Below, piece by piece: positions 1 through 64,000 of a stretch of DNA of 64,000 nucleotides. The stretch comes from Affinundibacterium macrobrachii. Its GTDB lineage: Bacteria > Pseudomonadota > Gammaproteobacteria > Burkholderiales > Burkholderiaceae_D. Under the pieces are notes generated by a model. The model did no database searches. It was not told where the DNA came from and was given only the letters and a program-made list of their open reading frames with translations. The stretch covers positions 496,001 through 560,000 of the forward strand of contig NZ_BMYT01000003.1 in the NCBI RefSeq assembly GCF_014652415.1, in the 5' to 3' direction. Every line of letters begins with the position of its first letter. Within the stretch, counting starts at the first letter, position 1. Made by a program: the position numbers and the translations under genes.

Positions 1-1148
1 ATTTGCGCGCCTTTTTCTATAGCAAGTGCAGACATGCGCTGACAGGCTTCGCGTGCGGTATGTTCTAAACTTATTTTCTCTAAAATCAGATTCTCATCTT
101 TTCTAACTCTCGCCAACAGCAACAGCGAATCAATAATCGTGTGCATCTTGATGGAGGATTGCTGAATACTCATCAATAACATGCGATTCTTCTCAGCGGA
201 CAATTCCAGATTGTCAGCATTCAACAGATTGGACGCTCCCATCAAATTGGTGACAGGTTGTTTCAGATCATGCGCAACAGTATGTGCATAAGCATCAAGC
301 TCACGATTTTGTAAAACTAATTCTTCGGATTTTCGTTCCAGTAATTTAGTTTTCAATTGCAAATCGGCAGTGCGCTCCGCTACTAGTTGCTCCAATTGTT
401 CGCGGTAGAGTGCAAGTTCGGTATCTAAGATGTCACGCTTACGCATATCGTCATAGATTCTCGATCGCATAGAATTAATCGCATAGACAACCAAGTCGAG
501 TTCATCACGTTCATCGCTTTTGGGTCGATCTAAAAATAATTCTTGTTCCAAATTATTTAATTCAAGTTGCTGCACATAACTTGCAGTTTTTTCTAAGTGT
601 CGACCGATCCAGCGCCGAAAAACAAATAGAACAAACAAGGCGGACATCAACAAACTAACCGAAGTCGTAATCGCGATACTTTGCGCAGTTTCCCACATCC
701 TTGCGTGAATATCCTTTGCCATTAATTCGACATGTAGAACCCCAATTTCATAAGCATCGTCTCCTTCACGATAGACGATTTTGAAATCTCGTTCCAAAAG
801 AATTTGCAAATGCTCTGGATGTTGTCGTTCCCATGCATCATTCAGTTCGCCACGCAAACGCAGACGACCGACATCAGGAATTTTGGCAATACCGTCTAAC
901 AAGGTATCGATTCTCGGCATATCTACGGACCACAAGCCAGCCGCTAAACTGGGTAAATAACTATTTTCGATTTCTGTAAATCGTTGCTCCAAATTACCCA
1001 AGGCCGATTGATAGGCACGATAGATTTGCACTGCCGTGACAAGACTGGCGACAATCAGCGTGTACAGCAACACCGCCACCACAATTTTATGTCCTAGGTA
1101 CTTGCGTTGGCGGTGGGATGTTGGATGAAGAGAGTCTGAATTTGCCAT
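1..1148 (-). CDS. Sensor histidine kinase, C-terminal part cut by window edge
   Basis: Reading the minus strand from the ATG at 1148 gives an open frame to base 1. The N-terminus has one membrane segment (about residues 14-35), an extracytoplasmic region of about 150 residues, a second membrane segment, a HAMP-like linker, a coiled coil rich in Glu/Leu, and an H-box AHDLKQPVTNLMG near residue 300, so the phosphorylated His is visible. The ATPase domain lies beyond the left edge. The start ATG directly abuts the TAA of the upstream solute-binding-like gene, so the two are translationally coupled. This suggests that a periplasmic ligand sensed by the binding protein is passed to the kinase; the ligand and response regulator are not visible. 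Confidence 0.85.
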   Translation of the reverse strand, partial: MANSDSLHPTSHRQRKYLGHKIVVAVLLYTLIVASLVTAVQIYRAYQSALGNLEQRFTEIENSYLPSLAAGLWSVDMPRIDTLLDGIAKIPDVGRLRLRGELNDAWERQHPEHLQILLERDFKIVYREGDDAYEIGVLHVELMAKDIHARMWETAQSIAITTSVSLLMSALFVLFVFRRWIGRHLEKTASYVQQLELNNLEQELFLDRPKSDERDELDLVVYAINSMRSRIYDDMRKRDILDTELALYREQLEQLVAERTADLQLKTKLLERKSEELVLQNRELDAYAHTVAHDLKQPVTNLMGASNLLNADNLELSAEKNRMLLMSIQQSSIKMHTIIDSLLLLARVRKDENLILEKISLEHTAREACQRMSALAIEKGAQ

Positions 1149-2063
1149 TTAAAATCCCAGCACCGGTGAGAACCACAGTTCAGTTTTTAGTAGCGGCGTT
1201 TGCTCTGACAATTGCGGATTTCTTATCGTGATCACTTCACGCTTATCCAACTGTGCTTGTTTAATCATGTTCCCAAAATGCCGTACAAATAACTGCCGCA
1301 TACTTCCATCTTTCATGGCGATAGTCAGCCCTCGTTCAATCGCTTGTGCCAGAGCGTAATTGTCTTTTTTTACAAAAAAATACAATGGCGCTGGATAATA
1401 AATCACCCAGCGCGGGGCAATTGCAAATGCTTGCTTTTGATGTGCATCGACCTCCGCTTGAATTTCTGTCATCGATCTTGGGAAGTAACGAATGCGACCT
1501 CGCTCAAGCATCGCGAATAGGCCTTGATAACTTGAGCTCGATGTCACGTTAAATCCGTTTGCTTGCAAAATCGGAAAATCGGGCCAATCATGCCCTTGCC
1601 CAGAGCGTAAAGCTTTTAACTGATCAGCACTTTCTAATCGTGCAAAATAATCTGAATCGGATCTATTCACTAGAAGTAAGCGCCAGCCCAATAGGCCGCG
1701 ATCAATTGGAATGCGGATCGGTAACAAATCGCGTTCACGCTCTGGAGAGGTGAAGGTCCAAACCACATCAAGCTCTTTCCCCATTTGAACATGGCGCAAA
1801 GTACGCCATTGCGGCATATCATGTTTGCTCGGCTTGGCTTCATATGCCACACCAGATTTGGATAATGCGAGCTTTAACAAAGAAATTGGATATTGACCAC
1901 GCTCATCCTGCGCCATAGACGCCGCCCAAGCATAAGTCACTGACTGCGCTGGCTCAGATTTTGTAGCATGTACCGGAAACGTACAAACGACCAACAATCC
2001 AAAGCACGTAGCAAATTCGCGCCAACCGTGAATGCAAAAAGCAAATGTATTCCAATGATTCAT
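1149..2063 (-). CDS. Periplasmic solute-binding-like protein coupled to sensor kinase
   Basis: 304 residues with an N-terminal hydrophobic export segment (about residues 17-33, ending near VHA) followed by a fold resembling type-2 periplasmic binding proteins (SBP_bac_3-like): a WTFTSPERE segment, a central lobe, and a C-terminal part with FFVKKDNYALAQAIERGL. No ABC permease or ATPase genes lie beside it; instead the stop codon touches the start of a histidine kinase gene. A sensory role feeding the kinase is therefore likelier than transport, but this is inference from context. The first Met is used; the N-region before the hydrophobic stretch is rather long, so the true start could be a little downstream. 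Confidence 0.75.
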   Translation of the reverse strand: MNHWNTFAFCIHGWREFATCFGLLVVCTFPVHATKSEPAQSVTYAWAASMAQDERGQYPISLLKLALSKSGVAYEAKPSKHDMPQWRTLRHVQMGKELDVVWTFTSPERERDLLPIRIPIDRGLLGWRLLLVNRSDSDYFARLESADQLKALRSGQGHDWPDFPILQANGFNVTSSSSYQGLFAMLERGRIRYFPRSMTEIQAEVDAHQKQAFAIAPRWVIYYPAPLYFFVKKDNYALAQAIERGLTIAMKDGSMRQLFVRHFGNMIKQAQLDKREVITIRNPQLSEQTPLLKTELWFSPVLGF

Positions 2064-2360
2064 ATCAGCATCGTAAGAAATGATTCATTCAATAAGCACT
2101 TTAGGCACAATATGCACGAAAAGCATTTCAGCTGCATTTTTATAACCGTGATTTTTTTCTGAATCTACATGACTTCCAAACACAAAGCTACTAACAAGCG
2201 CGAACTGTTGTAAAGAAGTAAGTCAATGCGAACATATTATTTTGACAGCTTAAAAAAGCAAATCACAACATCGCAAACACGTATCGTTGCTTAGTCTCCG
2301 CGTCTGTGCGAACATCGTTTGCAAGTAAGTTCGAAAATTCTCATTCATGACAAATAAGAC
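2064..2360. other. Divergent intergenic region between two solute-binding genes
   Basis: This 297-base AT-rich spacer separates the minus-strand binding-protein/kinase pair from the plus-strand binding-protein gene. It should contain both promoters. I could not identify convincing -35/-10 pairs or a clear operator in it. Confidence 0.5.
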
Positions 2361-3176
2361 ATGAAGATCTACTATCAGTTTCTATCACTGAGCTTGGTAC
2401 TGATGCTATCAAACTTTGTTCACGCATCGTCAGGCGCGCGAACACATCTAAAATTTTGCTTTGAAGATGAAGTCCAATTCCCTTGGACTAAACCAGATGG
2501 TAGCGGCTTGACCATAGAATTATTAAAACGTGTAGAAGAAAAATTGGGGGAACGCTTCGAATTTATTGCAAAGCCGTGGAAGCGTTGTCAGGAAGAAGTT
2601 AGTAACGGTGTGCTCGACGGTTACTTTGGCGCCGCATTTTCTGAAGAGCGCCAACAATTCAGCGTATATCCACGTTTACCTGACGGCAAAATTGATGTTG
2701 ATAGCGCACTGCATATTGATCAAACACGAATTTTTCTGCGACGGGATACTGCCGTCAAATGGGATGGCCAACACCTCCGTCACGTAAATAAACCCATACT
2801 TGTTCAACGTGGCTATTTAATCGGCAACATACTGAGCAAACAGGGCTATAAAATCAGAGAAGTCCGCACCGTGCATGAAGGGCTAGGCTTGCTCGCTGCA
2901 GGTGAAGCGGAAGTCGCCATTTTGCCTGGATTCGAAGCCCAATTCCTTGTGCAACAAGATTTACAGTTCAAAAAGAATCTACAAATTCATCCGCTTACTT
3001 ACGCGTCTTTACCACTTTATCTAGCGATTAGCAGACATCGTTATCAAAACGATGCAAAACGATTTGATGCGATTTGGAATGCCATCAAAAGCGTACGCAA
3101 TTCCGCCAGCTATCAACAAGAAGTAGAAGCCATTTATATTCGATTAAAGACAGACAAATCATCAAACGTAAAATAA
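2361..3176 (+). CDS. Periplasmic solute-binding protein, SBP_bac_3-like
   Basis: 271 residues with a signal peptide (residues 1-22, cleavage after VHA) and a type-2 periplasmic binding-protein layout: HLKFCFEDEVQFPW at the start of lobe 1, a GLTIELLKRVEEKLG helix, and KPWKRCQEEVSNGVLDGYFGAAFS in the ligand cleft region. Such proteins bind amino acids or similar small polar ligands, but no specificity can be read. There are no transporter genes next to it; it diverges from another binding-like protein coupled to a sensor kinase, so it may be an orphan binding protein or a sensory partner. The ATG at 2361 has only a weak ribosome-binding site. Confidence 0.75.
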   Translation: MKIYYQFLSLSLVLMLSNFVHASSGARTHLKFCFEDEVQFPWTKPDGSGLTIELLKRVEEKLGERFEFIAKPWKRCQEEVSNGVLDGYFGAAFSEERQQFSVYPRLPDGKIDVDSALHIDQTRIFLRRDTAVKWDGQHLRHVNKPILVQRGYLIGNILSKQGYKIREVRTVHEGLGLLAAGEAEVAILPGFEAQFLVQQDLQFKKNLQIHPLTYASLPLYLAISRHRYQNDAKRFDAIWNAIKSVRNSASYQQEVEAIYIRLKTDKSSNVK

Positions 3177-3212
3177 AGTAAAGCGAATTGTCTTTCGTAT
3201 CTCAGTCCGCTA

Positions 3213-3246
3213 TTGTCATTTAGTTGTCACAACTTAGTCTTACTAT
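3213..3246 (+). promoter_or_regulatory. Pho box and -10 element before psiF
   Basis: TTGTCAT-TTAG-TTGTCAC (3213-3230) is two direct 7-mers with a 4-base spacer, the 7+4+7 layout of the PhoB box (consensus CTGTCAT-N4-CTGTCAT/C, one mismatch per half). TACTAT (3241-3246) follows after 10 bases, the usual distance to -10 in PhoB-activated promoters that lack a -35. Transcription would start near 3253, about 43 bases before the psiF start. Confidence 0.7.
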
Positions 3247-3295
3247 TTTTAACGTCAACTCGATCAATCGATTCTTCTAGTTATTGGAGCCTTAC

Positions 3296-3589
3296 ATGAA
3301 AAAACTACTTTGCGTTATCGCTCTCTTGAGCCCAATCGCGTTCACACATGCTGCGCCGCAAGCCGTGACAGCTCAACAATCCAAGATGGTGACTTGCAAC
3401 AAAGATGCCACAGGAAAAAAAGGCGATGAACGCAAAGCTTTTATGAAAGAATGCTTGTCCGCAAAGCCTGTCGTAGAAGAGAAAAAACTCACGACGCAAC
3501 AAGATAAAATGAAAACCTGCAACGCCGATGCAAAAGGTATGAAAGGCGATGAACGCAAAAAGTTTATGTCGGAATGCTTGAAAAAATAA
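3296..3589 (+). CDS. psiF: PsiF-family phosphate-starvation-inducible periplasmic protein
   Basis: 97 residues from the ATG at 3296, preceded by GGAG at about the right distance; a TTG at 3284 would add four residues and is less likely. A signal peptide (ending near THA) is followed by two tandem copies of the PsiF repeat, each of the form Q-x-K-M-x-x-C-N-x-D-A-x-G-x-K-G-D-E-R-K-x-F-M-x-E-C, joined by a short acidic/lysine linker. The biochemical function of PsiF is unknown. A Pho box directly upstream supports induction by phosphate starvation. Very lysine-rich and small; the two cysteines per repeat may pair in the periplasm (inference). Confidence 0.9.
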   Translation: MKKLLCVIALLSPIAFTHAAPQAVTAQQSKMVTCNKDATGKKGDERKAFMKECLSAKPVVEEKKLTTQQDKMKTCNADAKGMKGDERKKFMSECLKK

Positions 3590-3647
3590 ATACCGTGGTG
3601 ACCGCACGGCAATCACATAGTCACCGATTAAGGCAAATAAGCTAAAA

Positions 3648-3687
3648 CGTGAATTGTGTGTGATCGGTCTGATTCGCACAATTCACG
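3648..3687. repeat. 13-bp inverted repeat downstream of psiF
   Basis: CGTGAATTGTGTG (3648-3660) pairs with CGCACAATTCACG (3675-3687) with one G-U pair and a 14-base loop. It lies between the convergent psiF and proB genes and could end either transcript, but no run of T follows on either strand, so it is listed as a structure rather than a confirmed terminator. Confidence 0.5.
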
Positions 3688-3739
3688 ACAAATACATTGG
3701 CGGAAATCACGTAACAGTCTCAAATGATCTAGCAATCGC

Positions 3740-4858
3740 CTACATGACGACAAGATTGTCGCGGTGAATCAACTCAGGTTCTTCAACAAATCCCAAAATA
3801 CTTTCGATATCAACTGAAGCTCGACGCATAATTCTGCGCGCGTCACCACTTGTGTAATTTGTCAGGCCTTTCGCAATCACACGACCTTGCTCATCAATGC
3901 AACTGACCACAGCACCACGTCCAAACTCACCTCGTACCTCGCAGACTCCAATCGCCAATAAAGATTTACCTTCGTCGCGCAATTTAAGTACCGCACCAGC
4001 ATCCAATATGAATTGTCCTGAAGTTTGCAAGTGATCCATCATCCATTGTTTGCGCGCGGCTAATGGTGCCATATCGGATCGTAATTCCGTGCCGATTGCT
4101 TCGCCTTTGGCTAAGCGAACCAACACGTTTTGCTCTCGCCCCCACGCAATCACCGTATGCGCACCAGAACGTGCAGCACGCTTTGCTGCAATAATTTTTG
4201 TCAGCATACCGCCAGTACCAACTTGGCTTCCAGCACCACCTGCCATCAATTCCAGAGCCGCATCACCAGCGCTCGCCTGATGAACAAATTCGGCATCAGG
4301 ATTTTTGCGCGGATCGGCTGTATAAAGCCCGCGTTGATCGGTCAAAATAATGAGGGCATCCGCTTCGACTAAATTCGCCACCAGTGCAGCGAGAGTGTCG
4401 TTATCACCGAATTTGATCTCATCTGTGACCACGGTATCATTCTCATTAATCACAGGAACAATACCCAGTCCCAACAAGGTAGTAAGCGTTGAACGTGCAT
4501 TTAAATAGCGCTCACGATCTGCTAAATCTGCATGGGTCAATAAGATTTGTGCCGTTCCTATGCCATGCGCACGAAAGCTCGTCTCATAGATCTGTGCCAG
4601 CCCCATCTGACCGACAGCAGCACAAGCCTGTAACTCATGCACGCCGGTAGGTCGCGTCTCAAAACCCAAACGTTGTCGCCCCTCTGCAATCGCCCCCGAA
4701 CTAACTAGAACGACCTCTTTTCCAAGATCACGCAAAGCAGCAATCTGTTGCGCCCAATTGGCAATCGCGACTCGGTCGAGACCGCGACCTTCATTCGTGA
4801 CTAGAGATGAACCGACTTTGATAATTAGACGCTTGGCGTTTTGAACTTGAGATTGCAT
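3740..4858 (-). CDS. proB: Glutamate 5-kinase, ProB with PUA domain
   Basis: 372 residues, the length of two-domain bacterial ProB. It phosphorylates L-glutamate with ATP to gamma-glutamyl phosphate, the first step of proline synthesis, in the cytosol. The amino-acid-kinase domain covers about residues 8-260, with the N-terminal [15 protein letters not shown] phosphate-binding stretch, [27 protein letters not shown] in the active-site region and [13 protein letters not shown] domain fills about residues 280-360. It follows obgE on the same strand, the common betaproteobacterial order, but a strong terminator separates the two, so it has its own promoter. Feedback inhibition by proline is known for the family. 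Confidence 0.97.
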
Positions 4859-4900
4859 GAGAATAATAAATTAATTTTCATTCGGAATTAAATGATTTTA

Positions 4901-4946
4901 ATTATACATTATTCTGATTTATTTTAATCTGCGGAATTTTATTCCG
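4901..4946 (-). promoter_or_regulatory. Candidate proB promoter region with CGGAAT palindrome
   Basis: On the minus strand a perfect -10 TATAAT lies at 4906-4901, about 45 bases before the proB start, but the -35 position (about 4929-4924) is poor. A small palindrome, CGGAAT-ttt-ATTCCG (4932-4946), sits immediately upstream of the -35 position, and another CGGAAT lies at 4883-4888 downstream of the -10. The weak -35 plus symmetric motif hints at an activator or repressor site; no regulator is named. Confidence 0.4.
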
Positions 4947-4980
4947 AAAATTGTGTGTAAGCATACTTATGCTTCGATCT

Positions 4981-5016
4981 AAAAACAAAAAGAGCCGAAC
5001 AAGTCGGCTCTTTTTG
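4981..5016 (-). terminator. Rho-independent terminator after obgE
   Basis: A 12-bp perfect stem (AAAAAGAGCCGA at 4987-4998 with TCGGCTCTTTTT at 5004-5015), a 5-base loop, and on the minus strand a T-rich tail (TTTTTGTTTTT). It lies 40 bases beyond the obgE stop and should end that transcript before proB. Confidence 0.9.
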
Positions 5017-5055
5017 TTTCAAATTCGATGCGCTTAATCAGACAATAAGCAGACA

Positions 5056-6165
5056 TTAATCAATCACTTTAAAGCGTGGATCATCTGGATCGATCGACAA
5101 AATTCCCTGCGCTTCTTCTTTCATTTGGGTTTCTTGTGAGCGCTGCTCAGCCGTACGTTTCTCTTCCAAATGCACGTAGATGTCATTGATCAAGGCTTGA
5201 CAACCTTCATGACTCAAAGCAGAAATTTCGAACACAGGGCCTTTCCAACCGAAACGCTTGACGAAATCCTTGACGCGTTTCTTACGTTCGTCTTCACTCA
5301 AAACATCAAGTTTGTTCAACACTAACCAACGTGGTTTGTCTGCCAGTGTTTCATCGTATTTCTGCAATTCTTTGATCAAGGCTTTCGCATCTTTGACCGG
5401 ATCTGCACCTTCATCAAACGGCGCCAAATCGACAATATGCAAGAGCAAACCGGTGCGCTGCAAATGCTTCAAGAATTGGACACCAAGACCAACACCATCC
5501 GCAGCTCCTTCGATCAAACCTGGGATATCCGCGATCACGAAACTCTTTTCGTGACTAACGCGAACCATACCTAAGTTGGGGTGCAAAGTGGTAAATGGAT
5601 AATCGGCGATTTTTGGACGTGCATTTGACACTGCCGTAATGAAAGTTGATTTACCGGCATTCGGCAAGCCCAATAAACCCACATCGGCCAAGACTTTTAA
5701 TTCAAGTTTGAGTTCGCGACGTTCACCTTCTTTACCATCGCTACGCTGACGCGGTGCGCGATTCGTCGAGGATTTAAAATGGATATTACCCCAGCCACCC
5801 TCACCACCACGCGCCAACAAAACTTCTTGACCATGCTCAGTAATATCAGCAATCACTTCATCGGTATTGCGATCAACAATCAAGGTACCAACTGGCATAC
5901 GCAAACGAATATCGTCTGCACCTTTACCGTAGCAATCCGCGCCACGACCGTTTTCACCATCTTTGGCTTTGTGTAATTTAGAGTAACGGAAGTCAACTAG
6001 TGTATTGATGTTGCGGTCGCCAACGGCGTAAATACTACCGCCTTTACCACCGTCACCACCATCAGGACCGCCAAATGGACGGAATTTTTCACGGCAGAAA
6101 GAGGCAACACCGTTGCCGCCATCACCTGCAATGACTTCGATTCTTGCTTCGTCAATAAATTTCAT
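5056..6165 (-). CDS. obgE: Obg/CgtA GTPase
   Basis: 369 residues. Cytosolic GTPase involved in late 50S ribosome assembly and growth control. The glycine-rich Obg fold covers residues 1-158 ([13 protein letters not shown] repeats), then the G domain with GLPNAGKS (166-173), DIPG (switch II) and NKLD (about residue 284). The C-terminal tail is charged and acidic. It lies downstream of rplU-rpmA as in most bacteria, but a terminator after rpmA means it probably has its own promoter in the 338-base gap. Start ATG at 6165 with AGGCGG about six bases upstream. Confidence 0.97.
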
Positions 6166-6503
6166 GTTTTGCCGCCTAAACGAAAGGGCTTTTCAGCCTT
6201 GAATCCCAGTCTTTCTTTTGGTGGCATCTACTTTAAACAGACGCGCTTCACACCGAACACTGGGGAATTACGAATTGAGAGTCTGAACGAATTATTGTGC
6301 TGTTTTATTCTGCATGCAGCAATAGACAATGTTCTAAGACAAAATAAGCTAGTAGCGATTACTACCAGCATCGATGATTAATACCATCATTACAATTAGT
6401 AGGGATCAGCTTCTTTGCCTTACCTACTCTAAAAACTAAAAAGGCTCTACCTATGGCAGAGCCTCTTTTTAAGCTTGCGCTTACAGCAAGTTGTCAGCTT
6501 AAA
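6166..6503. other. rpmA-obgE intergenic region
   Basis: This 338-base gap holds the rpmA terminator at its right side. The remaining part before the obgE start (6166-6430) must hold the obgE promoter, but I see only weak -35/-10 candidates and no other gene. Confidence 0.5.
6436..6470 (-). terminator. Rho-independent terminator after rpmA
   Basis: On the minus strand GGCTCT (6463-6458 side) pairs with AGAGCC (6448-6443 side) around a 9-base loop, extended by weaker pairs, and is followed by TTTTTAGTTTTTAG. It lies 34-68 bases past the rpmA stop and ends the rplU-rpmA transcript. Confidence 0.85.
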
Positions 6504-6761
6504 TTAAGCAGCAACAACTGTCACTGTTTGACGCTTCAATGCGCCTTTGATTACAAATTGTACTTTGCCTGTTACCAAAGCGTACAAAGTGTGATCTTTA
6601 CCCATACCAACGCCTTCACCTGCGTGTACTTTTGTACCGCGTTGACGAACGATGATGCCGCCAGCATTGATAGCTTGGCCGCCGTAAACTTTAACGCCTA
6701 AGCGTTTTGACTCTGAGTCACGGCCGTTGCGCGTGGTGCCGCCGCCTTTTTTATGTGCCAT
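6504..6761 (-). CDS. rpmA: 50S ribosomal protein L27
   Basis: 85 residues, full length. L27 sits at the 50S peptidyl-transferase region, its N-terminus reaching towards the tRNA acceptor ends. Clear L27 landmarks: the [16 protein letters not shown] start, [15 protein letters not shown], and [17 protein letters not shown]. The start is immediately Met-Ala-His, without the cleaved N-terminal extension known from some Firmicutes. It follows rplU by 53 bases in the usual operon. Confidence 0.98.
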
Positions 6762-6814
6762 TTAATAGCTCCTTGAAATCTAGTGAAATTGCTTACGTTA
6801 ATGAACAGTTAAAA

Positions 6815-7126
6815 TTAACCGTTGATAGAAACGATTTGCAGTTCAGTGTAATTTTGGCGATGACCTTGGCGCTTTTGGTAATGCTTACGACGACGCATTT
6901 TGAAAATGCGAACTTTGTCGTGACGACCGTGGTCGATTACCTTAGCCAGCACCGTAGCACCTGCGACCAATGGAGTACCAAACTTAATTGTTTCTCCAGC
7001 ACCCATAGCGAGTACTTGATCAATGGTGATTTCGGAGCCAATGTCTGCAGGTATCTGTTCTACTTTAAGTTTTTCACCAGCGACAACTTTATATTGTTTG
7101 CCACCGGTTTTTATGACCGCGTACAT
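6815..7126 (-). CDS. rplU: 50S ribosomal protein L21
   Basis: 103 residues from the ATG at 7126, which gives the family-typical start [14 protein letters not shown] and has GAGG eight bases upstream; an in-frame ATG 15 bases further upstream adds five untypical residues. L21 binds 23S rRNA in the large subunit. The C-terminal [19 protein letters not shown]-binding stretch is present. First gene of rplU-rpmA, behind a near-consensus sigma-70 promoter and a leader of about 75 bases. Confidence 0.97.
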
Positions 7127-7207
7127 GTGAAACCTCATCAAATAAATAATAGGAATTCCCTGAAACTCTTTTTTGACATCGCCAACAAAAAATCAAGGGA
7201 ACTGCGA

Positions 7208-7236
7208 ATTATACATAGCTTGCCGACGTCGGTCAA
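7208..7236 (-). promoter_or_regulatory. Strong sigma-70 promoter of rplU-rpmA
   Basis: On the minus strand TTGACC (7236-7231), a 17-base spacer, and a perfect TATAAT (7213-7208). Start of transcription would be near 7201, giving a leader of about 75 bases that can fold into a hairpin (CCCTTGATTTTTT with AAAAAAGAGTTTCAGGG). This matches the strength expected for ribosomal protein genes. Confidence 0.85.
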
Positions 7237-7326
7237 AGACTTTTGCGTAAATTTTCAGCAGCAAGACAATACTAAGCTCGATTTTGAGCTAGGTTTCGGC
7301 ATATGCTCCCAGCGATTTGTAAGTAT

Positions 7327-8322
7327 TTATTTAACCTTAGACTTGGGAGAACTTAGTCTTTGCAATTGCGCCCAAGTTTGCGGGTTTCGCCACTCTGCTG
7401 AACTTAATTGCAAATCCCACAATGCGACACCAGCTCCCAAATTTTCAACTTCCTGCAAATGAGCGCTAATCGTTGTTCCCAAGCCGCCCTCGCCCCATCG
7501 CGCTAGCCAGGTTGGAAAGCCCATGACGATTTGATCTGTACGATATCCTAAGCGCTGACCATAAGCCAATTGCCAACTGTATCGAAAGATTGCAGCACCA
7601 TTTTCACATACAGGTTTGCCTTCGGGTCGAAAACTAGCTGTACTACCTTCATAGAGATCTTGATAACCCATACTGTGAATTGCATCAACATAGCCCAACC
7701 AATCCCCCCACCACGCCATATTCGGTGCGTTCGCACAAGGACTATGAAAACTATCTATCGTCAATAATTTCTGCTGTTTCTTTAAAGCCGAACTTAAATT
7801 GCGCACAAACTTCGCATATGAAGCCCGATCGCCTTCGAAATCACCCTCACCTTCCAAGTCCAAATCCACACCATCTAAGCCATATTCATTCATCACGACA
7901 ATCAAAGACGCAATAAATTCATTGGGGTGATCACGAAATGCGCGCTGTGCTAAAGGCCAGTCCCAATGATTTAATACCTGCGAATTGTTATATACGGTTA
8001 ATAAAACTTGTATTTGATGCCGCTTCGCCCATGCGATAACTCTTTTCACATCAGCAGGCAACAAGCGTCGCCCACTGTTATCGACGGGTGCCAACACTAC
8101 ACTTTTGCCGTCTGGAGATGGATTCCAAAACTGCAGTCCTATACGCGTGAGTCCTTTCGTTATATGGGGATTTTCTTGCAAGGCTTGCATAGATTTTCCA
8201 ACGCCGTAGACCGGAATCCAGCCAACAACTTGCGACTTTTGCGCGTGTGCTTGCGCACTCAGAAATAAAAAAGTCAGTCCGACCAAGTACAAAACTATCC
8301 AGCGACAATGCATAAATCTCAT
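7327..8322 (-). CDS. Secreted GH18-family glycoside hydrolase-like protein
   Basis: 331 residues with a signal peptide (residues 1-27, cleavage after AHA). A TIM-barrel of the GH18 type is indicated by VVGWIPVYG at strand 1 and by the catalytic motif DGVDLDLE at residues 150-157, with D153, D155 and the proton-donor E157 all present; MGYQDLY and GFPTWLARW fit strands 6-7. GH18 enzymes cleave chitin or related beta-1,4-GlcNAc polymers; some members are binding-only or act on peptidoglycan, so the substrate is unknown. No chitin-binding domain is attached. It is convergent with nothing and divergent from ispB. Start ATG at 8322; a second ATG nine bases downstream is possible. Confidence 0.85.
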   Translation of the reverse strand: MRFMHCRWIVLYLVGLTFLFLSAQAHAQKSQVVGWIPVYGVGKSMQALQENPHITKGLTRIGLQFWNPSPDGKSVVLAPVDNSGRRLLPADVKRVIAWAKRHQIQVLLTVYNNSQVLNHWDWPLAQRAFRDHPNEFIASLIVVMNEYGLDGVDLDLEGEGDFEGDRASYAKFVRNLSSALKKQQKLLTIDSFHSPCANAPNMAWWGDWLGYVDAIHSMGYQDLYEGSTASFRPEGKPVCENGAAIFRYSWQLAYGQRLGYRTDQIVMGFPTWLARWGEGGLGTTISAHLQEVENLGAGVALWDLQLSSAEWRNPQTWAQLQRLSSPKSKVK

Positions 8323-8540
8323 CTTCTTTCATTCAATCGAAACACTACAATCAAAAATCAACAAGACGCATAATTCAATTAATTCCTAAAGGAAACAATT
8401 AGGGTTTTGACTTAGGCTAACTTGATCAAGTAATTCCATAGATCGACAATTTGCGTAACCGGAAGTCTTTGATATGTAACAAGATTCTATGAAAAATGCA
8501 GGTTTCGGGTGAGTAAAACTCTGCTGCTTTTTCTGAGTTT

Positions 8541-8570
8541 TTGTGCAGCCCTCCTCTGACATCGTATAAT
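8541..8570 (+). promoter_or_regulatory. Sigma-70 promoter of ispB
   Basis: TTGTGC (8541-8546), an 18-base spacer and a perfect TATAAT (8565-8570). Transcription would begin near 8577, about 32 bases before the proposed TTG start of ispB. Confidence 0.75.
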
Positions 8571-8608
8571 CACGCCACATTTTAACTTTGCTATTGCAGG
8601 ATACGCCC

Positions 8609-9589
8609 TTGTCTGCCACGCCCAACCAAAACTCTATTAATCAACTAATCGCTCCTGAAATGGATGCAGTGAACTTGGTTATACGCCAACAGTTGCATTC
8701 CGATGTAGCGCTTGTTAGTCAAATTTCTGAATATATTATTAATGCGGGCGGCAAACGCATACGCCCCGTGTTGGTTCTACTGATGGCGAATGCTTATGGC
8801 TACCAAGGTAAGTACCACTACGATTTAGCGGCAATTGTCGAATTCATTCACACCGCGACCTTATTGCATGATGATGTTGTCGACGAATCGTCGATGCGAC
8901 GTGGAAGACAAACTGCAAACGCCTTATTTGGCAATGCTGCTTCTGTCTTGGTAGGTGATTTCCTGTATTCACGCGCGTTTCAAATGATGGTGTCTATCAA
9001 CAGCATGCAAATTATGCAAATCTTGGCAGATGCGACAAATGTGATTGCCGAGGGTGAAGTTTTGCAATTACTGAACATGCATGATCCAGATGTCACCGAA
9101 GAACGCTATTTAGAGGTGATTCGCTGCAAAACAGCAAAGCTATTCGAAGCCGCTGCAGAAATCGGCGCGTTGATTAGTGGGGCGAATTCAATCCAAATTG
9201 CAGCTGCTGGCGAATATGGGCGTTCACTGGGGACCGCATTTCAACTCATTGACGATGTCTTAGACTATTCTGGTAAAGCAGAAGAAATCGGGAAAAATGT
9301 AGGTGATGATTTACGCGAAGGTAAGCCAACCTTACCTTTGATTTTTTTGATGAAAAATGGCAGCGCAGAAGAACGTGCATTAGTAAAAGCATGTATCGAA
9401 GAAGGTGATGAATCGAAATTCGATGCCATATTGCATGCGATCACTCAATCTGGAGCCTTGGCCTACACCAAAACGCAAGCAGATAAGGCGGCAGAACAAG
9501 CTGCACTAGCGGTGCAAGATTTACCCGATACGCCTTTTAAACAGGCTTTACTCGACCTCGCCAATCTTGCAGTGAATCGCAATCACTAG
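8609..9589 (+). CDS. ispB: Octaprenyl diphosphate synthase (long-chain trans-prenyl transferase)
   Basis: Makes the C40 side-chain precursor of ubiquinone from FPP and IPP. The first Asp-rich motif DDVVD is at residues 88-92 and the second, DDVLD, at 215-219, with GGKRIRP and the GKPTLPLIF stretch also present. No upstream ATG exists; TTG at 8609 has AGGA seven bases before it and gives MSATPNQ, 326 residues. TTGs at 8588 and 8594 lie too close to the predicted transcription start to be preferred. In many relatives ispB lies beside rplU divergently, as here apart from the intervening GH18 gene. Confidence 0.95.
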   Translation: MSATPNQNSINQLIAPEMDAVNLVIRQQLHSDVALVSQISEYIINAGGKRIRPVLVLLMANAYGYQGKYHYDLAAIVEFIHTATLLHDDVVDESSMRRGRQTANALFGNAASVLVGDFLYSRAFQMMVSINSMQIMQILADATNVIAEGEVLQLLNMHDPDVTEERYLEVIRCKTAKLFEAAAEIGALISGANSIQIAAAGEYGRSLGTAFQLIDDVLDYSGKAEEIGKNVGDDLREGKPTLPLIFLMKNGSAEERALVKACIEEGDESKFDAILHAITQSGALAYTKTQADKAAEQAALAVQDLPDTPFKQALLDLANLAVNRNH

Positions 9590-9992
9590 GCGACACTACT
9601 TACTGTAATCTTGGATTTCTGCATACAAAACCGCTCTAAAATTATCACGCGCCGAAAATACAGGTGGCGCGTGCATTCCTTCTACAGACAGCTTTTGGTA
9701 TTAATGAAGTGCTGCTGAAGCTCATCAAGTTCTATCTAGCTGTATCGTGTTTATACGACACTGCAAGGTGTTAGTAGACCTAATTCAATGTCATGTTCTC
9801 AATAGCACAGCCGGACGCATCTCTAGCAGATTGAAGTGAATTCACGACAGAAGTAAGCTAATTGACGCTAAATCCCTCAACAATTACTGCGTAAACATAT
9901 GCACATGAAGCAATATCCCTGTTTACAAAAGTCTTACTTAGTTGCATTATCACAAAGCAAGCTTTGATACCTCTTCTTTCCTTATAAAAATT
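9590..9992. other. ispB-pilB intergenic region
   Basis: The 403-base gap has an 8-bp perfect hairpin, CACGCGCC (9646-9653) with GGCGCGTG (9666-9673), followed by ATTCCTTCT, which may weakly terminate ispB. The rest is AT-rich and should hold the pilB promoter. I saw no further gene and no recognisable regulator site. Confidence 0.45.
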
Positions 9993-11720
9993 ATGTCAGC
10001 TGTCCCACCAAATTCGGCTTCGATTCAACCTGCCTCGGGCTTAGCGCGTGCTTTAGCACAAGCAAATTTGCTTACCGCTGCGCAACTTGATGCGATACAG
10101 AAAAAGGTACAAATTGAGAAATCCAATTTTTTAGATGGATTGCTACAAAATGGCGCTATCAATGCGCGCGACTTAGCGACTTTTTGTTCTGAAACCTTTG
10201 GCTACCCGCAGCTTGACTTGAGTGTGTTCGATGAGTCGATGTTGCCAGAGAAGATCATTGACGCAAAGATGATGCAATCTCAACGCGTCATCCCTTTATC
10301 GAAAAAAGGCAATAAGGTTTCCATCGGCATTTCCGATCCAACCAATACAGTCGCCATCGATCAAATTAAGTTTCAAACTGGTCTTAGCGTCGATATTGTG
10401 ATCGTTCAGCATGACTTGCTACAAAAACTGATTGATAAAATCAGCAAAACCTCAGAACAATCGATTTCTGATTTAGCTGGCGATGACTACGACATCGAAT
10501 TTAAAGAAGAAGATCTCAACTCAGGTGTAGTAGACACCCAAGCAGCTGAGATTGATGACGCTCCAGTCGTTAAATTCTTGCAAAAGATGTTGGTTGATGC
10601 GATCAATATGGGGGCATCTGATCTCCATTTTGAACCGTTTGAAAAGTTCTACAGAATTCGCTTCCGCGTTGACGGCGAATTACGCGAAATTGCACAACCT
10701 CCTTTAGCGATCAAAGATAAATTAGTCTCTCGTATTAAAGTCATCTCCAAGCTAGACATCTCTGAAAAACGTGTCCCTCAAGATGGTCGCATGAAGCTCG
10801 TTCTATCAGCGAGTAAAGCAATCGATTTTCGTGTGAGCACACTACCAACGCTATTCGGCGAAAAAATCGTAATGCGTATCTTGGATGGATCGCAGGCGCA
10901 AATGGGTATTGATGCGCTCGGCTACGATCCAGATCAAAAAGAAATTTTATTAGACGCAATTCAGCGCCCATACGGCATGGTGCTCGTCACAGGGCCAACT
11001 GGCTCGGGTAAAACGGTATCGCTCTACACCTGTTTAAATGTGATCAACAAACCGGGGATCAATATTTCTACCGCAGAAGATCCAGCGGAGATTAATTTAC
11101 CAGGCGTGAACCAAGTCAACATTAATGACAAAGCAGGTTTAACCTTCCCGGTCGCGCTCAAGTCCTTCCTGCGCCAAGATCCTGACATTATCATGGTGGG
11201 TGAGATTCGTGACTTAGAAACAGCGGATATCGCTATTAAAGCGGCACAAACTGGTCACATGGTTTTCTCTACACTCCATACTAATGACGCACCATCGACA
11301 TTAACCCGATTAATGAATATGGGTGTGGCGCCTTTCAATATCGCATCGTCGGTCATTCTGATCACGGCCCAACGCTTAACGCGACGTTTATGTACCTGCA
11401 AAAAACCTGTAGAAATTTTGGACGAAGTTCTATTGGCAGCTGGCTTTCTTGAAGAAGAATTGGACGGTACTTGGAAACCATACGGACCAGTCGGCTGCGA
11501 GCGATGCAGCGGCTCTGGATACAAAGGACGGGTTGGTATTTACCAAATTATGCCAATTACTGAAGCAATTGAAAAAATTATTCTAGCGAATGGCACCAGT
11601 CTTGAGATCCGCCAGCAATCTGAGGCGGAAGGGGTCAAAGGTCTACGCCGCTCAGGCTTACAAAAAGTGCGTCAAGGGCTTACCAGCTTAGAAGAAGTTC
11701 TTGGCTGCACCAACGAATAA
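9993..11720 (+). CDS. pilB: Type IV pilus assembly ATPase PilB
   Basis: 575 residues from the ATG at 9993, which gives the PilB-like start MSAVPPNS; a TTG 51 bases upstream is unlikely, although no good ribosome-binding site precedes the ATG. Cytoplasmic hexameric ATPase that powers pilus extension. N-terminal MshEN domain (about 20-180), then the secretion ATPase domain with Walker A GPTGSGKT (334-341), Asp box, GEIRDLETADIAIKAAQTGH (Walker B and His box) and a tetracysteine zinc site (CTCKK and CERCSGSGYKG). Heads pilB-pilC-pilD; no major pilin gene is in this window. Confidence 0.97.
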   Translation: MSAVPPNSASIQPASGLARALAQANLLTAAQLDAIQKKVQIEKSNFLDGLLQNGAINARDLATFCSETFGYPQLDLSVFDESMLPEKIIDAKMMQSQRVIPLSKKGNKVSIGISDPTNTVAIDQIKFQTGLSVDIVIVQHDLLQKLIDKISKTSEQSISDLAGDDYDIEFKEEDLNSGVVDTQAAEIDDAPVVKFLQKMLVDAINMGASDLHFEPFEKFYRIRFRVDGELREIAQPPLAIKDKLVSRIKVISKLDISEKRVPQDGRMKLVLSASKAIDFRVSTLPTLFGEKIVMRILDGSQAQMGIDALGYDPDQKEILLDAIQRPYGMVLVTGPTGSGKTVSLYTCLNVINKPGINISTAEDPAEINLPGVNQVNINDKAGLTFPVALKSFLRQDPDIIMVGEIRDLETADIAIKAAQTGHMVFSTLHTNDAPSTLTRLMNMGVAPFNIASSVILITAQRLTRRLCTCKKPVEILDEVLLAAGFLEEELDGTWKPYGPVGCERCSGSGYKGRVGIYQIMPITEAIEKIILANGTSLEIRQQSEAEGVKGLRRSGLQKVRQGLTSLEEVLGCTNE

Positions 11721-11738
11721 AAATACAAGGAATCCGAG

Positions 11739-12971
11739 ATGGCAACATCAGCAAGTAAAGGCGGCAAATCTTCGCAAGTTAAAGAAAATCTCTATTCTTG
11801 GGAAGGTAAAGACAAGCAAGGCAAAACCGTCAAAGGTGAATTGCGTGCGGGCGGCGAAGCGATTGTCAGCGCCACGCTGCGCCGTCAAGGCGTGATGGTG
11901 ACCAAAGTCAAAAAGAAAAGTTATAGCTCAGGTCAAAAAATTACCGACAAGGACATCACCTTGTTCACTCGTCAATTGGCAACGATGATGAAAGCTGGCG
12001 TCCCTTTGCTTCAATCATTTGATATTGTGGGCAAAGGCCATGCCAATCCCTCGGTGTCAAAATTATTGCTAGATATTCGCGCAGATATCGAAACTGGTAC
12101 TAGCTTAAATCAAGCTTTCCGCAAGTACCCGCTTTATTTTGATCCCTTATTTTGTAATTTGGTCGGGGCTGGTGAACAAGCGGGTATTTTGGAAGATTTG
12201 TTAACGCGCCTAGCAATTTACAAAGAAAAAACATTAGCAATTAAAGCTAAGATTAAATCTGCACTCACTTATCCTATCGCGATTCTTTCGATTGCATTTA
12301 TTGTGACTGCAGTAATCATGATTTGGGTTGTGCCAGCATTTAAGGAAGTATTTAAGAGCTTTGGAGCAGATTTACCTGGCCCCACGCTATTGGTTATGGC
12401 TATTTCAGATTTTGTCGTAGCCAATTGGTATCTCATATTTGGTGGAATTTTCGGTGCTCTCTATTTCTTCTTTCAATCTTGGCAACGCTCTCTTGAGATG
12501 CAACGATTCATGGATAGAATTTTGCTACAAGCACCAATTTTTGGTGCTGTGATTCGCAAAGCAACGATAGCACGCTGGACGCGTACATTAGCAACGATGT
12601 TTGCTGCGGGTGTGCCTTTAGTCGAGGCTTTAGACTCTGTGGGTGGCGCATCTGGTAACGCGGTTTATCTTGACGCCACAATTAAAATTCAAACTGAGGT
12701 AACAACCGGTACCAGTTTGACAGTCGCAATGCAAAATGCTGGCGTGTTCCCTAGCATGGTGACGCAAATGGTTGCCATTGGTGAAGAATCAGGCGCCTTA
12801 GATGGAATGTTGGGCAAAGTAGCTGATTTTTATGAGGAAGAAGTTGATGAAGCAGTCGCTAACTTATCCGCACTAATGGAACCAATGATTATGGCTATTC
12901 TGGGTGTCATCATCGGTGGCTTGGTTGTTGCCATGTATTTACCAATCTTTAAACTTGGTTCGGTGGTCTAA
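11739..12971 (+). CDS. pilC: Type IV pilus inner-membrane platform protein PilC
   Basis: 410 residues, GspF/PilC family. It forms the inner-membrane platform on which PilB turns during pilus assembly. Two copies of the T2SSF domain (about residues 72-195 and 275-397) each carry the family pattern (FTRQLATMMKAGVPLLQSF and WTRTLATMFAAGVPLVEAL), with three membrane segments at about 174-196, 224-246 and 382-402. It follows pilB by 18 bases, and its stop overlaps the pilD start (TAATG). Confidence 0.97.
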   Translation: MATSASKGGKSSQVKENLYSWEGKDKQGKTVKGELRAGGEAIVSATLRRQGVMVTKVKKKSYSSGQKITDKDITLFTRQLATMMKAGVPLLQSFDIVGKGHANPSVSKLLLDIRADIETGTSLNQAFRKYPLYFDPLFCNLVGAGEQAGILEDLLTRLAIYKEKTLAIKAKIKSALTYPIAILSIAFIVTAVIMIWVVPAFKEVFKSFGADLPGPTLLVMAISDFVVANWYLIFGGIFGALYFFFQSWQRSLEMQRFMDRILLQAPIFGAVIRKATIARWTRTLATMFAAGVPLVEALDSVGGASGNAVYLDATIKIQTEVTTGTSLTVAMQNAGVFPSMVTQMVAIGEESGALDGMLGKVADFYEEEVDEAVANLSALMEPMIMAILGVIIGGLVVAMYLPIFKLGSVV

Positions 12972-13837
12972 TGCTAGATTTAGTTTTATTTGTCGCACCA
13001 GAAAATCTGCTAGCAACAATCTTATTTGGAATTTTGGGGCTTCTCATCGGAAGCTTCCTCAATGTCGTCATTCATCGTTTACCGATTATGATGCAGCGAG
13101 AATCCGATAACTACGTCGCCACGGAGTCAGGTAAAGAACCGGCACACACTTCTCGTTACAATTTAATTGTTCCGCGCTCAGCTTGTCCGCATTGCCAACA
13201 CCAAATCACGGCCTTGGAAAATATCCCAGTCATCAGCTATTTAGTCATAGGCGGCAAATGCCGCGGCTGCAAAGCGCCCATATCTATACGCTACCCTATC
13301 GTGGAAGCGATTACGGGACTACTTAGCGGCCTTATGATCTGGCATTTTGGAAGTGGCACTGCTGGTTTAGGCGCCATCGTATTTGTCTGGTTTTTAATCG
13401 CGATGACTTTTATTGATGCCGATACCCAACTTCTTCCTGATGACCTGACTTTGCCACTACTTTGGCTAGGATTACTACTGAACTTGCACGGCACATTTAC
13501 TTCACTTGAGAATGCCGTCATTGGCGCGGTTGCGGGTTATTTGTCTTTATGGACAGTTTACTGGGCATTTAAACTGCTCACAGGTAAAGAAGGCATGGGC
13601 TATGGTGATTTCAAACTACTAGCAGCACTTGGCGCTTGGATGGGTTGGAGCATGCTACCTTTAATCATCTTACTGTCTTCCGCGGTTGGTGCTGTGATCG
13701 GCATCTCTATGATGGTTTTAGGCAGACTGGGCAAAGGGAAGCCCATTCCATTCGGTCCATATCTTGCGATTGCTGGGCTAATTGCCTTGCTATGGGGACA
13801 AAATATCAATAGCCAATATTTAGGTTTGTTCTATTGA
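12971..13837 (+). CDS. pilD: Prepilin peptidase / N-methyltransferase PilD
   Basis: 288 residues, family A24 aspartic peptidase that cleaves prepilin leaders and methylates the new N-terminus, in the inner membrane. The cytosolic zinc loop has both CxxC pairs (C72, C75, C97, C100), typical for bifunctional PilD. Catalytic aspartates are D149 in the FIDADTQLLPD stretch and D213 in GYGDFKLLAALGAWMG. About eight membrane segments. Its ATG overlaps the pilC stop by one base, and coaE begins one base after its own stop, so the whole run is one transcript. Confidence 0.96.
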   Translation: MLDLVLFVAPENLLATILFGILGLLIGSFLNVVIHRLPIMMQRESDNYVATESGKEPAHTSRYNLIVPRSACPHCQHQITALENIPVISYLVIGGKCRGCKAPISIRYPIVEAITGLLSGLMIWHFGSGTAGLGAIVFVWFLIAMTFIDADTQLLPDDLTLPLLWLGLLLNLHGTFTSLENAVIGAVAGYLSLWTVYWAFKLLTGKEGMGYGDFKLLAALGAWMGWSMLPLIILLSSAVGAVIGISMMVLGRLGKGKPIPFGPYLAIAGLIALLWGQNINSQYLGLFY

Positions 13838-13838
13838 G

Positions 13839-14480
13839 ATGTCAACGACCTCGTTAATCGTATCTAACAATCTTGATTTCTTCAGCGTAGGCTTAACTGG
13901 TGGAATCGGTAGCGGCAAAACGACAGTCGCCAATTTTTTTGCAGAGTTGGGTGTCAGCATCATAGACACAGACATCATTGCACACAACTTGACACTGCCT
14001 GGTGGTGCGGCCATACCTGCGATTCAAAAAGAATTTAGCGACGATTTTATTAGCGAAGATGGCGCCATGAATCGGCAAAAAATGCGTGAATTTGTATTTG
14101 CCAATCCAGCGGCAAAGCAGCGTTTAGAGCACATCCTCCATCCTCAAATTCGTACTGCTTGCGAAGAAGCTGCGCGTCAAGTACAAGGTTCATATGTGAT
14201 GTTTGTTGTTCCCCTGCTGATTGAATCTGGCACTTGGGCGCAAAGAGTAACAAAAATCGCTGTTGTCGATTGCCAAGAAGAGACGCAAATTTCTCGTGTA
14301 ATGCAACGCAATCACTTTAATCGTGAACAAGTTTTAGCTATCATGCGAGCACAAGCAACAAGAGAACAACGCTTGCAACATGCGGATGATGTGATTAATT
14401 CAGAACAGAATTTCAGTTCATTGAAACAGCATGTAGAGCAACTGCATCAAAAATACCTAAAATTATGTGAACTAGGCTAA
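13839..14480 (+). CDS. coaE: Dephospho-CoA kinase
   Basis: 213 residues. Phosphorylates the 3'-hydroxyl of dephospho-CoA, the last step of CoA synthesis. P-loop GGIGSGKT at residues 21-28; DTDIIAHNLT and the LID-region RVMQRNHFNREQ also fit. Starting directly after pilD, as in many proteobacteria (pilD-coaE-zapD-yacG). The N-terminal 15 residues are longer than usual, so an internal start is conceivable, but no better ribosome-binding site was seen. Confidence 0.96.
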   Translation: MSTTSLIVSNNLDFFSVGLTGGIGSGKTTVANFFAELGVSIIDTDIIAHNLTLPGGAAIPAIQKEFSDDFISEDGAMNRQKMREFVFANPAAKQRLEHILHPQIRTACEEAARQVQGSYVMFVVPLLIESGTWAQRVTKIAVVDCQEETQISRVMQRNHFNREQVLAIMRAQATREQRLQHADDVINSEQNFSSLKQHVEQLHQKYLKLCELG

Positions 14481-14579
14481 ACAAACGCACACAATGTTTG
14501 TAATTTTCGTCAGCTTGGTTCAGAATCACGTGAAACTAATTGCGCACCACATGAGCACCATATTTACAGGGAATTTATT

Positions 14580-15335
14580 TTGATTGTTTACGAATACCCT
14601 TTCAACGAGCGTATTCGCACGTTATTGCGGTTAGAAGACCTGTACGAAAAGTTTTCGTTTTTCTTGCACCAGTCCGATCCGCTGCAACATCACGTCGCGA
14701 TTGCCACCATATTTGAGATGCTCGAAGTGGCAGGCCGCGCTGACTTAAAATCCGATCTACTACAAGAATTAGATAGACAGAAAAATACCCTAATCGGCTT
14801 TAAATCCAATCCTAATGTACAAGCGGATATGCTCGATCAAGTCATCAATGATGTTGAAAGAGCTAGCGCTACTTTAATGGGGTCGACCGGAAAAACAGGT
14901 CAACATATTCGAGATAATGAATGGTTGATGAGCATACGCGGCCGCACCATCATTCCTGGCGGCGCTTGTGAATTTGATTTGCCGAGTTATCACGCTTGGA
15001 AAAAACTGCCAGCAGAAAAGCGCTTTGCCGATATTTCAGCTTGGTTCGCTCCGATCGCGCCATTGTTCGATGCTATTAATGTCGTACTGCGTTTATTGCG
15101 TGAATCCGGCGGCACCACCAAAGTAATTGCACAAGCAGGCAGCTACCAACAAATGTTGCAGGGTAAGGTATATCAACTGCTACGCGTCTCTATCGATCAA
15201 GGCATGGGCGCAATTCCTGAAATTTCAGCGAATAAATACATGCTGTGGATACGCATCATGTCGCAAGATGGCGATATGAAACCGAAGCCATTCGAAGGCG
15301 ACGTTCCGTTTGACCTCACTCTCTGCAATTTCTAA
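14580..15335 (+). CDS. zapD: Cell division protein ZapD
   Basis: 251 residues, ZapD (YacF) family, which bundles FtsZ filaments at the division ring by binding the FtsZ C-terminal tail. The typical start IVYEYPFNERIRTLLRLEDL is encoded from a TTG codon at 14580, preceded by AGGGA at good distance; no ATG is available in that position. The conserved centre with RGRTIIPGGACEFDLPSYHAW is intact. Located between coaE and yacG as in other proteobacteria. Confidence 0.95.
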   Translation: MIVYEYPFNERIRTLLRLEDLYEKFSFFLHQSDPLQHHVAIATIFEMLEVAGRADLKSDLLQELDRQKNTLIGFKSNPNVQADMLDQVINDVERASATLMGSTGKTGQHIRDNEWLMSIRGRTIIPGGACEFDLPSYHAWKKLPAEKRFADISAWFAPIAPLFDAINVVLRLLRESGGTTKVIAQAGSYQQMLQGKVYQLLRVSIDQGMGAIPEISANKYMLWIRIMSQDGDMKPKPFEGDVPFDLTLCNF

Positions 15336-15353
15336 TTACCAAATATCCTAGCT

Positions 15354-15554
15354 ATGGCAACTGTTGTATCTTGCCCCACCTGTGGGGCTAAAGTCACTTG
15401 GGAACCGGCGAGCACCTATCGCCCGTTTTGTTCTGATCGCTGCAAGCAAATTGATCTCGGTGCGTGGGCAGAGGAAAAATACACGATCCCAACAGTGAAT
15501 TTACCCGAAGATCCTAATCATCCTGATACTCCCGATCTCGGTAGTCTCAATTAA
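15354..15554 (+). CDS. yacG: DNA gyrase inhibitor YacG (zinc-binding)
   Basis: 66 residues. A small zinc protein that binds GyrB and inhibits gyrase in E. coli. The four zinc cysteines are visible in CPTCGAKV and in [16 protein letters not shown]; the Asp/Pro-rich tail is typical. Nineteen bases behind zapD, so it closes the pilB-yacG transcript; the tyrR-like gene converges on it 23 bases downstream. Confidence 0.95.
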
Positions 15555-15577
15555 AACATCCAAAAACAAGGTAACGA

Positions 15578-17134
15578 TTACTTCTTAGGAATTCCGTGCT
15601 TGCGCAATTTGGCTGCGATCATGGAATGAGAGGTGTCTAATCTAGCGGCTAATTTTCGGCTAGATGGAAATTCTTGATAAAGCTTGCTGAGCAAAGCTGA
15701 TTCAAATTGATTGACGGAAGCCTCCCAGGTTTCCGCCTCTTCAAAAACGACCGTATCTGCCTGCATAGAATCTTCCGCCCAATCCAAATCGGCAGCATCC
15801 AGCACACGTTGGTCAGACATCGTAATCGCGCGAAAAACTACATTCTGCAACTGTCTTACATTGCCCGGCCAGCGATTATTCAGCATCGCAGTCGTCGCTG
15901 CTTGATTGAGACGCGAGACTGGCTTTTGTGCTTGCGTACAAGCGCGTTCAATGAAGTGGCGTGCCAATAACAAAATATCGTCAGCGCGTTCACGCAATGG
16001 CGGCATTTCTAAATGCAGAACATTCAAACGATAAAACAAATCTTCACGGAAGCTGCCTTCTTGCACCATCTTGCGTAAATTACGATGGGTCGCGCTGATG
16101 ATACGTACATCGACTTGAATTTCTTTATCACCGCCGATACGACGAAATTTCCCATCGTTCAAAAATCGTAGCAATTTCGCCTGCAAGTACAAAGACATCT
16201 CACCAACTTCATCCAGAAAGACCGTACCACCGTCGGCCATTTCAAATAAGCCGGGCTTACCGCCGCGATTCGCACCGGTAAAAGCGCCCGCCATATAGCC
16301 AAATAATTCGCTCTCAGCCAAACTTTCAGGCAAAGCGGCACAATTCAATTCGAGAAACGGTGCATGACTACGCGCACTAACGCCATGACAAGCTTGCGCC
16401 AGCAACTCTTTTCCCGTTCCCGTTTCGCCCGTAATCAACAAAGGCGCATCCACTACAGCAACCCGCGCTGCGCGTTTTTTCAAGACACGAATTTGTTCAG
16501 AATCACCGATAATGGCTTCAAAGCCACCTATCTCAGCGCGTGAAATCGCATGCAAACGCTCACCAATTCGCTTAGGCGCAGTCAAGGTCAAGAGCGCGCC
16601 AACAGCTTTGCCGTCGCTCGCTGTACCGGCAGATAATGGCTCAAACACGGGCGTGACGTCCATCATAAAAGGCTCGCCATTCAACAAGACTTCGCGCGTA
16701 GGTGCGCAAAATTCGTTGGCAATTAATTCGTGTTGGATCGTGCTATCTTGCAGCACTTGATATAAAGATTTTTGGCAGAGTTCTTTTTCCGTACAGCGCG
16801 CCACTTCCGCTGCTGCGGCATTGGCGATCACGATGCGCCCTAAAGCATCAATCGCCAGCACTGGATCTTCCATCACCGCCATGATGGTATCGAGATTAAG
16901 ACTGCGACGCATGCCCGGCAAAATATCAACGACTTCTATCGTCCCAACACCAGCGACTTGATCACAATCAGCTTGCAGACTAGCGAGCATGCTTTGTTTT
17001 AACTCGGGAATGTCGATATAGATATTCGGCGGATCAACCTCCACCGCTTGCACGTTCAAACCCTGCCGCGCCAATACCGCGAGAATCTCGTGAGCGATAC
17101 CGACTCGATCTTCAAAGGGAATATTGACGCGCAT
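15578..17134 (-). CDS. TyrR/PhhR-type sigma-54-interacting transcription activator
   Basis: 518 residues: an N-terminal ACT-like domain (1-72), a PAS domain (about 78-190), a sigma-54 AAA+ domain with Walker A GETGTGKE (236-243), GAFTGA loop (283-288) and Walker B GGTVFLDEV, and a C-terminal TyrR-like helix-turn-helix (about 485-515, SRKLAARLDTSHSMIAAKLRKHG). The intact GAFTGA shows it can activate sigma-54 polymerase, unlike E. coli TyrR. It lies directly downstream of alr-dadA on the same strand, and alr has a -24/-12 promoter; control of that operon is inferred. Effectors of relatives are aromatic or other amino acids bound to the ACT domain. Confidence 0.9.
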   Translation of the reverse strand: MRVNIPFEDRVGIAHEILAVLARQGLNVQAVEVDPPNIYIDIPELKQSMLASLQADCDQVAGVGTIEVVDILPGMRRSLNLDTIMAVMEDPVLAIDALGRIVIANAAAAEVARCTEKELCQKSLYQVLQDSTIQHELIANEFCAPTREVLLNGEPFMMDVTPVFEPLSAGTASDGKAVGALLTLTAPKRIGERLHAISRAEIGGFEAIIGDSEQIRVLKKRAARVAVVDAPLLITGETGTGKELLAQACHGVSARSHAPFLELNCAALPESLAESELFGYMAGAFTGANRGGKPGLFEMADGGTVFLDEVGEMSLYLQAKLLRFLNDGKFRRIGGDKEIQVDVRIISATHRNLRKMVQEGSFREDLFYRLNVLHLEMPPLRERADDILLLARHFIERACTQAQKPVSRLNQAATTAMLNNRWPGNVRQLQNVVFRAITMSDQRVLDAADLDWAEDSMQADTVVFEEAETWEASVNQFESALLSKLYQEFPSSRKLAARLDTSHSMIAAKLRKHGIPKK

Positions 17135-17181
17135 ACTTTACTTGACCTTCTGAATTAAGAAATCAAAAACATCTTGCCGCC

Positions 17182-17236
17182 GAGGCGCAGAGAACGCAAA
17201 GAAAATACACAAGTCACTCTGCGTTCTCTGCGCCTC
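17182..17236. repeat. Intergenic inverted repeat, CTCTGCG type (copy 1)
   Basis: GAGGCGCAGAGAACGCA (17182-17198) and its exact reverse complement (17220-17236) form a 17-bp perfect stem with a 21-base loop. It fills the space between the dadA stop and the start of the activator gene. A related copy lies on the other side of dadA. It may damp or stabilise transcript ends; no T-run follows. Confidence 0.8.
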
Positions 17237-17244
17237 AATGCTTC

Positions 17245-18522
17245 TTAAATCGCAATCGGGCGATTCATGCTGCCATAACGATCCATGTACAGGCCCTCGG
17301 TCGAGATTGCTGGCTTCTTGCCGGAAATCAAATCCGCCAAGAATTGACCTGAACCACAAGACATGGTCCATCCCAAAGTACCGTGGCCGGTATTCAGAAA
17401 TAAATTGCGATACGGTGTAGGGCCGACAATCGGTGTGCCATCCGGAGTCATTGGACGCAAGCCAGTCCAGAATTCGGCTTTACTAACATCGCCACCATGC
17501 GGAAATAAATCAGTGACTGAATGCACCAAAGTCTTACGACGAGATTCACGCAAACGCAAATCGTAGCCTGTGATTTCAGCCGTGCCGCCAACGCGAATTC
17601 GGTCGCCCAAGCGCGTAATTGCGACTTTGTAGGTTTCATCCATCACCGTCGATTCTGGCGCACCTGCTGCATCCGTAATCGGTACAGTGATCGAATAGCC
17701 TTTGATCGGGTACACCGGAATCTTAATACCTAATTCACGCAACAAAATTGGCGAGTAGCTACCCAATGCTAAGACAAATTTATCCGCAATGAATTGGCCT
17801 TTGGAAGTTTGCACGCTCTTGACTTGATCACCCTCAGCAATGATGCGTTCTATGCTGACGCCATACTCAAATTTCACGCCCAAGCCCTCTGCCAGCTTCG
17901 CCAAATTCTGCGTGAATTTGAAGCAGTCACCCGTTTCATCACCCGGCAAACGCAAGGCACCGACGAATTTTTCACGCACATTTTTTAATGCAGGTTCAAC
18001 CCGTAAGCATTCGTCGCCACTTAAAGACTCATATGGCACGCCATAGCGTTTCAGGATATCGATGTCGGCTTGTGAACCATCAAGTTGCTGTTGATTGCGG
18101 AATAACTGCAAAGTTCCCTGCGTACGTTCGTCATAGGAAATACCAGTGTCTTCACGCAATTGCTGCAACACATCGCGGCTGTACTGCGCCATGCGCAACA
18201 TACGGCCTTTATTGATCTCATAACGCTTGGTTGTGCAGTTCATCAACATCTGAAACACCCAGCGCCACATCGCGGGATCCATACTCGGACGAATTGCCAA
18301 TGGACTATGTTCCATCATCAGCCATTTGATCGCCTTCATCGGCACACCTGGACCAGCCCATGGTGCAGAGTAACCAGGAGAAACCTCACCTGCATTCGCA
18401 AAACTGGTTTCCAAGGCAGCGCCGCTTTGGCGTTCAATCACCGTCACCTCATGCCCAGCTTTGGCAAGGTAATAAGCGGTGGAGGTACCAATAACGCCTG
18501 CTCCCAAGATGACTATTTTCAT
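17245..18522 (-). CDS. dadA: D-amino acid dehydrogenase (small subunit), DadA
   Basis: 425 residues. FAD enzyme at the inner membrane that oxidises D-alanine and other D-amino acids to 2-oxo acids, passing electrons to quinone. The N-terminal FAD motif is [27 protein letters not shown]; the C-terminal [34 protein letters not shown] segment is characteristic. The ATG at 18522 has GGAA about seven bases before it and gives MKIVILG; a TTG 12 bases upstream is less likely. With alr it converts L-alanine to pyruvate. Flanked on both sides by related inverted repeats. Confidence 0.96.
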
Positions 18523-18573
18523 GTTGTTTTCCAATAAAATATCTGAATGCTTTAATACGAAAAATTCTTTTTT

Positions 18574-18641
18574 ACCGCGGGGGCGCAGAGTACGCTGAGT
18601 GTATTTCTTACAGAACCTCTGCGTTCTCTGCGCCTCTGCGG
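18574..18641. repeat. Intergenic inverted repeat, CTCTGCG type (copy 2)
   Basis: The left arm (about 18574-18600) and the right arm (about 18614-18641, reading CTCTGCGTTCTCTGCGCC) form an imperfect stem of roughly 27 pairs. It shares the core TGCGTTCTCTGCGCC with the copy at 17220-17236. It separates alr from dadA. Confidence 0.75.
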
Positions 18642-18657
18642 TTCCAATCCGAACTAT

Positions 18658-19785
18658 TTAATCAACATAATGACGTTGATAGCGCGGGCCTAAACTGGTC
18701 AAGATTTCATAACCGATGGTGCCAGCGCGTTTCGCAACCTGATCCACCGTGTTATTTGGGCAAATCAGATCTACCAATGCGCCCGGATATAAAAGTTGTG
18801 GATCGACATGACTCACGTTCAAGGTGATCGTATCCATCGACACATTACCGACCATAGGCACTTCCACGCCAGCGATATGTGCCACACCACAATTACTCAA
18901 ACTACGTAACCAACCGTCAGCATAACCAACTGACACCGTTGCGATTTTAGATGGTTGTGTTGCGCGCCACGTTTTGCTGTAACCGACGCTGGCACCCATA
19001 GGAATTTCGCGCGTCTGAATAATTCGACCTTGCAGCTGCACCACTGAATGCATAGGACTAGCCTGCCCAGCAACAGGTGCAACACCATACAAAGCCGCGC
19101 CCGGACGAGCCAAATCAAAATGGAAATCAGTGCCCAAGAAAATGCCTGAAGAATTAGAAAAGCTCGCTTTTAAAGCGGGATAATGTTGACGCAACTGCGC
19201 CAATAAATGTTGAAAGCTCTTCAACTGCATTTGATTCATAGGATCAAGTTGATCTTCTGCGCAGGCCAAATGACTCATCGCGTAACGCACGTCAATCCCA
19301 TCGGTAATACTAAAATCATTTAGCCAAGTAATGAGTTCCGCTTGCGACAAACCCATGCGCGCCATGCCGGTATCAATCTGTATCACAGCAGGCAATCTTT
19401 CTTGCCTTTCCTGCGCGAGCTTGCGCCATGCAGTAATTTGGTCGAGGCTATTTAACACTGGCGTACAGCCATATTCAATAAACTCCGCTTCGTAACCCAC
19501 TGGAGAGCCATGCATGACATAAATCGCCACATCACGTGGAATATGGGCACGCAAACTAATCGCCTCTTCCAGCTGCGCCACAAATAGATGGCGACAACCT
19601 TCATCCACCAAAGCTTTAGACACAGGAATCGCGCCTAAGCCATAAGCATCGGCTTTCACTGCAGCGCCACAGGCCGCTTTGCCTAAGCGCCCTTGCAAAT
19701 AACGGTAATTCGCACGAAGCGCGCGTAAATCTATTGTCAGTAGCGCCCCAGCGCGTCCCGCCTCTTGCAGCATACTTTGCAGCAT
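18658..19785 (-). CDS. alr: Alanine racemase
   Basis: 375 residues. PLP enzyme that interconverts L- and D-alanine. The PLP lysine lies in AAVKADAYGLGA (about residues 42-53) and the catalytic Tyr side in the C-terminal barrel domain (SVGYADGWLR). The start ATG at 19785 has GAGG six bases upstream; a second ATG four codons on is also possible. The gene heads the alr-dadA pair, so it probably serves alanine catabolism (DadX role) as well as or instead of wall synthesis; no second racemase is in the window. A sigma-54 promoter lies 36-50 bases upstream. Confidence 0.95.
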   Translation of the reverse strand: MLQSMLQEAGRAGALLTIDLRALRANYRYLQGRLGKAACGAAVKADAYGLGAIPVSKALVDEGCRHLFVAQLEEAISLRAHIPRDVAIYVMHGSPVGYEAEFIEYGCTPVLNSLDQITAWRKLAQERQERLPAVIQIDTGMARMGLSQAELITWLNDFSITDGIDVRYAMSHLACAEDQLDPMNQMQLKSFQHLLAQLRQHYPALKASFSNSSGIFLGTDFHFDLARPGAALYGVAPVAGQASPMHSVVQLQGRIIQTREIPMGASVGYSKTWRATQPSKIATVSVGYADGWLRSLSNCGVAHIAGVEVPMVGNVSMDTITLNVSHVDPQLLYPGALVDLICPNNTVDQVAKRAGTIGYEILTSLGPRYQRHYVD

Positions 19786-19820
19786 AGCAACCTCAAAAAA
19801 TCATCAACTGCATTGAAATA

Positions 19821-19835
19821 GCAATTGCCATGCCA
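19821..19835 (-). promoter_or_regulatory. Sigma-54 (-24/-12) promoter of alr-dadA
   Basis: Minus-strand TGGCATGGCAATTGC (19835-19821) differs from the sigma-54 consensus TGGCACGN4TTGC at one position only, with exact GG-GC spacing. The start of transcription would be near 19809, leaving a 24-base leader with GAGG before alr. A TyrR-family activator with intact GAFTGA is encoded two genes downstream. Confidence 0.7.
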
Positions 19836-20162
19836 AGTTCTTCAGGCGATACACACCGAGCAAAATCAATGACTTAGCAATATACGCGGGAATTCTAACA
19901 GAATAGACTGTATCGAAATAAATACAAGAAGAAATTTTTCGTATCGATAAGCTTCGACACGCATAGGGAAAATAAAGAGAATCCGTAATCCGTACCGTTT
20001 TTAATACAGAGTATGGATTTTAATACAGTCAAAAGCCATTCAAATTAGTAAATCTAAGCGAAGGAAATCTTTAGCTAGATGCTGTCGGCTATATGCAAAA
20101 AGAAAATTACATAAAAAAGAAACAACAATAAACATCAAATCATACAAAACAAAGTAGTCGAA
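19836..20162. other. Intergenic region upstream of alr
   Basis: An AT-rich gap (377 bases in all between alr and ruvB). Apart from the sigma-54 promoter at its left end I see no gene. An activator-binding site would be expected here; no clear TGTAAA-N6-TTTACA TyrR box was found. No terminator for ruvB could be identified. Confidence 0.45.
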
Positions 20163-21230
20163 CTACGCTCCCCACAAATCGCCATTCGGATTCATGCGCG
20201 GTGCAGTCAAACCAAAATGCTCATAAGCACTGGCAGTGGCGATACGCCCACGTGGCGTACGTTGCAAATAACCTTGTTGAATTAAATATGGCTCTAACAC
20301 GTCCTCGATGGTGTCGCGCTCTTCGCCGATGGCGGCGGCGACATTATCTAAACCGACTGGACCACCGCCAAATTTAAACAAAATCGCTTCCAGCAGTTTT
20401 CTGTCCATCAAATCAAAACCAACCGCATCGACATCCAGCATTTTTAGAGCAGCATCGGCCATAGCTTTGGTAATTTCGCCATTACCTTTGACTTGCGCAT
20501 AGTCACGTACGCGGCGTAGCAAGCGATTAGCAATCCGCGGCGTGCCGCGCGCACGCTTGGCAATTTCAAATGCACCATCATCTTTGATCGGCACTTCAAG
20601 TAAGGACGCCGAACGGGTCACGATACGACTTAATTCTTCCGAAGTATAAAACTCCAATCGTGCCACGATCCCAAAGCGATCTCGCAAAGGATTGGTTAAC
20701 ATCCCAGCGCGCGTAGTCGCACCCACCAAAGTAAAAGGTTGCAAATCAAGTTTGACTGAACGCGCTGCAGGCCCTTCACCGATCATAATGTCGATTTGGT
20801 AGTCTTCTAAAGCAGGATATAAAATTTCTTCCACTACAGGCGACAAGCGATGGATTTCGTCAATGAACAGCACATCATTCGCTTCTAAGTTCGTCAACAA
20901 AGCAGCCAAATCACCCGCGCGCTCCAACACGGGGCCAGATGTTTGACGCAAATTCACGCCCATCTCGCGCGCGATAATATGTGCCAAGGTAGTCTTACCC
21001 AAACCGGGTGGACCGAATAACAAAGTGTGATCAAGTGCTTCTTTTCGCTGACGCGCAGCACCGATAAAAATCTCTAGCTGATCGCGGATTTTTTCTTGAC
21101 CTACATATTCATCAAGTTGCTTAGGGCGCAAAGCGCGCTCAATCGCCTCTTCATTGGGAGAGGACGGCGTTGCCGCGATAATGCGCGTATCAACAAGTTG
21201 CGAGGTGAGATTGTCAGTTTGTATGCTCAT
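20163..21230 (-). CDS. ruvB: Holliday junction branch migration helicase RuvB
   Basis: 355 residues. Hexameric AAA+ motor that, with RuvA, drives branch migration of Holliday junctions. Walker A GPPGLGKT (73-80), Walker B FIDEIHRL, sensor GATTRAG and the C-terminal winged helix with TPRGRIAT are all present. It lies 16 bases after ruvA, in one transcript. Confidence 0.98.
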
Positions 21231-21246
21231 ATGGTTCTACTTGTAT

Positions 21247-21828
21247 TTAGCTCTTCGACAAAGCTTTCAAAGCAGCCTTGATGCCATCCGAAACACCTGA
21301 TCCTGCTGGCACCAATTTCAATGCGGCCAAGGCTTCTTTATCAGAATAACCTAGCGCCAATAAGGCATTCAAAATATCCGAGCTATGATCGCCCGCAGCG
21401 GCAGCCACACCGGCAGCACCCAGATCCGCACCCAGCTTACCTTTAAGTTCTAACAACAAACGCTCTGCGGTCTTTTTACCTATCCCCGGGACTCGCGTTA
21501 AGCGCCCAGCTTCTTGCAACGTTATGGCCTGCGACAAATCTGCCACCGACATCCCCGACAAAATGGATAAAGCGGTACGCGCACCGACGCCACTGATTTT
21601 AATTAGCTGTTTGAAAGTCGCCCGCTCTTCAGCGGTACCAAAACCAAACAACACATGTGCATCTTCACGAATTGCTAAATGTGTCAACAAAGCCACCTTC
21701 TCGCCAATTGCCGGCAGATTATAAAAAGTGCTCATAGGGACGTCGATTTCATAGCCAACGCCTTGGCAATCAACTAGGATTTGCGGTGGATTCTTTTCGA
21801 TCAGGGTTCCGGCGATGCGACCTATCAT
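21247..21828 (-). CDS. ruvA: Holliday junction DNA-binding protein RuvA
   Basis: 193 residues. Tetramer that binds Holliday junctions and loads RuvB. N-terminal OB domain ([20 protein letters not shown]), the HhH motifs around [16 protein letters not shown] and [17 protein letters not shown], and the C-terminal domain III ([17 protein letters not shown]) that contacts RuvB. Its usual neighbour ruvC is separated from it by an unknown gene and a palindromic element. Confidence 0.98.
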
Positions 21829-22075
21829 GCTGGGCTTTCGTACTGTATAAATAAACAGTGATAGTAAACTATTCTTGAAGTCTTGTGGTGGCGATGTTTT
21901 TGTTGAGTTGTTGAATTGTTGATTTCAACTCTTACCACTGATTAGCTCAACTGAACGTTTGCTGGTCGGGTGTGGCCCGACAGCCAATTACCTTTTTTGC
22001 TTCGCCAAAAAAGGTAATCCAAAAAAGGCGACCGTAGACTCGCCCCTGCGGGGTGCTTACGCTTCGCTTCAGCAT

Positions 22076-22168
22076 AATTTGTGCGTCACAAAAAATGGGA
22101 AAGTGTTGAAACTCGCCTTTGGCTCAAACAACAACACTTTCTTATCCATTTTCTGTGACGCACAAATT
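22076..22168. repeat. Long hairpin A inside palindromic element
   Basis: AATTTGTGCGTCACA (22076-22090) pairs perfectly with TGTGACGCACAAATT (22154-22168), and the pairing continues inward through ATGGGAAAGTGTTG and CAACACTTTCTTATCCAT with small bulges. The inner sequence includes the same ATGGATAAGAAAG-type segment that recurs in hairpin B. Confidence 0.8.
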
Positions 22169-22314
22169 ACATCGTCTCAAACGGGGGTAGGTCAAAGTCA
22201 AAAACAACGACCTACAACTGATGTTAGAAAAATATACGACCGTTGGTTCTGATTGTTTTGAAGTTGCCGTTGCTTTTGACTTTGTTTTTTGACCTTTACC
22301 CACTTCTGACACTG

Positions 22315-22408
22315 CCACTTGTGCAAGACAGAAAATGGATAAAGAAAGCTTCGTTGTTTGAGCGTAGCGAGTTTCGAAGCTTTCCCATTTTTTGTCTTGC
22401 ACAAGTGG
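22315..22408. repeat. Long hairpin B inside palindromic element
   Basis: CCACTTGTGCAAGACA (22315-22330) pairs with TGTCTTGCACAAGTGG (22393-22408); the stem continues inward through AAAATGGATAAAGAAAGCTTCG and CGAAGCTTTCCCATTTT with a few mismatches to a loop of about 20 bases. It shares the internal arm motif with hairpin A but has different outer arms. Confidence 0.8.
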
Positions 22409-22571
22409 GAAGCCGAAGGCCAGTGGCAGCGTGGTCGCCTTTCTTTGCTTGCTTACTTTCTTTGGCGAAGCAAAGAAAGTGAGTGGCTGTCGAGCCACAC
22501 CCGACCTGCGAACGAAAAAATAACCCAGAAGTTAATATGACAGCGGCTCCATGCCCAAAGAGAATACAAAG

Positions 22572-23093
22572 TCATCTAACAAAAACCACAATGTATTTAT
22601 TTGAAAAGAAGTCGTACCAGTTGGACTTAATATTTCGCGCCTCTGCCATTCGCGTTTGATCAAATCCCGAAATTGCCTTTAGTCTGTCCAACAATCCAGT
22701 TCGCAATAAATCTCTTTCAAACACGACCACTGTAGAACTAGCAGAGTGAATCCTTAACATAATATCTCGCTCACCCGTCTCCGGTGATTCAAAACTGCTT
22801 GCCTCAATCAAGTAAATATCCTGAAATCGTACTATCTCTCGAAGCCTAAACGTATTAGCGAATTCAAAGCCATCGTCGATTATTCGTATACCTCTCATGG
22901 ATCGTTCGGGGAAAACAATTACAAACAAAAACAACAAACCGGTGATCAGAAAAAAAATACCCCCAACCGACAGATATAAATAAGTTGAGCCAAAAAAAGA
23001 AAAAGCTGAAAAAGCAACTGACAAACAAAAGTAAAAATATGCGTCTCTACGGGCAATTACAGGTTCAATTGTAGAACGTACTTTCCAATTCAT
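22572..23093 (-). CDS. Unknown small inner-membrane protein
   Basis: 173 residues from the ATG at 23093, which has AGAGGT seven bases upstream; a GTG nine bases earlier overlaps that ribosome-binding site and is less likely. Two membrane segments close together (about residues 20-43 and 45-65) are followed by a cytosolic part of about 105 residues rich in beta-strand pattern (RGIRIIDDGFEF, IVRFQDIYLIEAS, STVVVFERDLL), reminiscent of bacterial PH-like membrane proteins. I do not recognise a family. It sits between ruvC and ruvA on the same strand, an unusual insertion into a conserved cluster, and ends 66 bases before the palindromic element. Confidence 0.7.
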   Translation of the reverse strand: MNWKVRSTIEPVIARRDAYFYFCLSVAFSAFSFFGSTYLYLSVGGIFFLITGLLFLFVIVFPERSMRGIRIIDDGFEFANTFRLREIVRFQDIYLIEASSFESPETGERDIMLRIHSASSTVVVFERDLLRTGLLDRLKAISGFDQTRMAEARNIKSNWYDFFSNKYIVVFVR

Positions 23094-23121
23094 CCGAGCC
23101 ACCTCTTTTGATTAAACAAAC

Positions 23122-23664
23122 TCACCCAATCAACCTACCCGCCCTAACCCGCAAACCCTTCTTAGCCAACTCAGGCGCAATCGCACCAAGCGTCTTCAAA
23201 GTATCCCCACTATGCGCATGACAAATCGCCACGCCCAGCGCATCGGCAGCATCACTACTAGGCGTTCCAGATAAAGACAACAAGCGCTGCACCATGTCTT
23301 GCACTTGTTCTTTTTTAGCTTTGCCATGACCAACCACGCCTTGCTTTACTTGCAGCGCGGTGTATTCAGCAACAATGAGTTCAGCTTGCACCAAAGCACA
23401 GATCGCGGCGCCACGTGCTTGCCCGAGCAAAAGTGTAGATTGAGGATTGACGTTAACGAATACCTTTTCAATTGCGGCGCAATCGGGTTGGTAGGTTTGG
23501 ATGATTTCGGTAACACCCGAGAGAATAGTTTTCAAACGCTCAGGCAAAGTGCCTTCGACTGTTTTGATGGTACCTGAGGCGATGTAAGTGAGCTTACTGC
23601 CTTGCTTATAGATGACACCGAAACCTGTGGTGCGCAAACCGGGATCGATGCCGAGGATTTTCAT
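23122..23664 (-). CDS. ruvC: Holliday junction resolvase RuvC
   Basis: 180 residues from the ATG at 23664, giving the family start [17 protein letters not shown]; a longer reading with 11 extra residues is not supported by homology. Mg-dependent endonuclease that resolves Holliday junctions. Catalytic acidic residues: D7, the Glu in [14 protein letters not shown] and the pair in [16 protein letters not shown]. It follows purH on the same strand and precedes an unknown membrane gene, then ruvA and ruvB. Confidence 0.97.
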
Positions 23665-23868
23665 TTGTGCTTGCTTCTGATGAATGATCGTTAGCAAATT
23701 ATACGCAGAACTTGGGTTTTCACGTATGAGTTCTTCCCACAGAATAATCGCCTTAGGCTAGGGCAAAAAATAAGCTAACAATAATGCGCTTGGAATTCGA
23801 GTATCGAGATGCAGTTCAAGGCGCAAAACACAGCAATACGTCGGTATTGCGAGTATTTGCAACGCTGA

Positions 23869-23900
23869 AATGCGCCCGAGAATTTGATTATGGGCGCATT
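23869..23900. repeat. Stem-loop in purH-ruvC gap
   Basis: AATGCGCCC (23869-23877) pairs with GGGCGCATT (23892-23900) around a 14-base loop, just after the purH stop. On the plus strand it is followed by CTTTT; on the minus strand, in the direction of purH, no T-run follows. A smaller palindrome GCAATAC-gtc-GTATTGC-like lies at about 23833-23850. The rest of the 239-base gap shows no gene. Confidence 0.5.
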
Positions 23901-23903
23901 CTT

Positions 23904-25469
23904 TTAATGACGGAAGTGACGCACGCCGGTGTACAACATCACCACACCACGCTCATCCGCAGCATCGATCACTTCTTGATCACGCATAGAACCGCCTGGA
24001 TGAATTACACAGGTTGCGCCTGCATCGACGACGACATCAAGACCATCACGGAACGGGAAGAATGCGTCAGACGCGACTGCTGAACCTTGCAGCGTTAAAC
24101 CCGCATTTTGCGCTTTAATCGAAGCGATACGTGCGGAATCGATACGGCTCATTTGACCTGCGCCCACACCTAAAGTCATGCCGTTACCGCAGAACACAAT
24201 CGCGTTGGATTTGACGTATTTAGCGACACGCCATGCGAACATCATGTCGGCCATTTGTTGCGGTGTCGGTTGCAATTTGCTGACGACGCGTACATCAGCA
24301 GGCAAGACGTTTTTCGCATCTGGCGCTTGCACTAACAAGCCACCGCCAACACGTTTAACGTCGTATTGATTCACGCCAGCGCCCAATGGGATTTCTAGCA
24401 AACGTACATTTTGCTTCGCAGCGAAAATTTGTTTTGCTTCCGCTGTAAATGAAGGAGCGATCAAAACTTCCACGAATTGTTTTGCGACTGCTTCTGCTGC
24501 TGCGCCATCACATACGGTGTTAAACGCAATAATGCCGCCAAACGCGGAAGTTGGATCTGTTTGCAATGCTTTGCTATAGGCTTCCAATGCAGTCGCGCCG
24601 ATGGCTACGCCACATGGATTCGCATGCTTGACGATCACGCACGCGCCTGTGTCGAAAGACTTGACGCATTCCCATGCTGCATCCGCATCAGCGATGTTGT
24701 TGTAAGACAGTTCCTTGCCTTGCAATTGCACATAGTTCGCCAATGCACCTGCGACTGGCGCCAGATCACGGTAGAAAGAAGCAGATTGATGTGGGTTTTC
24801 ACCGTAACGCATTTCTTGCACTTTTTCGAAATGCATATTCAAAGTTTGTGGATACGCACTGCGTGTTGTATGCGCTTTATCTTCACCCAAACTGGTCAAA
24901 TAATTGGTGATCGCGCCATCGTATTGTGCGGTGTGTGCAAATACTTTTTTCGCCAACATAAACTTAGTGTCATACGACACCACATTATTACCTGCCTTCA
25001 TTTCCGCTAAGACTGTTGAGTAATCACTAGGATCGCAAATTACGACTACGTCTTTATGATTTTTCGCAGATGAGCGCAACATGGTTGGGCCGCCGATATC
25101 AATATTCTCAATCGCGTCTTCCAGAGAACATTCTGCTTTTGCCACAGTAGCTTGGAATGGATAGAGATTGACGACCACCATATCTATCGTTGGAATACCG
25201 TGCTTTTCCAAGGCCGCTTGGTGTTCAGGAAAGTCACGACGTGCCAAAATGCCGCCGTGTACTTTTGGATGCAAAGTCTTGACACGACCATCGAGCATCT
25301 CTGGAAAACCTGTGTAATCAGCGACTTCAGTCACTGGCAAACCATTGTCAGCCAAGAGTTTTGCTGTACCACCTGTGGACAACAGTTTGACGCCCATGGC
25401 ATTGAGTTCACGGGCAAATTCGAGAACACCAGTTTTGTCCGATACGGACAGGAGAGCTTGTTTGATCAT
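23904..25469 (-). CDS. purH: Bifunctional AICAR transformylase / IMP cyclohydrolase
   Basis: 521 residues. Catalyses the last two steps of IMP synthesis: formyl transfer from 10-formyl-THF to AICAR, then ring closure. N-terminal MGS-like cyclohydrolase domain (1-150, with [11 protein letters not shown] and [16 protein letters not shown]), then the transformylase domain with the signature [10 protein letters not shown] and the C-terminal [17 protein letters not shown]. Located 30 bases after fis, in a dusB-fis-purH-ruvC order typical for Burkholderiales. Confidence 0.98.
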
Positions 25470-25499
25470 GACAAAGAAATTAAAGAGATTGAAATAAAA

Positions 25500-25733
25500 T
25501 TAAAGAAGACCGTGTTGCTGCAATTTTTTGCGCAAAGTATTGCGATTAATACCGAGCATGTCTGCAGCCTGAGATTGATTGCTATCGGTGCGTGTCATGA
25601 CCATTTCTAACATCGGTTTTTCAACCGCCAACACCACCATATCGTAAATATTCGAAGCGGGTTGTTCGCCCAAATCGCGGAAATATTTTTCCAGATTTTT
25701 GTGAACTGCTTCTTGAATGCTTTCTTTACTCAT
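25500..25733 (-). CDS. fis: Nucleoid-associated regulator Fis
   Basis: 77 residues from the ATG at 25733 (MSKESIQEAVHKNL); the longer reading to 25790 runs into the spacer. This is the short betaproteobacterial Fis with the complete C-terminal helix-turn-helix (QSQAADMLGINRNTLRKKLQQHGLL), but with a reduced N-terminal beta-hairpin. Fis bends DNA at rRNA, recombination and replication sites. It follows dusB by 115 bases as in the enteric dusB-fis operon. Confidence 0.95.
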   Translation of the reverse strand: MSKESIQEAVHKNLEKYFRDLGEQPASNIYDMVVLAVEKPMLEMVMTRTDSNQSQAADMLGINRNTLRKKLQQHGLL

Positions 25734-25848
25734 ACTGAATTTTCTTCTTATTAATGAATTCGACTGACGATAAAACCGCCGTGAATTCAAGGGTTAAACT
25801 AAATAAAACTTCCACCAAAATCGTCACAACAAAAGCAATGAGAAAAGC

Positions 25849-26883
25849 TTAAGCAGCTAAGGCCTGCGCTAATTCATCGTTCGTATTTATCTCGGAGGGG
25901 CGGTATTGTAACCGTTCTGTCGGTCGACTATCAAAAAACATGTTGACCGCCGCCAATTGTTCCTCACAAGTTTCCAACTTATTCATTTGCTGGCGAAAGG
26001 CTTCGCCATCGACCAAATCTTCCACATACCAACCTATGTGTTTGCGCGCAGTACGCACACCCATAAACTCACCATAAAACGCATAATGCTCGCGCAAATG
26101 ACGGTCTAACAAAGCTTTAACTTCCGATACTAAAGGCGCTGGTAAATACGTGCCGGTCTTTAAGTAATGATCGATTTCTCTAAAAATCCATGGACGTCCT
26201 TGCGCCGCACGACCAATCATGATGGCATCAGCACCCGTCACTTCCAACACGTATTTGGCTTTTTCAGGTGTCGTAATATCACCATTCGCTACTACGGGAA
26301 TACCGGCTTGTGCCTTCACTGCGGCAATGGTCTCGTATTCCGCATCTCCCTTGTAGCCATCGGCACGCGTGCGTCCATGCAAAGTCAACATCGCAATCCC
26401 GGCCGATTCGGCAATACGGGCAATTTGCAAAGCATTCTTGTTCGCTCTATCCCAACCGGTGCGAAATTTCAAAGTCACGGGCACATCGACCGCCGCAACT
26501 ACCGCATCCAAAATCTCGCCGACGAGTTTTTCATCTTGTAGCAGAGCCGAACCGCACCAGGCATTACAGACTTTTTTGACCGGGCACCCCATATTGATAT
26601 CGATGATTTGCGCACCTTTATCGACATTGTATTTCGCGCATTCCGCCAACATCTTGGGATCTGCTCCGGCGATCTGCACTGCCTTGGGTTCCATTTCACC
26701 TTCGTGATTGGTACGGCGCGTGGACTTTTCGGTTTCCCACAATTTAGGATTTGATGCCGCCATCTCAGATACCGCATATCCCGCACCCAAGTCTTTACAC
26801 AATTGGCGAAATGGTCTATCCGTAACACCCGCCATGGGCGCGACAAAAATATTATTCTTGAGCTGATAGGAGCCAATGTGCAC
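25849..26883 (-). CDS. dusB: tRNA-dihydrouridine synthase B
   Basis: 344 residues. FMN enzyme that reduces specific uridines in the tRNA D-loop (U17 in E. coli). TIM-barrel with VAPMAGVTDRPFRQL at the N-terminus, the catalytic cysteine in MGCPVKKVCNAWCGSALL, LKFRTGWD, TLHGRTRADGYKG and GADAIMIGRAAQGRPWIF; the helical tRNA-binding domain is at the C-terminus. First gene of the dusB-fis-purH run. Confidence 0.96.
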   Translation of the reverse strand: MHIGSYQLKNNIFVAPMAGVTDRPFRQLCKDLGAGYAVSEMAASNPKLWETEKSTRRTNHEGEMEPKAVQIAGADPKMLAECAKYNVDKGAQIIDINMGCPVKKVCNAWCGSALLQDEKLVGEILDAVVAAVDVPVTLKFRTGWDRANKNALQIARIAESAGIAMLTLHGRTRADGYKGDAEYETIAAVKAQAGIPVVANGDITTPEKAKYVLEVTGADAIMIGRAAQGRPWIFREIDHYLKTGTYLPAPLVSEVKALLDRHLREHYAFYGEFMGVRTARKHIGWYVEDLVDGEAFRQQMNKLETCEEQLAAVNMFFDSRPTERLQYRPSEINTNDELAQALAA

Positions 26884-27099
26884 GATGTAGAACCTTGGGA
26901 GAATCGGAGGAATTTCGAGGAAGCGCTATTCTACCTGAAAAGCTGCCTAAATAATTAGCAAAACTGCGCCAAACTGTGGGTTTGGACGAACAATTTTTTT
27001 CAATTTAGAGGAGCTTTTCAATAGACTTTCTTGTGATTTGTTGATCCATTATCACAAGAAAAAAACAAAGATGAATCAAATCAACGAGCCGAAATCAAA

Positions 27100-27639
27100 T
27101 CAAGACTTCGCGAGTTCTTTTGCAAGTAATTGATTTAATTCGTCAAATGAAGGTTCACCAACATATCGTTTAACAATATTGCCTTGCTTATCAATCACAA
27201 AGGTTGTTGGTGTTAATTTGACGTCACCATAAGCCTGAGCAATTTTGCCTTGATGATCGAGTACAACTTGAAATGGCAACTTTCTGGTTTCGGTGAAATT
27301 TAAAACGTAGTTTGGCGGATCATAGCTCATCGCTACTGCAAAAAACTCTAGCCCCTGTGAACGATATTTTTCATAACTTGCGATCATCTGCGGCATTTCT
27401 TTAATACAGGTCGCGCATGATGTTGCCCAGAAGTTGACCATGTACACTTTGCCTTGCAAAGACTGCTGTGTCAGTGTTTTACCTTGAATGTTGGTGAAAT
27501 CTAACTTAGGTGCAGCCTGCTTGCTATTAAATGATTGGTAGGCAAATATGGCGACAAGCAACAAGACAATACCGACAACAATACCGAGTTTAAACGCCCC
27601 TGCTTGTTTGTTTTGATTGGTTGAAGTTGCGATCATCAT
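27100..27639 (-). CDS. Membrane-anchored TlpA/ResA-like thiol-disulfide protein
   Basis: 179 residues from the ATG at 27639 (a second ATG directly follows and is equally possible; AAGAGA precedes both). An uncleaved N-terminal membrane anchor (about 15-37) is followed by a periplasmic thioredoxin fold with the active site CATC in VNFWATSCATCIKEMP and the cis-Pro loop LTPTTFVID. Such proteins reduce disulfides, for example in cytochrome c assembly. No ccm genes are nearby, so the partner is unknown. A single gene. Confidence 0.85.
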   Translation of the reverse strand: MMIATSTNQNKQAGAFKLGIVVGIVLLLVAIFAYQSFNSKQAAPKLDFTNIQGKTLTQQSLQGKVYMVNFWATSCATCIKEMPQMIASYEKYRSQGLEFFAVAMSYDPPNYVLNFTETRKLPFQVVLDHQGKIAQAYGDVKLTPTTFVIDKQGNIVKRYVGEPSFDELNQLLAKELAKS

Positions 27640-27767
27640 AAGTCTCTTAAGCGCGAATAAATAACAAGTAATACCAGCCACCAGCTAATTGAGCCCGAAT
27701 TATACTTGCGTTCTTCAGCGACGGTTCATTTCTGCTCAATTTCCACGAGCGTCATAAGTAATTTCAC

Positions 27768-30101
27768 TTATGCAGCAGACGGCACTTGATTCGCAATCCA
27801 AACATCGGGCGAGGTTGGTCGTGAGTAGAGGAAACCTTGCATTGAATCACAATCATTCTCGATCAAGTAATTTGCTTGTTCGATCGTTTCGACCCCTTCA
27901 GCAACCACTTTTAATCCGAATTGTTTTGCCATCGATAAGACTGAAACAACGATCGCCATCCCGTTCGCATCACCAGGAACATCTTGCACAAAACTTTTAT
28001 CGATTTTTAGTTCATACAAAGGCAAACGTTTTAAGTAATTCAAACTCGAATAGCCAGTACCAAAATCATCAATCGAAAAACGTATTCCTAAATCCGCCAG
28101 CATATTCATACGTGAGATCGTTTCAGGCAAATTATCAATGAACAATCCTTCGGTCACCTCAAATATTAAGTATTCACCACTGACCTGATGCTGCTCTAAA
28201 ATTAAACGCACTTTCTCGACAAAATCCTTTTGCCGAAATTGCTTAGGACTGACATTAATCGATAGCGGAAATTGAAAACCGTTTGCATGCAAACGTTTCA
28301 ATATAGTGCAAGCTTCGGACAAAACCCAATCACCAATTTTGACAATCAAGCCCGACTCTTCCGCCAAAGGAATAAATAAGGCGGGTGAAACCATGCCGCG
28401 TGTCTTACTATTCCAGCGCATTAATAATTCAGCGCCAACCGCTTGCGCATCTTTATTGACTTGCGCCTGCATCACCATCTGTAATTCATTTTGCTCCAAG
28501 GCTTTCGCCAGATCGCGTTCAAGTGTCAAACGTTGTTCGACCTCGATTTGCATATTTCCTTCGAAGAAGGCAATTTGATTGCGACCAGCAGATTTAGCTC
28601 TGTACATCGCGGTATCTGACTCTCGCAATAGATCATCTGCTTTCTGTCCGGCTTTAGGCATCAAGCTAACACCGATACTGCAACTTGAGCTATACACTTG
28701 CCCGTTCAAAATAAAATCCTGAGAAAGCGCATGGCGAACTTTTTCTGCAATAGTTAACGCTAGTTTTCCCGCGACTTCGATATGCGGATCAAGACTGTCG
28801 ACCAACACAACAAACTCATCACCACCGATACGCGCTACCGTATCGACTTCTCGCAATAATTGATTTAATCGACTTGCCACTTCCACTAACAGCAAATCAC
28901 CAGTTGCGTGCCCGCGCGCATCGTTGATCGTTTTAAAGTGATCCAAATCGATAAACAAGACTGCGCTGTAGTTACCAGTTCGTTGCGCATTGGCGAGTTG
29001 CACGCCCATGCGATCACGTAATAGACGTCGATTCGGAAGACCGGTTAGTACGTCAAAAAATGCCAAACGATAGATATCTAACTCTGCCTTTTTCCGATCT
29101 GTAATATCCCGTTCAATCGCCACATAATGCGTGCATTTTCCCTGCTGATCATTAATCGGACGAATATCGACTTCCAACCAAAATTCTTCTTGAGATTTTG
29201 TATAGCTAATGATTTCTGAACGAATCGCCTGTCGTGTGCTCATTGCCGAACGAATTCGATGTACTTCGTGAATATCAGAATTGGGGCCGTATAACATTTC
29301 CAAATTACGCCCAATTGCCTCTGCGCGACTATAGCCAGTGCTACGCTCGAAGGCCTTGTTCACAAACACTAAATGCGGACCATCTTCTTGCAAATTACTA
29401 TCAGTAATCATCACCATGTCGTTCAAATTCTCGACCGCTGCTGAAATCAATCGCAATTCTTCGTTCGCCTTCTTCAAGGAATTTTGCTCTTCTTGCAAAG
29501 ACAAACTAATTTGCAATTGCTTACGTAATGATTCTTCGAGGCGGCGCAATAAAACCGCGCATGAAACCGTGATCACCGAGCTAATAAAGGTGAAATTGAG
29601 AGTGATGATAATCCAGCGTAAAAATGGCTTGTCGTGATAACGATCAAACTGCAAATCGATATCAAACGCGTACCCAACTGAAATCAGCGTTACCGCATTT
29701 AGAACCAAGACAAAAACAGCGGAGCGCAAACCTAGCAGCAGTGCGGCTAGAACAGGAACCGCCATTAAATATATCTGACTGACTGGGCCAACTTTAAATA
29801 GGAAAAAGACCCCGACACCATAAACGATGAATAAAAAATTCCAGCTTTTTGCGCTAAAGCTAAGGAAGTGCCCTCGCCATAAAACAAACAACCAGCTAAT
29901 TGCCAATACATCGATCAAAACGATGGAATAGAGAGCATCGCGGATCGCCATAATGACACTAGGAATAGCCGTCAGCGTTCCTAGCACCAATGCGACGGAG
30001 AGAATGGCGTTGAGCATTTGATCTCGCCAGAATTGGAGATCTCTTGCAGGTAGACGTTGAGCGCGCAAAAAGCGGCGTAAATATGGACGAACAATCTTCA
30101 A
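27768..30101 (-). CDS. Membrane PAS-GGDEF-EAL cyclic-di-GMP signalling protein
   Basis: 777 residues. About six membrane segments (residues 30-190) form an N-terminal sensory module, followed by a coiled coil, a PAS domain (about 215-335, RSTGYSRAEAIGRNLE and FWLEVDIRPI), a GGDEF domain with intact RIGGDEF and an EAL domain. EAL-type catalytic features are present: ELL for EAL, EVTE, DDFGTGYSSL (loop 6), KIDKSFV and VVAEGVET. Both halves therefore look catalytically competent; which dominates cannot be told. No ATG fits upstream; a TTG at 30101 with GGGG six bases before it is the likely start. Monocistronic by its spacing. Confidence 0.92.
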   Translation of the reverse strand: MKIVRPYLRRFLRAQRLPARDLQFWRDQMLNAILSVALVLGTLTAIPSVIMAIRDALYSIVLIDVLAISWLFVLWRGHFLSFSAKSWNFLFIVYGVGVFFLFKVGPVSQIYLMAVPVLAALLLGLRSAVFVLVLNAVTLISVGYAFDIDLQFDRYHDKPFLRWIIITLNFTFISSVITVSCAVLLRRLEESLRKQLQISLSLQEEQNSLKKANEELRLISAAVENLNDMVMITDSNLQEDGPHLVFVNKAFERSTGYSRAEAIGRNLEMLYGPNSDIHEVHRIRSAMSTRQAIRSEIISYTKSQEEFWLEVDIRPINDQQGKCTHYVAIERDITDRKKAELDIYRLAFFDVLTGLPNRRLLRDRMGVQLANAQRTGNYSAVLFIDLDHFKTINDARGHATGDLLLVEVASRLNQLLREVDTVARIGGDEFVVLVDSLDPHIEVAGKLALTIAEKVRHALSQDFILNGQVYSSSCSIGVSLMPKAGQKADDLLRESDTAMYRAKSAGRNQIAFFEGNMQIEVEQRLTLERDLAKALEQNELQMVMQAQVNKDAQAVGAELLMRWNSKTRGMVSPALFIPLAEESGLIVKIGDWVLSEACTILKRLHANGFQFPLSINVSPKQFRQKDFVEKVRLILEQHQVSGEYLIFEVTEGLFIDNLPETISRMNMLADLGIRFSIDDFGTGYSSLNYLKRLPLYELKIDKSFVQDVPGDANGMAIVVSVLSMAKQFGLKVVAEGVETIEQANYLIENDCDSMQGFLYSRPTSPDVWIANQVPSAA

Positions 30102-30316
30102 TTATTGCCCCATAGATATAGACTTAACTGCCATACCAGTTGCATCGAACAAGCGTCATCGATTTATCTTTCTTCGATGCGATTCGCGTCAACATTGCAT
30201 CAACATTAAATAATCACGATGACAAAATCGTAGCCAGCGAGTGTTCTTTTATACGCTGTTTTATTCTTGCTGAAAAGTATTTTTTAATAATTCAGATCGA
30301 AAGCCCACACTAATTT

Positions 30317-31225
30317 TTAGGGCAATTCTGTCCCGCTAGCGGCCCGCCACAAATCAAACCACTGTTCACGACTCAAAGGACAATTCAAGGCCTGCACCGC
30401 TTCCGCCAATACTTTTACTCGGCTAGAGCCGGTTAATACCATAGGACGAGAAGGCAATTGTAAAATCCATGCGATGGCAACACATGCAGCAGTAACGCCC
30501 AATTCACTGGCAATACGATCCAACTGTGCTTGTAGTTTTTGCGCTTGCTCGCCTTGCTCGCTAAACAAACGTCCACCAGCGAGCGCTGACCAAATCATCG
30601 GCGACATACGAAGTCGTTGGCACTGATCAAAGGTTCCATCATAGATAGGCGCGTGATGCAGCAAAGAGCATTCCACTTGATTAGTAACGAGAGGAAAACG
30701 CGATGCAAGTAATTCAAACTGTGCCGGGGAAAAATTGGACACGCCAAAATGACTGACTTTGCCAGCTTGCTTCAATTGCGAAAATGCATCTGCAATTTCA
30801 TCGGCATCCATCAATGGATCAGGACGATGAATCAAGAGCAAGTCAATTTTCTCGAGGCGCATGCTACGCAAAGAATTCTCTGCCGAGGCAATAATATGTG
30901 TAGCGCTCGTATTATAAATATGCGCACGTTGATGCGGCCTCTGCGCCGAAGGAAACTGAATCCCGCATTTCGTCACAATCTGAAACTGCTGCCGCAATTG
31001 CGGTTCCAAGGCAAATGCTTCGCCCAGCAAAAGTTCGCTTGTATAGTCGCCATAAATGTCTGCTTGGTCTATCGTCGTAATGCCAAGATCTAAAGCTGCA
31101 TGTAGAAAAGCAACGCGCTCGACAGGCGTCATTTGCCAAGCAGATAAACGCCACAAACCCAAAACAATGCGAGAAAATTCCGGCCCCTGCGGAGCAATTT
31201 GCAATCGGGAAGATAATGAAGGCAT
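30317..31225 (-). CDS. Aldo/keto reductase (YdhF-like)
   Basis: 302 residues. NADPH-dependent oxidoreductase of the AKR superfamily with a TIM barrel. The tetrad is visible: Asp and Tyr in TTIDQADIYGDY, Lys in IVTKCGI and His in LLLIHRPDPL; the C-terminal TGSSRVKVLAEAVQAL binds the cofactor phosphate. It most resembles the E. coli YdhF group. Substrate unknown, and neighbours give no hint. Confidence 0.9.
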   Translation of the reverse strand: MPSLSSRLQIAPQGPEFSRIVLGLWRLSAWQMTPVERVAFLHAALDLGITTIDQADIYGDYTSELLLGEAFALEPQLRQQFQIVTKCGIQFPSAQRPHQRAHIYNTSATHIIASAENSLRSMRLEKIDLLLIHRPDPLMDADEIADAFSQLKQAGKVSHFGVSNFSPAQFELLASRFPLVTNQVECSLLHHAPIYDGTFDQCQRLRMSPMIWSALAGGRLFSEQGEQAQKLQAQLDRIASELGVTAACVAIAWILQLPSRPMVLTGSSRVKVLAEAVQALNCPLSREQWFDLWRAASGTELP

Positions 31226-31302
31226 AGGATTAGCTTATTTAAGTTGAACCAAGTTGATAGCTCGCTCATTATCTTCGATTTTGTTAGCAACAAGCGCAAC
31301 AA

Positions 31303-33210
31303 CTAGAACATCTTTTTTAAGCTAAATTCAAATTGCGACAGTGTTTTTTCACTTGAACGAATGCGATCAATGCTCAAGTGTAAAGAGACGTCTTTAGATT
31401 TGAAATATTTAGACTGGACAAAACGAAAATGCATATGAGATTGATCATTCCCTGCTAGGTCCGATGTCATTACGACAGAAATCCGTGATTTCATATCAAA
31501 TACTTCACGCAATATAAAGCCTATTTCTGGCTGAGCGTACAATTGCGCCCGCCCTGATTGCCAACGCACACCAAGTCCAAGAAGTGCAAAACTATCCAAA
31601 TCATTGCCTGCACGATGTGTTATACCAAGCCCACCTTCGATAAATGCTGCTTTATTAGAACGCAGTTGCGCATCATAGTGAGGCGCAACTCCAATACGAA
31701 AAGCACCTGAAATACCTCCACTCATTGCATCATAAGGAATCAATGATTTTGCGGAATAAACGGTGAACTGATCGAGTAGTATTTGTCTGCTGCGAAGATC
31801 TTTGAGTATCGACACGTCAAACAAAAGTAACTCAGTCTCGCTAAAATACTGACGATTATCATCATCAAGTTGATGCGAAGCTGGAGTTAAGTTCATACGC
31901 AAATAAGTTTGCTCATCACGTCGCGTTAAGCCAATCGCGATCTGCGAGTCTTGAGGCGACTCTATCGGATTCTTCTGTTCCAGCACTTGCAAAACATGAC
32001 TTGGATATTTTTCCTGCAATTCGTGCGAAATCTTTGACTTGAGTGAATTGCTTAGCACCGCTAGTCGTTTGTCTTGAAACTTTGTGGTTTCTGTTTGATA
32101 AGCAAGATAAGCTTTCGCCAACTGCAAATGCAGGAAGGCTTGATTCGGTTCCAACTGAGTTACCTCGGGTAGACGCAGGGCATCGATATCTTCTTGAATT
32201 GCTTTACTTTGATCAGAAGGTAGTTGCTCACGTAATGCCCGAATCAACCATCGATTTGGTGAAATCAAACGGCTTTGTTCAATTAGATTTAACTTTTCAG
32301 CGCGTTTCACCACGTCTTTGGGCGTTAACCAAAATCCGGTATTGTTTAATGGCTCAGTTGCGGCTAGTGACAATACAAAATCAATGACCGTAGCACAGTT
32401 ATATTTCTGAAAAAAATATACTAGGTCGGTTTGACGCAATTCAATTAAATGCGCCTGTATCAATTCCTTTTGAAAAGCGCTCAATTTAAGAGAGTATTCC
32501 CAAATACTACGTTGCTCTTCGCCCAAATAGAGTGCGATCTTCTCTTGATATGGAGATAGACTAAAGTAACCAGTTTTACCAACGACCATGCTTTCATAAA
32601 ACAACTTGGGGATATTGATGCCGCCTGCATCAGTAAAAAATGAGATCGCATGTTCAAGTGGATTACCATTCGAATCAAGTCCACGCAACTTCAAAAAGAT
32701 GTGCCCCATCATACTTGAGGGCTGCGCCAAATTTTCAGAAGCAAATGCAAGACTAATTTCTGTTGCTGGCGCACGCGTTTTAAACTCTTGAAACTCCGTG
32801 CAATCTTGCAATGACAATTCGGGTAGATCGAGCTGCTGACGCAACCACAAATAACGCGCCGGGAAGCGACATTGCTGATTCCTCTCGCCACCGTAAAGTA
32901 ATTCTAGCGTCGCATTTAATTCTGCAACCAAGGAAAAAGAATCTGCTGTCAATAAAAATTGACGACTATAAATATTGGGTCGACCATTGCTTACGTGTAG
33001 CAGACCTGACCACACAGGGTGTCTAGCCAAATTCTTTTGCTGCGCCAGTTCAAAATATTTGTGCAAGTTTTCTGGTGACTGATGCTGTGCTGCAGCAGGA
33101 ATGGCTTGACTACACCAGCATCCCAAACAAAAGGAAATTAGAAAACGTAATGAAAAAAAAGCGGCTAGAGAGCCGCTTTTTTTGCTAACGGGAACGCGAA
33201 TTATTTGCAT
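31303..33210 (-). CDS. DUF4105 (Lnb-like N-terminal) exported protein
   Basis: 635 residues from the ATG at 33210 (MQIIRVPVSKK). The first 40 residues look like a signal peptide (hydrophobic FLISFCLGCW, cleavage after PAAA). The DUF4105 domain spans about residues 110-360 (CRFPARYLWLR, SMMGHIFLKLRG, KYNCATVIDF), and the C-terminal third looks like a beta-barrel or surface domain ending in phenylalanine (SLKKMF), suggesting outer-membrane placement. Function unknown. Odd feature: codons 10-20 coincide with a rho-independent terminator hairpin belonging to the upstream lipoprotein gene, so either the terminator controls this gene by attenuation or the true start lies elsewhere. It overlaps the lipoprotein stop by ten bases. 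Confidence 0.75.
   Translation of the reverse strand: MQIIRVPVSKKSGSLAAFFSLRFLISFCLGCWCSQAIPAAAQHQSPENLHKYFELAQQKNLARHPVWSGLLHVSNGRPNIYSRQFLLTADSFSLVAELNATLELLYGGERNQQCRFPARYLWLRQQLDLPELSLQDCTEFQEFKTRAPATEISLAFASENLAQPSSMMGHIFLKLRGLDSNGNPLEHAISFFTDAGGINIPKLFYESMVVGKTGYFSLSPYQEKIALYLGEEQRSIWEYSLKLSAFQKELIQAHLIELRQTDLVYFFQKYNCATVIDFVLSLAATEPLNNTGFWLTPKDVVKRAEKLNLIEQSRLISPNRWLIRALREQLPSDQSKAIQEDIDALRLPEVTQLEPNQAFLHLQLAKAYLAYQTETTKFQDKRLAVLSNSLKSKISHELQEKYPSHVLQVLEQKNPIESPQDSQIAIGLTRRDEQTYLRMNLTPASHQLDDDNRQYFSETELLLFDVSILKDLRSRQILLDQFTVYSAKSLIPYDAMSGGISGAFRIGVAPHYDAQLRSNKAAFIEGGLGITHRAGNDLDSFALLGLGVRWQSGRAQLYAQPEIGFILREVFDMKSRISVVMTSDLAGNDQSHMHFRFVQSKYFKSKDVSLHLSIDRIRSSEKTLSQFEFSLKKMF
33153..33183 (-). 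terminator. Rho-independent terminator inside start of DUF4105 gene
   Basis: Minus strand: AAAAAAAGCGGCT-CTCT-AGCCGCTTTTTTTT, a 6-bp GC stem (33161-33166 with 33171-33176) extended by A-T pairs, ending in eight T. It lies 18-48 bases past the lipoprotein stop and within the first 20 codons of the downstream reading frame. Confidence 0.85.
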
Positions 33211-33563
33211 GAAACAACAACATTCTCTGAATAACGCCACATTTTTTCTGTGGAATAGTCTGTTGTAGAACCGAACGCACCACCGCTGAGGATGTTAATA
33301 AAGAACTTTGGATCAACAGATTTCTCTACTGAAGTTTCTTTTGCGCAACCATCGGTTGAAACCAATACCATCTTATTTTTGTTTTCGCGTGTGACATTCA
33401 CAACTCCTGGTGCTTTAAATGTCGCACCATCAATCGTGCCGCTGATTTCCTTGCCATTTGATGCAGAAACATTAATTGCTTGTGTCTTGTCATTCAAAAT
33501 AGATGCGCAGCCAGACAAAGCAAATACGGCGAACAAAGAAGTGAATAAAGCTGTCTTTTTCAT
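33201..33563 (-). CDS. Small lipoprotein of unknown function
   Basis: 120 residues from the ATG at 33563; the frame is open further upstream but the lysine-hydrophobic start MKKTALFTSLF and lipobox LSGC (Cys19) mark this as the true start, with GGAA about nine bases before it. After lipidation the mature protein begins CASILNDKTQAINVSAS, has a PEGA-like beta-rich middle (GTIDGATFKAPGVVNVTREN) and ends with a conserved-looking YSENVVVSCK; two further cysteines could pair. Likely membrane-anchored in the periplasm. A terminator follows. Confidence 0.75.
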   Translation of the reverse strand: MKKTALFTSLFAVFALSGCASILNDKTQAINVSASNGKEISGTIDGATFKAPGVVNVTRENKNKMVLVSTDGCAKETSVEKSVDPKFFINILSGGAFGSTTDYSTEKMWRYSENVVVSCK

Positions 33564-33673
33564 TAGAGAATTTCCGATCTTTCTAGATATAGTTTTCAAA
33601 AAATATGAAGCAATATTATACATCAGACAAGTTTTATTTTGTTTAATATTTTTCTGCATATTTTTTAATCAAT

Positions 33674-34345
33674 TCAACTAAAACCCTGCAAAACTTCTTT
33701 GAAATTTCTAGCAATCACTTCAGCCTTTGCATAGCCCGAACTCAACATATGCAAGCCATCTTCTCTAACTAGCAATAGAACTGGAAAACCGCGCACGCCC
33801 CACTGTTGGATTTGTTGAAAATGCAGTCGTGTTTCATCCTTACATTCTGCAGAAGAGAGCGTCTCTAAGAAACTATCGTAATCAAAAATTTCCGCTTGCT
33901 CGAATCGGTTCAGCGCTTCGACCGCGATCTCTGCAAGTACAGCCTCTTGGGTAATATCCTTTCCCTCTGCATAAAAGGCATGCTGAATCGCTTGAAACAC
34001 GGCGAAATTGATTTTCGTTGGCATATCTTGCGTCAGCATTTTCGCAGCGACGACGGCACGACATGCAGGTTCCGTATCATAGATAAAATTTGGCTTATTT
34101 AAGCCTGTCATATCAAACGGTAAACCGCTCACTTGCTGTACTTTTTCCCAATGCGACAAAATCATATGGCGCTGGTCTGCGTCCATTTTTTGCGTGTTAT
34201 ATGCGCGCAATCCACCCAATACAATATCCAATTCAGCGTCTGGCATATCAGCTAAAAATGTTTGCAACTCCAAACTAAATCCATAGCACCAAGAGCACAT
34301 TGGGTCGGCGATATAAAGAAACTTGTTTGTCATAATCTGATTCAT
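33674..34345 (-). CDS. DsbA-family (FrnE-like) thiol oxidoreductase
   Basis: 223 residues without a signal peptide, so cytosolic. Thioredoxin fold with the active-site motif CSWC in ADPMCSWCYGF and a large helical insertion; the cis-Pro is in RGFPVLLL. FrnE and HCCA-isomerase-like proteins of this group act on disulfides or glutathione conjugates; the substrate is unknown. It ends next to the lipoprotein gene and starts 15 bases downstream of anmK, so they may share a transcript. A second ATG four codons in is possible. Confidence 0.85.
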   Translation of the reverse strand: MNQIMTNKFLYIADPMCSWCYGFSLELQTFLADMPDAELDIVLGGLRAYNTQKMDADQRHMILSHWEKVQQVSGLPFDMTGLNKPNFIYDTEPACRAVVAAKMLTQDMPTKINFAVFQAIQHAFYAEGKDITQEAVLAEIAVEALNRFEQAEIFDYDSFLETLSSAECKDETRLHFQQIQQWGVRGFPVLLLVREDGLHMLSSGYAKAEVIARNFKEVLQGFS

Positions 34346-34360
34346 CGTCTATCAATAAAT

Positions 34361-35476
34361 TTAGGCTGGATATAAAGCGCCGAGAATTCGTGCGCCACGT
34401 GCCGCGGTTACTTCGCTCAAGTTAGCCGTCTTTCTTTGCACAAATCGTTGTGCGAGCCAAGCAAACGCAATTGCCTCTACATGATTCGCAGCAATCCCCA
34501 AACTATCGGTCTTATCGATCTGTCTGTGCGGCATCCGATTTGCGAGTTGTTGCATCAAGGTTTGATTGTAAGCACCACCGCCACATACATAGACTGTTTG
34601 ACAGTCTGGTGCGAATTGCGCAATCGCATCGCTAATCGTCGCAGCAGTGAAACTACACAAACTGGCTTGCACATCGACTGGGCTTAATGTGGCAAACTGC
34701 GCCAACTTGGCTTGCAGCCACGACAAATGAAAAAGATCTCTTCCGGTGCTTTTTGGTGGCGGCATCTTAAAAAAATCTTCATCACACAAACTCGCAAGCA
34801 AACCGTCATGCGTTTGTCCTTGAGCAGCCCACGCACCATCGGCATCGTAAGCAAGTACATGATATTGGTGTATCCAAGCATCCATTAACAAATTACCTGG
34901 GCCAGTATCAAATCCTATCGTGCGGCCATCTGCATGCAGTACGCTGATATTGCTAATACCGCCGACATTTAACACCACACGGCACTCGCCCTCTTTGGCA
35001 AACATCGCGCGATGAAATGCCGGAACCAAGGGCGCGCCCTGCCCACCCGCCGCGATGTCGCGACTACGAAAATCAGCGATGACATCAATTCCAGTCAACT
35101 CCGCTAACAGTGCGGGATTATTCGTTTGTCTAGTAAATCCCAAATCAGGTCGATGCCGAATAGTTTGCCCATGCACACCAATCGCTTTCACTAACACATC
35201 TGGGCACTGGCGACATAACGCGTGTACACAGTCAGCGTAAATCCTTACCAATTGATTTGCTAATAAGGCTTCACGTTCTATCTCATTTTCGCCTGACTGC
35301 TGCAATTGCATCGCTTGCTGTTTTAACTCGAAAGAAAATTGAATGTGCGCGCTGGCATGCAATTGTAAACTTGCGCCTTCAGCTTCGGGTAAGGAAACCA
35401 ATACGCCATCAACACCATCCAAGCTCGTTCCTGACATGAGTCCAATATAGTAGGTCGATTTTTCTTGCATAAGCAT
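34361..35476 (-). CDS. anmK: Anhydro-N-acetylmuramic acid kinase
   Basis: 371 residues. Phosphorylates and hydrolyses 1,6-anhydro-MurNAc, released in peptidoglycan turnover, to MurNAc-6-phosphate. The ATP-binding start GLMSGTSLDGVDGVL is diagnostic; VLNVGGISNISVL, GFDTGPGNLLMDAWI and VYVCGGGAYNQTLM also fit the ASKHA fold. It lies directly behind the M23 peptidase gene, but a terminator separates them. ATG at 35476, with another two codons downstream. Confidence 0.96.
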   Translation of the reverse strand: MLMQEKSTYYIGLMSGTSLDGVDGVLVSLPEAEGASLQLHASAHIQFSFELKQQAMQLQQSGENEIEREALLANQLVRIYADCVHALCRQCPDVLVKAIGVHGQTIRHRPDLGFTRQTNNPALLAELTGIDVIADFRSRDIAAGGQGAPLVPAFHRAMFAKEGECRVVLNVGGISNISVLHADGRTIGFDTGPGNLLMDAWIHQYHVLAYDADGAWAAQGQTHDGLLASLCDEDFFKMPPPKSTGRDLFHLSWLQAKLAQFATLSPVDVQASLCSFTAATISDAIAQFAPDCQTVYVCGGGAYNQTLMQQLANRMPHRQIDKTDSLGIAANHVEAIAFAWLAQRFVQRKTANLSEVTAARGARILGALYPA

Positions 35477-35500
35477 TCGCTCAAAATAGGTGTTTACAAC

Positions 35501-35527
35501 AAAAAAGCCGAACTAGGTTCGGCTTCG
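35501..35527 (-). terminator. Rho-independent terminator after M23 peptidase gene
   Basis: AAGCCGAAC (35505-35513) and GTTCGGCTT (35517-35525) form a 9-bp stem with a 3-base loop; on the minus strand it ends in TTTTTTG. It lies 20 bases past the peptidase stop, just upstream of anmK. Confidence 0.88.
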
Positions 35528-35546
35528 TTGACATGCAAGCTATAGC

Positions 35547-36941
35547 TTAACGTGCCGCGACCAAAGTTGCGGAATTTCTTTCTGGTCGCAATAAATCAAA
35601 ACGGTGTGCCATTTCAGCAGCAACTGCTCTGAACTTCGGCAACTCATGCGCCGCCAAAGCAGCTGCACTTTGCACGCTAATGGTATTCGGATCACGCGGC
35701 TCATTGTTAACGCGGAACTCATAATGCAAATGTGGTCCAGTTGACCAGCCGGTGGAGCCAACATAACCAATCACTTGACCTTGTGTCACTCGCGTGCCTT
35801 TGCGAGCGCCCGGTGCAAAACGGCTCATGTGTGCGTAGGCAGTGCTGTAACCATTCCAATGTTTAATGATCACCATATTGCCATAACCACCTTGTGGCCC
35901 AGCGTGTTCGATGGTGCCATCCGCCGATGCGCGGATTGGTGTTCCAGTTGCAGCAGCGAAATCGATGCCAGTATGACGTTTCCACTTACCTGAGATTGGA
36001 TGCACACGCATAGAAAAACCGGAAGATACGCGAGAGAATTCAAGCGGCGATTTTAAGAAAGCTTTTTTCAATGATTTGCCATCAAAGCTATAGTAACCAC
36101 CTTCACCAGCACCTTCATCGAACCAAACAGCTTGCGACAATTTGCCAGAATTTTTAAATTCACCAGACAACAAACGTCCGGTCTTCACTAATTCGCCATT
36201 GAGCCAGAAAGTTTCGTACACAACGTTGAAATAATCTCCACGTTGCAAACGACGAAAATCGATACTTGTTTCAAACATCTTCACGATTTGATCGGCAACC
36301 GCCGCTGGAATCAATGCCTTATCCGTTGCAACGAACAAGGAAGATTGAATATCACCTGAGCGCATTTCAATCCGACGTTCAAGTTGTTCATTCACTTCAG
36401 CAGCTTGAAATCCATTTTGATCACGTCGAGTTACGAGCAAAGTCTTAGCACCGTTATCGTTGCCATCCAAACCCACGCGCAACCACTCTAAGGTACCTTC
36501 ATCGGTGGTCTTTACACGAATCGATTTGCCCGCACGCGCTTGCAATACGCCGCGCGCAACCGGATCAGTTTTTAAAAAATTAGCCGCATTAACATCATCA
36601 ACGCCTAGGCGCTGCAACAAAGAAGCCAAGGTGTCGCCACGTTGGATTTTTTCTTCTTTGACATAGTGCTGTTGCTGTAACACGATTTTAGAAATTTGCT
36701 CATCTAAAGATGGCAAAACCAAATCTTGCGTCACCGTCTTGACGGGAAGATTGGAAGCGTCTGGTGCCAATGGAGCAACACCGACCGCACCCACTGCACA
36801 TACGGCAAAGAACAAGCCTGTAAAAGGAATCACGCGCGATGCACGCATACCACGTGCATTTGCAATGCTGACTTCAATCAGGGATTTGACTTTAACTTGC
36901 GTAGTTGCAGCTAATTGACGGAATTTATCGGATAAACGCAT
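35547..36941 (-). CDS. M23 peptidoglycan DD-endopeptidase (MepM-like)
   Basis: 464 residues. An N-terminal membrane anchor or signal (about 38-58), an OapA/LysM-like region (RGDTLASLLQRLGV, about 98-150), a second domain and a C-terminal LytM/M23 domain. Zinc ligands are complete: H and D in KRHTGIDFAA and the HLHYE motif, with the second His in YSTAYAHMS. It cleaves cross-links in the wall to allow growth. Divergent from tyrS, with anmK downstream; this neighbourhood of wall hydrolysis and recycling is conserved in Burkholderiales. Confidence 0.93.
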   Translation of the reverse strand: MRLSDKFRQLAATTQVKVKSLIEVSIANARGMRASRVIPFTGLFFAVCAVGAVGVAPLAPDASNLPVKTVTQDLVLPSLDEQISKIVLQQQHYVKEEKIQRGDTLASLLQRLGVDDVNAANFLKTDPVARGVLQARAGKSIRVKTTDEGTLEWLRVGLDGNDNGAKTLLVTRRDQNGFQAAEVNEQLERRIEMRSGDIQSSLFVATDKALIPAAVADQIVKMFETSIDFRRLQRGDYFNVVYETFWLNGELVKTGRLLSGEFKNSGKLSQAVWFDEGAGEGGYYSFDGKSLKKAFLKSPLEFSRVSSGFSMRVHPISGKWKRHTGIDFAAATGTPIRASADGTIEHAGPQGGYGNMVIIKHWNGYSTAYAHMSRFAPGARKGTRVTQGQVIGYVGSTGWSTGPHLHYEFRVNNEPRDPNTISVQSAAALAAHELPKFRAVAAEMAHRFDLLRPERNSATLVAAR

Positions 36942-37205
36942 GCAATAAGTTAAAATTGATATTTCGCTGTCAGATCATGAAATCTGGCACCAAATAGCTT
37001 GTTTGCAAACCCACTTCTTTTATTTTTATCAATTTATTATTAAAAATGGGGGCGAAAATTAGTCGCCCGATTGTAAAGCAAATGGCGAATAATGCAAGCT
37101 AACGATTATGCGAGCGAGCGACTTTTTTCGCTAGTCTTGTTACAAAACTTTTTGACATACTTTGATTCATCTCGAATTCTATTTAATTAATTAGTAAATA
37201 CCATC

Positions 37206-38465
37206 ATGACTTTGCCACAATCCAATGATAAAGCGCCTAGCGCAACGACTCTTCTGCCACTCTCTGATGCAGTGCAACACGCATTAGCAGTTACCAAACG
37301 CGGTGTCGATGAACTATTAATTGAATCTGAATTTGCACAGAAACTAGCTCGCAGTGAAAAAACTGGCAAACCACTGCGCATCAAATTAGGACTTGATCCT
37401 ACAGCACCTGATTTACACCTAGGTCACACCGTAGTCTTGAACAAGATGCGCCAATTGCAAGATTTGGGGCATACCGTCATTTTCTTGATTGGTGACTTCA
37501 CTTCAATGATTGGTGATCCATCTGGCCGCAACGCAACTCGCCCGCCATTGACGCGTGAACAAATCGAAGAAAATGCGCAAACTTATTTTAAGCAAGCATC
37601 CTTGGTATTAGACCCAAGCAAAACAGAAATTCGCTACAACTCCGAATGGTGTGATCCGCTCGGCTCACGTGGCTTGATTCAATTATCGTCTAAATACACC
37701 GTGGCGCGCATGATGGAGCGCGATGACTTCACCAAACGCTTTAAAGCAGGTACGCCGATTTCTGTGCACGAGTTTTTGTATCCCTTGATGCAAGGCTATG
37801 ACTCTGTCGCTTTGCATGCGGATTTGGAATTGGGCGGAACAGATCAGAAATTCAATCTGTTGGTCGGTCGTGAACTACAAAAAGACTATGGACAAGAGCA
37901 ACAATGTATTTTGACGATGCCATTACTAGAAGGTTTAGATGGCGTGGAAAAAATGTCCAAATCGAAAAACAACTACATCGCGATTACCGAACCAGCCAAC
38001 ACCATGTTCGCCAAAGTCATGAGTATTTCTGACGAAATGATGTGGCGTTACTATGATTTGCTGTCGTTCTGTTCCTTAGAACAAATCGCGCAATACAAAA
38101 AATCTGTCGCAGAAGGGCAAAATCCACGCGACATCAAAGTCGCCATTGCACAAGAAATCGTCACGCGTTTCCACAACAAACAAGCGGCAGAATATGCTTT
38201 GGCAGATTTTGTAAATCGATCAAAAGGCGGCATCCCTGACGATATCGCTGAAGTGACTTTAAGCGGCGCACCTATTGGTATTGCACAATTATTGAAACAG
38301 GCTAATTTGTGTGCGTCCACTTCAGAAGCGATGCGCATGGTTGATCAAGGTGGTGTGCGTATCGACGGCGCAGTGATCAGCGACAAGCAATTACAAGTAC
38401 AGGCAGGTACGGTAGTGCTGCAAGTTGGCAAACGTAAATTTGCGAAAGTCACACTGACAGCATGA
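37206..38465 (+). CDS. tyrS: Tyrosyl-tRNA synthetase
   Basis: 419 residues. Class I aaRS that charges tRNA-Tyr. The HIGH-like motif is HLGH in [14 protein letters not shown], and KMSKS is present in [11 protein letters not shown]; a C-terminal S4 RNA-binding domain follows (about 355-415). A perfect -35 TTGACA lies at 37152-37157, but the -10 is weak. Its TGA overlaps the dtd start (ATGA), so tyrS and dtd are coupled, which makes sense because Dtd removes D-Tyr from mischarged tRNA-Tyr. Confidence 0.98.
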
Positions 38466-38917
38466 TCGCTTTACTGCAACGCGTCACACATGCCCAAGTC
38501 GTCGTCGATGGCGCTACCATAGGCGCGATCGACGCTGGATTGATGGTGCTAGTTTGCGCTGAACGCAATGACACCGAAAAAGATGCTGAGCAATTACTCA
38601 CACGATTGCTCAGCTATCGCGTATTTTCAGACGATGCTGGCAAAATGAACCGCAGCGTCACTGATGTACAAGGCGGCTTGCTCCTAGTGCCACAATTTAC
38701 CCTTGCCGCCGATACACAATCTGGTACGCGACCGTCATTCACACCAGCAGCGCCACCTGCACTCGGCAAACAATTATTTGATCACTTTGTCGCGTTGGCA
38801 AAACAACGACATGCACGCGTCGAAACAGGCCAATTTGGTGCAGATATGAAAGTCACGCTGACCAATGACGGCCCCGTAACCTTTTGGTTACAAACCAAAG
38901 CCAAAGCAGATAAATAA
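38462..38917 (+). CDS. dtd: D-aminoacyl-tRNA deacylase
   Basis: 151 residues. Hydrolyses D-amino acids from tRNA, protecting translation. Both cross-subunit active-site motifs are present: SQFTLAAD-like [17 protein letters not shown] and the C-terminal GPVTFWL with the Gly-cisPro. The start overlaps the tyrS stop by four bases. Confidence 0.97.
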
Positions 38918-38930
38918 AGTAGAACAATAA

Positions 38931-39599
38931 GTGCGCACAGAAATTTTACTCATTCGTCACGGCGAAACAGCATGGAACGCTGTACGCAAATTGCAAGGTC
39001 ACTTAGATATCCCACTCAATGCGGAGGGGCAACGTCAAGCCAAAGCACTTGCCGCCGGATTGCAGCATGAAGCGCTGGCCGCCATCATCTCTAGCGATTT
39101 ACAGCGTGCAATGCAAACGGCTGGCGAGATCGCCCGCTTACAAGGCATACCGACCAAAATCGATGCAGCATTGCGCGAACGCTGCTTTGGTGATTTTGAA
39201 GGAAAGCTATACAGCGAACTACCTGAACTTTATCCAGATGAGTACGCGCAATGGCGCGCGCGCGATCCTGATTTTCATTTTCCTGCCAAACAAGACGATC
39301 GCAACAATGTTGGTGAGAGCATACGAGAATTTCAGCATCGAACCATCGATGCAATTTCGCACTATGCAGCCCAATATCAAGGCAAGAAAATCGCCATCGT
39401 TGCCCACGGCGGCGTACTCGAATGCGCCTATCGTGCTGCGATGAAGCTGCCACTGAATGCCGAACGGACCATTACCATTTACAACGCTAGCATCAATCGC
39501 TTTTCTTTCGAAAACGGTGAGCTCTCACTCATCGACTGGGGTGATGTTACTCATCTAGGAAATGCAATTCTGGACGAAATTGCAGGCGATACTAAATAA
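38931..39599 (+). CDS. Histidine phosphatase family protein (GpmB-like)
   Basis: 222 residues from a GTG at 38931, 13 bases after dtd. Catalytic motif LIRHGETAWN near the N-terminus, ERCFGDFEG with the second acidic residue and VAHGGVLECAYR with the second His. Members include cofactor-dependent phosphoglycerate mutases, GpmB-type and alpha-ribazole phosphatases; the exact substrate is unclear. Third gene of the tyrS-dtd transcript. Confidence 0.9.
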   Translation: MRTEILLIRHGETAWNAVRKLQGHLDIPLNAEGQRQAKALAAGLQHEALAAIISSDLQRAMQTAGEIARLQGIPTKIDAALRERCFGDFEGKLYSELPELYPDEYAQWRARDPDFHFPAKQDDRNNVGESIREFQHRTIDAISHYAAQYQGKKIAIVAHGGVLECAYRAAMKLPLNAERTITIYNASINRFSFENGELSLIDWGDVTHLGNAILDEIAGDTK

Positions 39600-39694
39600 G
39601 CCTTCAACAAATCAATGAGCGATTTGCAAGGCACTCCTATCTTATAATCGCTATTATCGGCAACTCAGACTAAGCTTTGACCATAGCTTTTAGA

Positions 39695-39723
39695 AAAAAC
39701 AAAGGCGGTATGTCAACCGCCTT
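39695..39723 (-). terminator. Rho-independent terminator after M20 amidohydrolase gene
   Basis: AAGGCGGT (39702-39709) and ACCGCCTT (39716-39723) form an 8-bp stem with a 6-base loop; on the minus strand the tail is TGTTTTTTC. It lies 27 bases after the amidohydrolase stop. Confidence 0.87.
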
Positions 39724-39749
39724 ATGAAGTTACATCAAAATCAGTTCAA

Positions 39750-41129
39750 TTACTTCTTCAACAAATCCAACAAAGCAATCACACTCGCTTCAACGCCTGC
39801 CCGTACTGCTGGTTCAGGTGTGATTTTAAATAAAGGACTGTGATGACCTGGCACGGCTGGGCCGCCTTTGCTTTCTCTTTCAAAATCTTCTTTTGGGGTG
39901 CCACCGATTGAAAAATACACGCTAGGGATGTACGGTTCACTCACGAAGAAAGGAAAGTCTTCCGCACCCATGCCGTCACGCATTTTCGGTGTTGCGAAGG
40001 CGTCTTTGCCTAGCTTCTCTGTCCAGACTTTTTTCAAATGCTGGGTCAGTGGAATGTCGTTCAAGGTCGGAGGTGTTGGCGTATCGACTTCGACCACTTC
40101 GGGCAATAAATTTTCTGGTAAACCTGCTGCGCGCGCGGTATTGAGCGCGACACGTTTAATTGCAGACAATAATAGAGCGCGTGTTTCTTTGCTTTCGCTG
40201 CGCACACTTAATTGCAACTTCGCTTGGTCTGAAATAATGTTGGACTTCGTACCCGAATGGAAGGAGCCAACAGTGATCACTGCTGGTTCACGCGGCGCCA
40301 CTTCGCGCGTGACAATGGTCTGTAGCGCTAAAACAATTTGCGAACCGATGACAACCGGATCTTTACCCAAATGGGGATAGGCGCCATGTGTACCAATACC
40401 GTGTACGGTGATCTCCACTGTATCGACACCAGAATATGGCGAGCCTTCTTCGGCGACGATCTTGCCAGCTTCTGAGCCAGAATCAACATGGAACGCTAAA
40501 GCATATTTGGGTTGCCCAAAACGTTTCCAAATTTGATCTTTCATCATCGCCGCTGCACCACCAACCCGCTCTTCGGCTGGCTGTCCAATCAACATCAAAG
40601 TGCCTGACCACTGTTGCTTACGTGCAGCCATTTGTACTGCGGTCCCAACTAAACTGGTGATATGCACATCATGACCACAAGCATGCATCACATGCTGCAT
40701 TTTTCCATCTGGATCTTTTTGCTGTACTTTCGACGCATACGGCAAACCCGATTTTTCTTCTAAAGGCAAACCATCCATATCTGCACGTAACATCACCAAT
40801 GGTCCCGCGCCATTTTTTAATATGGCAACCACGCCGGTCTTACCAACACCCTCAGTCACTTCAAAACCAGCGGCACGCAATTCCTTTGCCAGACGTGCCG
40901 CAGTATTGGTTTCCATAAACGAAAGCTCAGGATTTTGGTGGAAGTACTCAAATAAGGGCTTCAACTGCGATTGATAATTTTTTGCAATTGCCGTTTTGAG
41001 TTCACTATCCGCCGCGTATGCAGATTGTGCAAACGCCCCCATCATCGCCACGGCGACTCCGATTGATCGCAAATTGAATTTCAAGCTTGATCGAATAAGT
41101 TGCTTAGTTGGTTTCAAGTGCATCTCCAT
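39750..41129 (-). CDS. Exported M20-family amidohydrolase (peptidase M20D)
   Basis: 459 residues with a long signal peptide (cleavage near AYAADS, residue 40). M20D metal-binding signature MLRADMDGLPLEEKSGLPYAS followed by MHACGHDVHIT, and EERVGGAAAMM for the catalytic Glu. A dimerisation domain sits in the middle. Relatives hydrolyse N-acyl or conjugated amino acids (hippurate, indole-3-acetyl amino acids). The periplasmic location is less common than the cytosolic form. Two ATGs (41129 and 41123) are possible starts. Confidence 0.9.
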   Translation of the reverse strand: MEMHLKPTKQLIRSSLKFNLRSIGVAVAMMGAFAQSAYAADSELKTAIAKNYQSQLKPLFEYFHQNPELSFMETNTAARLAKELRAAGFEVTEGVGKTGVVAILKNGAGPLVMLRADMDGLPLEEKSGLPYASKVQQKDPDGKMQHVMHACGHDVHITSLVGTAVQMAARKQQWSGTLMLIGQPAEERVGGAAAMMKDQIWKRFGQPKYALAFHVDSGSEAGKIVAEEGSPYSGVDTVEITVHGIGTHGAYPHLGKDPVVIGSQIVLALQTIVTREVAPREPAVITVGSFHSGTKSNIISDQAKLQLSVRSESKETRALLLSAIKRVALNTARAAGLPENLLPEVVEVDTPTPPTLNDIPLTQHLKKVWTEKLGKDAFATPKMRDGMGAEDFPFFVSEPYIPSVYFSIGGTPKEDFERESKGGPAVPGHHSPLFKITPEPAVRAGVEASVIALLDLLKK

Positions 41130-41329
41130 AAGTTAATCATCGGCATCGAGTTTCCATTGTGCACGATTCATTTTAAACAGAGGATTTTTATGAAGACTTC
41201 GTCACGCAATCTGACGCTGATACAACAAGCCTTATTGAAAACAAAATAGTTAGAACTAAATAATGGACGCCGCTACCTATATTCGTTGCCAAAACTAAGC
41301 CTGTCAGCGCCAAGCGAGAATCAATAGAT

Positions 41330-42199
41330 TCACCGTTGTTGAATTTGTCTACTATATGCATACGCCATCAAAGCATAACCAAGTATCGGTCCTGCACCAA
41401 AACCCAATAACGGCATAGGGGTAAGTTGTAAAAATGCACAAATATCGATCACAAGATAGTACAAGGCAGGCAGATAGAATGTGGTGTGTTGATGTCGTCG
41501 TCCAATCCAAATTAAAGAGATGGGGACAATTGCCAGCACCAACAACAATATTGCAGCAATACTCAAATGCATAGTCGCGCCTAACTGAATCACGCCTTCT
41601 ACATACGACACGGGTTGTAAAGGATCGGGCTGCGCAGACGACAAAATACTTGCCGCTAACAAGGTAATGATGCATGTCAGTTTTATCACCGTCCTATTAT
41701 CCGTGCGCATAATCGATATAAGTCCAATCAATGCGACAGCCAAACTTTGCGACGCATCAGGTTGCCAAGCCAAAGCCGCAGCAATGACCGGATAGAAAAA
41801 TATCCAAATTTGAGCTTGCGTATTTCTTTGATGAATCAGATTTTCTAGAAGTAAAACGAGTAAGGGTAAGACGCAAGCAGCAATGTAGAGACGAAAGCCT
41901 CCCAGCACTAACCACCGTTGCGGATCGGGACTTGATCCGAGTACTGGTGGTAAAAAAAGTAGCAGACCCAAAAATAGAATTAGATAGATCTGCCATTTCG
42001 TCGACACCGCAACAAAGTTTCGTCTTGACATTGCGTAGGCAAGACCCAGAGCGAACACACTGACTACGACTTGTTGTATCCACACAAACCTGCTAACACC
42101 GACAAACTGCATCAAGACGATACTCATCAACAAAGCCGGAATCGGTGCAAAAAAAAGTAAAGATCGCATATTTCGAGAAAAAGAAGAGTTATATAGCAT
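41330..42199 (-). CDS. Polytopic membrane protein with SEDS-like motifs
   Basis: 289 residues with about nine membrane segments and hardly any soluble loops. Three places recall FtsW/RodA (SEDS) proteins: PDPQRWLVLGGFRLYIA (compare RWIDLGGF...QPSE), WQPDASQSLAVALIGLISI (compare QPDxGTA) and MPLLGFGAGPILGYALMAYA (compare LPLISYGGSS). It is about three quarters of normal SEDS length and lacks the exact catalytic context, so it may be a divergent or degenerate homologue, or the similarity may be chance. Single gene divergent from gntR. Confidence 0.6.
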   Translation of the reverse strand: MLYNSSFSRNMRSLLFFAPIPALLMSIVLMQFVGVSRFVWIQQVVVSVFALGLAYAMSRRNFVAVSTKWQIYLILFLGLLLFLPPVLGSSPDPQRWLVLGGFRLYIAACVLPLLVLLLENLIHQRNTQAQIWIFFYPVIAAALAWQPDASQSLAVALIGLISIMRTDNRTVIKLTCIITLLAASILSSAQPDPLQPVSYVEGVIQLGATMHLSIAAILLLVLAIVPISLIWIGRRHQHTTFYLPALYYLVIDICAFLQLTPMPLLGFGAGPILGYALMAYAYSRQIQQR

Positions 42200-42549
42200 T
42201 ATTCGTTGCGTCAGACTTACACGTCTTTAGACATCACACTTAATTCTCAGTTCTGTGTATTTAGGTTTGAGCTATCGATGCATTCGTCTAGATAAAGCAA
42301 AAAAAGCTAATCAATTTGACGAGCTGATTATATTGATTCCACGACACTCGAAGTTGCGTTTATTAATTAAATTTATCTTTTACCTTAGAACTTGTTAGCA
42401 TGTGCAATAACAACAGCCTCTCAGGTTTATACAATGCAATCAATACATTCACCGCTTGCGGCATTGGACAGACCAATTTAGAATAAACCTTGTCTGCTTG
42501 ACTTCACTTTTCACGCTTTTCTTCACGCTCTTCACCATATCGACACTCA
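42200..42549. other. Intergenic region upstream of gntR
   Basis: 350 bases between the divergent membrane-protein gene and gntR. It contains the operator-like site at 42465-42475. AT-rich elsewhere; no other gene seen. Confidence 0.5.
42465..42475. promoter_or_regulatory. Operator-like site before gntR
   Basis: TGGACAGACCA differs at two positions from TGGTCTGACCA found before the GH105 gene, and is flanked by T and A (TTGG...CCAA). It lies 75 bases before the gntR start, a good position for autoregulation. Confidence 0.5.
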
Positions 42550-43248
42550 ATGAAAAAAGTTGCTGCTGCATTAGAAAATATCGCGCCAGAACCACGCTTA
42601 TATCGCGTTGTCTCTAACCGCATCCAACAACTGATCAAGGACGAAAATATCGCAGCCGGAGAGCGTCTTCCATCTGAACGCGATTTAGCTAGCAAGCTTA
42701 ATGTCAGTCGTGCCTCACTACGAGAAGCCTTAATTGCCTTAGAACTAGGTGGAATTGTTGAAGTGCGTGGTGGCTCAGGTGTCTATGTCAGTGAACAAGC
42801 GAAAGCGGATAAGGATGTGCCAGAAGGTGGTCCAGGTCCGTTTGAAGTGTTGTCTGCACGTCGCTTAATTGAATCTGAAGTTGCCGCCATCGCGGCAAAG
42901 AATGCGACCGATTCTGCAATTGATGCCATCCTAAAAGCGGTGTTAGAGATGGAACGTCATCACGACAATCGCAACGAAAATGAAATGGCAGATCGCAACT
43001 TCCATCTGGCGATTGCACGTGCGACCGGCAATAGTGCTTTAGTTGGGGTGATCGAATATTTATGGAATCAACGCGGTAGCTTGTGGCACAAGTTAAAAGA
43101 ACATTTTCAAACCGAAGAGTTACGCAAACAAACACTGCTTGATCATCGTGCGATCTTAGAAGCGATCGCAGCGCATGATGCCAATGGCGCAAAACAGGCG
43201 ATGCGCGCCCATCTTGATCGAGTCAGCCGGACTTTTTCACGCGGATAA
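42550..43248 (+). CDS. FadR-subfamily GntR repressor, probable pectin/uronate regulator
   Basis: 232 residues: N-terminal winged helix-turn-helix (about 15-85, GERLPSERDLASKLNVSRASLREALIALELGGIVEVRGGSGVYV) and an all-helical FCD ligand domain with the metal-binding Asp/His pattern (NFHLAIARATGNSAL, DHRAILEAI). This architecture is that of ExuR, UxuR and related hexuronate regulators. It heads the pectin locus, and the TGGT-N3-ACCA palindromes that fit this subfamily occur before its own gene, the GH105 gene and the TonB receptor gene. Ligand probably galacturonate or an unsaturated product; this is inference. Confidence 0.9.
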   Translation: MKKVAAALENIAPEPRLYRVVSNRIQQLIKDENIAAGERLPSERDLASKLNVSRASLREALIALELGGIVEVRGGSGVYVSEQAKADKDVPEGGPGPFEVLSARRLIESEVAAIAAKNATDSAIDAILKAVLEMERHHDNRNENEMADRNFHLAIARATGNSALVGVIEYLWNQRGSLWHKLKEHFQTEELRKQTLLDHRAILEAIAAHDANGAKQAMRAHLDRVSRTFSRG

Positions 43249-43280
43249 ATTTTCGCGTATTCTTCTTAAATTTCGCCCAA

Positions 43281-43309
43281 CAAACGACCAGCTACTAGCT
43301 GGTCGTTTG
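43281..43309 (+). terminator. Terminator-like hairpin after gntR
   Basis: CAAACGACCAGCT (43281-43293) and AGCTGGTCGTTTG (43297-43309) form a perfect 13-bp stem with a 3-base loop, 33 bases after the gntR stop. The following CTTATG is only weakly T-rich. Confidence 0.65.
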
Positions 43310-43495
43310 CTTATGTGGGTTTATGTAAGCTTATGTCGACCTATATTGACCTGAATTGACATAAATAAGATAACTCGTCTCGCTAAACGCCTCACAAACT
43401 TGATGTGTAAGCATGTGAATGTAATAAAGTCACATCCTTAGTTATCATTATTTTCAAATAAAAATACGACATTCGGCTAGTCCACATTGCATATT

Positions 43496-43506
43496 TGGTC
43501 TTACCA
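43496..43506. promoter_or_regulatory. GntR operator-like palindrome 1 before GH105
   Basis: TGGTCTTACCA, a TGGT-N3-ACCA palindrome identical at all 11 bases to the site at 58478-58488 before the TonB receptor gene. It lies 83-93 bases before the GH105 start. Confidence 0.7.
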
Positions 43507-43514
43507 CATTAAAA

Positions 43515-43525
43515 TGGTCTGACCA
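43515..43525. promoter_or_regulatory. GntR operator-like palindrome 2 before GH105
   Basis: TGGTCTGACCA inside AAATGGTCTGACCAAATTT, a perfect palindrome around the central T, of the form recognised by FadR-type GntR proteins. Its centre is 19 bases from that of site 1, about two helical turns, so two dimers could bind side by side. Confidence 0.7.
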
Positions 43526-43588
43526 AATTTAAGCTATTGCAATTAAAGTATTCGATCACGATCAACTCAAAATCATAAAGAGACCGCT

Positions 43589-44995
43589 ATGAAACTTCAG
43601 ACTACCTTGCTCTGCTCCTTACTTTGCTCGTGCTTGTTGAGCGATATTGCACTGGCCGACAAACAGTATAGAAATCCAGACAATCCTAATTTGACGGATA
43701 AAGGCGAAGGAACGTATCCGATCCCGTATAAAAAACCCGTGATTAAAGAAATTACGGACTCCTTACATCAGATTCGTAACTATCTCGAATCAACTACGCC
43801 AACGCGAGTAATTAATAAATCGACTGGCGCGCCGATTAGCGATTTTAAAAAGCCAATTAAAGAAGCGATCTTTGAACCGAGCAAAGGTGACTACGGCATC
43901 ATGGTGTATGAGATGGGCGTGGTGCATTCTGGCTTATTGAAAGCGCGCGCCGCAACGGATGACAAAAGCTTCACCAATATGACCGAGCGTCACTTCCGCT
44001 TCTTCGCTGACACCATGCCTTATTTCAAGGCGCAAGAAGCGCAATTCCATTTGGAACGCGCAAATAGTTTTTCTCGTTTTCTAGACCCGCGTTCGTTAGA
44101 CGATAGTGGCTCGATGTGTGCTGCGCTTATTCGCGCACGCTTGGCCAACGTTGGGCCAGATTTAAAGCACATGATCGACATCTGCGGCAACTGGGTTTCA
44201 AAACAGCAGTTCCGTTTAGCAGATGGCACACTCGCGCGCAAACGTCCACAGGCGGTTTCCTTATGGGCAGATGATATGTACATGAGCATTCCGGCACTTG
44301 CCGAATTAGGTCGACTCACCGGCGACAATGCCTACTTCGACGATGCGGTAAACAATGTGCTGCAAATGTCCGCGTATATGTTTAATGCGCAACGCGGTTT
44401 ATACACACATGGTTGGAATGAGAACAATCCAGATGCACCACGCTTCTATTGGGCGCGTGCGAATGGTTGGGCGGTATTGGCGATGTCGGATCTGCTCGAC
44501 GTACTACCGAAAAATCATCCTGGTTATCCTAAAGTACTGAATCAATTGCGTGCCAGCTTGAAGGGAATTGCCGAGCTTCAATCCGGCAAAGGTTTATGGC
44601 ATCAAATGTTAGACCGCAATGATTCCTATCTCGAAACGTCAGCGAGCGCAATGTTTGTGTATGCGATTGCGCATGCGGTCAATCAAGGCTGGATTAGTCC
44701 AAGTACTTGGGGCTCTATCGCGCAAGCTGGTTGGATAGGTTTATCAACACGGATCACCGACAAAGGCGAGATTGAAGGAATCTGCGTTGGCACTACCTTC
44801 GCTAGCGATCACGCGTACTACTACAATCGTCCGACCAGCGTCGAAGCGTTGCATGGCTATGGACCGATGTTGATGGCTGGAGCCGAAGTCATACAAATGT
44901 TAAAGAATCCAGCGTTTAACATTGAACACAAGGTCAGAACTTATCACTACGTGCCGACGGGTGCTGCAAAAACCGATTATCGCGAGCATCACTAA
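43589..44995 (+). CDS. GH105 unsaturated rhamnogalacturonyl/galacturonyl hydrolase
   Basis: 468 residues with a signal peptide (cleavage after ALA, residue 23). An (alpha/alpha)6 barrel of family GH88/GH105: LDDSGSMCAALIRAR, RPQAVSLWADDMYMSIPALAELG, FYWARANGWAVLAMSDLL and YLETSASAMFVYAIAHAV all fit, including the acidic residues used for hydration of the unsaturated sugar. It removes the 4,5-unsaturated uronate from lyase products in the periplasm. First gene of the GH105-DUF4861-GH28 run. AAGAGACC precedes the ATG. Confidence 0.92.
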   Translation: MKLQTTLLCSLLCSCLLSDIALADKQYRNPDNPNLTDKGEGTYPIPYKKPVIKEITDSLHQIRNYLESTTPTRVINKSTGAPISDFKKPIKEAIFEPSKGDYGIMVYEMGVVHSGLLKARAATDDKSFTNMTERHFRFFADTMPYFKAQEAQFHLERANSFSRFLDPRSLDDSGSMCAALIRARLANVGPDLKHMIDICGNWVSKQQFRLADGTLARKRPQAVSLWADDMYMSIPALAELGRLTGDNAYFDDAVNNVLQMSAYMFNAQRGLYTHGWNENNPDAPRFYWARANGWAVLAMSDLLDVLPKNHPGYPKVLNQLRASLKGIAELQSGKGLWHQMLDRNDSYLETSASAMFVYAIAHAVNQGWISPSTWGSIAQAGWIGLSTRITDKGEIEGICVGTTFASDHAYYYNRPTSVEALHGYGPMLMAGAEVIQMLKNPAFNIEHKVRTYHYVPTGAAKTDYREHH

Positions 44996-45070
44996 TACAA
45001 ACAGCAAGCGCAGAATCGAAACGATACCAACACGGCCTAAACCTAAACAATTCAGTGATAGGAACGAGAC

Positions 45071-46357
45071 ATGCTTACAACTAGCCACCACAAGACACAT
45101 TCATCGGGTAAGCGTCATGCACAATTCAAGCTTAGAGCAACTACACTGGCATTGTGTCTGATGCCAGCAATCGGTCTAGCTCAAGATAAATTCAAAGTAA
45201 CGGTAACTCATCAGCTAGCTGATGCGCGTCCTTCAGAAACTATTACGATTCCATGGGCGCAAGTGAATCAATATTTGCCAGGTGCGTTGATACAGAAAAT
45301 CGCAATCAAAGATCAACACGGCAAAGTATTGCCACATCAGGTCACCAATATTGCGCCACAAGCCAAAGACCCGCAGGGAATTGGTATCGCTTATGGTGAA
45401 CTGATCTTCCAACATCACTTTGCGGCAGGTGAAAAACAAGCAAGCTTTACGATAGAAAAAATCGATACTGTCGCGCCCGTGTTTGAGACAAAAACCTTCG
45501 CAAGACAGATACCAGAGCGGCTCGATGACTTTGCTTGGGAAACCGATAAAATTGCGCACCGCACCTATGGCCCTGCATTAGCAGCGCCCGCACCTCCTGG
45601 CGTGACCAAGGAAGTATTAGTCACCAGCGGTATCGATATTTGGTTTAAACGCGTGCCCTATCCTATCGTAGATCGCTGGTATAACAAAGGACACGATCAT
45701 TATCATAAAGACGAAGGCGAAGGTCTGGATATGTATAACGTCGGTCGCTCTCGCGGATGCGGTGGCACTGGCATTTGGGACGGCAAACAACTACATACCA
45801 GTATCAATTATGCGCAGTGGAAAATACTCGCGAATGGTCCAATCCGCACCATCTTTGAACTGAGTTACCAAAGCTGGGATGCGGCAGGCGTTGCCGTTAC
45901 TGAAACCAAACGCTTCACGATTGATGCAGGCCATTATCTCGACAAAATTGAGAGTACGTTCCAATTCAATGCATCAACTGCCAATCCTCAACTTATTGCC
46001 GCTGTTGGTCTCAATAAAACACCGTCCGACAAAGGTCAACAAGCCAAGATTCAAGTCGAAAAAGATCAAGCATCATCTTCTTTATCACAATGGATAGAAC
46101 AATCGAGCAACGGTGCGATTGGCACCGCAATTATTCTTCCAGGTGCGGATGCTTATAGCGAAGATAGTCTCAATCATCTGATCTTGAAACCTGTCACCAG
46201 CGGTCAAAAAATGACTTACTACGCAGGCGCAATTTGGGAGCGCTGGGGCGATGTTAAAACACAAGAAGCTTGGTTGGATTACATAAACAAAATGGCGGCA
46301 CGCTATCGTGATCCGGTCAAAGTAAGCTTAAGTTCGATCAGCAATCAAACGCGTTAA
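45071..46357 (+). CDS. DUF4861-domain exported protein of pectin locus
   Basis: 428 residues with a signal peptide (cleavage after GLA, about residue 37). The DUF4861 domain covers most of the rest: WKILANGPIRTIFELSYQSWD, TETKRFTIDAGHYLDKIES, and YYAGAIWERWG near the end; conserved His/Asp/Glu residues cluster in NKGHDHYHKDEGEGLDMYNVGRSRGCGG. The family accompanies polysaccharide utilisation loci for uronate polymers, and its activity is not firmly established as far as I know. It lies 75 bases after GH105 with AGGAACGAG before the ATG. Confidence 0.85.
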   Translation: MLTTSHHKTHSSGKRHAQFKLRATTLALCLMPAIGLAQDKFKVTVTHQLADARPSETITIPWAQVNQYLPGALIQKIAIKDQHGKVLPHQVTNIAPQAKDPQGIGIAYGELIFQHHFAAGEKQASFTIEKIDTVAPVFETKTFARQIPERLDDFAWETDKIAHRTYGPALAAPAPPGVTKEVLVTSGIDIWFKRVPYPIVDRWYNKGHDHYHKDEGEGLDMYNVGRSRGCGGTGIWDGKQLHTSINYAQWKILANGPIRTIFELSYQSWDAAGVAVTETKRFTIDAGHYLDKIESTFQFNASTANPQLIAAVGLNKTPSDKGQQAKIQVEKDQASSSLSQWIEQSSNGAIGTAIILPGADAYSEDSLNHLILKPVTSGQKMTYYAGAIWERWGDVKTQEAWLDYINKMAARYRDPVKVSLSSISNQTR

Positions 46358-46427
46358 TGCTGACCAGATTTTAATTTAATCATCTAAACACGAACATCAA
46401 TTTTTGACCCAAATCATCGAGCACATC

Positions 46428-48275
46428 ATGCCAACCCATCAAACAATCAACCAACAGCGTCGTTCATTACTGCGCTACTCTAGCGCTGCTAGCCTATTCG
46501 GCTTATCGACACTTCCTACGCTGAGCCAAGCGACGAGCAATCCTGTAAAACACGATCCGTGGAAACATGCAGAACAAATTATTGCGCAGTTTACTAAGCC
46601 AATTAAATTTGCCAAGCGCGATTTTCTGATTACACAATTTGGCGCAAAGACGTGCGAACTGCAAAATATCAACGGCCAAGTTGCATCAGATACCGAAGGT
46701 GCAATCGAGGGTGTTATTCCAACACCTCAGACTGGCTCAGCAGATTGCTATCAAGCGATTAACCAAGCAATCATCGCTTGCAATAAAGCCGGCGGTGGAC
46801 GCGTTGTGATCCCTGCTGGGAATTGGTACTGTGCAGGACCAATACGTTTACGCTCAAACGTTCATCTACATCTAGCTGCGAATGCACACGTCTTCTTTAG
46901 TGCCAATCCCGCTGACTACGCCAAATATGGCGATGTCGATTGCGGCAAAAATGGCAAGCTCGTGATCTCTCGTTGGCAAGGCAATGATTGCCTCAATTAC
47001 TCGCCAATGATTTATGCCTACAACGAAAAAAATATTGCGATTACAGGCGAAGATTGGAGCAGTATTTTCGATGGTCAAGGCGGCACGCCTTTTGAAGATG
47101 GTTCTGGCAATTGGTGGGATTGGAAAGGTCGCAAGAATCCTAAAAAGCCGATCCAATTTTCAGAAGTGAATGTGAATGCAAATAACCCAGAAAATCTAGA
47201 TCAGCTTGCGCCAAACTTAAGCGAAGATGCTAAAAAATTGGTGCAAGGCATAGGCGATAAATGGCGTACTGATTCACGCTTTCTACCGGTATTGTCCGAA
47301 CTGGGCATTCCAACCTCGCGCAGAATATTTGGTATTGGACATTATTTACGTCCGAGCATGATTGAATTGATCGGCTGTCATAACGTGCTATTACAGGGTT
47401 ACAAAATACAAGCCGCACCGTTCTGGCTGCATCATCCTGTCAAGTGTCGCAAAGTACACATCAACAAAGTCAATATGGATAGCATGGGACCCAACAGTGA
47501 TGGTTTTGATCCCGAATCTTGCGATACTGTTTTGATCGAAAACTGCACCTTTAATACCGGTGATGATTGTATCGCGATCAAATCTGGCAAAAACCGCGAC
47601 ACGCAATTTGGTCCAACGCGTAACATTGTCGTGCAACACTGCGTAATGAATAGCGGTCACGGTGCAGTCACTTTAGGTAGTGAGATGGCGGCAGGTATTG
47701 AGTATATCTATGCGCAACATTTGGATTTCCGCAATATGAATTGGGACCATGATCCTTTAAATACGGCAATTCGAATGAAGACCAATATGAATCGGGGCGG
47801 TTTTCTACGTCACTTCTATGTACGCGATGTGAGTATTCCGAATGGCGTCAAAACCATGCCCGCGTTTTATAAACCTTTGCCAAATTCATTGATTGCACCG
47901 CAGTCGGTTCCGTCAACAGCGGGCGCGGTTATCACCATTGATTGTGATTACGCGCCAGCGGATGACAGCGTGCGTATCCGCCCACCTGTAATATCTGAAA
48001 TCCACGTCTCTGATATTAAAGTTGGCACTGTCAATATCGGTGGAGGAAATTACTCGAGTTATCAAGCATTTGTTTTGCTAGGACCAGTCGCTTCCAGCTA
48101 CAACGGCAAAACCAAGCAAGCGATCTTGCCGATACAAAATGTCAGCATCAGCAATTGCGACTTTGGTACCGTGCGCAATGACAAAGCACCGTGGTTCTTA
48201 CATCATGTGCAGAATCTGCAATTGCGTAACATCACAATCAATGGAAAATCTTATTCAGAAACGATTTCGACTTAA
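46428..48275 (+). CDS. GH28 polygalacturonase, Tat-exported
   Basis: 615 residues from the ATG at 46428 (GAG six bases before it); a TTG 24 bases upstream is less likely. The N-terminus carries a twin-arginine motif (QRRSLLRYSSAASLFGL), suggesting Tat export. A right-handed beta-helix with all GH28 motifs: NSDGFDPES, NTGDDCIAIKSG, GHGAVTLGSE and IRMKTN, giving the three catalytic Asp, the His and the substrate-binding Arg/Lys. It hydrolyses alpha-1,4-galacturonan, probably releasing monomers or dimers from chain ends. Long insertion (about residues 215-305) before the helix core. Confidence 0.93.
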   Translation: MPTHQTINQQRRSLLRYSSAASLFGLSTLPTLSQATSNPVKHDPWKHAEQIIAQFTKPIKFAKRDFLITQFGAKTCELQNINGQVASDTEGAIEGVIPTPQTGSADCYQAINQAIIACNKAGGGRVVIPAGNWYCAGPIRLRSNVHLHLAANAHVFFSANPADYAKYGDVDCGKNGKLVISRWQGNDCLNYSPMIYAYNEKNIAITGEDWSSIFDGQGGTPFEDGSGNWWDWKGRKNPKKPIQFSEVNVNANNPENLDQLAPNLSEDAKKLVQGIGDKWRTDSRFLPVLSELGIPTSRRIFGIGHYLRPSMIELIGCHNVLLQGYKIQAAPFWLHHPVKCRKVHINKVNMDSMGPNSDGFDPESCDTVLIENCTFNTGDDCIAIKSGKNRDTQFGPTRNIVVQHCVMNSGHGAVTLGSEMAAGIEYIYAQHLDFRNMNWDHDPLNTAIRMKTNMNRGGFLRHFYVRDVSIPNGVKTMPAFYKPLPNSLIAPQSVPSTAGAVITIDCDYAPADDSVRIRPPVISEIHVSDIKVGTVNIGGGNYSSYQAFVLLGPVASSYNGKTKQAILPIQNVSISNCDFGTVRNDKAPWFLHHVQNLQLRNITINGKSYSETIST

Positions 48276-48340
48276 GCTGGACTGGCGCTAAATCGATGCT
48301 GATTTGAAGCTAAATTAAAACTAATTTAGATCTAAGGCAA

Positions 48341-48368
48341 GCGAGTCATTGCTCAAACAATGACTCGC
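48341..48368. terminator. Convergent stem-loop after GH28
   Basis: GCGAGTCATTG (48341-48351) and CAATGACTCGC (48358-48368) form a perfect 11-bp stem with a 6-base loop between two convergent genes. No T-run follows on either strand, so termination efficiency is uncertain. Confidence 0.5.
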
Positions 48369-48378
48369 AAAATATGCC

Positions 48379-48798
48379 TCATAATTGAAGCGCATCGTAG
48401 AGTAACTTGAGTCCTGAAATACCCAATAAGCTAGTAGCCAGCGAATAAAAATAACGCTCTGGAATAATCTTCAATACATACAAGCCCAGCCACACTCCCA
48501 AGGGCGCAAAAATCGCCAAACTTGCAGCAATCTTCCAACTATCTAGCGTGAAAAATCCCATTGCGGCATAGGGTAATAATTTACCCGCATTGAGCACTGT
48601 AAAAAATACCGCGGTGGTGGCGACGAAAGTTTGCTTTGCCAAGTTTCTCGCCATCAAATACACCAGAATCGGTGGGCCACCAGCATGAGCAACCGTGCTG
48701 GTGATTCCAGAGATGATGGCACACAGACGTGCGAATTTTTTTCCAGGTAAATCATGCCAATGTAGTCGCTGACGTAACTGAAAAATTCTGTTCATCAA
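48379..48798 (-). pseudogene. TauE/SafE permease, C-terminal half only
   Basis: 139 residues in the readable frame. The segment AIISGITSTVAHAGGPPILVYLMARN is the signature of the second half of TauE/SafE sulfite/organic anion exporters, followed by three or four membrane segments to a normal C-terminus. Full-length members have about 250 residues with a matching first half. Here an in-frame stop lies ten codons upstream of the first Met, and no N-terminal half is readable in the 397 bases before it. I take it as a truncated remnant; a half-size permease acting as a homodimer is a less likely alternative. Confidence 0.7.
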
Positions 48799-49195
48799 AT
48801 TGGACGCAAAGGGGTACTGCGATGCTTATGGAGTAGCGGCGCTACTCAGGCGAAAACAGCAACAGCATTTTTCTCCAGAACCACATTGGTGACTGGTGCG
48901 GTTCACGCAACAGCAAGACAAAGCAAAAGGCTTGAAGGCATTTTGAGTTGCATGTGTGATGGCGTTATAGAAAAATTTTTATCGCGGTAATTTGCGTGTA
49001 CTTGGTTCGACTACTCGACTATCGGGGGACTTATGAGTGACTCCATGCTTGTTGCAATTGGATAATGGAAGAATGGGGAATTTAGCGCTTTCCTCAGCCG
49101 CGCAACGACCATATTGAGACACTTAACTGCACTCCCCACGATACCGTGAGCTCATCACTGGGACATTGAAACAGCCCCCCGTTACTACCTAAATA
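48799..49195. other. Gene-free spacer between truncated TauE and serine hydrolase
   Basis: 397 bases without a convincing gene. It contains a 7-bp hairpin GAGTAGC-ggc-GCTACTC (48831-48847) and, near the right end, TGGGACATTGAAACAG (about 49159-49174), a close match to TTGGAACATTGAAACAA at about 52908-52924 on the other side of the serine hydrolase/unknown genes. This pair may be remnants of insertion-sequence ends. Confidence 0.4.
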
Positions 49196-50458
49196 TTACT
49201 GTTTGGCTGCTTTATCTGCTTGAATCTTCATTTGCACTGCATGCTTCCAAAGCGTCTCGAAGATATTATAGAAGTGTCCAGATTCTTCGTCATGCATTGA
49301 GGTATTTGTAAACAGAATCACACCGATTTCCTTGTTTGGATCTGCCAGCATGATTGTTCTCACTCCGGGATCGGATCCGTTATGCCCAATCCTGGTGGTG
49401 TCGTGCTTCGTGGCCCAGAAAATTCCAGAATTAACCGAGTCTTCCCCTTGAATGTTGACGTTGTCTGGCTTATTTGCACTCGTGTACTGGAACCTGAGCA
49501 TCTCGTCGACTGACTTCTGCTCAAGCATTCGTGTCCCTTCATATTTGCCATCATTCAGCAACGCGATAAAGAACTTGGAGAGGTCGGATACCGAGGTGCG
49601 GACGCCACCTTCTGGATATGTCGTTATCCCGTATTGAGGAATAGGAATGCGGAGGCCTTGCGAGACGTACAGCCGTGCATGCTTCGCAGGCAATATTTCA
49701 GATAAGAACCAGCCAGAGTTTTTCATTCGCAGAGGGGCAAAGATGTGACGCTTGGTATAGGTATTGAGCTTCTCGCCGACAACAACCTCGACGATGTAGC
49801 CAGCCAGCGCAGCTCCGATATTCGAGTACTCGCGGGACGTCCCCGGTTTGGCCTTTAGGAAGTTGTCGCTCGAATAGTATTTACCGTTGCGCGCGAAGTA
49901 GCCCCGCAAAAACTCTCCAAGGGCTTCCGGGGAGTCACCTCCGAAGTGATACACGCGTTCGTAGACCGACGGTCTATCTGTGATTCCCGAGGTGTGGGTA
50001 GCCAGTTGCCTGAGTGTGATAGGCTCGCTCGGATGGTGGGGATTAATGACTTTGAAAGGCAGGTAGGAATTGATGTTTTCATCAAGAGAGACTTTCCCCT
50101 CTTGCACCGCTCGCATCAACGCTACGCCAGTAAAAGTCTTACTGATTGATCCGATATTCATAATCGTATCGGGAGTGAATGCTATCGCGCGTTCCTTATC
50201 GGCGAAGCCATATCCCTTCATCCAAACTACTTTCTTGTTCACGATGATGGCGCCACCAACTCCAACCATCCCTCCTTCTTTGATTCGTTGCCCGACAATG
50301 GAATCGATTTGAGCGTTCACATCTTCAGATTGCGTTCTAGTCTTAACACCTCCATCTGACGACATGCTTGTTTTCATTGCGAAGCTATTACACGCCGACA
50401 GTAGCAATACCACTAAGGAAAAAAAAGATAAGACATACCTTGAACGTTTAGTAGACAT
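49196..50458 (-). CDS. Lipoprotein-type serine hydrolase, beta-lactamase/DD-peptidase family
   Basis: 420 residues. A lipoprotein signal with LLSAC (Cys23) is followed by a serine beta-lactamase/class C fold: SxxK as SISK (104-107) in MNIGSISKTFTGVAL, YSN in SREYSNIGAALAGYIVE, and HNG in GHNGSDPGVRT in place of KTG. Relatives include esterases, D-aminopeptidases and EstB-like enzymes; antibiotic resistance should not be assumed. Composition stands out: 49801-49980 is about 57% GC by hand count, while the next genes are much poorer. It lies in the patch that interrupts the pectin locus, so recent acquisition is likely. Confidence 0.88.
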   Translation of the reverse strand: MSTKRSRYVLSFFSLVVLLLSACNSFAMKTSMSSDGGVKTRTQSEDVNAQIDSIVGQRIKEGGMVGVGGAIIVNKKVVWMKGYGFADKERAIAFTPDTIMNIGSISKTFTGVALMRAVQEGKVSLDENINSYLPFKVINPHHPSEPITLRQLATHTSGITDRPSVYERVYHFGGDSPEALGEFLRGYFARNGKYYSSDNFLKAKPGTSREYSNIGAALAGYIVEVVVGEKLNTYTKRHIFAPLRMKNSGWFLSEILPAKHARLYVSQGLRIPIPQYGITTYPEGGVRTSVSDLSKFFIALLNDGKYEGTRMLEQKSVDEMLRFQYTSANKPDNVNIQGEDSVNSGIFWATKHDTTRIGHNGSDPGVRTIMLADPNKEIGVILFTNTSMHDEESGHFYNIFETLWKHAVQMKIQADKAAKQ

Positions 50459-50569
50459 CGCCCACCCTTAAAATAGTAAAAAAGAATTCGCACTATACAT
50501 GTCAACATACTTTTGAGACTTCAGAAATATTTATTTAAAATGTATAGAAAATGTATGCTTCTAACATAA

Positions 50570-50766
50570 TCAGGTATTAACCTCTCGGGACATGAGATGC
50601 TTCCTCGCCCCTTTTGCTCTGTTGTTGAAGGGGATCGGGTTTTTGAGGTTGGTTGTGCCGTAATTGTAGGCGACGATGCCAGGTTGATCCGTGATGCGAG
50701 TTACCCTGTTGGGTCGTCGTAGATTTGTTTGTCCTTACCCCCTATTTGCAGACTCTTATGGACTCT
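50570..50766 (-). pseudogene. Decayed YD-repeat (Rhs-like) fragment
   Basis: On the minus strand one frame reads ...QIYDDPTG then stops at TAA (about 50701); the adjacent frame continues directly with RVTRITDQPGIVAYNYGTTN and ends at TGA (50572-50570). Joined across a small frameshift this gives YDDPTG-RVTRITDQPGIVAYNY, matching the Rhs/YD repeat pattern YDxxGRxTxxTDxxGxxxxYxY. Nothing else of an Rhs gene is present. A short, broken remnant; the assignment rests on about 25 residues. Confidence 0.45.
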
Positions 50767-50792
50767 TCACACATTTAATTTGCCCTATTCTT

Positions 50793-51437
50793 TCAAGTTT
50801 CTCGTACTCCCATACATTTATAGAGCGCAGCTTTAGCCTTAAGAGTACCCTCAAAATTTAAAGTTAATACCGATTTGCCATCTAAAAGAAGTTCTACTTT
50901 ACTTTTATCTTCGGCAGCTTTTAAAGTTGCCTCCATTTTTACAGGTATGATCAATGCGTTTCCTATGTGGAAAAATGGAAACTTTCCCGTTTCACCATTC
51001 ACACGCATGGTAACCTCGACCTTTTTCATCTCTCCTTTATTTTCAGGAATGCTGCCTCCCCTGTACACTATACTGGACATAGCATCCTTTCCTATTCCCC
51101 AGTTATAGAACATGCCTCCCGAATCAAGCTCCACATATGCTGCCATGCAGCGCGGTCCTATTTCAACCTTCTTCCCGTCATATAACACCCAAACACTGTC
51201 ATCACGCGCCTCATAAATTAACTCTGGATCAGACAAGCCTGGCATCGAAGGCACTGGCATATCATACATTCCTTTGTACTTCATCTTGCTTGTTGGTACT
51301 CCTGATGCTCCAAACAATATATTTGGCAGCCCTACATTAGCTTCTTGTGGATTTGCCCATGCAGCAGAACTTGCATTTGGTAGACATAAGTTTATTGCAG
51401 CCAACAACAAAATTTGTCGTGAAATTTTTTTGTACAT
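50793..51437 (-). CDS. Exported protein of unknown function
   Basis: 214 residues with a signal peptide (cleavage near SSA/AWA, residues 24-28) and a very strong ribosome-binding site (AGGAGGAG) before the ATG at 51437. I recognise no family. The mature part is beta-rich (SVWVLYDGKKVEIGPRC, KKVEVTMRVNGETGKFPFFHIGNALIIPVKMEATL, KVELLLDGKSVLTLNFEGTL) and has two cysteines that could pair. It lies 52 bases downstream of another exported unknown on the same strand; the two probably form an operon. Confidence 0.7.
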   Translation of the reverse strand: MYKKISRQILLLAAINLCLPNASSAAWANPQEANVGLPNILFGASGVPTSKMKYKGMYDMPVPSMPGLSDPELIYEARDDSVWVLYDGKKVEIGPRCMAAYVELDSGGMFYNWGIGKDAMSSIVYRGGSIPENKGEMKKVEVTMRVNGETGKFPFFHIGNALIIPVKMEATLKAAEDKSKVELLLDGKSVLTLNFEGTLKAKAALYKCMGVRET

Positions 51438-51489
51438 CTAATTTCTCCTCCTTTTTCTTCCTTTGATTGTCTAAATTTTAAATACTTGC

Positions 51490-52689
51490 TTACTTAGCAG
51501 AAGCATTTTGTGGAGTCTTAATTAAATCTTGACACGCATTACCACCGGCACGAATATCACTTGTCGAGGTACTGATACGAACATCTGCCACCCTGAAAGT
51601 GTGTTTTTTATCCTTAGCTAAAACAAAATCCACATCGCAACTTCTCAAAACACCACTCTCAATCACTTGTCCTGTTGATCTATTTTGCAAAAAAGCACGG
51701 TTATCAAAACTTTGACTGTAACGCCTAAAACGCAATTGGTCAGCTTCGCTAAACAATCCTGCCCCCATTCGCATAATAAGTAGTTCTTCAGTTTGACCTT
51801 GCCAAATCATGATGGCAGAAGATTCTGTATTACTTAACTCTCTTGAACCACGGATTTTTAAAGCATATTTGGCAAATGCATCGTCGATATGTTTTTTTTC
51901 AATTTCAGGCAAATATTCCTCTTCAATTCGCGACTTCAATGTATTCATCTTTTCGCTAATTGAACCTAATTGCTTTGCTCTTTCATCAATCTCTGCTTTT
52001 GTCAGCACTCGATCTGCTGGGCTAACTGGCTTAACGCTCCCCTCCCATAACATCTTCCATGTAAACGCAGTAAGTGCGGGCGCTGTAGCATCAACATCAA
52101 CCACATGAATTGGTGCTTGAAAGCCAAGCAATTTGAGTTTCTGATTAAAGTCTTCTTTATTAAAATGATTGTTCTTAATAGCATTCACCACTGCTTTAGA
52201 AACTTGATTTTGTTCATGTTCCAGACACGCAACTTTTTGCGTTTGCAACATTACATGACTGCCAATTGAAGAAAACTCTGTTTCGGGAATCGCCTCACCG
52301 TTAAGTGTTCGACGAATAAAATTCACACTATTATCTGCCACTCGTACTTGCACAGGGTCAGTCGCATTCGGAACATTAGCAAAGACTTTACCCAGATGAT
52401 CTTTCTTATGATGACACACGAATTGTAAACGCATGATTGACCATTCTGGCTGTGGTTCAGCTTCATAGACAATGTACATGGTAATTTGACTAACGTATGT
52501 CGATGCAAACAAATCCTTCATATTGACAGGCGTTCTAGAAAGCACGTTTGATCCAACATAATAGGCAACACGCTCTCCTTTTTTACCTTCCATGCTAACC
52601 AAATAGGTAAATTCAGCAAAGGCCAAATTAGACATCGAAAGAAAAACCGTTAATAACCATGAAGTTCTGAAAAATTTTATGTATCGCAT
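51490..52689 (-). CDS. Exported protein of unknown function, AT-rich gene
   Basis: 399 residues with a signal peptide (cleavage after AFA, residue 25). No family recognised. The N-terminal half has beta-strand character (FTYLVSMEGKKGERVAYYVGS) with CHHKKDHLGK; the middle (about 215-300) is a charged, helical, possibly coiled-coil segment (KAEIDERAKQLGSISEKMNTLKSRIEEEYLPEIEKK); the C-terminal part has two cysteines (SGVLRSCDVDF and GGNACQDLIK). The gene is AT-rich (51781-51900 about 34% GC by hand count), unlike the serine hydrolase gene nearby and the core genes, suggesting separate foreign origin. Confidence 0.7.
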   Translation of the reverse strand: MRYIKFFRTSWLLTVFLSMSNLAFAEFTYLVSMEGKKGERVAYYVGSNVLSRTPVNMKDLFASTYVSQITMYIVYEAEPQPEWSIMRLQFVCHHKKDHLGKVFANVPNATDPVQVRVADNSVNFIRRTLNGEAIPETEFSSIGSHVMLQTQKVACLEHEQNQVSKAVVNAIKNNHFNKEDFNQKLKLLGFQAPIHVVDVDATAPALTAFTWKMLWEGSVKPVSPADRVLTKAEIDERAKQLGSISEKMNTLKSRIEEEYLPEIEKKHIDDAFAKYALKIRGSRELSNTESSAIMIWQGQTEELLIMRMGAGLFSEADQLRFRRYSQSFDNRAFLQNRSTGQVIESGVLRSCDVDFVLAKDKKHTFRVADVRISTSTSDIRAGGNACQDLIKTPQNASAK

Positions 52690-53567
52690 CGTAGCCTCAC
52701 ATGATTAACGTATATATGAATCGTACTACCTAGTTTTAGAAAAATTCAGCGAAACAATCCACTCACCAACACAAAAAAACATTTTCTGGGTAGCATGCGC
52801 TATTCAAGAGAAATGTTTTGCCTTCTTATCGAGCTTGTCTTCGCCACACTACGTTTTTCAAAATACCAAAATCTGGTCAAGTAATGATCGCCCCCAATTG
52901 GAACATTGAAACAATTTAGGTAAACGGCAGCTAGAGCGTGTTGCAGCTTCGGACTGCCAATTTGGTAAGACGATTACTTGCTAGCTCGTTCATTGAAGCA
53001 CTCTCGTCAAGTCGCATTTTTACGTCACTTAGGGGAAAGTTTTTTTGTTGAAGTTGAATAAATTAAATTTCCTCCGATAAAGCCAGTGGTTTATTACTTG
53101 GGCGCCTCAAAGCCCCTAGTACACAGTAATCCTCCTACAGCCCAATCTTCATTTGACGCCGAATATTTCGGCGGTACACTCAGACAAACATGGGCACGAC
53201 CCGCCATCAAATGCCGTCAACCACCTTACACTCTCTTTGCTGCGCTGATTCTCGGAATATCTCACTGAAATGCTGACAGAACGTTCCATGAGTCACCTTC
53301 CTTCTGCATTGAACTTTCCCTTATTTTGATAGGGACTAAAGTTTCAAACTGACCGTCGAGTAGATTAAATCTTGGTAAGCCCCCCCATCAGAGCCGAGGG
53401 AATTGCCTTATGTATTTAAAGTAAACACTAATTACACAAATATATTACTTTATTAAATTCTATTTTATTTAACCATTTAAAAAAACTCAAGCCGAAAAAT
53501 GCACCGTCACTAGCCACAGAATGGAAGCGTGGCCTAAGTTTCCCCCAAATCTATTGTCGCGTTGTCT
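52690..53567. other. 878-base region without recognisable gene
   Basis: No convincing protein gene on either strand; a 60-codon frame at 53086-53268 lacks a good start and family. The stretch TTGGAACATTGAAACAA (about 52908-52924) resembles a site at 49159-49174, and AAGTTTCAAACTGACC (about 53338-53353) recalls sequences flanking insertion elements. I read it as scar tissue of past insertions, plus whatever promoter drives the AT-rich gene pair. The right end (53400-53480) is very AT-rich. Confidence 0.4.
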
Positions 53568-54944
53568 TCACTTGCGATTCAATCTAGGCAACCATTTCCG
53601 AGTATCCCAATCGTCTTCAGAAAAACCTAACTGCACTTCTTTAGAATAAGGATAAGCACTGACCTCACGCTCATCATTGATGATAGTGCCGCGCCCTTCT
53701 GCGATGTAGTAAATCACGCGCGTATCATCCTTATCTCTATCCCAAGGACGGGCACCTGCATATCGTAGTAATTCCGACTCGACCATTCTTGCATCGAGTA
53801 CCTTAAGGTCTTGCGGCCAGTCGATAGGCTTTGATTGTAAAAGTAGCTGGGCTCGCGTCTCACCATAGCGCCCGAATAGCGGGAGTTGATTACCAAACTG
53901 ATCGACCGCGATATTATCTTTCGCAAAGTAAGCGAGATCACCATCCCCACCCAACATCATCAATGGTAAAGCTTTCTTGGTTGACATTCCACCTCGCAAC
54001 ACATTCGCGACCACATTCAGCCTACCTGTTTGATATGGATGATCGCCCCATTCCAATGCCATCAAGTTGTAATGAATCGCTTTTGACCTTGGGTTGTAAA
54101 TCAAGTTATTCGCAATGGTCGCGCTGGCGCCGCCTTTTAACAGAGGATTACGTTCTACGTTATGCGCCCATATATTGCGATAAAAAATCACATTCGTCAC
54201 ATTGTCATGAACTAAGCTTCCTTTTGAATGTTCGCCCTTTGCGTGTGTCGATTCTGCCAAACCTTCTGCTGCAAGATTATTTGAAAACAAAATGTGATGA
54301 CTGGTTGCATTGCGCCATTCTTCTGGCGTATTCCCTTTAAACCGAGGACCAGATACCGACATGTTTTCATCGATGGCCCAACTCATACTACAGTGATCAA
54401 TAATCACATGGTGTGCCGCTGAAATATTTAAACCATCAACTTCCCAGCCACTTGCTTTGGCCTGCCCGTCGGCACCAGTGCGGATACGAAGATGCTGAAT
54501 AATCACATGCGAGGCACGAATATTGATGCCACCGCGAATCAGTGTAATGCCTGGTGAGGGCGCGGTTTGCCCAGCAATCGTCACGAAACCTTCGTTGACT
54601 TGCAATACACTGCGCTCTAAATCGATCACACCGGCAACTTCGAAGACGATGGTTCTAGCTCCCTTGGTTTCTAGCGCTGCACGTAAGTAACCTATACCTT
54701 CTTTTCGTAAGTTCGTCACACGAATAATCTTGCCGCCTTGCCCTCCTTTTACTTCATCTAACCAAGCAATATCATTCGGATGCGCGTAGTTTTTATGCAG
54801 AGCATCGATATCACTTGCCTTACCGCTGACGACAATGAACAGATTAATGAGGATGGCGAGTAGCGCCAGAGAAATAAAACGATCAAGCCGTAAACCAAGT
54901 CCTTGTCGATTAAAAAAATTGCCAGTCATTTCACGCATCATCAT
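53568..54944 (-). CDS. PL1-family pectate lyase
   Basis: 458 residues from the ATG at 54944 (GGA six bases upstream); several nearby ATGs and a TTG at 54980 are alternatives. A hydrophobic N-terminal segment (about 22-43) acts as signal or anchor. Parallel beta-helix lyase: GGKIIRVTNLRKEGIGYLRAALE, FEVAGVIDLERSVLQVNEGFVTIAGQTAPSPGI, SAAHHVIIDHCSMSWAIDENMSV (calcium-site region), NVIFYRNIWAHNVERNPLLKGG (catalytic Arg region). It cleaves polygalacturonate by beta-elimination, giving 4,5-unsaturated ends for the GH105 enzyme. Downstream of the TonB receptor gene but behind its terminator. Confidence 0.9.
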   Translation of the reverse strand: MMMREMTGNFFNRQGLGLRLDRFISLALLAILINLFIVVSGKASDIDALHKNYAHPNDIAWLDEVKGGQGGKIIRVTNLRKEGIGYLRAALETKGARTIVFEVAGVIDLERSVLQVNEGFVTIAGQTAPSPGITLIRGGINIRASHVIIQHLRIRTGADGQAKASGWEVDGLNISAAHHVIIDHCSMSWAIDENMSVSGPRFKGNTPEEWRNATSHHILFSNNLAAEGLAESTHAKGEHSKGSLVHDNVTNVIFYRNIWAHNVERNPLLKGGASATIANNLIYNPRSKAIHYNLMALEWGDHPYQTGRLNVVANVLRGGMSTKKALPLMMLGGDGDLAYFAKDNIAVDQFGNQLPLFGRYGETRAQLLLQSKPIDWPQDLKVLDARMVESELLRYAGARPWDRDKDDTRVIYYIAEGRGTIINDEREVSAYPYSKEVQLGFSEDDWDTRKWLPRLNRK

Positions 54945-55003
54945 TCGCATTCCATCGGTTCTCAGTGATACTGCAAACAACTAGCATCACCGCTTTTCTT
55001 ACC

Positions 55004-55050
55004 AAAAAAAATAGCGCAACTTAACGAGGGAGTCTTGTTAAGTTGCGCTA
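55004..55050 (-). terminator. Strong rho-independent terminator after TonB receptor gene
   Basis: A perfect 14-bp stem, TAGCGCAACTTAAC (55012-55025) with GTTAAGTTGCGCTA (55037-55050), with an 11-base loop; on the minus strand the tail is eight T (55011-55004). It lies 64 bases past the receptor stop and before the pectate lyase gene. Confidence 0.93.
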
Positions 55051-55113
55051 TCGTCTACTGCACACGATGATCAATCAAACGAACATCGCTTTCGTCCTGG
55101 GGAGGATGAAATT

Positions 55114-58059
55114 TTAGAATTTATAACGAACACCAAGTAAATATTCACGACCTGTCACATTGTTCACCACGACGCTATCGCGCAAGCGGCTAATGAATTG
55201 ATCATTTGCTTGATTGGTCAAGTTAGAACCTTCAAAGCTGATTTCCCATTGATTGTTGATCTTGTATGTGACCGAGAGATCAACGTTGACTGTGCTATTT
55301 TTACCTTCGACGTCATTATTATTTTGACCTGGAACACGAGTCACAAACGAAGAACGTTTGGAAGCAGAGACGCGGGCACTGAATGAACCATCATCGTAGT
55401 ACAGAGTGGCATTCCAAGATTTAGGAGAGAGATTCAACAAATCATCGGTAATAGTTGCGCTACTGGTTGGTGAAACCACATATTCAATCTTCGATTTCAC
55501 ATAGGTGTAGTTCAACAAAGTACCAAAGTTTTTACCCCAAGCTGGCAAGAAGGTAAATGGCTGCTGATAATTCAACTCAAAACCACTCAACTTACCGCCC
55601 TTGGTATTAATCGGTGCGGTGACTTGGAATACTTCTTCTCCAGTAAAGTTCGCAGGCAATAAAGACATTGGCAAACCCGTATCTTTATAAGCGACGTTAG
55701 TACGAATACTTTGAATATAGGTATTGATATTCTTTTGGAATAAACCCAAACCTAAGAAAGCGTTTTTACCGAAATACCACTCAAAATTAGAATCGAAAGT
55801 ATCAGCACGGAATGGCTGCAATAATGGATTGCCGCTCGTCACCGATAAAGTACCAGTAGTCGAAATCGTGCCGCCTGGATTTAAGTTACCCAACTGTGGA
55901 CGTGCCATGACTTTGGCGGCAGCAAAACGCGCGATAAAATCACGGCTCACATTAATCGCGATGTTCGCAGATGGTAAGAAATCATTGTAGGTGTTACGTA
56001 CGGTAACTGGCGTACCACCACCCGCAGCTTGATAGCCAGTAGCGATTTGCTCAGTTTGCACATAGCGCGCACCGAAGTTACCACGCACGCGATATCCTGC
56101 TACGGTATTGTTAAAATCACCCATCAAGAAAACGCTCTTGTCATTTTCTTCGACAGCACGATTATTACCTCGCGCATTACCGTTCGTAATCGAAGACAAA
56201 GTGAAATCACCGGGGCCACCCACAGGTCCACTCTTCAAACAATTACAATAAATATCGTATGCTTTCGCAATTGCGTTCAAGTCAGGAATCAACCACGAAG
56301 TTGGAGTGCCCGCTGGCAAATTTTGACCACGACCAAAGCCCGTTAATTGGGTCGTTAAACTAGCGATATTTGTTCCCGCATTCGGCGCAAAAATCGTGTC
56401 GTTTTGATTCACACGACGCGACTCATAAGAATTAAAATTATATTTCTTCACATCTGCGCCGGCACGCAAAGTCAATTTATCTTCAATCGCATCCCATGAG
56501 AAATCGACATGCACAACATCATTACGGTTATTCGCACCTTGTGGACGAATACGAATTTCGCTCGTGGTTGTGTTTGGTACGGTTCCAGCTTGTGTGCCAG
56601 ATGTCACTTGTGGCACGGTAGCCAAAGTCATTGGTCCAGTTGCCGAGGTGACATCGAATGGATACGTAATCACTGGCGCACGATCATCACCGCGAAAATC
56701 CAAGGCGTAACCGTTGACATTAATTGCATCTAAAGTGGTGGTGGTTTGCACAGGATTCGCGAACTTGGAAGTAGCGCGACCAATCCGTGCATTCATACGG
56801 AAAGTGTCACTGAATTGATGATCCAAAGTGAGTGTAGGCTGTGTGAATGTGGTGGATAACTCATCGAAGCGCGATTCTGCACGCACATCTACACCGTTAT
56901 ACATGCCATACAATAGTGAGCCATTTGGCGCGTATTCCGTTTTAACCACGCTGGTTTGTGGCTTACCACCTTGACTGGCAGAACGGCTAAATGAAATCGC
57001 CTCCAAAAAATCTTCTTGACGTGTTGCTTCGAGTTTTGAATACAGCATATCGAATGAAAACACCGTACCGCGTTGTGGTTTATATTGCAAAGAAGCGGTT
57101 AAACCAAGACGATCTTGGTCATGCGTTAAACGACCATAGCGCGGTAAACGTGGCACAAAATTATTCGCTGAACTCGCCAAATTATAGGCGGCAATATTTT
57201 CTGCTGTGCCAGGTAAACGTGACACGCCTTGCGCCGCAGGTCCGCAAGTCGTTGCTGTCGAATTACTTGGATTTGCTGGAGTCACACCCATCGGTGCGCA
57301 CCAACCACCAGAAGATGGGCCATTGTCCCAACGCACTGTACTGAAACCTTCTTCAAAAACTCGGCGCTTAGAAAACGCACCGGACAATAAAGCGCCGAAA
57401 GTATTATTCGCAAACGTATTCGAGACTAAGAAGCCAACACGCGGATCGGTTTTCTGTGACAAATCATTGTAGCGACCTTTCGCCATCACACTTGCATTGA
57501 AGCCACGCAAATCGAATGGACGCATGGTTTGCAAATCTACGGTCGCGCCCAACGAGCCTTCATCAACATCAGCAGAAGCACTTTTACGAACAGTTAAGGA
57601 ATTAAATAATTCTGATGGGAAGACATTGAAGTCAAAACCGCGCGAGCGGTTTGCACCACCTGAACTATCGGTACCGCCAGTCGTCGCCAAGCCTTCAATA
57701 CCATTGATACGCACACGTGTGAAATCTTGTCCCAAACCACGCACCGTGACGCTACGTCCTTCACCCGCATCACGATCAATCACGACACCTGGAATACGTT
57801 GCAAAGACTCGGCCAAGTTTGTATCCGGAAACTTACCCATATCCTCCGACTTCACCACATCGACGATGCCATTATCATCGCGCTTCTTATTTAAGGCACT
57901 TTCCAATGATGCGCGTAAGCCAGTGATGACAACCAAGGTTGGCTGCTCTTCGGTTTTTGGCTTGCTGTCTTGCGCATACGCACCACTAATTGCCATTGCC
58001 ATGACGGAAGCGGTCATGGCGAGTCGTCCGAATTTTTTTCTAAAGTTTCTGTTACGCAT
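55114..58059 (-). CDS. TonB-dependent receptor, probable oligogalacturonide importer
   Basis: 981 residues. Signal peptide (cleavage after AYA, residue 29), plug domain (about 40-170, with GLRASLESALNKKRD, DTNLAESLQRIPGVVIDRDAGEGRSVTVRGLG) and a 22-strand outer-membrane barrel ending in GREYLLGVRYKF with the terminal Phe. The TonB-box region is near LVVITGLRAS. It belongs to the large carbohydrate-type receptors known from Caulobacter and Xanthomonas. Placement with PL1, GH28, GH105 and a uronate-type GntR regulator points to uptake of oligogalacturonides. Four operator-like palindromes lie upstream. Confidence 0.93.
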   Translation of the reverse strand: MRNRNFRKKFGRLAMTASVMAMAISGAYAQDSKPKTEEQPTLVVITGLRASLESALNKKRDDNGIVDVVKSEDMGKFPDTNLAESLQRIPGVVIDRDAGEGRSVTVRGLGQDFTRVRINGIEGLATTGGTDSSGGANRSRGFDFNVFPSELFNSLTVRKSASADVDEGSLGATVDLQTMRPFDLRGFNASVMAKGRYNDLSQKTDPRVGFLVSNTFANNTFGALLSGAFSKRRVFEEGFSTVRWDNGPSSGGWCAPMGVTPANPSNSTATTCGPAAQGVSRLPGTAENIAAYNLASSANNFVPRLPRYGRLTHDQDRLGLTASLQYKPQRGTVFSFDMLYSKLEATRQEDFLEAISFSRSASQGGKPQTSVVKTEYAPNGSLLYGMYNGVDVRAESRFDELSTTFTQPTLTLDHQFSDTFRMNARIGRATSKFANPVQTTTTLDAINVNGYALDFRGDDRAPVITYPFDVTSATGPMTLATVPQVTSGTQAGTVPNTTTSEIRIRPQGANNRNDVVHVDFSWDAIEDKLTLRAGADVKKYNFNSYESRRVNQNDTIFAPNAGTNIASLTTQLTGFGRGQNLPAGTPTSWLIPDLNAIAKAYDIYCNCLKSGPVGGPGDFTLSSITNGNARGNNRAVEENDKSVFLMGDFNNTVAGYRVRGNFGARYVQTEQIATGYQAAGGGTPVTVRNTYNDFLPSANIAINVSRDFIARFAAAKVMARPQLGNLNPGGTISTTGTLSVTSGNPLLQPFRADTFDSNFEWYFGKNAFLGLGLFQKNINTYIQSIRTNVAYKDTGLPMSLLPANFTGEEVFQVTAPINTKGGKLSGFELNYQQPFTFLPAWGKNFGTLLNYTYVKSKIEYVVSPTSSATITDDLLNLSPKSWNATLYYDDGSFSARVSASKRSSFVTRVPGQNNNDVEGKNSTVNVDLSVTYKINNQWEISFEGSNLTNQANDQFISRLRDSVVVNNVTGREYLLGVRYKF

Positions 58060-58477
58060 GATGTTTGTCCTTTTGGTCTCGAATAGTTTTTATAAAGCTA
58101 GAAGTTAAAAAATATCTGGCTTCTTGTTTTCCTCTGATTCATTGGGCGCTGATCAGACGCACCAACACGGCAACAAAAAAACGATTACATTTCGACTTTT
58201 TTAACTTTGATTCGATTCTAAAAGTATTTATCAGCCCAACGCGAGAACTTTTAACGATGTAAAAATAGTAAATTTAATTAAAATGCATCCATTGAAAGAA
58301 TTTTTAAAATTTTCCCTATTGGCATTTTTATCGCAAAAATCATTTAAATCCAGTTAAATTACACGCAAATTCTTCCAAAATATTTTTTATTTCCATAAAT
58401 AAATAGACTTATTTTTACTTTTTATAGACTTATCGGCGGTAAAATATTTATCGATCTAGCGTCCAAAAAACAACAAT
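58060..58477. other. Leader/promoter region of TonB receptor gene
   Basis: Very AT-rich spacer between the receptor start and the operator cluster, about 420 bases. It should contain the receptor promoter, but no -35/-10 pair stands out against the AT-rich background. The unusually long distance between the operator cluster and the start codon suggests a long 5' leader. No gene seen. Confidence 0.45.
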
Positions 58478-58488
58478 TGGTCTTACCA
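58478..58488. promoter_or_regulatory. Operator palindrome R1 before TonB receptor
   Basis: TGGTCTTACCA, identical over 11 bases to the site at 43496-43506 before the GH105 gene, 15 kb away. Confidence 0.7.
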
Positions 58489-58498
58489 GATTTATTTT

Positions 58499-58508
58499 TG
58501 GTTCACCA
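58499..58508. promoter_or_regulatory. Operator-like palindrome R2 before TonB receptor
   Basis: TGGTTCACCA inside TTTTTGGTTCACCAAAAA: the same TGGT/ACCA half-sites with a 2-base instead of 3-base centre and an extended A/T palindrome. Confidence 0.5.
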
Positions 58509-58520
58509 AAAATATGACTT

Positions 58521-58531
58521 TGGTCAATCCA
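58521..58531. promoter_or_regulatory. Operator-like palindrome R3 before TonB receptor
   Basis: TGGTCAATCCA inside TTTGGTCAATCCAAATT. The left half-site is intact and the right has one mismatch. Confidence 0.5.
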
Positions 58532-58542
58532 AATTACGAAAA

Positions 58543-58553
58543 TAGTCTTACCA
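58543..58553. promoter_or_regulatory. Operator-like palindrome R4 before TonB receptor
   Basis: TAGTCTTACCA, one mismatch to R1. R1 to R4 start at intervals of about 21-22 bases, i.e. on the same helix face. Confidence 0.6.
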
Positions 58554-58591
58554 CTTATATCAATTCTAGGTTCATTTTGAATTAATCTGCG

Positions 58592-58625
58592 CAAAAAAAA
58601 GCAGCCTGCTTAGGCTGCTTTTTTG
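58592..58625 (-). terminator. Rho-independent terminator after outer-membrane barrel gene
   Basis: AGCAGCCT (58600-58607) and AGGCTGCT (58612-58619) form an 8-bp stem with a 4-base loop, flanked by A8 and T6; on the minus strand the tail is TTTTTTTTG. It lies about 100 bases past the stop of the barrel-protein gene. Confidence 0.88.
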
Positions 58626-58720
58626 CTTCTAGCGATTCTCTTCAGCTGCTCTCTTCAACTGCACTGTACGATTCGTACATCACGAAAGCTATCTATTCTG
58701 AGCGCCTGTGAGATCAGGGA

Positions 58721-59293
58721 TTAGAACTCTGATTGCACACCGATAGAGAAGTTAGTCACACCAGAAGTTGTCTGGGTAAAGCCAGACACCTTCACACGAC
58801 GGTGATCAACTTCAGCACGAATCGCCACTTTTTTATCGACGTAATACAAAGCGCCTAATGAGATCAAAGGCTGACCCGAGTAATGTGTTTCCGATGCAGC
58901 GAAATCACGCGTACTCGCCACAATTTCACCTTTCATAAACGCTACGCCCAACTTAGCAAAACCAACAAAATTATTCATTGGTGTGGTCTTAACAATTGCT
59001 GCCAAATCAGCACCACGACCATTGAAAGTCGCTTTCAAAGCAGAATCACTAGCACCCACTTCGTTTAAGTAAATATAGCTACCTTCCACACCAAAATTTG
59101 GTGAAAACTCATAGCCGCCATACAACTTCCAGCTAGCAGCCGCAGTGTGGCAACTTGTTGAGCCAGCGCAGTCAAAATTCCACTTTGCGCGACCAACAGA
59201 ACCGCCAAAATAAGAAACCTGTGCTGCTGCATGAGCACTGACTAATGCACTACCTAAAACAAAGGCCGCAGCCAGAATATTTTTCTTTAACAT
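58721..59293 (-). CDS. Small outer-membrane beta-barrel protein (OmpX/OmpA-like)
   Basis: 190 residues with a clear signal peptide (cleavage after AAA, residue 24). The mature part shows eight alternating beta-strands (YFGGSVGRAKW, WKLYGGYEFSPNFGVEGSYIY, FVGFAKLGVAFMKGE, ISLGALYYVDKKVAIRAEVDHRRV) and ends in a C-terminal Phe (FSIGVQSEF), typical for small barrels inserted by Bam. Two cysteines near residues 42 and 48 may form a loop disulfide. Function unknown. Good ribosome-binding site (AAGGAG). The pectin regulator may control it: a TGGT...ACCA site lies 51-62 bases upstream, though with a different centre. Confidence 0.85.
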   Translation of the reverse strand: MLKKNILAAAFVLGSALVSAHAAAQVSYFGGSVGRAKWNFDCAGSTSCHTAAASWKLYGGYEFSPNFGVEGSYIYLNEVGASDSALKATFNGRGADLAAIVKTTPMNNFVGFAKLGVAFMKGEIVASTRDFAASETHYSGQPLISLGALYYVDKKVAIRAEVDHRRVKVSGFTQTTSGVTNFSIGVQSEF

Positions 59294-59343
59294 GAGGATT
59301 CACCTATCAAGGAGTTTTTAAAAAAACCACCGCAAATTTTAAT

Positions 59344-59355
59344 TGGTCATTACCA
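59344..59355. promoter_or_regulatory. TGGT/ACCA palindrome before outer-membrane barrel gene
   Basis: ATTGGT-CATT-ACCAAT contains perfect 6-base arms with a 4-base centre. It resembles the pectin-locus operators but has one extra central base, so it may bind another GntR protein or be a chance match. Confidence 0.35.
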
Positions 59356-59492
59356 ATGAGCGACCAAGCATTGCCGGAGTTTCGTACAAAATTGGCATTT
59401 TACCCGCAGGCAATCGTCTACGTCAGAATTTATTTGTAATTCGTTGCAGAAGTCGCAGAATTACAGCAACCGCCATCGAAGTATCAATAACT

Positions 59493-59948
59493 CTAGCGAA
59501 TCGGTAAGGCACTAACTGGCTTAATCTCTTCCATGCAGATCATCGAGCGTAAGTTGCCAACACCCTGAACCTGCATCAATTTATCTGTCAAAAACTGCGA
59601 CAAACTCTTCAAATCACTGGCAACTACTTTTAATAAATAATCGAAGTCGCCCGAAATCGTATGACATTCGATAATGTCGGGAAAAGCGCGCAAATTGCCT
59701 TCAATTTCTCGCACATTACGGTATTGCTCACGATCTAGCGATAAACTCACGAAAGCCATCACGCCAAGACCAATCGCCTCTGGTGCGACTTGAGCGGTGT
59801 AAGCGCGAATCACTTTACTCTCCTCTAAAGCACGCACACGGCGCAAAGTCTGCGGCGGCGATAAGTGAATCTTTTCAGCCAACTGCAAATTACTAATACG
59901 ACCATCTTCCTGCAAGTGGCGCAATATACTTAAATCGTAGTTATCCAT
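59493..59948 (-). CDS. Lrp/AsnC-family regulator, divergent from arginase
   Basis: 151 residues: N-terminal helix-turn-helix (LQEDGRISNLQLAEKIHLSPPQTLRRVRALEE) and C-terminal RAM/AsnC ligand domain (PDIIECHTISGDFDYLLKVVASDLKSLSQFL). The gene is transcribed away from rocF with a 277-base AT-rich spacer, the common arrangement for a regulator that responds to an amino acid and controls its catabolic gene. Arginine or ornithine would be the likely effector (inference). Confidence 0.92.
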   Translation of the reverse strand: MDNYDLSILRHLQEDGRISNLQLAEKIHLSPPQTLRRVRALEESKVIRAYTAQVAPEAIGLGVMAFVSLSLDREQYRNVREIEGNLRAFPDIIECHTISGDFDYLLKVVASDLKSLSQFLTDKLMQVQGVGNLRSMICMEEIKPVSALPIR

Positions 59949-60090
59949 GTAGGCCTCAATAAGTTCAAAAATTCCACTTCGAATGACAAAAGAGGAATTA
60001 AATTACGATTTAGTGGCACATCAGGAATTTAATTTCTCATCAAACGATTATATACAACAATTACGAAATCAAAAATTTTCTATTTCGCTC

Positions 60091-60096
60091 TATAAT
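60091..60096 (+). promoter_or_regulatory. Candidate -10 of rocF promoter
   Basis: A perfect TATAAT lies 130 bases before the rocF start, but the -35 position is poor, as expected for an activated promoter. Imperfect repeats AGGAATTAAATTA and AGGAATTTAATTT (about 59992-60035) upstream may bind the divergent Lrp protein. Confidence 0.45.
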
Positions 60097-60225
60097 TCAG
60101 CCTAATCAACGCCATCAATGAATCGTGTTTGGCGACGACGAACATGAAGTGCTTGTGTGCAAACGGCTAGCGCACAAACTGCACCACATACTCTAATCAG
60201 CTCTTTTGAAAGTGAATGCTCAATA

Positions 60226-61149
60226 ATGAAAACCATCTCACTCATAGGCGCACCTACGGATGTAGGCGCGAGTGTAAAAGGTGCAGGCATGGGGCCTGAT
60301 GCCCTTCGTGTTGCTGGCTTAGTGCAAGCATTAGAAGCAAGAGACTTGAACGTGATCGATCATGGCAATCTGCATGGACCCGCCAATCCTTGGCAAGCGC
60401 CGGTGAATGGCTTGCGCCATTTGAATGAAGCAATCGATTGGAACCAAGCAGTTTATGACGAGGTAAGCAATGCTTTGCAAGCTGGTCACATGCCGATGAT
60501 GCTAGGTGGCGATCACTGCTTAGCGATTGGTTCTATCAGTGCGGTGGCAAAACATTGTAAAGAGCATGGTAAAAAATTGCGCGTATTGTGGTTTGATGCG
60601 CATGCGGACAGCAACTTATCAACGATTAGTCCAACCGGTAATATCCACGGCATGCCAGTTGCATGTCTAATGGGTCATGGACCTGAGCAATTAATTGCTT
60701 ATGGTGGTTACACACCAGCGATGCAAGCTGATGAGATTCGTCAAATAGGCATCCGTAGCGTCGATGATGGCGAGCGTCAATTTATTCACGACATGGGCAT
60801 TCCCGTGTTTGATATGCGCTATATCGATGAACATGGGATGCGCGCTGTGATGTTAAAAGCCTTAGAAGGCGTTGATGAAAACACACATATCCATGTGAGT
60901 TTTGATCTCGACTGTCTCGATCCAGATATTGCGCCCGGTGTTGGAACCGCGGTGCTTGGCGGCCCAACATATCGCGAAGCCCAACTGTGCATGGAGATGA
61001 TTGCTGATACTGGTTTGCTTGGTTCTTTAGATGTAGTTGAACTCAATCCTGCTTTAGATTTACGTAATCAAACGGCGATCTTGGCAGTCGATTTAATCGA
61101 GAGTTTATTCGGCAAATCAACCTTGGTTAGAATTAATCCTAAAGCCTAA
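60226..61149 (+). CDS. rocF: Arginase
   Basis: 307 residues from the ATG at 60226 (MKTISLIGAPTDVGAS); a longer reading adds 23 residues without homology. Mn-dependent hydrolysis of arginine to ornithine and urea. Metal ligands: GGDHCLAIGS, WFDAHADSN and SFDLDCLDPDIAPGVGT, plus NIHGMPVA. No urease or ornithine aminotransferase is in the window. Possible control by the divergent Lrp-type regulator. Confidence 0.95.
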   Translation: MKTISLIGAPTDVGASVKGAGMGPDALRVAGLVQALEARDLNVIDHGNLHGPANPWQAPVNGLRHLNEAIDWNQAVYDEVSNALQAGHMPMMLGGDHCLAIGSISAVAKHCKEHGKKLRVLWFDAHADSNLSTISPTGNIHGMPVACLMGHGPEQLIAYGGYTPAMQADEIRQIGIRSVDDGERQFIHDMGIPVFDMRYIDEHGMRAVMLKALEGVDENTHIHVSFDLDCLDPDIAPGVGTAVLGGPTYREAQLCMEMIADTGLLGSLDVVELNPALDLRNQTAILAVDLIESLFGKSTLVRINPKA

Positions 61150-61162
61150 TTCGACTGAAATT

Positions 61163-61208
61163 AGTTAGTCACTAAAATACCAAGACATTTCTATTTTGGT
61201 GGCTAACT
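61163..61208. terminator. Imperfect hairpin between rocF and cueR
   Basis: AGTTAGTCACTAAAATA (61163-61179) and TATTTTGGTGGCTAACT (61192-61208) pair over 17 positions with two G-U or mismatched pairs around a 12-base loop, between convergent genes. No T-run follows. Confidence 0.4.
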
Positions 61209-61226
61209 CAGTAGCTAACTTAGTTA

Positions 61227-61664
61227 CTAAGTACGCGCATTTTTACAACCCGTTTGATCCTTGCCAATCTGATCGGATAACTGGTCAAGAATAGGACAGT
61301 CAGGACGGGTGTCGCCATGGCAAGCCTGCGCCAAATGCGCCAATTGCTGCCGTATCAACATCATCTTCGCAATTTGTTCATCAAGTTCAGCGATGTAAGA
61401 TCCAGCTAGCTTTTTCACTTCCGCACTCTGCCGACTGCGATCTTGCCATAGCCCAAGTAAGGTTTTAATACGCTCTAGAGAAAATCCCAAATCCCGTGCG
61501 CGCCGAATAAATCCTAATGTATGTAAATCATTTTCCGAATACTGCCGATAGCCTGCCTCAGTACGATCAGCAGTCGCTATCAAACCTACGCTCTCATAAT
61601 ATCGAATCATCTTTGCGCTCACGCCAGAAGCTTTTGCTACCTGACCAATGTTCATCATCGTCAT
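61227..61664 (-). CDS. cueR: CueR-like Cu(I)-responsive MerR regulator
   Basis: 145 residues from the ATG at 61664, with AGGAAG seven bases upstream; the TAA of copA overlaps it by one base. MerR helix-turn-helix (MNIGQVAKASGVSAKMIRYYESVGLI), dimerisation helix, and the metal loop CHGDTRPDC with two Cys eight positions apart, exactly as in CueR. Such proteins activate copA when Cu(I), Ag(I) or Au(I) binds. Here it is the downstream gene of the copA operon instead of being divergent, so induction would also raise the regulator level. Confidence 0.92.
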   Translation of the reverse strand: MTMMNIGQVAKASGVSAKMIRYYESVGLIATADRTEAGYRQYSENDLHTLGFIRRARDLGFSLERIKTLLGLWQDRSRQSAEVKKLAGSYIAELDEQIAKMMLIRQQLAHLAQACHGDTRPDCPILDQLSDQIGKDQTGCKNART

Positions 61665-64000
61665 TATTTTTCTTCCTGGGTACGCGTCGGTTTCCAATTG
61701 CGTAATAGCAAAGCATTTGACACGACACTGACACTAGAAAGCGCCATCGCCGCTCCAGCCAACATAGGATTCAGAAAACCAAAGGCAGCTAAAGGTATGC
61801 CAACGATATTGTAAATAAATGCCCATCCAAGATTTTGACGAATTTTGCGATAGGTTCTTTGCGAGATTGAAATTGCATCAGCGAGCAGCAAGGGGTCACC
61901 GCGCATTAAGGTAATTCCAGCCGTATGCATCGCGACATCGGTACCAGTCGACATCGCAATTCCTACATCTGCGGCTGCTAATGCAGGTGCATCGTTAATC
62001 CCATCCCCGACCATGCCGACGCGCAATCCAGATCGCTGTAGATCACGCACGATATTCGCTTTATCCGCTGGCAGAACTTCGGCTCGAACATCATTAATAC
62101 CAACGACTGCAGCAACCGCATTTGCGCTGCCATAGTTATCACCGCTCAACATAATCGATTGCGCACCCAATGCATGCAAACGTCTCACCGCATGGGCTGC
62201 ACTCGCCTTCACTTGATCACCAAAACTTAACAGTCCAGCTAGTTGCAAATCTCCATTCGACGAGATCGCTAGATATGACACGGTACGTCCCAATTGCTGC
62301 TGTTCTTGCGCCACTAATTCATATCCACCACCATCGACACCCAACTCTTGCATCCACCGCAGATTGCCTAAATACAGTGTCAGCTCATTCAATTGCGCCT
62401 GCACTCCTCGACCTGGTGATGCCTTCGCATCCGCTACTACGTGCAGATTCAAACCAAGTTGCTGCGCTCTTTGCAAAACCGCGTGCGCAAGTGGATGATC
62501 ACTATATTGCTGCACTGCTGCAGCCCATTCCAATAACTGCTGTTCGCTGTAGGTATGACTAAGCGTGGCAGTCAGATGTGGCTTACCTTCGGTCAAGGTG
62601 CCCGTTTTATCAAATGCGATTGCGTTTAAACTATGCGTGATTTCTAAAGCCTGAGCATCTTTAATCAGAATCCCAAATTTAGCAGCGACACCAGTACCAA
62701 CCATAATTGCCGTCGGGGTTGCCAAGCCCAAAGCACATGGGCATGCAATCACCTGCACCGCAACTGCATTCAATAAAGCAGCCTGCCAATCTCCCGTTAT
62801 CCAAGCCCACAACAATAAAGTAAGCAAGGAAATACCCAATACAATAGGTACAAAAACCGCACTGATTCGATCGACCAAAGCCTGTATCGGCGCCTTCACT
62901 GCTTGCGCATCTTCAACCAACTTGATGATTTGTGAAAGCATCGTAGCGCCACCAACACCGCGCGCAATCACTAATAAAAGACCATCTGCATTCACTGAAC
63001 CACCGATCACAGCATCACCAACATGCTTGCTAACGGGCAGACTTTCTCCCGTCAACAGTGATTCATCGAGATGGCTAATTCCTTCCATAATCTCACCATC
63101 AACAGGTACACGATCGCCAGGACGAATCACCACCATATCGCCAACCCGCACTTCCGATACAGGCACTTCTACCTCAAGTCCATCGCGACGAACTAAGGCT
63201 GTCGTGGCGCGCAAAGATTCCAATGCACGCAAGGCTTCTAATGTTTGATGTTTGGCTTTCGCTTCCATCCACTTACCAAGCAATACCAAACTAATGACCA
63301 CCGCAGACGATTCAAAATACAAGTGTTGCATGCCATGCGAGACGTGATCGGTCTGCCAAAACATTAAATACACGGATAAGCCATAGGCCGAGCTGGTGCC
63401 GATTGCCACAAGCAAATCCATATTGCCGCTACCAGCGATGAGCGCCTTCCATCCCGCTTTATAAAATCGCGCGCCAAGCCAAAACTGCACAGGTGTTGCG
63501 AGTGCAAATTGAACCCAAGCTGGGATCGCCCATTGAATTCCAATAATCGCCAATAGCATGGGAGCCATCAACGGCAAACTCAAAGCCATCGCGATAACTA
63601 CCAACCAAGCTTGACTCAGTCCGGCTTGCTGCTGGGACAACCTGGCCTGTTGATCATCGACCAACTGCGCTGGGTAACCCGCTTTTTTTGCGGCAGCCAA
63701 TAGGCTTAGCAATTCCACCTCTGCAAGCGTGGTGATTTGCGCTTTTTCAGTCGCCAAATTCACGCTGGCATTGAGCACGCCCGGCACCGCTAGGAATGCC
63801 TTCTCAACCCGACCAACACATGAAGCGCAAGTCATCTCTGCTACCTGCAATGTCCAAGTTTTAGTAGGTACGTGATAGCCAGCTTTTTCAATACTAGCGA
63901 GCACATGCTGTAAGCTAGCGCCCGACTTTAGCGCGATGCTGGCTTTTTCCGTTGCCAGATTTACTGTGGCCTCTGCCACTCCTTCCGTAGCGAGCAAAGC
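61664..64000 (-). CDS. copA: Cu(I)-exporting P1B-type ATPase CopA, N-terminus cut by window edge
   Basis: The frame stays open to the right edge, so the start lies outside. Visible: the tail of a first heavy-metal-associated domain, a second HMA domain with MTCASC, eight membrane segments with the copper-binding CPC in [15 protein letters not shown], the phosphorylation motif DKTGT, TGES in the actuator domain, and [10 protein letters not shown]. It exports Cu(I) from the cytosol. The first partial HMA region and the second share NLATEKA, showing an internal repeat. Coupled to cueR by TAATG. Confidence 0.95.

Follow-up and report, generated by a model that had tools for sequence, protein, structure and literature searches.

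Predicted operators shared by a pectin locus and a garD-udh locus point to a two-paralogue GntR regulon in Undibacterium

Gene content and predicted operators of the pectin locus

The stretch of DNA analyzed here (64,000 nucleotides; referred to as the window) corresponds to positions 496001-560000 of contig C3 in a 4.27 Mb genome (20 contigs) from a freshwater-type bacterium. A gntR gene on the forward strand (42550-43248; referred to as gntRA) encodes a FadR-subfamily regulator of 232 amino acids (GntRA), in which the winged-helix domain PF00392 (65.3 bits; cut-off 27) and the FCD domain PF07729 (90.1 bits; cut-off 24.3) were both over the cut-off. On the same strand are genes for a GH105/GH88-type unsaturated uronyl hydrolase (43589-44995; PF07470), a DUF4861/BT_3233-family polysaccharide utilisation protein (45071-46357; PF16153, and NF058564 over the cut-off), and a GH28-like protein of the polygalacturonase/galacturonidase type (46404-48275; PF00295). 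The reverse strand carries genes for a PelZ-like pectate lyase (53568-54980; NF041900 at 341.9 bits, below the 840-bit cut-off) and a TonB-dependent receptor of the Xanthomonas/Caulobacter type with 981 amino acids (55114-58059; TIGR01782 at 654 bits, over the cut-off).

A reverse-strand gene at 48379-48798, which we take to encode a TauE/SafE-like permease, matched only residues 133-268 of the protein of a relative (L007), and is apparently a remnant. Between this remnant and the pectate lyase gene, positions 49196-52689 contain genes for a beta-lactamase-fold protein and two proteins without a family match: all three were present in L004, only the first of them in L005, and none in L006, L007, L008, L010, and L011. 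We read the segment as inserted in one lineage, with the 15 kb gap between the two parts of the locus widened as a result. No match to Rfam was obtained within positions 42000-60000 of the window.

An earlier note on this DNA had described an identical 11-mer on both sides of this gap together with five variants, and the window sequence confirmed all seven sites at their coordinates: TGGTCTTACCA at both 43496-43506 and 58478-58488, TGGACAGACCA at 42465-42475, TGGTCTGACCA at 43515-43525, TGGTTCACCA at 58499-58508, TGGTCAATCCA at 58521-58531, and TAGTCTTACCA at 58543-58553. Two of the descriptions needed adjustment. TGGTCTGACCA, called a perfect palindrome, has palindromic arms with the centre base excepted, while TGGTTCACCA is present and conserved but is a 10-mer with a spacer of 2 bp instead of 3 bp. 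The pattern TGGTNNNACCA with at most one mismatch occurred at 33 places in the window, versus 17.4 ± 4.1 in shuffles. A matrix of 19 positions was trained on 39 distinct intergenic exact TGGTNNNACCA sites from loci L012-L083, a set that excludes the window's own clade (L004-L011). The six sites with a 3-bp spacer took ranks 1-6 in the window with this matrix (25.1, 22.5, 20.3, 17.7, 16.0, and 12.9). In 40 dinucleotide shuffles, the top single score was 18.8, and the number of places scoring at least 12 averaged 0.7 with a maximum of 2, versus 6 in the window. The site at 58499-58508 scored 0.1, its 2-bp spacer being the wrong spacing for this matrix.

Three other places were considered as extra sites and rejected: 52963 (11.5, the next best in the window) is altered in U. 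baiyunense (L004), 58984 (10.6) lies within an OmpA-like ORF, and 49003 (one mismatch) is outside the 14 best matrix places. The operator consensus from 45 distinct 23-mers was aaWTTGGTCWGACCAAWtt, in which the TGGT/ACCA boxes were imposed by the search pattern. The predicted operators have the features of FadR-subfamily sites, in which TKGT/ACMA boxes are separated by a GT-AC distance of 3 nt, sometimes 2 nt (PMC4494728), and they are probably read by GntR.

Second locus, promoter-like elements, and the TonB-side array

The earlier note had suggested a matrix scan of the genome, to see whether hits fall before other uronate genes; here, the genome was scanned with patterns. The pattern TGGTCNNACCA occurred at 52 distinct places, eight of which were outside ORFs of at least 100 aa: three in the window, three at a second gntR gene (referred to as gntRB), and two elsewhere, so that six of the eight belonged to two pectin/galacturonate loci. 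The narrower TGGTCTKACCA occurred at seven places in the genome: three in the window and two at gntRB near C3:220 kb, while the remaining two were within long ORFs, apparently genes for a subunit of complex I and for an Mpl-like ligase. At this second locus (L002), approximately 320 kb from the window, gntRB is divergent from genes for galactarate dehydratase (garD; TIGR03248 over the cut-off) and a uronate dehydrogenase (udh), whose product matched solved uronate dehydrogenases; downstream of gntRB are genes for a TonB receptor, a GDSL esterase, and a GH28-pectinesterase fusion. Since the same sites were found at the window and the gntRB-garD-udh locus, the regulon would have two centres approximately 320 kb apart; a shared regulon is strongly supported, and it would extend beyond the window locus to garD-udh and gntRB.

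The gntRB product (GntRB) was 72% identical to GntRA, and both had the identical segments SRASLREA and VRGGSG, which are presumably the DNA-reading helix and wing. D148, H152, H199, and H221, which we take to be the Asp/His set for metal binding in the FCD domain, were invariant in all nine aligned GntR proteins; in the product from U. baiyunense (L004), identity with GntRA was 100% (BLAST-rounded) across 232 residues. The gntR genes of the window type and those linked to garD formed separate clades, with support of 100/99 for both. The earlier note had attributed the sites to a single FadR-subfamily GntR: the subfamily is supported by PF00392 and PF07729, but two paralogues are present. Since they share the same helix and wing, the regulator is probably the pair of GntRA and GntRB rather than one protein.

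In alignments of the upstream regions (gntR, nine rows; GH105, eight; TonB, seven), the operators were among the few invariant stretches in diverged DNA. Before gntRA, a promoter-like element on the forward strand (42456-42484; TTGCGG-N17-TAGAAT) contained TGGACAGACCA in the spacer, and CATTGGACAGACCAATTTAGAATA was invariant in 9/9 rows (the window and L004-L011) between diverged flanks. The corresponding element of the GH105 operon (43487-43515, forward strand; TTGCAT-N17-TAAAAT) contained TGGTCTTACCA in the spacer, and a 24-base run, TTTGGTCTTACCACATTAAAATGG, was invariant in 8/8 rows (the window, L004-L008, L010, and L011). The second GH105 operator (43515-43525, forward strand) lies at the end of the -10 hexamer, with its centre 19 bp from that of the first, and was TGGTCTGACCA in the window and L004-L006 and TGGCCTGACCA in L007, L008, L010, and L011. 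Before gntRB, the operator was likewise within the 17-bp spacer of a promoter-like element (TTGCAA-N17-TAGAAT), and the first base of the second operator was the last one of the -10 hexamer, as before GH105. A further invariant block on the forward strand, CGGCTAGTCCA (43474-43484; 8/8 rows), is located 22 bp ahead of the first GH105 operator, and GGCTAGTCCA recurred before gntRB and before GH105 in two other genomes (G030 and G031). This block, possibly a degenerate third site, was weak by the matrix: the L002 copy scored 9.3, and the window copy was absent from the list of places scoring at least 8.

The composite TTGCNNNNTTGGNCNNACCANNTTARAAT gave three exact hits in the 4.27 Mb genome (gntRA, GH105, and gntRB), none with one or two mismatches, and one with three mismatches, which equalled the whole count of the reversed control; since the composite was written from these three sites, the result is the absence of others, not the presence of the three. 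A plain sigma-70 consensus scan did not flag the gntRA and GH105 elements, and the -35-like hexamers of the composite elements are poor; the gntRA, GH105, and gntRB promoters were assigned from conservation and spacing, and are referred to as promoter-like.

The TonB side differed in layout. Four sites on the reverse strand lie approximately 420-495 bp upstream of the TonB start codon, with centre distances of 20.5, 22.5, and 22 bp. Site 1 (TGGTCTTACCA, 58478-58488; matrix score 20.3), which is nearest the gene, was found as TGGTAAG[AG]CCAATTGTTGTTTT in 7/7 aligned rows (A in five and G in two). Site 2 (TGGTTCACCA, 58499-58508), the variant with a 2-bp spacer, was TTTGGTGAACCAAA in 6/7 rows and TTTGGCGAACCAAA, with one base changed, in L089. 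Site 3 (TGGTCAATCCA, 58521-58531; 16.0) was TGGATTGACCA in 6/7 rows and TGGATCGACCA in L089, and site 4 (TAGTCTTACCA, 58543-58553; 12.9) was retained as TGGTAAGACTA in only 3/7 rows. A TTGTTG stretch is located 2 bp past site 1, and the array is upstream of this stretch. Closer to the gene, a block of fixed length at 58213-58249 (reverse strand; AGTTCTCGCGTTG...TTTTAGAATCG) was strongly conserved in 7/7 rows, with AGTTCTCGC and TAGAAT kept, and occurred only once in the genome. This block, more than 200 bp downstream of the array, is a candidate promoter or leader element; the promoter scan upstream of the TonB gene did not flag the conserved candidate promoters.

The TonB homologues L091-L099, which were scanned for sites but are outside the alignment, had no exact site in the 1500 bp upstream; L086 was also outside, as its match starts from residue 63 and lies close to the end of a contig. 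In L014, L016, and L020, the TonB receptor gene is placed behind GH105 and the site of GH105.

Distribution among relatives

Among the best 80 of 116 gntR loci, nearly all titled as Oxalobacteraceae genera and one only as Burkholderiales, the 500 bp before gntR contained 55 TGGTNNNACCA sites in 32/80 loci (3.2 expected from density), and five control patterns gave 0-1 sites. In the same 80 of 116 loci, 67 of the 126 TGGTNNNACCA sites were intergenic by a simple gene call (45 distinct 23-mers, 48 loci), in comparison with 0-2 of 4-19 for five permuted half-sites. No exact TGGTNNNACCA was found within 500 bp before gntR in 48/80 of these best 80 of 116 loci, including the window clade, in which the gntR operator is the variant TGGACAGACCA, retained in 9/9 rows.

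The composite with at most one mismatch was present in 25/25 genus genomes with gntR (a product match at E<=1e-60) and in 0/18 without (43 genomes, our own included), this threshold having been chosen after the table was seen; at up to two mismatches, G036, a genome without gntR, also had a hit. The Fisher value for this co-occurrence (1.6e-12; 43 related genomes, kinship ignored) overstates independence because the genomes are related and the pattern was derived from one of them. With up to three mismatches, there were 73 hits in 30 genomes, versus 14 for the reversed pattern. G030 and G031 each have a single gntR, which is garD-linked; the GH105 gene that the composite and the second operator precede is 4.69 Mb distant along the contig in G030 and 4.61 Mb distant in G031 (perhaps shorter round a circle). 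The operator thus follows the target genes rather than the regulator gene, and the garD-type GntR alone appears to serve GH105 in these two genomes.

Proposed regulation and alternative readings

The proposal of the earlier note that one operator code unites both parts of the locus is strongly supported by the matrix ranks, the conserved footprints, and the 25/25 versus 0/18 co-occurrence. The sequences show where the sites are, how they are placed and conserved, and that they co-occur with gntR; from this, we infer binding, repression, shared use by the paralogues, and an effector. In the reading that we consider quite likely, GntRA and GntRB form a FadR-subfamily repressor system with shared operators and one pectin regulon. 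A GntR dimer occupying the 17 bp that separate the -35 and -10 hexamers would block RNA polymerase and repress both gntRA (autoregulation) and gntRB as well as the GH105-DUF4861-GH28 operon, and the second operator at the end of -10 would strengthen repression of the GH105 operon and gntRB. One further operator would serve garD-udh, and the four-site array would serve the TonB receptor-pectate lyase unit. On binding of a uronate-type metabolite in the FCD metal site, the repressor would presumably leave the DNA, and pectin depolymerisation, outer-membrane import, and galacturonate oxidation would probably be switched on together.

Repression of the regulator gene itself, the hydrolase operon, and the receptor gene, as claimed in the earlier note, is a reasonable inference at gntRA and GH105 (and gntRB), where the operator fills a conserved promoter-like spacer; control of the TonB gene by GntR is less clear, since the sites are far upstream. 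Activation, or looping from the four-site array, may operate there instead of simple repression. FadR acts both as a repressor and an activator, and the array is upstream of TTGTTG and of the conserved TAGAAT block. On the other hand, the operator is within the spacer at the three other promoters, and site 1 abuts a possible -35, so that repression of the occlusion type works too; on balance, activation or looping is a minority possibility, if a real one.

The other alternatives concern the reader of the sites. GntRA may serve only the window locus and GntRB only garD-udh, the sites being shared only because a promoter region was duplicated. Such a duplication is suggested by the common GGCTAGTCCACATTGCA preamble and two-operator layout of the promoter regions of GH105 and gntRB, and the two gntR clades are separate; however, the helix and wing are identical, and in G030 and G031 a GH105 promoter of this type stands 4.6-4.7 Mb from the one garD-linked gntR, which makes such a division of work unlikely. 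It is much less probable still that the sites are read mainly by another FadR-subfamily protein, PdhR-like or a third GntR. PdhR regulates pyruvate dehydrogenase in E. coli, unlike the pectin targets here. The PdhRop site contains the identical 11-mer TGGTCTTACCA, in CAATTGGTCTTACCAATTT (PMC3265435). GntRA scored 74.6 bits with the PdhR equivalog (cut-off 330). The co-occurrence with gntR argues against this reading. The third FadR-type GntR (30% identical) is encoded in a kdgD cluster (L100 5556-14402; C3:186-195 kb) together with an aldehyde dehydrogenase, an MFS transporter, an SMP-30-type protein, and GH43; its helix (SRTVVREA) and wing (TRHGIG) differ, and a scan of four of the intergenic stretches in this cluster revealed no operator. 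The last pathway steps may then have other control. Chance palindromes would be conceivable for single places, most of which are meaningless: TGGTNNNACCA occurred at 140 places genome-wide and its reversed pattern at 87, which leaves it too unspecific by itself, and TTGGTCTKACCA with up to two mismatches occurred at 709 versus 543 in the control and was useful only in the 0-1 mismatch rows. For the sites as a set, chance is scarcely credible in view of the cross-species conservation, matrix ranks, intergenic enrichment, and co-occurrence.

The two-paralogue repressor system was compared with known regulators. The best two NCBIfam matches of GntRA were UxuR (157.5 bits; equivalog cut-off 442) and ExuR (146.6 bits; cut-off 396), both far below the cut-off. 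These E. coli hexuronate regulators belong to the same FadR subfamily and the same pathway area; ExuR sites have the 3-nt GT-AC distance of the window sites, and UxuR sites 2 nt (PMC4494728). Unlike theirs, the targets here include TonB import, pectate lyase, GH105, and the oxidative udh-garD route. GguR of Halomonas, a GntR-family protein, has been predicted to control galactarate/glucarate genes and also, in one strain, a udh operon (PMC5507952). Linkage to such genes holds for GntRB but not for GntRA, and the likeness of GntRB to GguR is one of description and gene linkage; neither pectin depolymerases nor TonB receptors belong to the GguR regulon as described there. In Corynebacterium glutamicum, GntR1 and GntR2 are a pair of functionally equivalent GntR regulators with one gene set in common (PMC2230225), acting on gluconate catabolism and glucose uptake, unlike pectin here. 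The half-site rule, the 11-mer in the PdhR operator, and a GntR-run galactarate/udh regulon were thus already known, and the present system is a well-supported further example of such control. Among the literature matches listed, none described this regulon in Undibacterium or Massilia; most subscription journals were outside this scope, and this is no proof of novelty.

For Undibacterium and relatives, these results provide a map of how pectin use may be regulated, ready for testing and with promoters, bases, and two candidate regulators; they also illustrate how two identical 11-mers spotted by eye led to a regulon supported by presence and absence over 43 genomes. Whether paralogues split signals yet share DNA could be asked cleanly with such duplicated repressors, which have one operator code. 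A more speculative extension, which we regard as doubtful, is that the two duplicated repressors, with the same DNA-reading residues and diverged effector domains, compete for one portable promoter cassette (an operator in a fixed 17-bp spacer and a second operator at the start site) that tags pectin genes wherever they have moved in Undibacterium. The same operators would then integrate two different signals from pectin, such as one from oligomers and another from galacturonate or galactarate.

Several places outside the two loci were also noted. The TGGTCNNACCA place at C3:95296 was set aside as chance: it is located 508 bp before the nearest ORF of at least 100 aa, presumably a SucC-like start, reading away. 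At C6:120541 (L134 1337-1359), CAAATTGGTCATACCAATCATTG precedes a GGDEF-domain gene and was largely conserved in 5/5 aligned genomes, with single changes in L182, L183, and L184; this is either an extra target of the same regulator or the site of another regulator. The GH43 gene in the kdgD cluster had no composite hit. In other Undibacterium genomes, weaker composites (two to three mismatches) were located at or just before GH43 ORF starts: G024, G030, G038, and G052 (L171, L172, L175, and L177).
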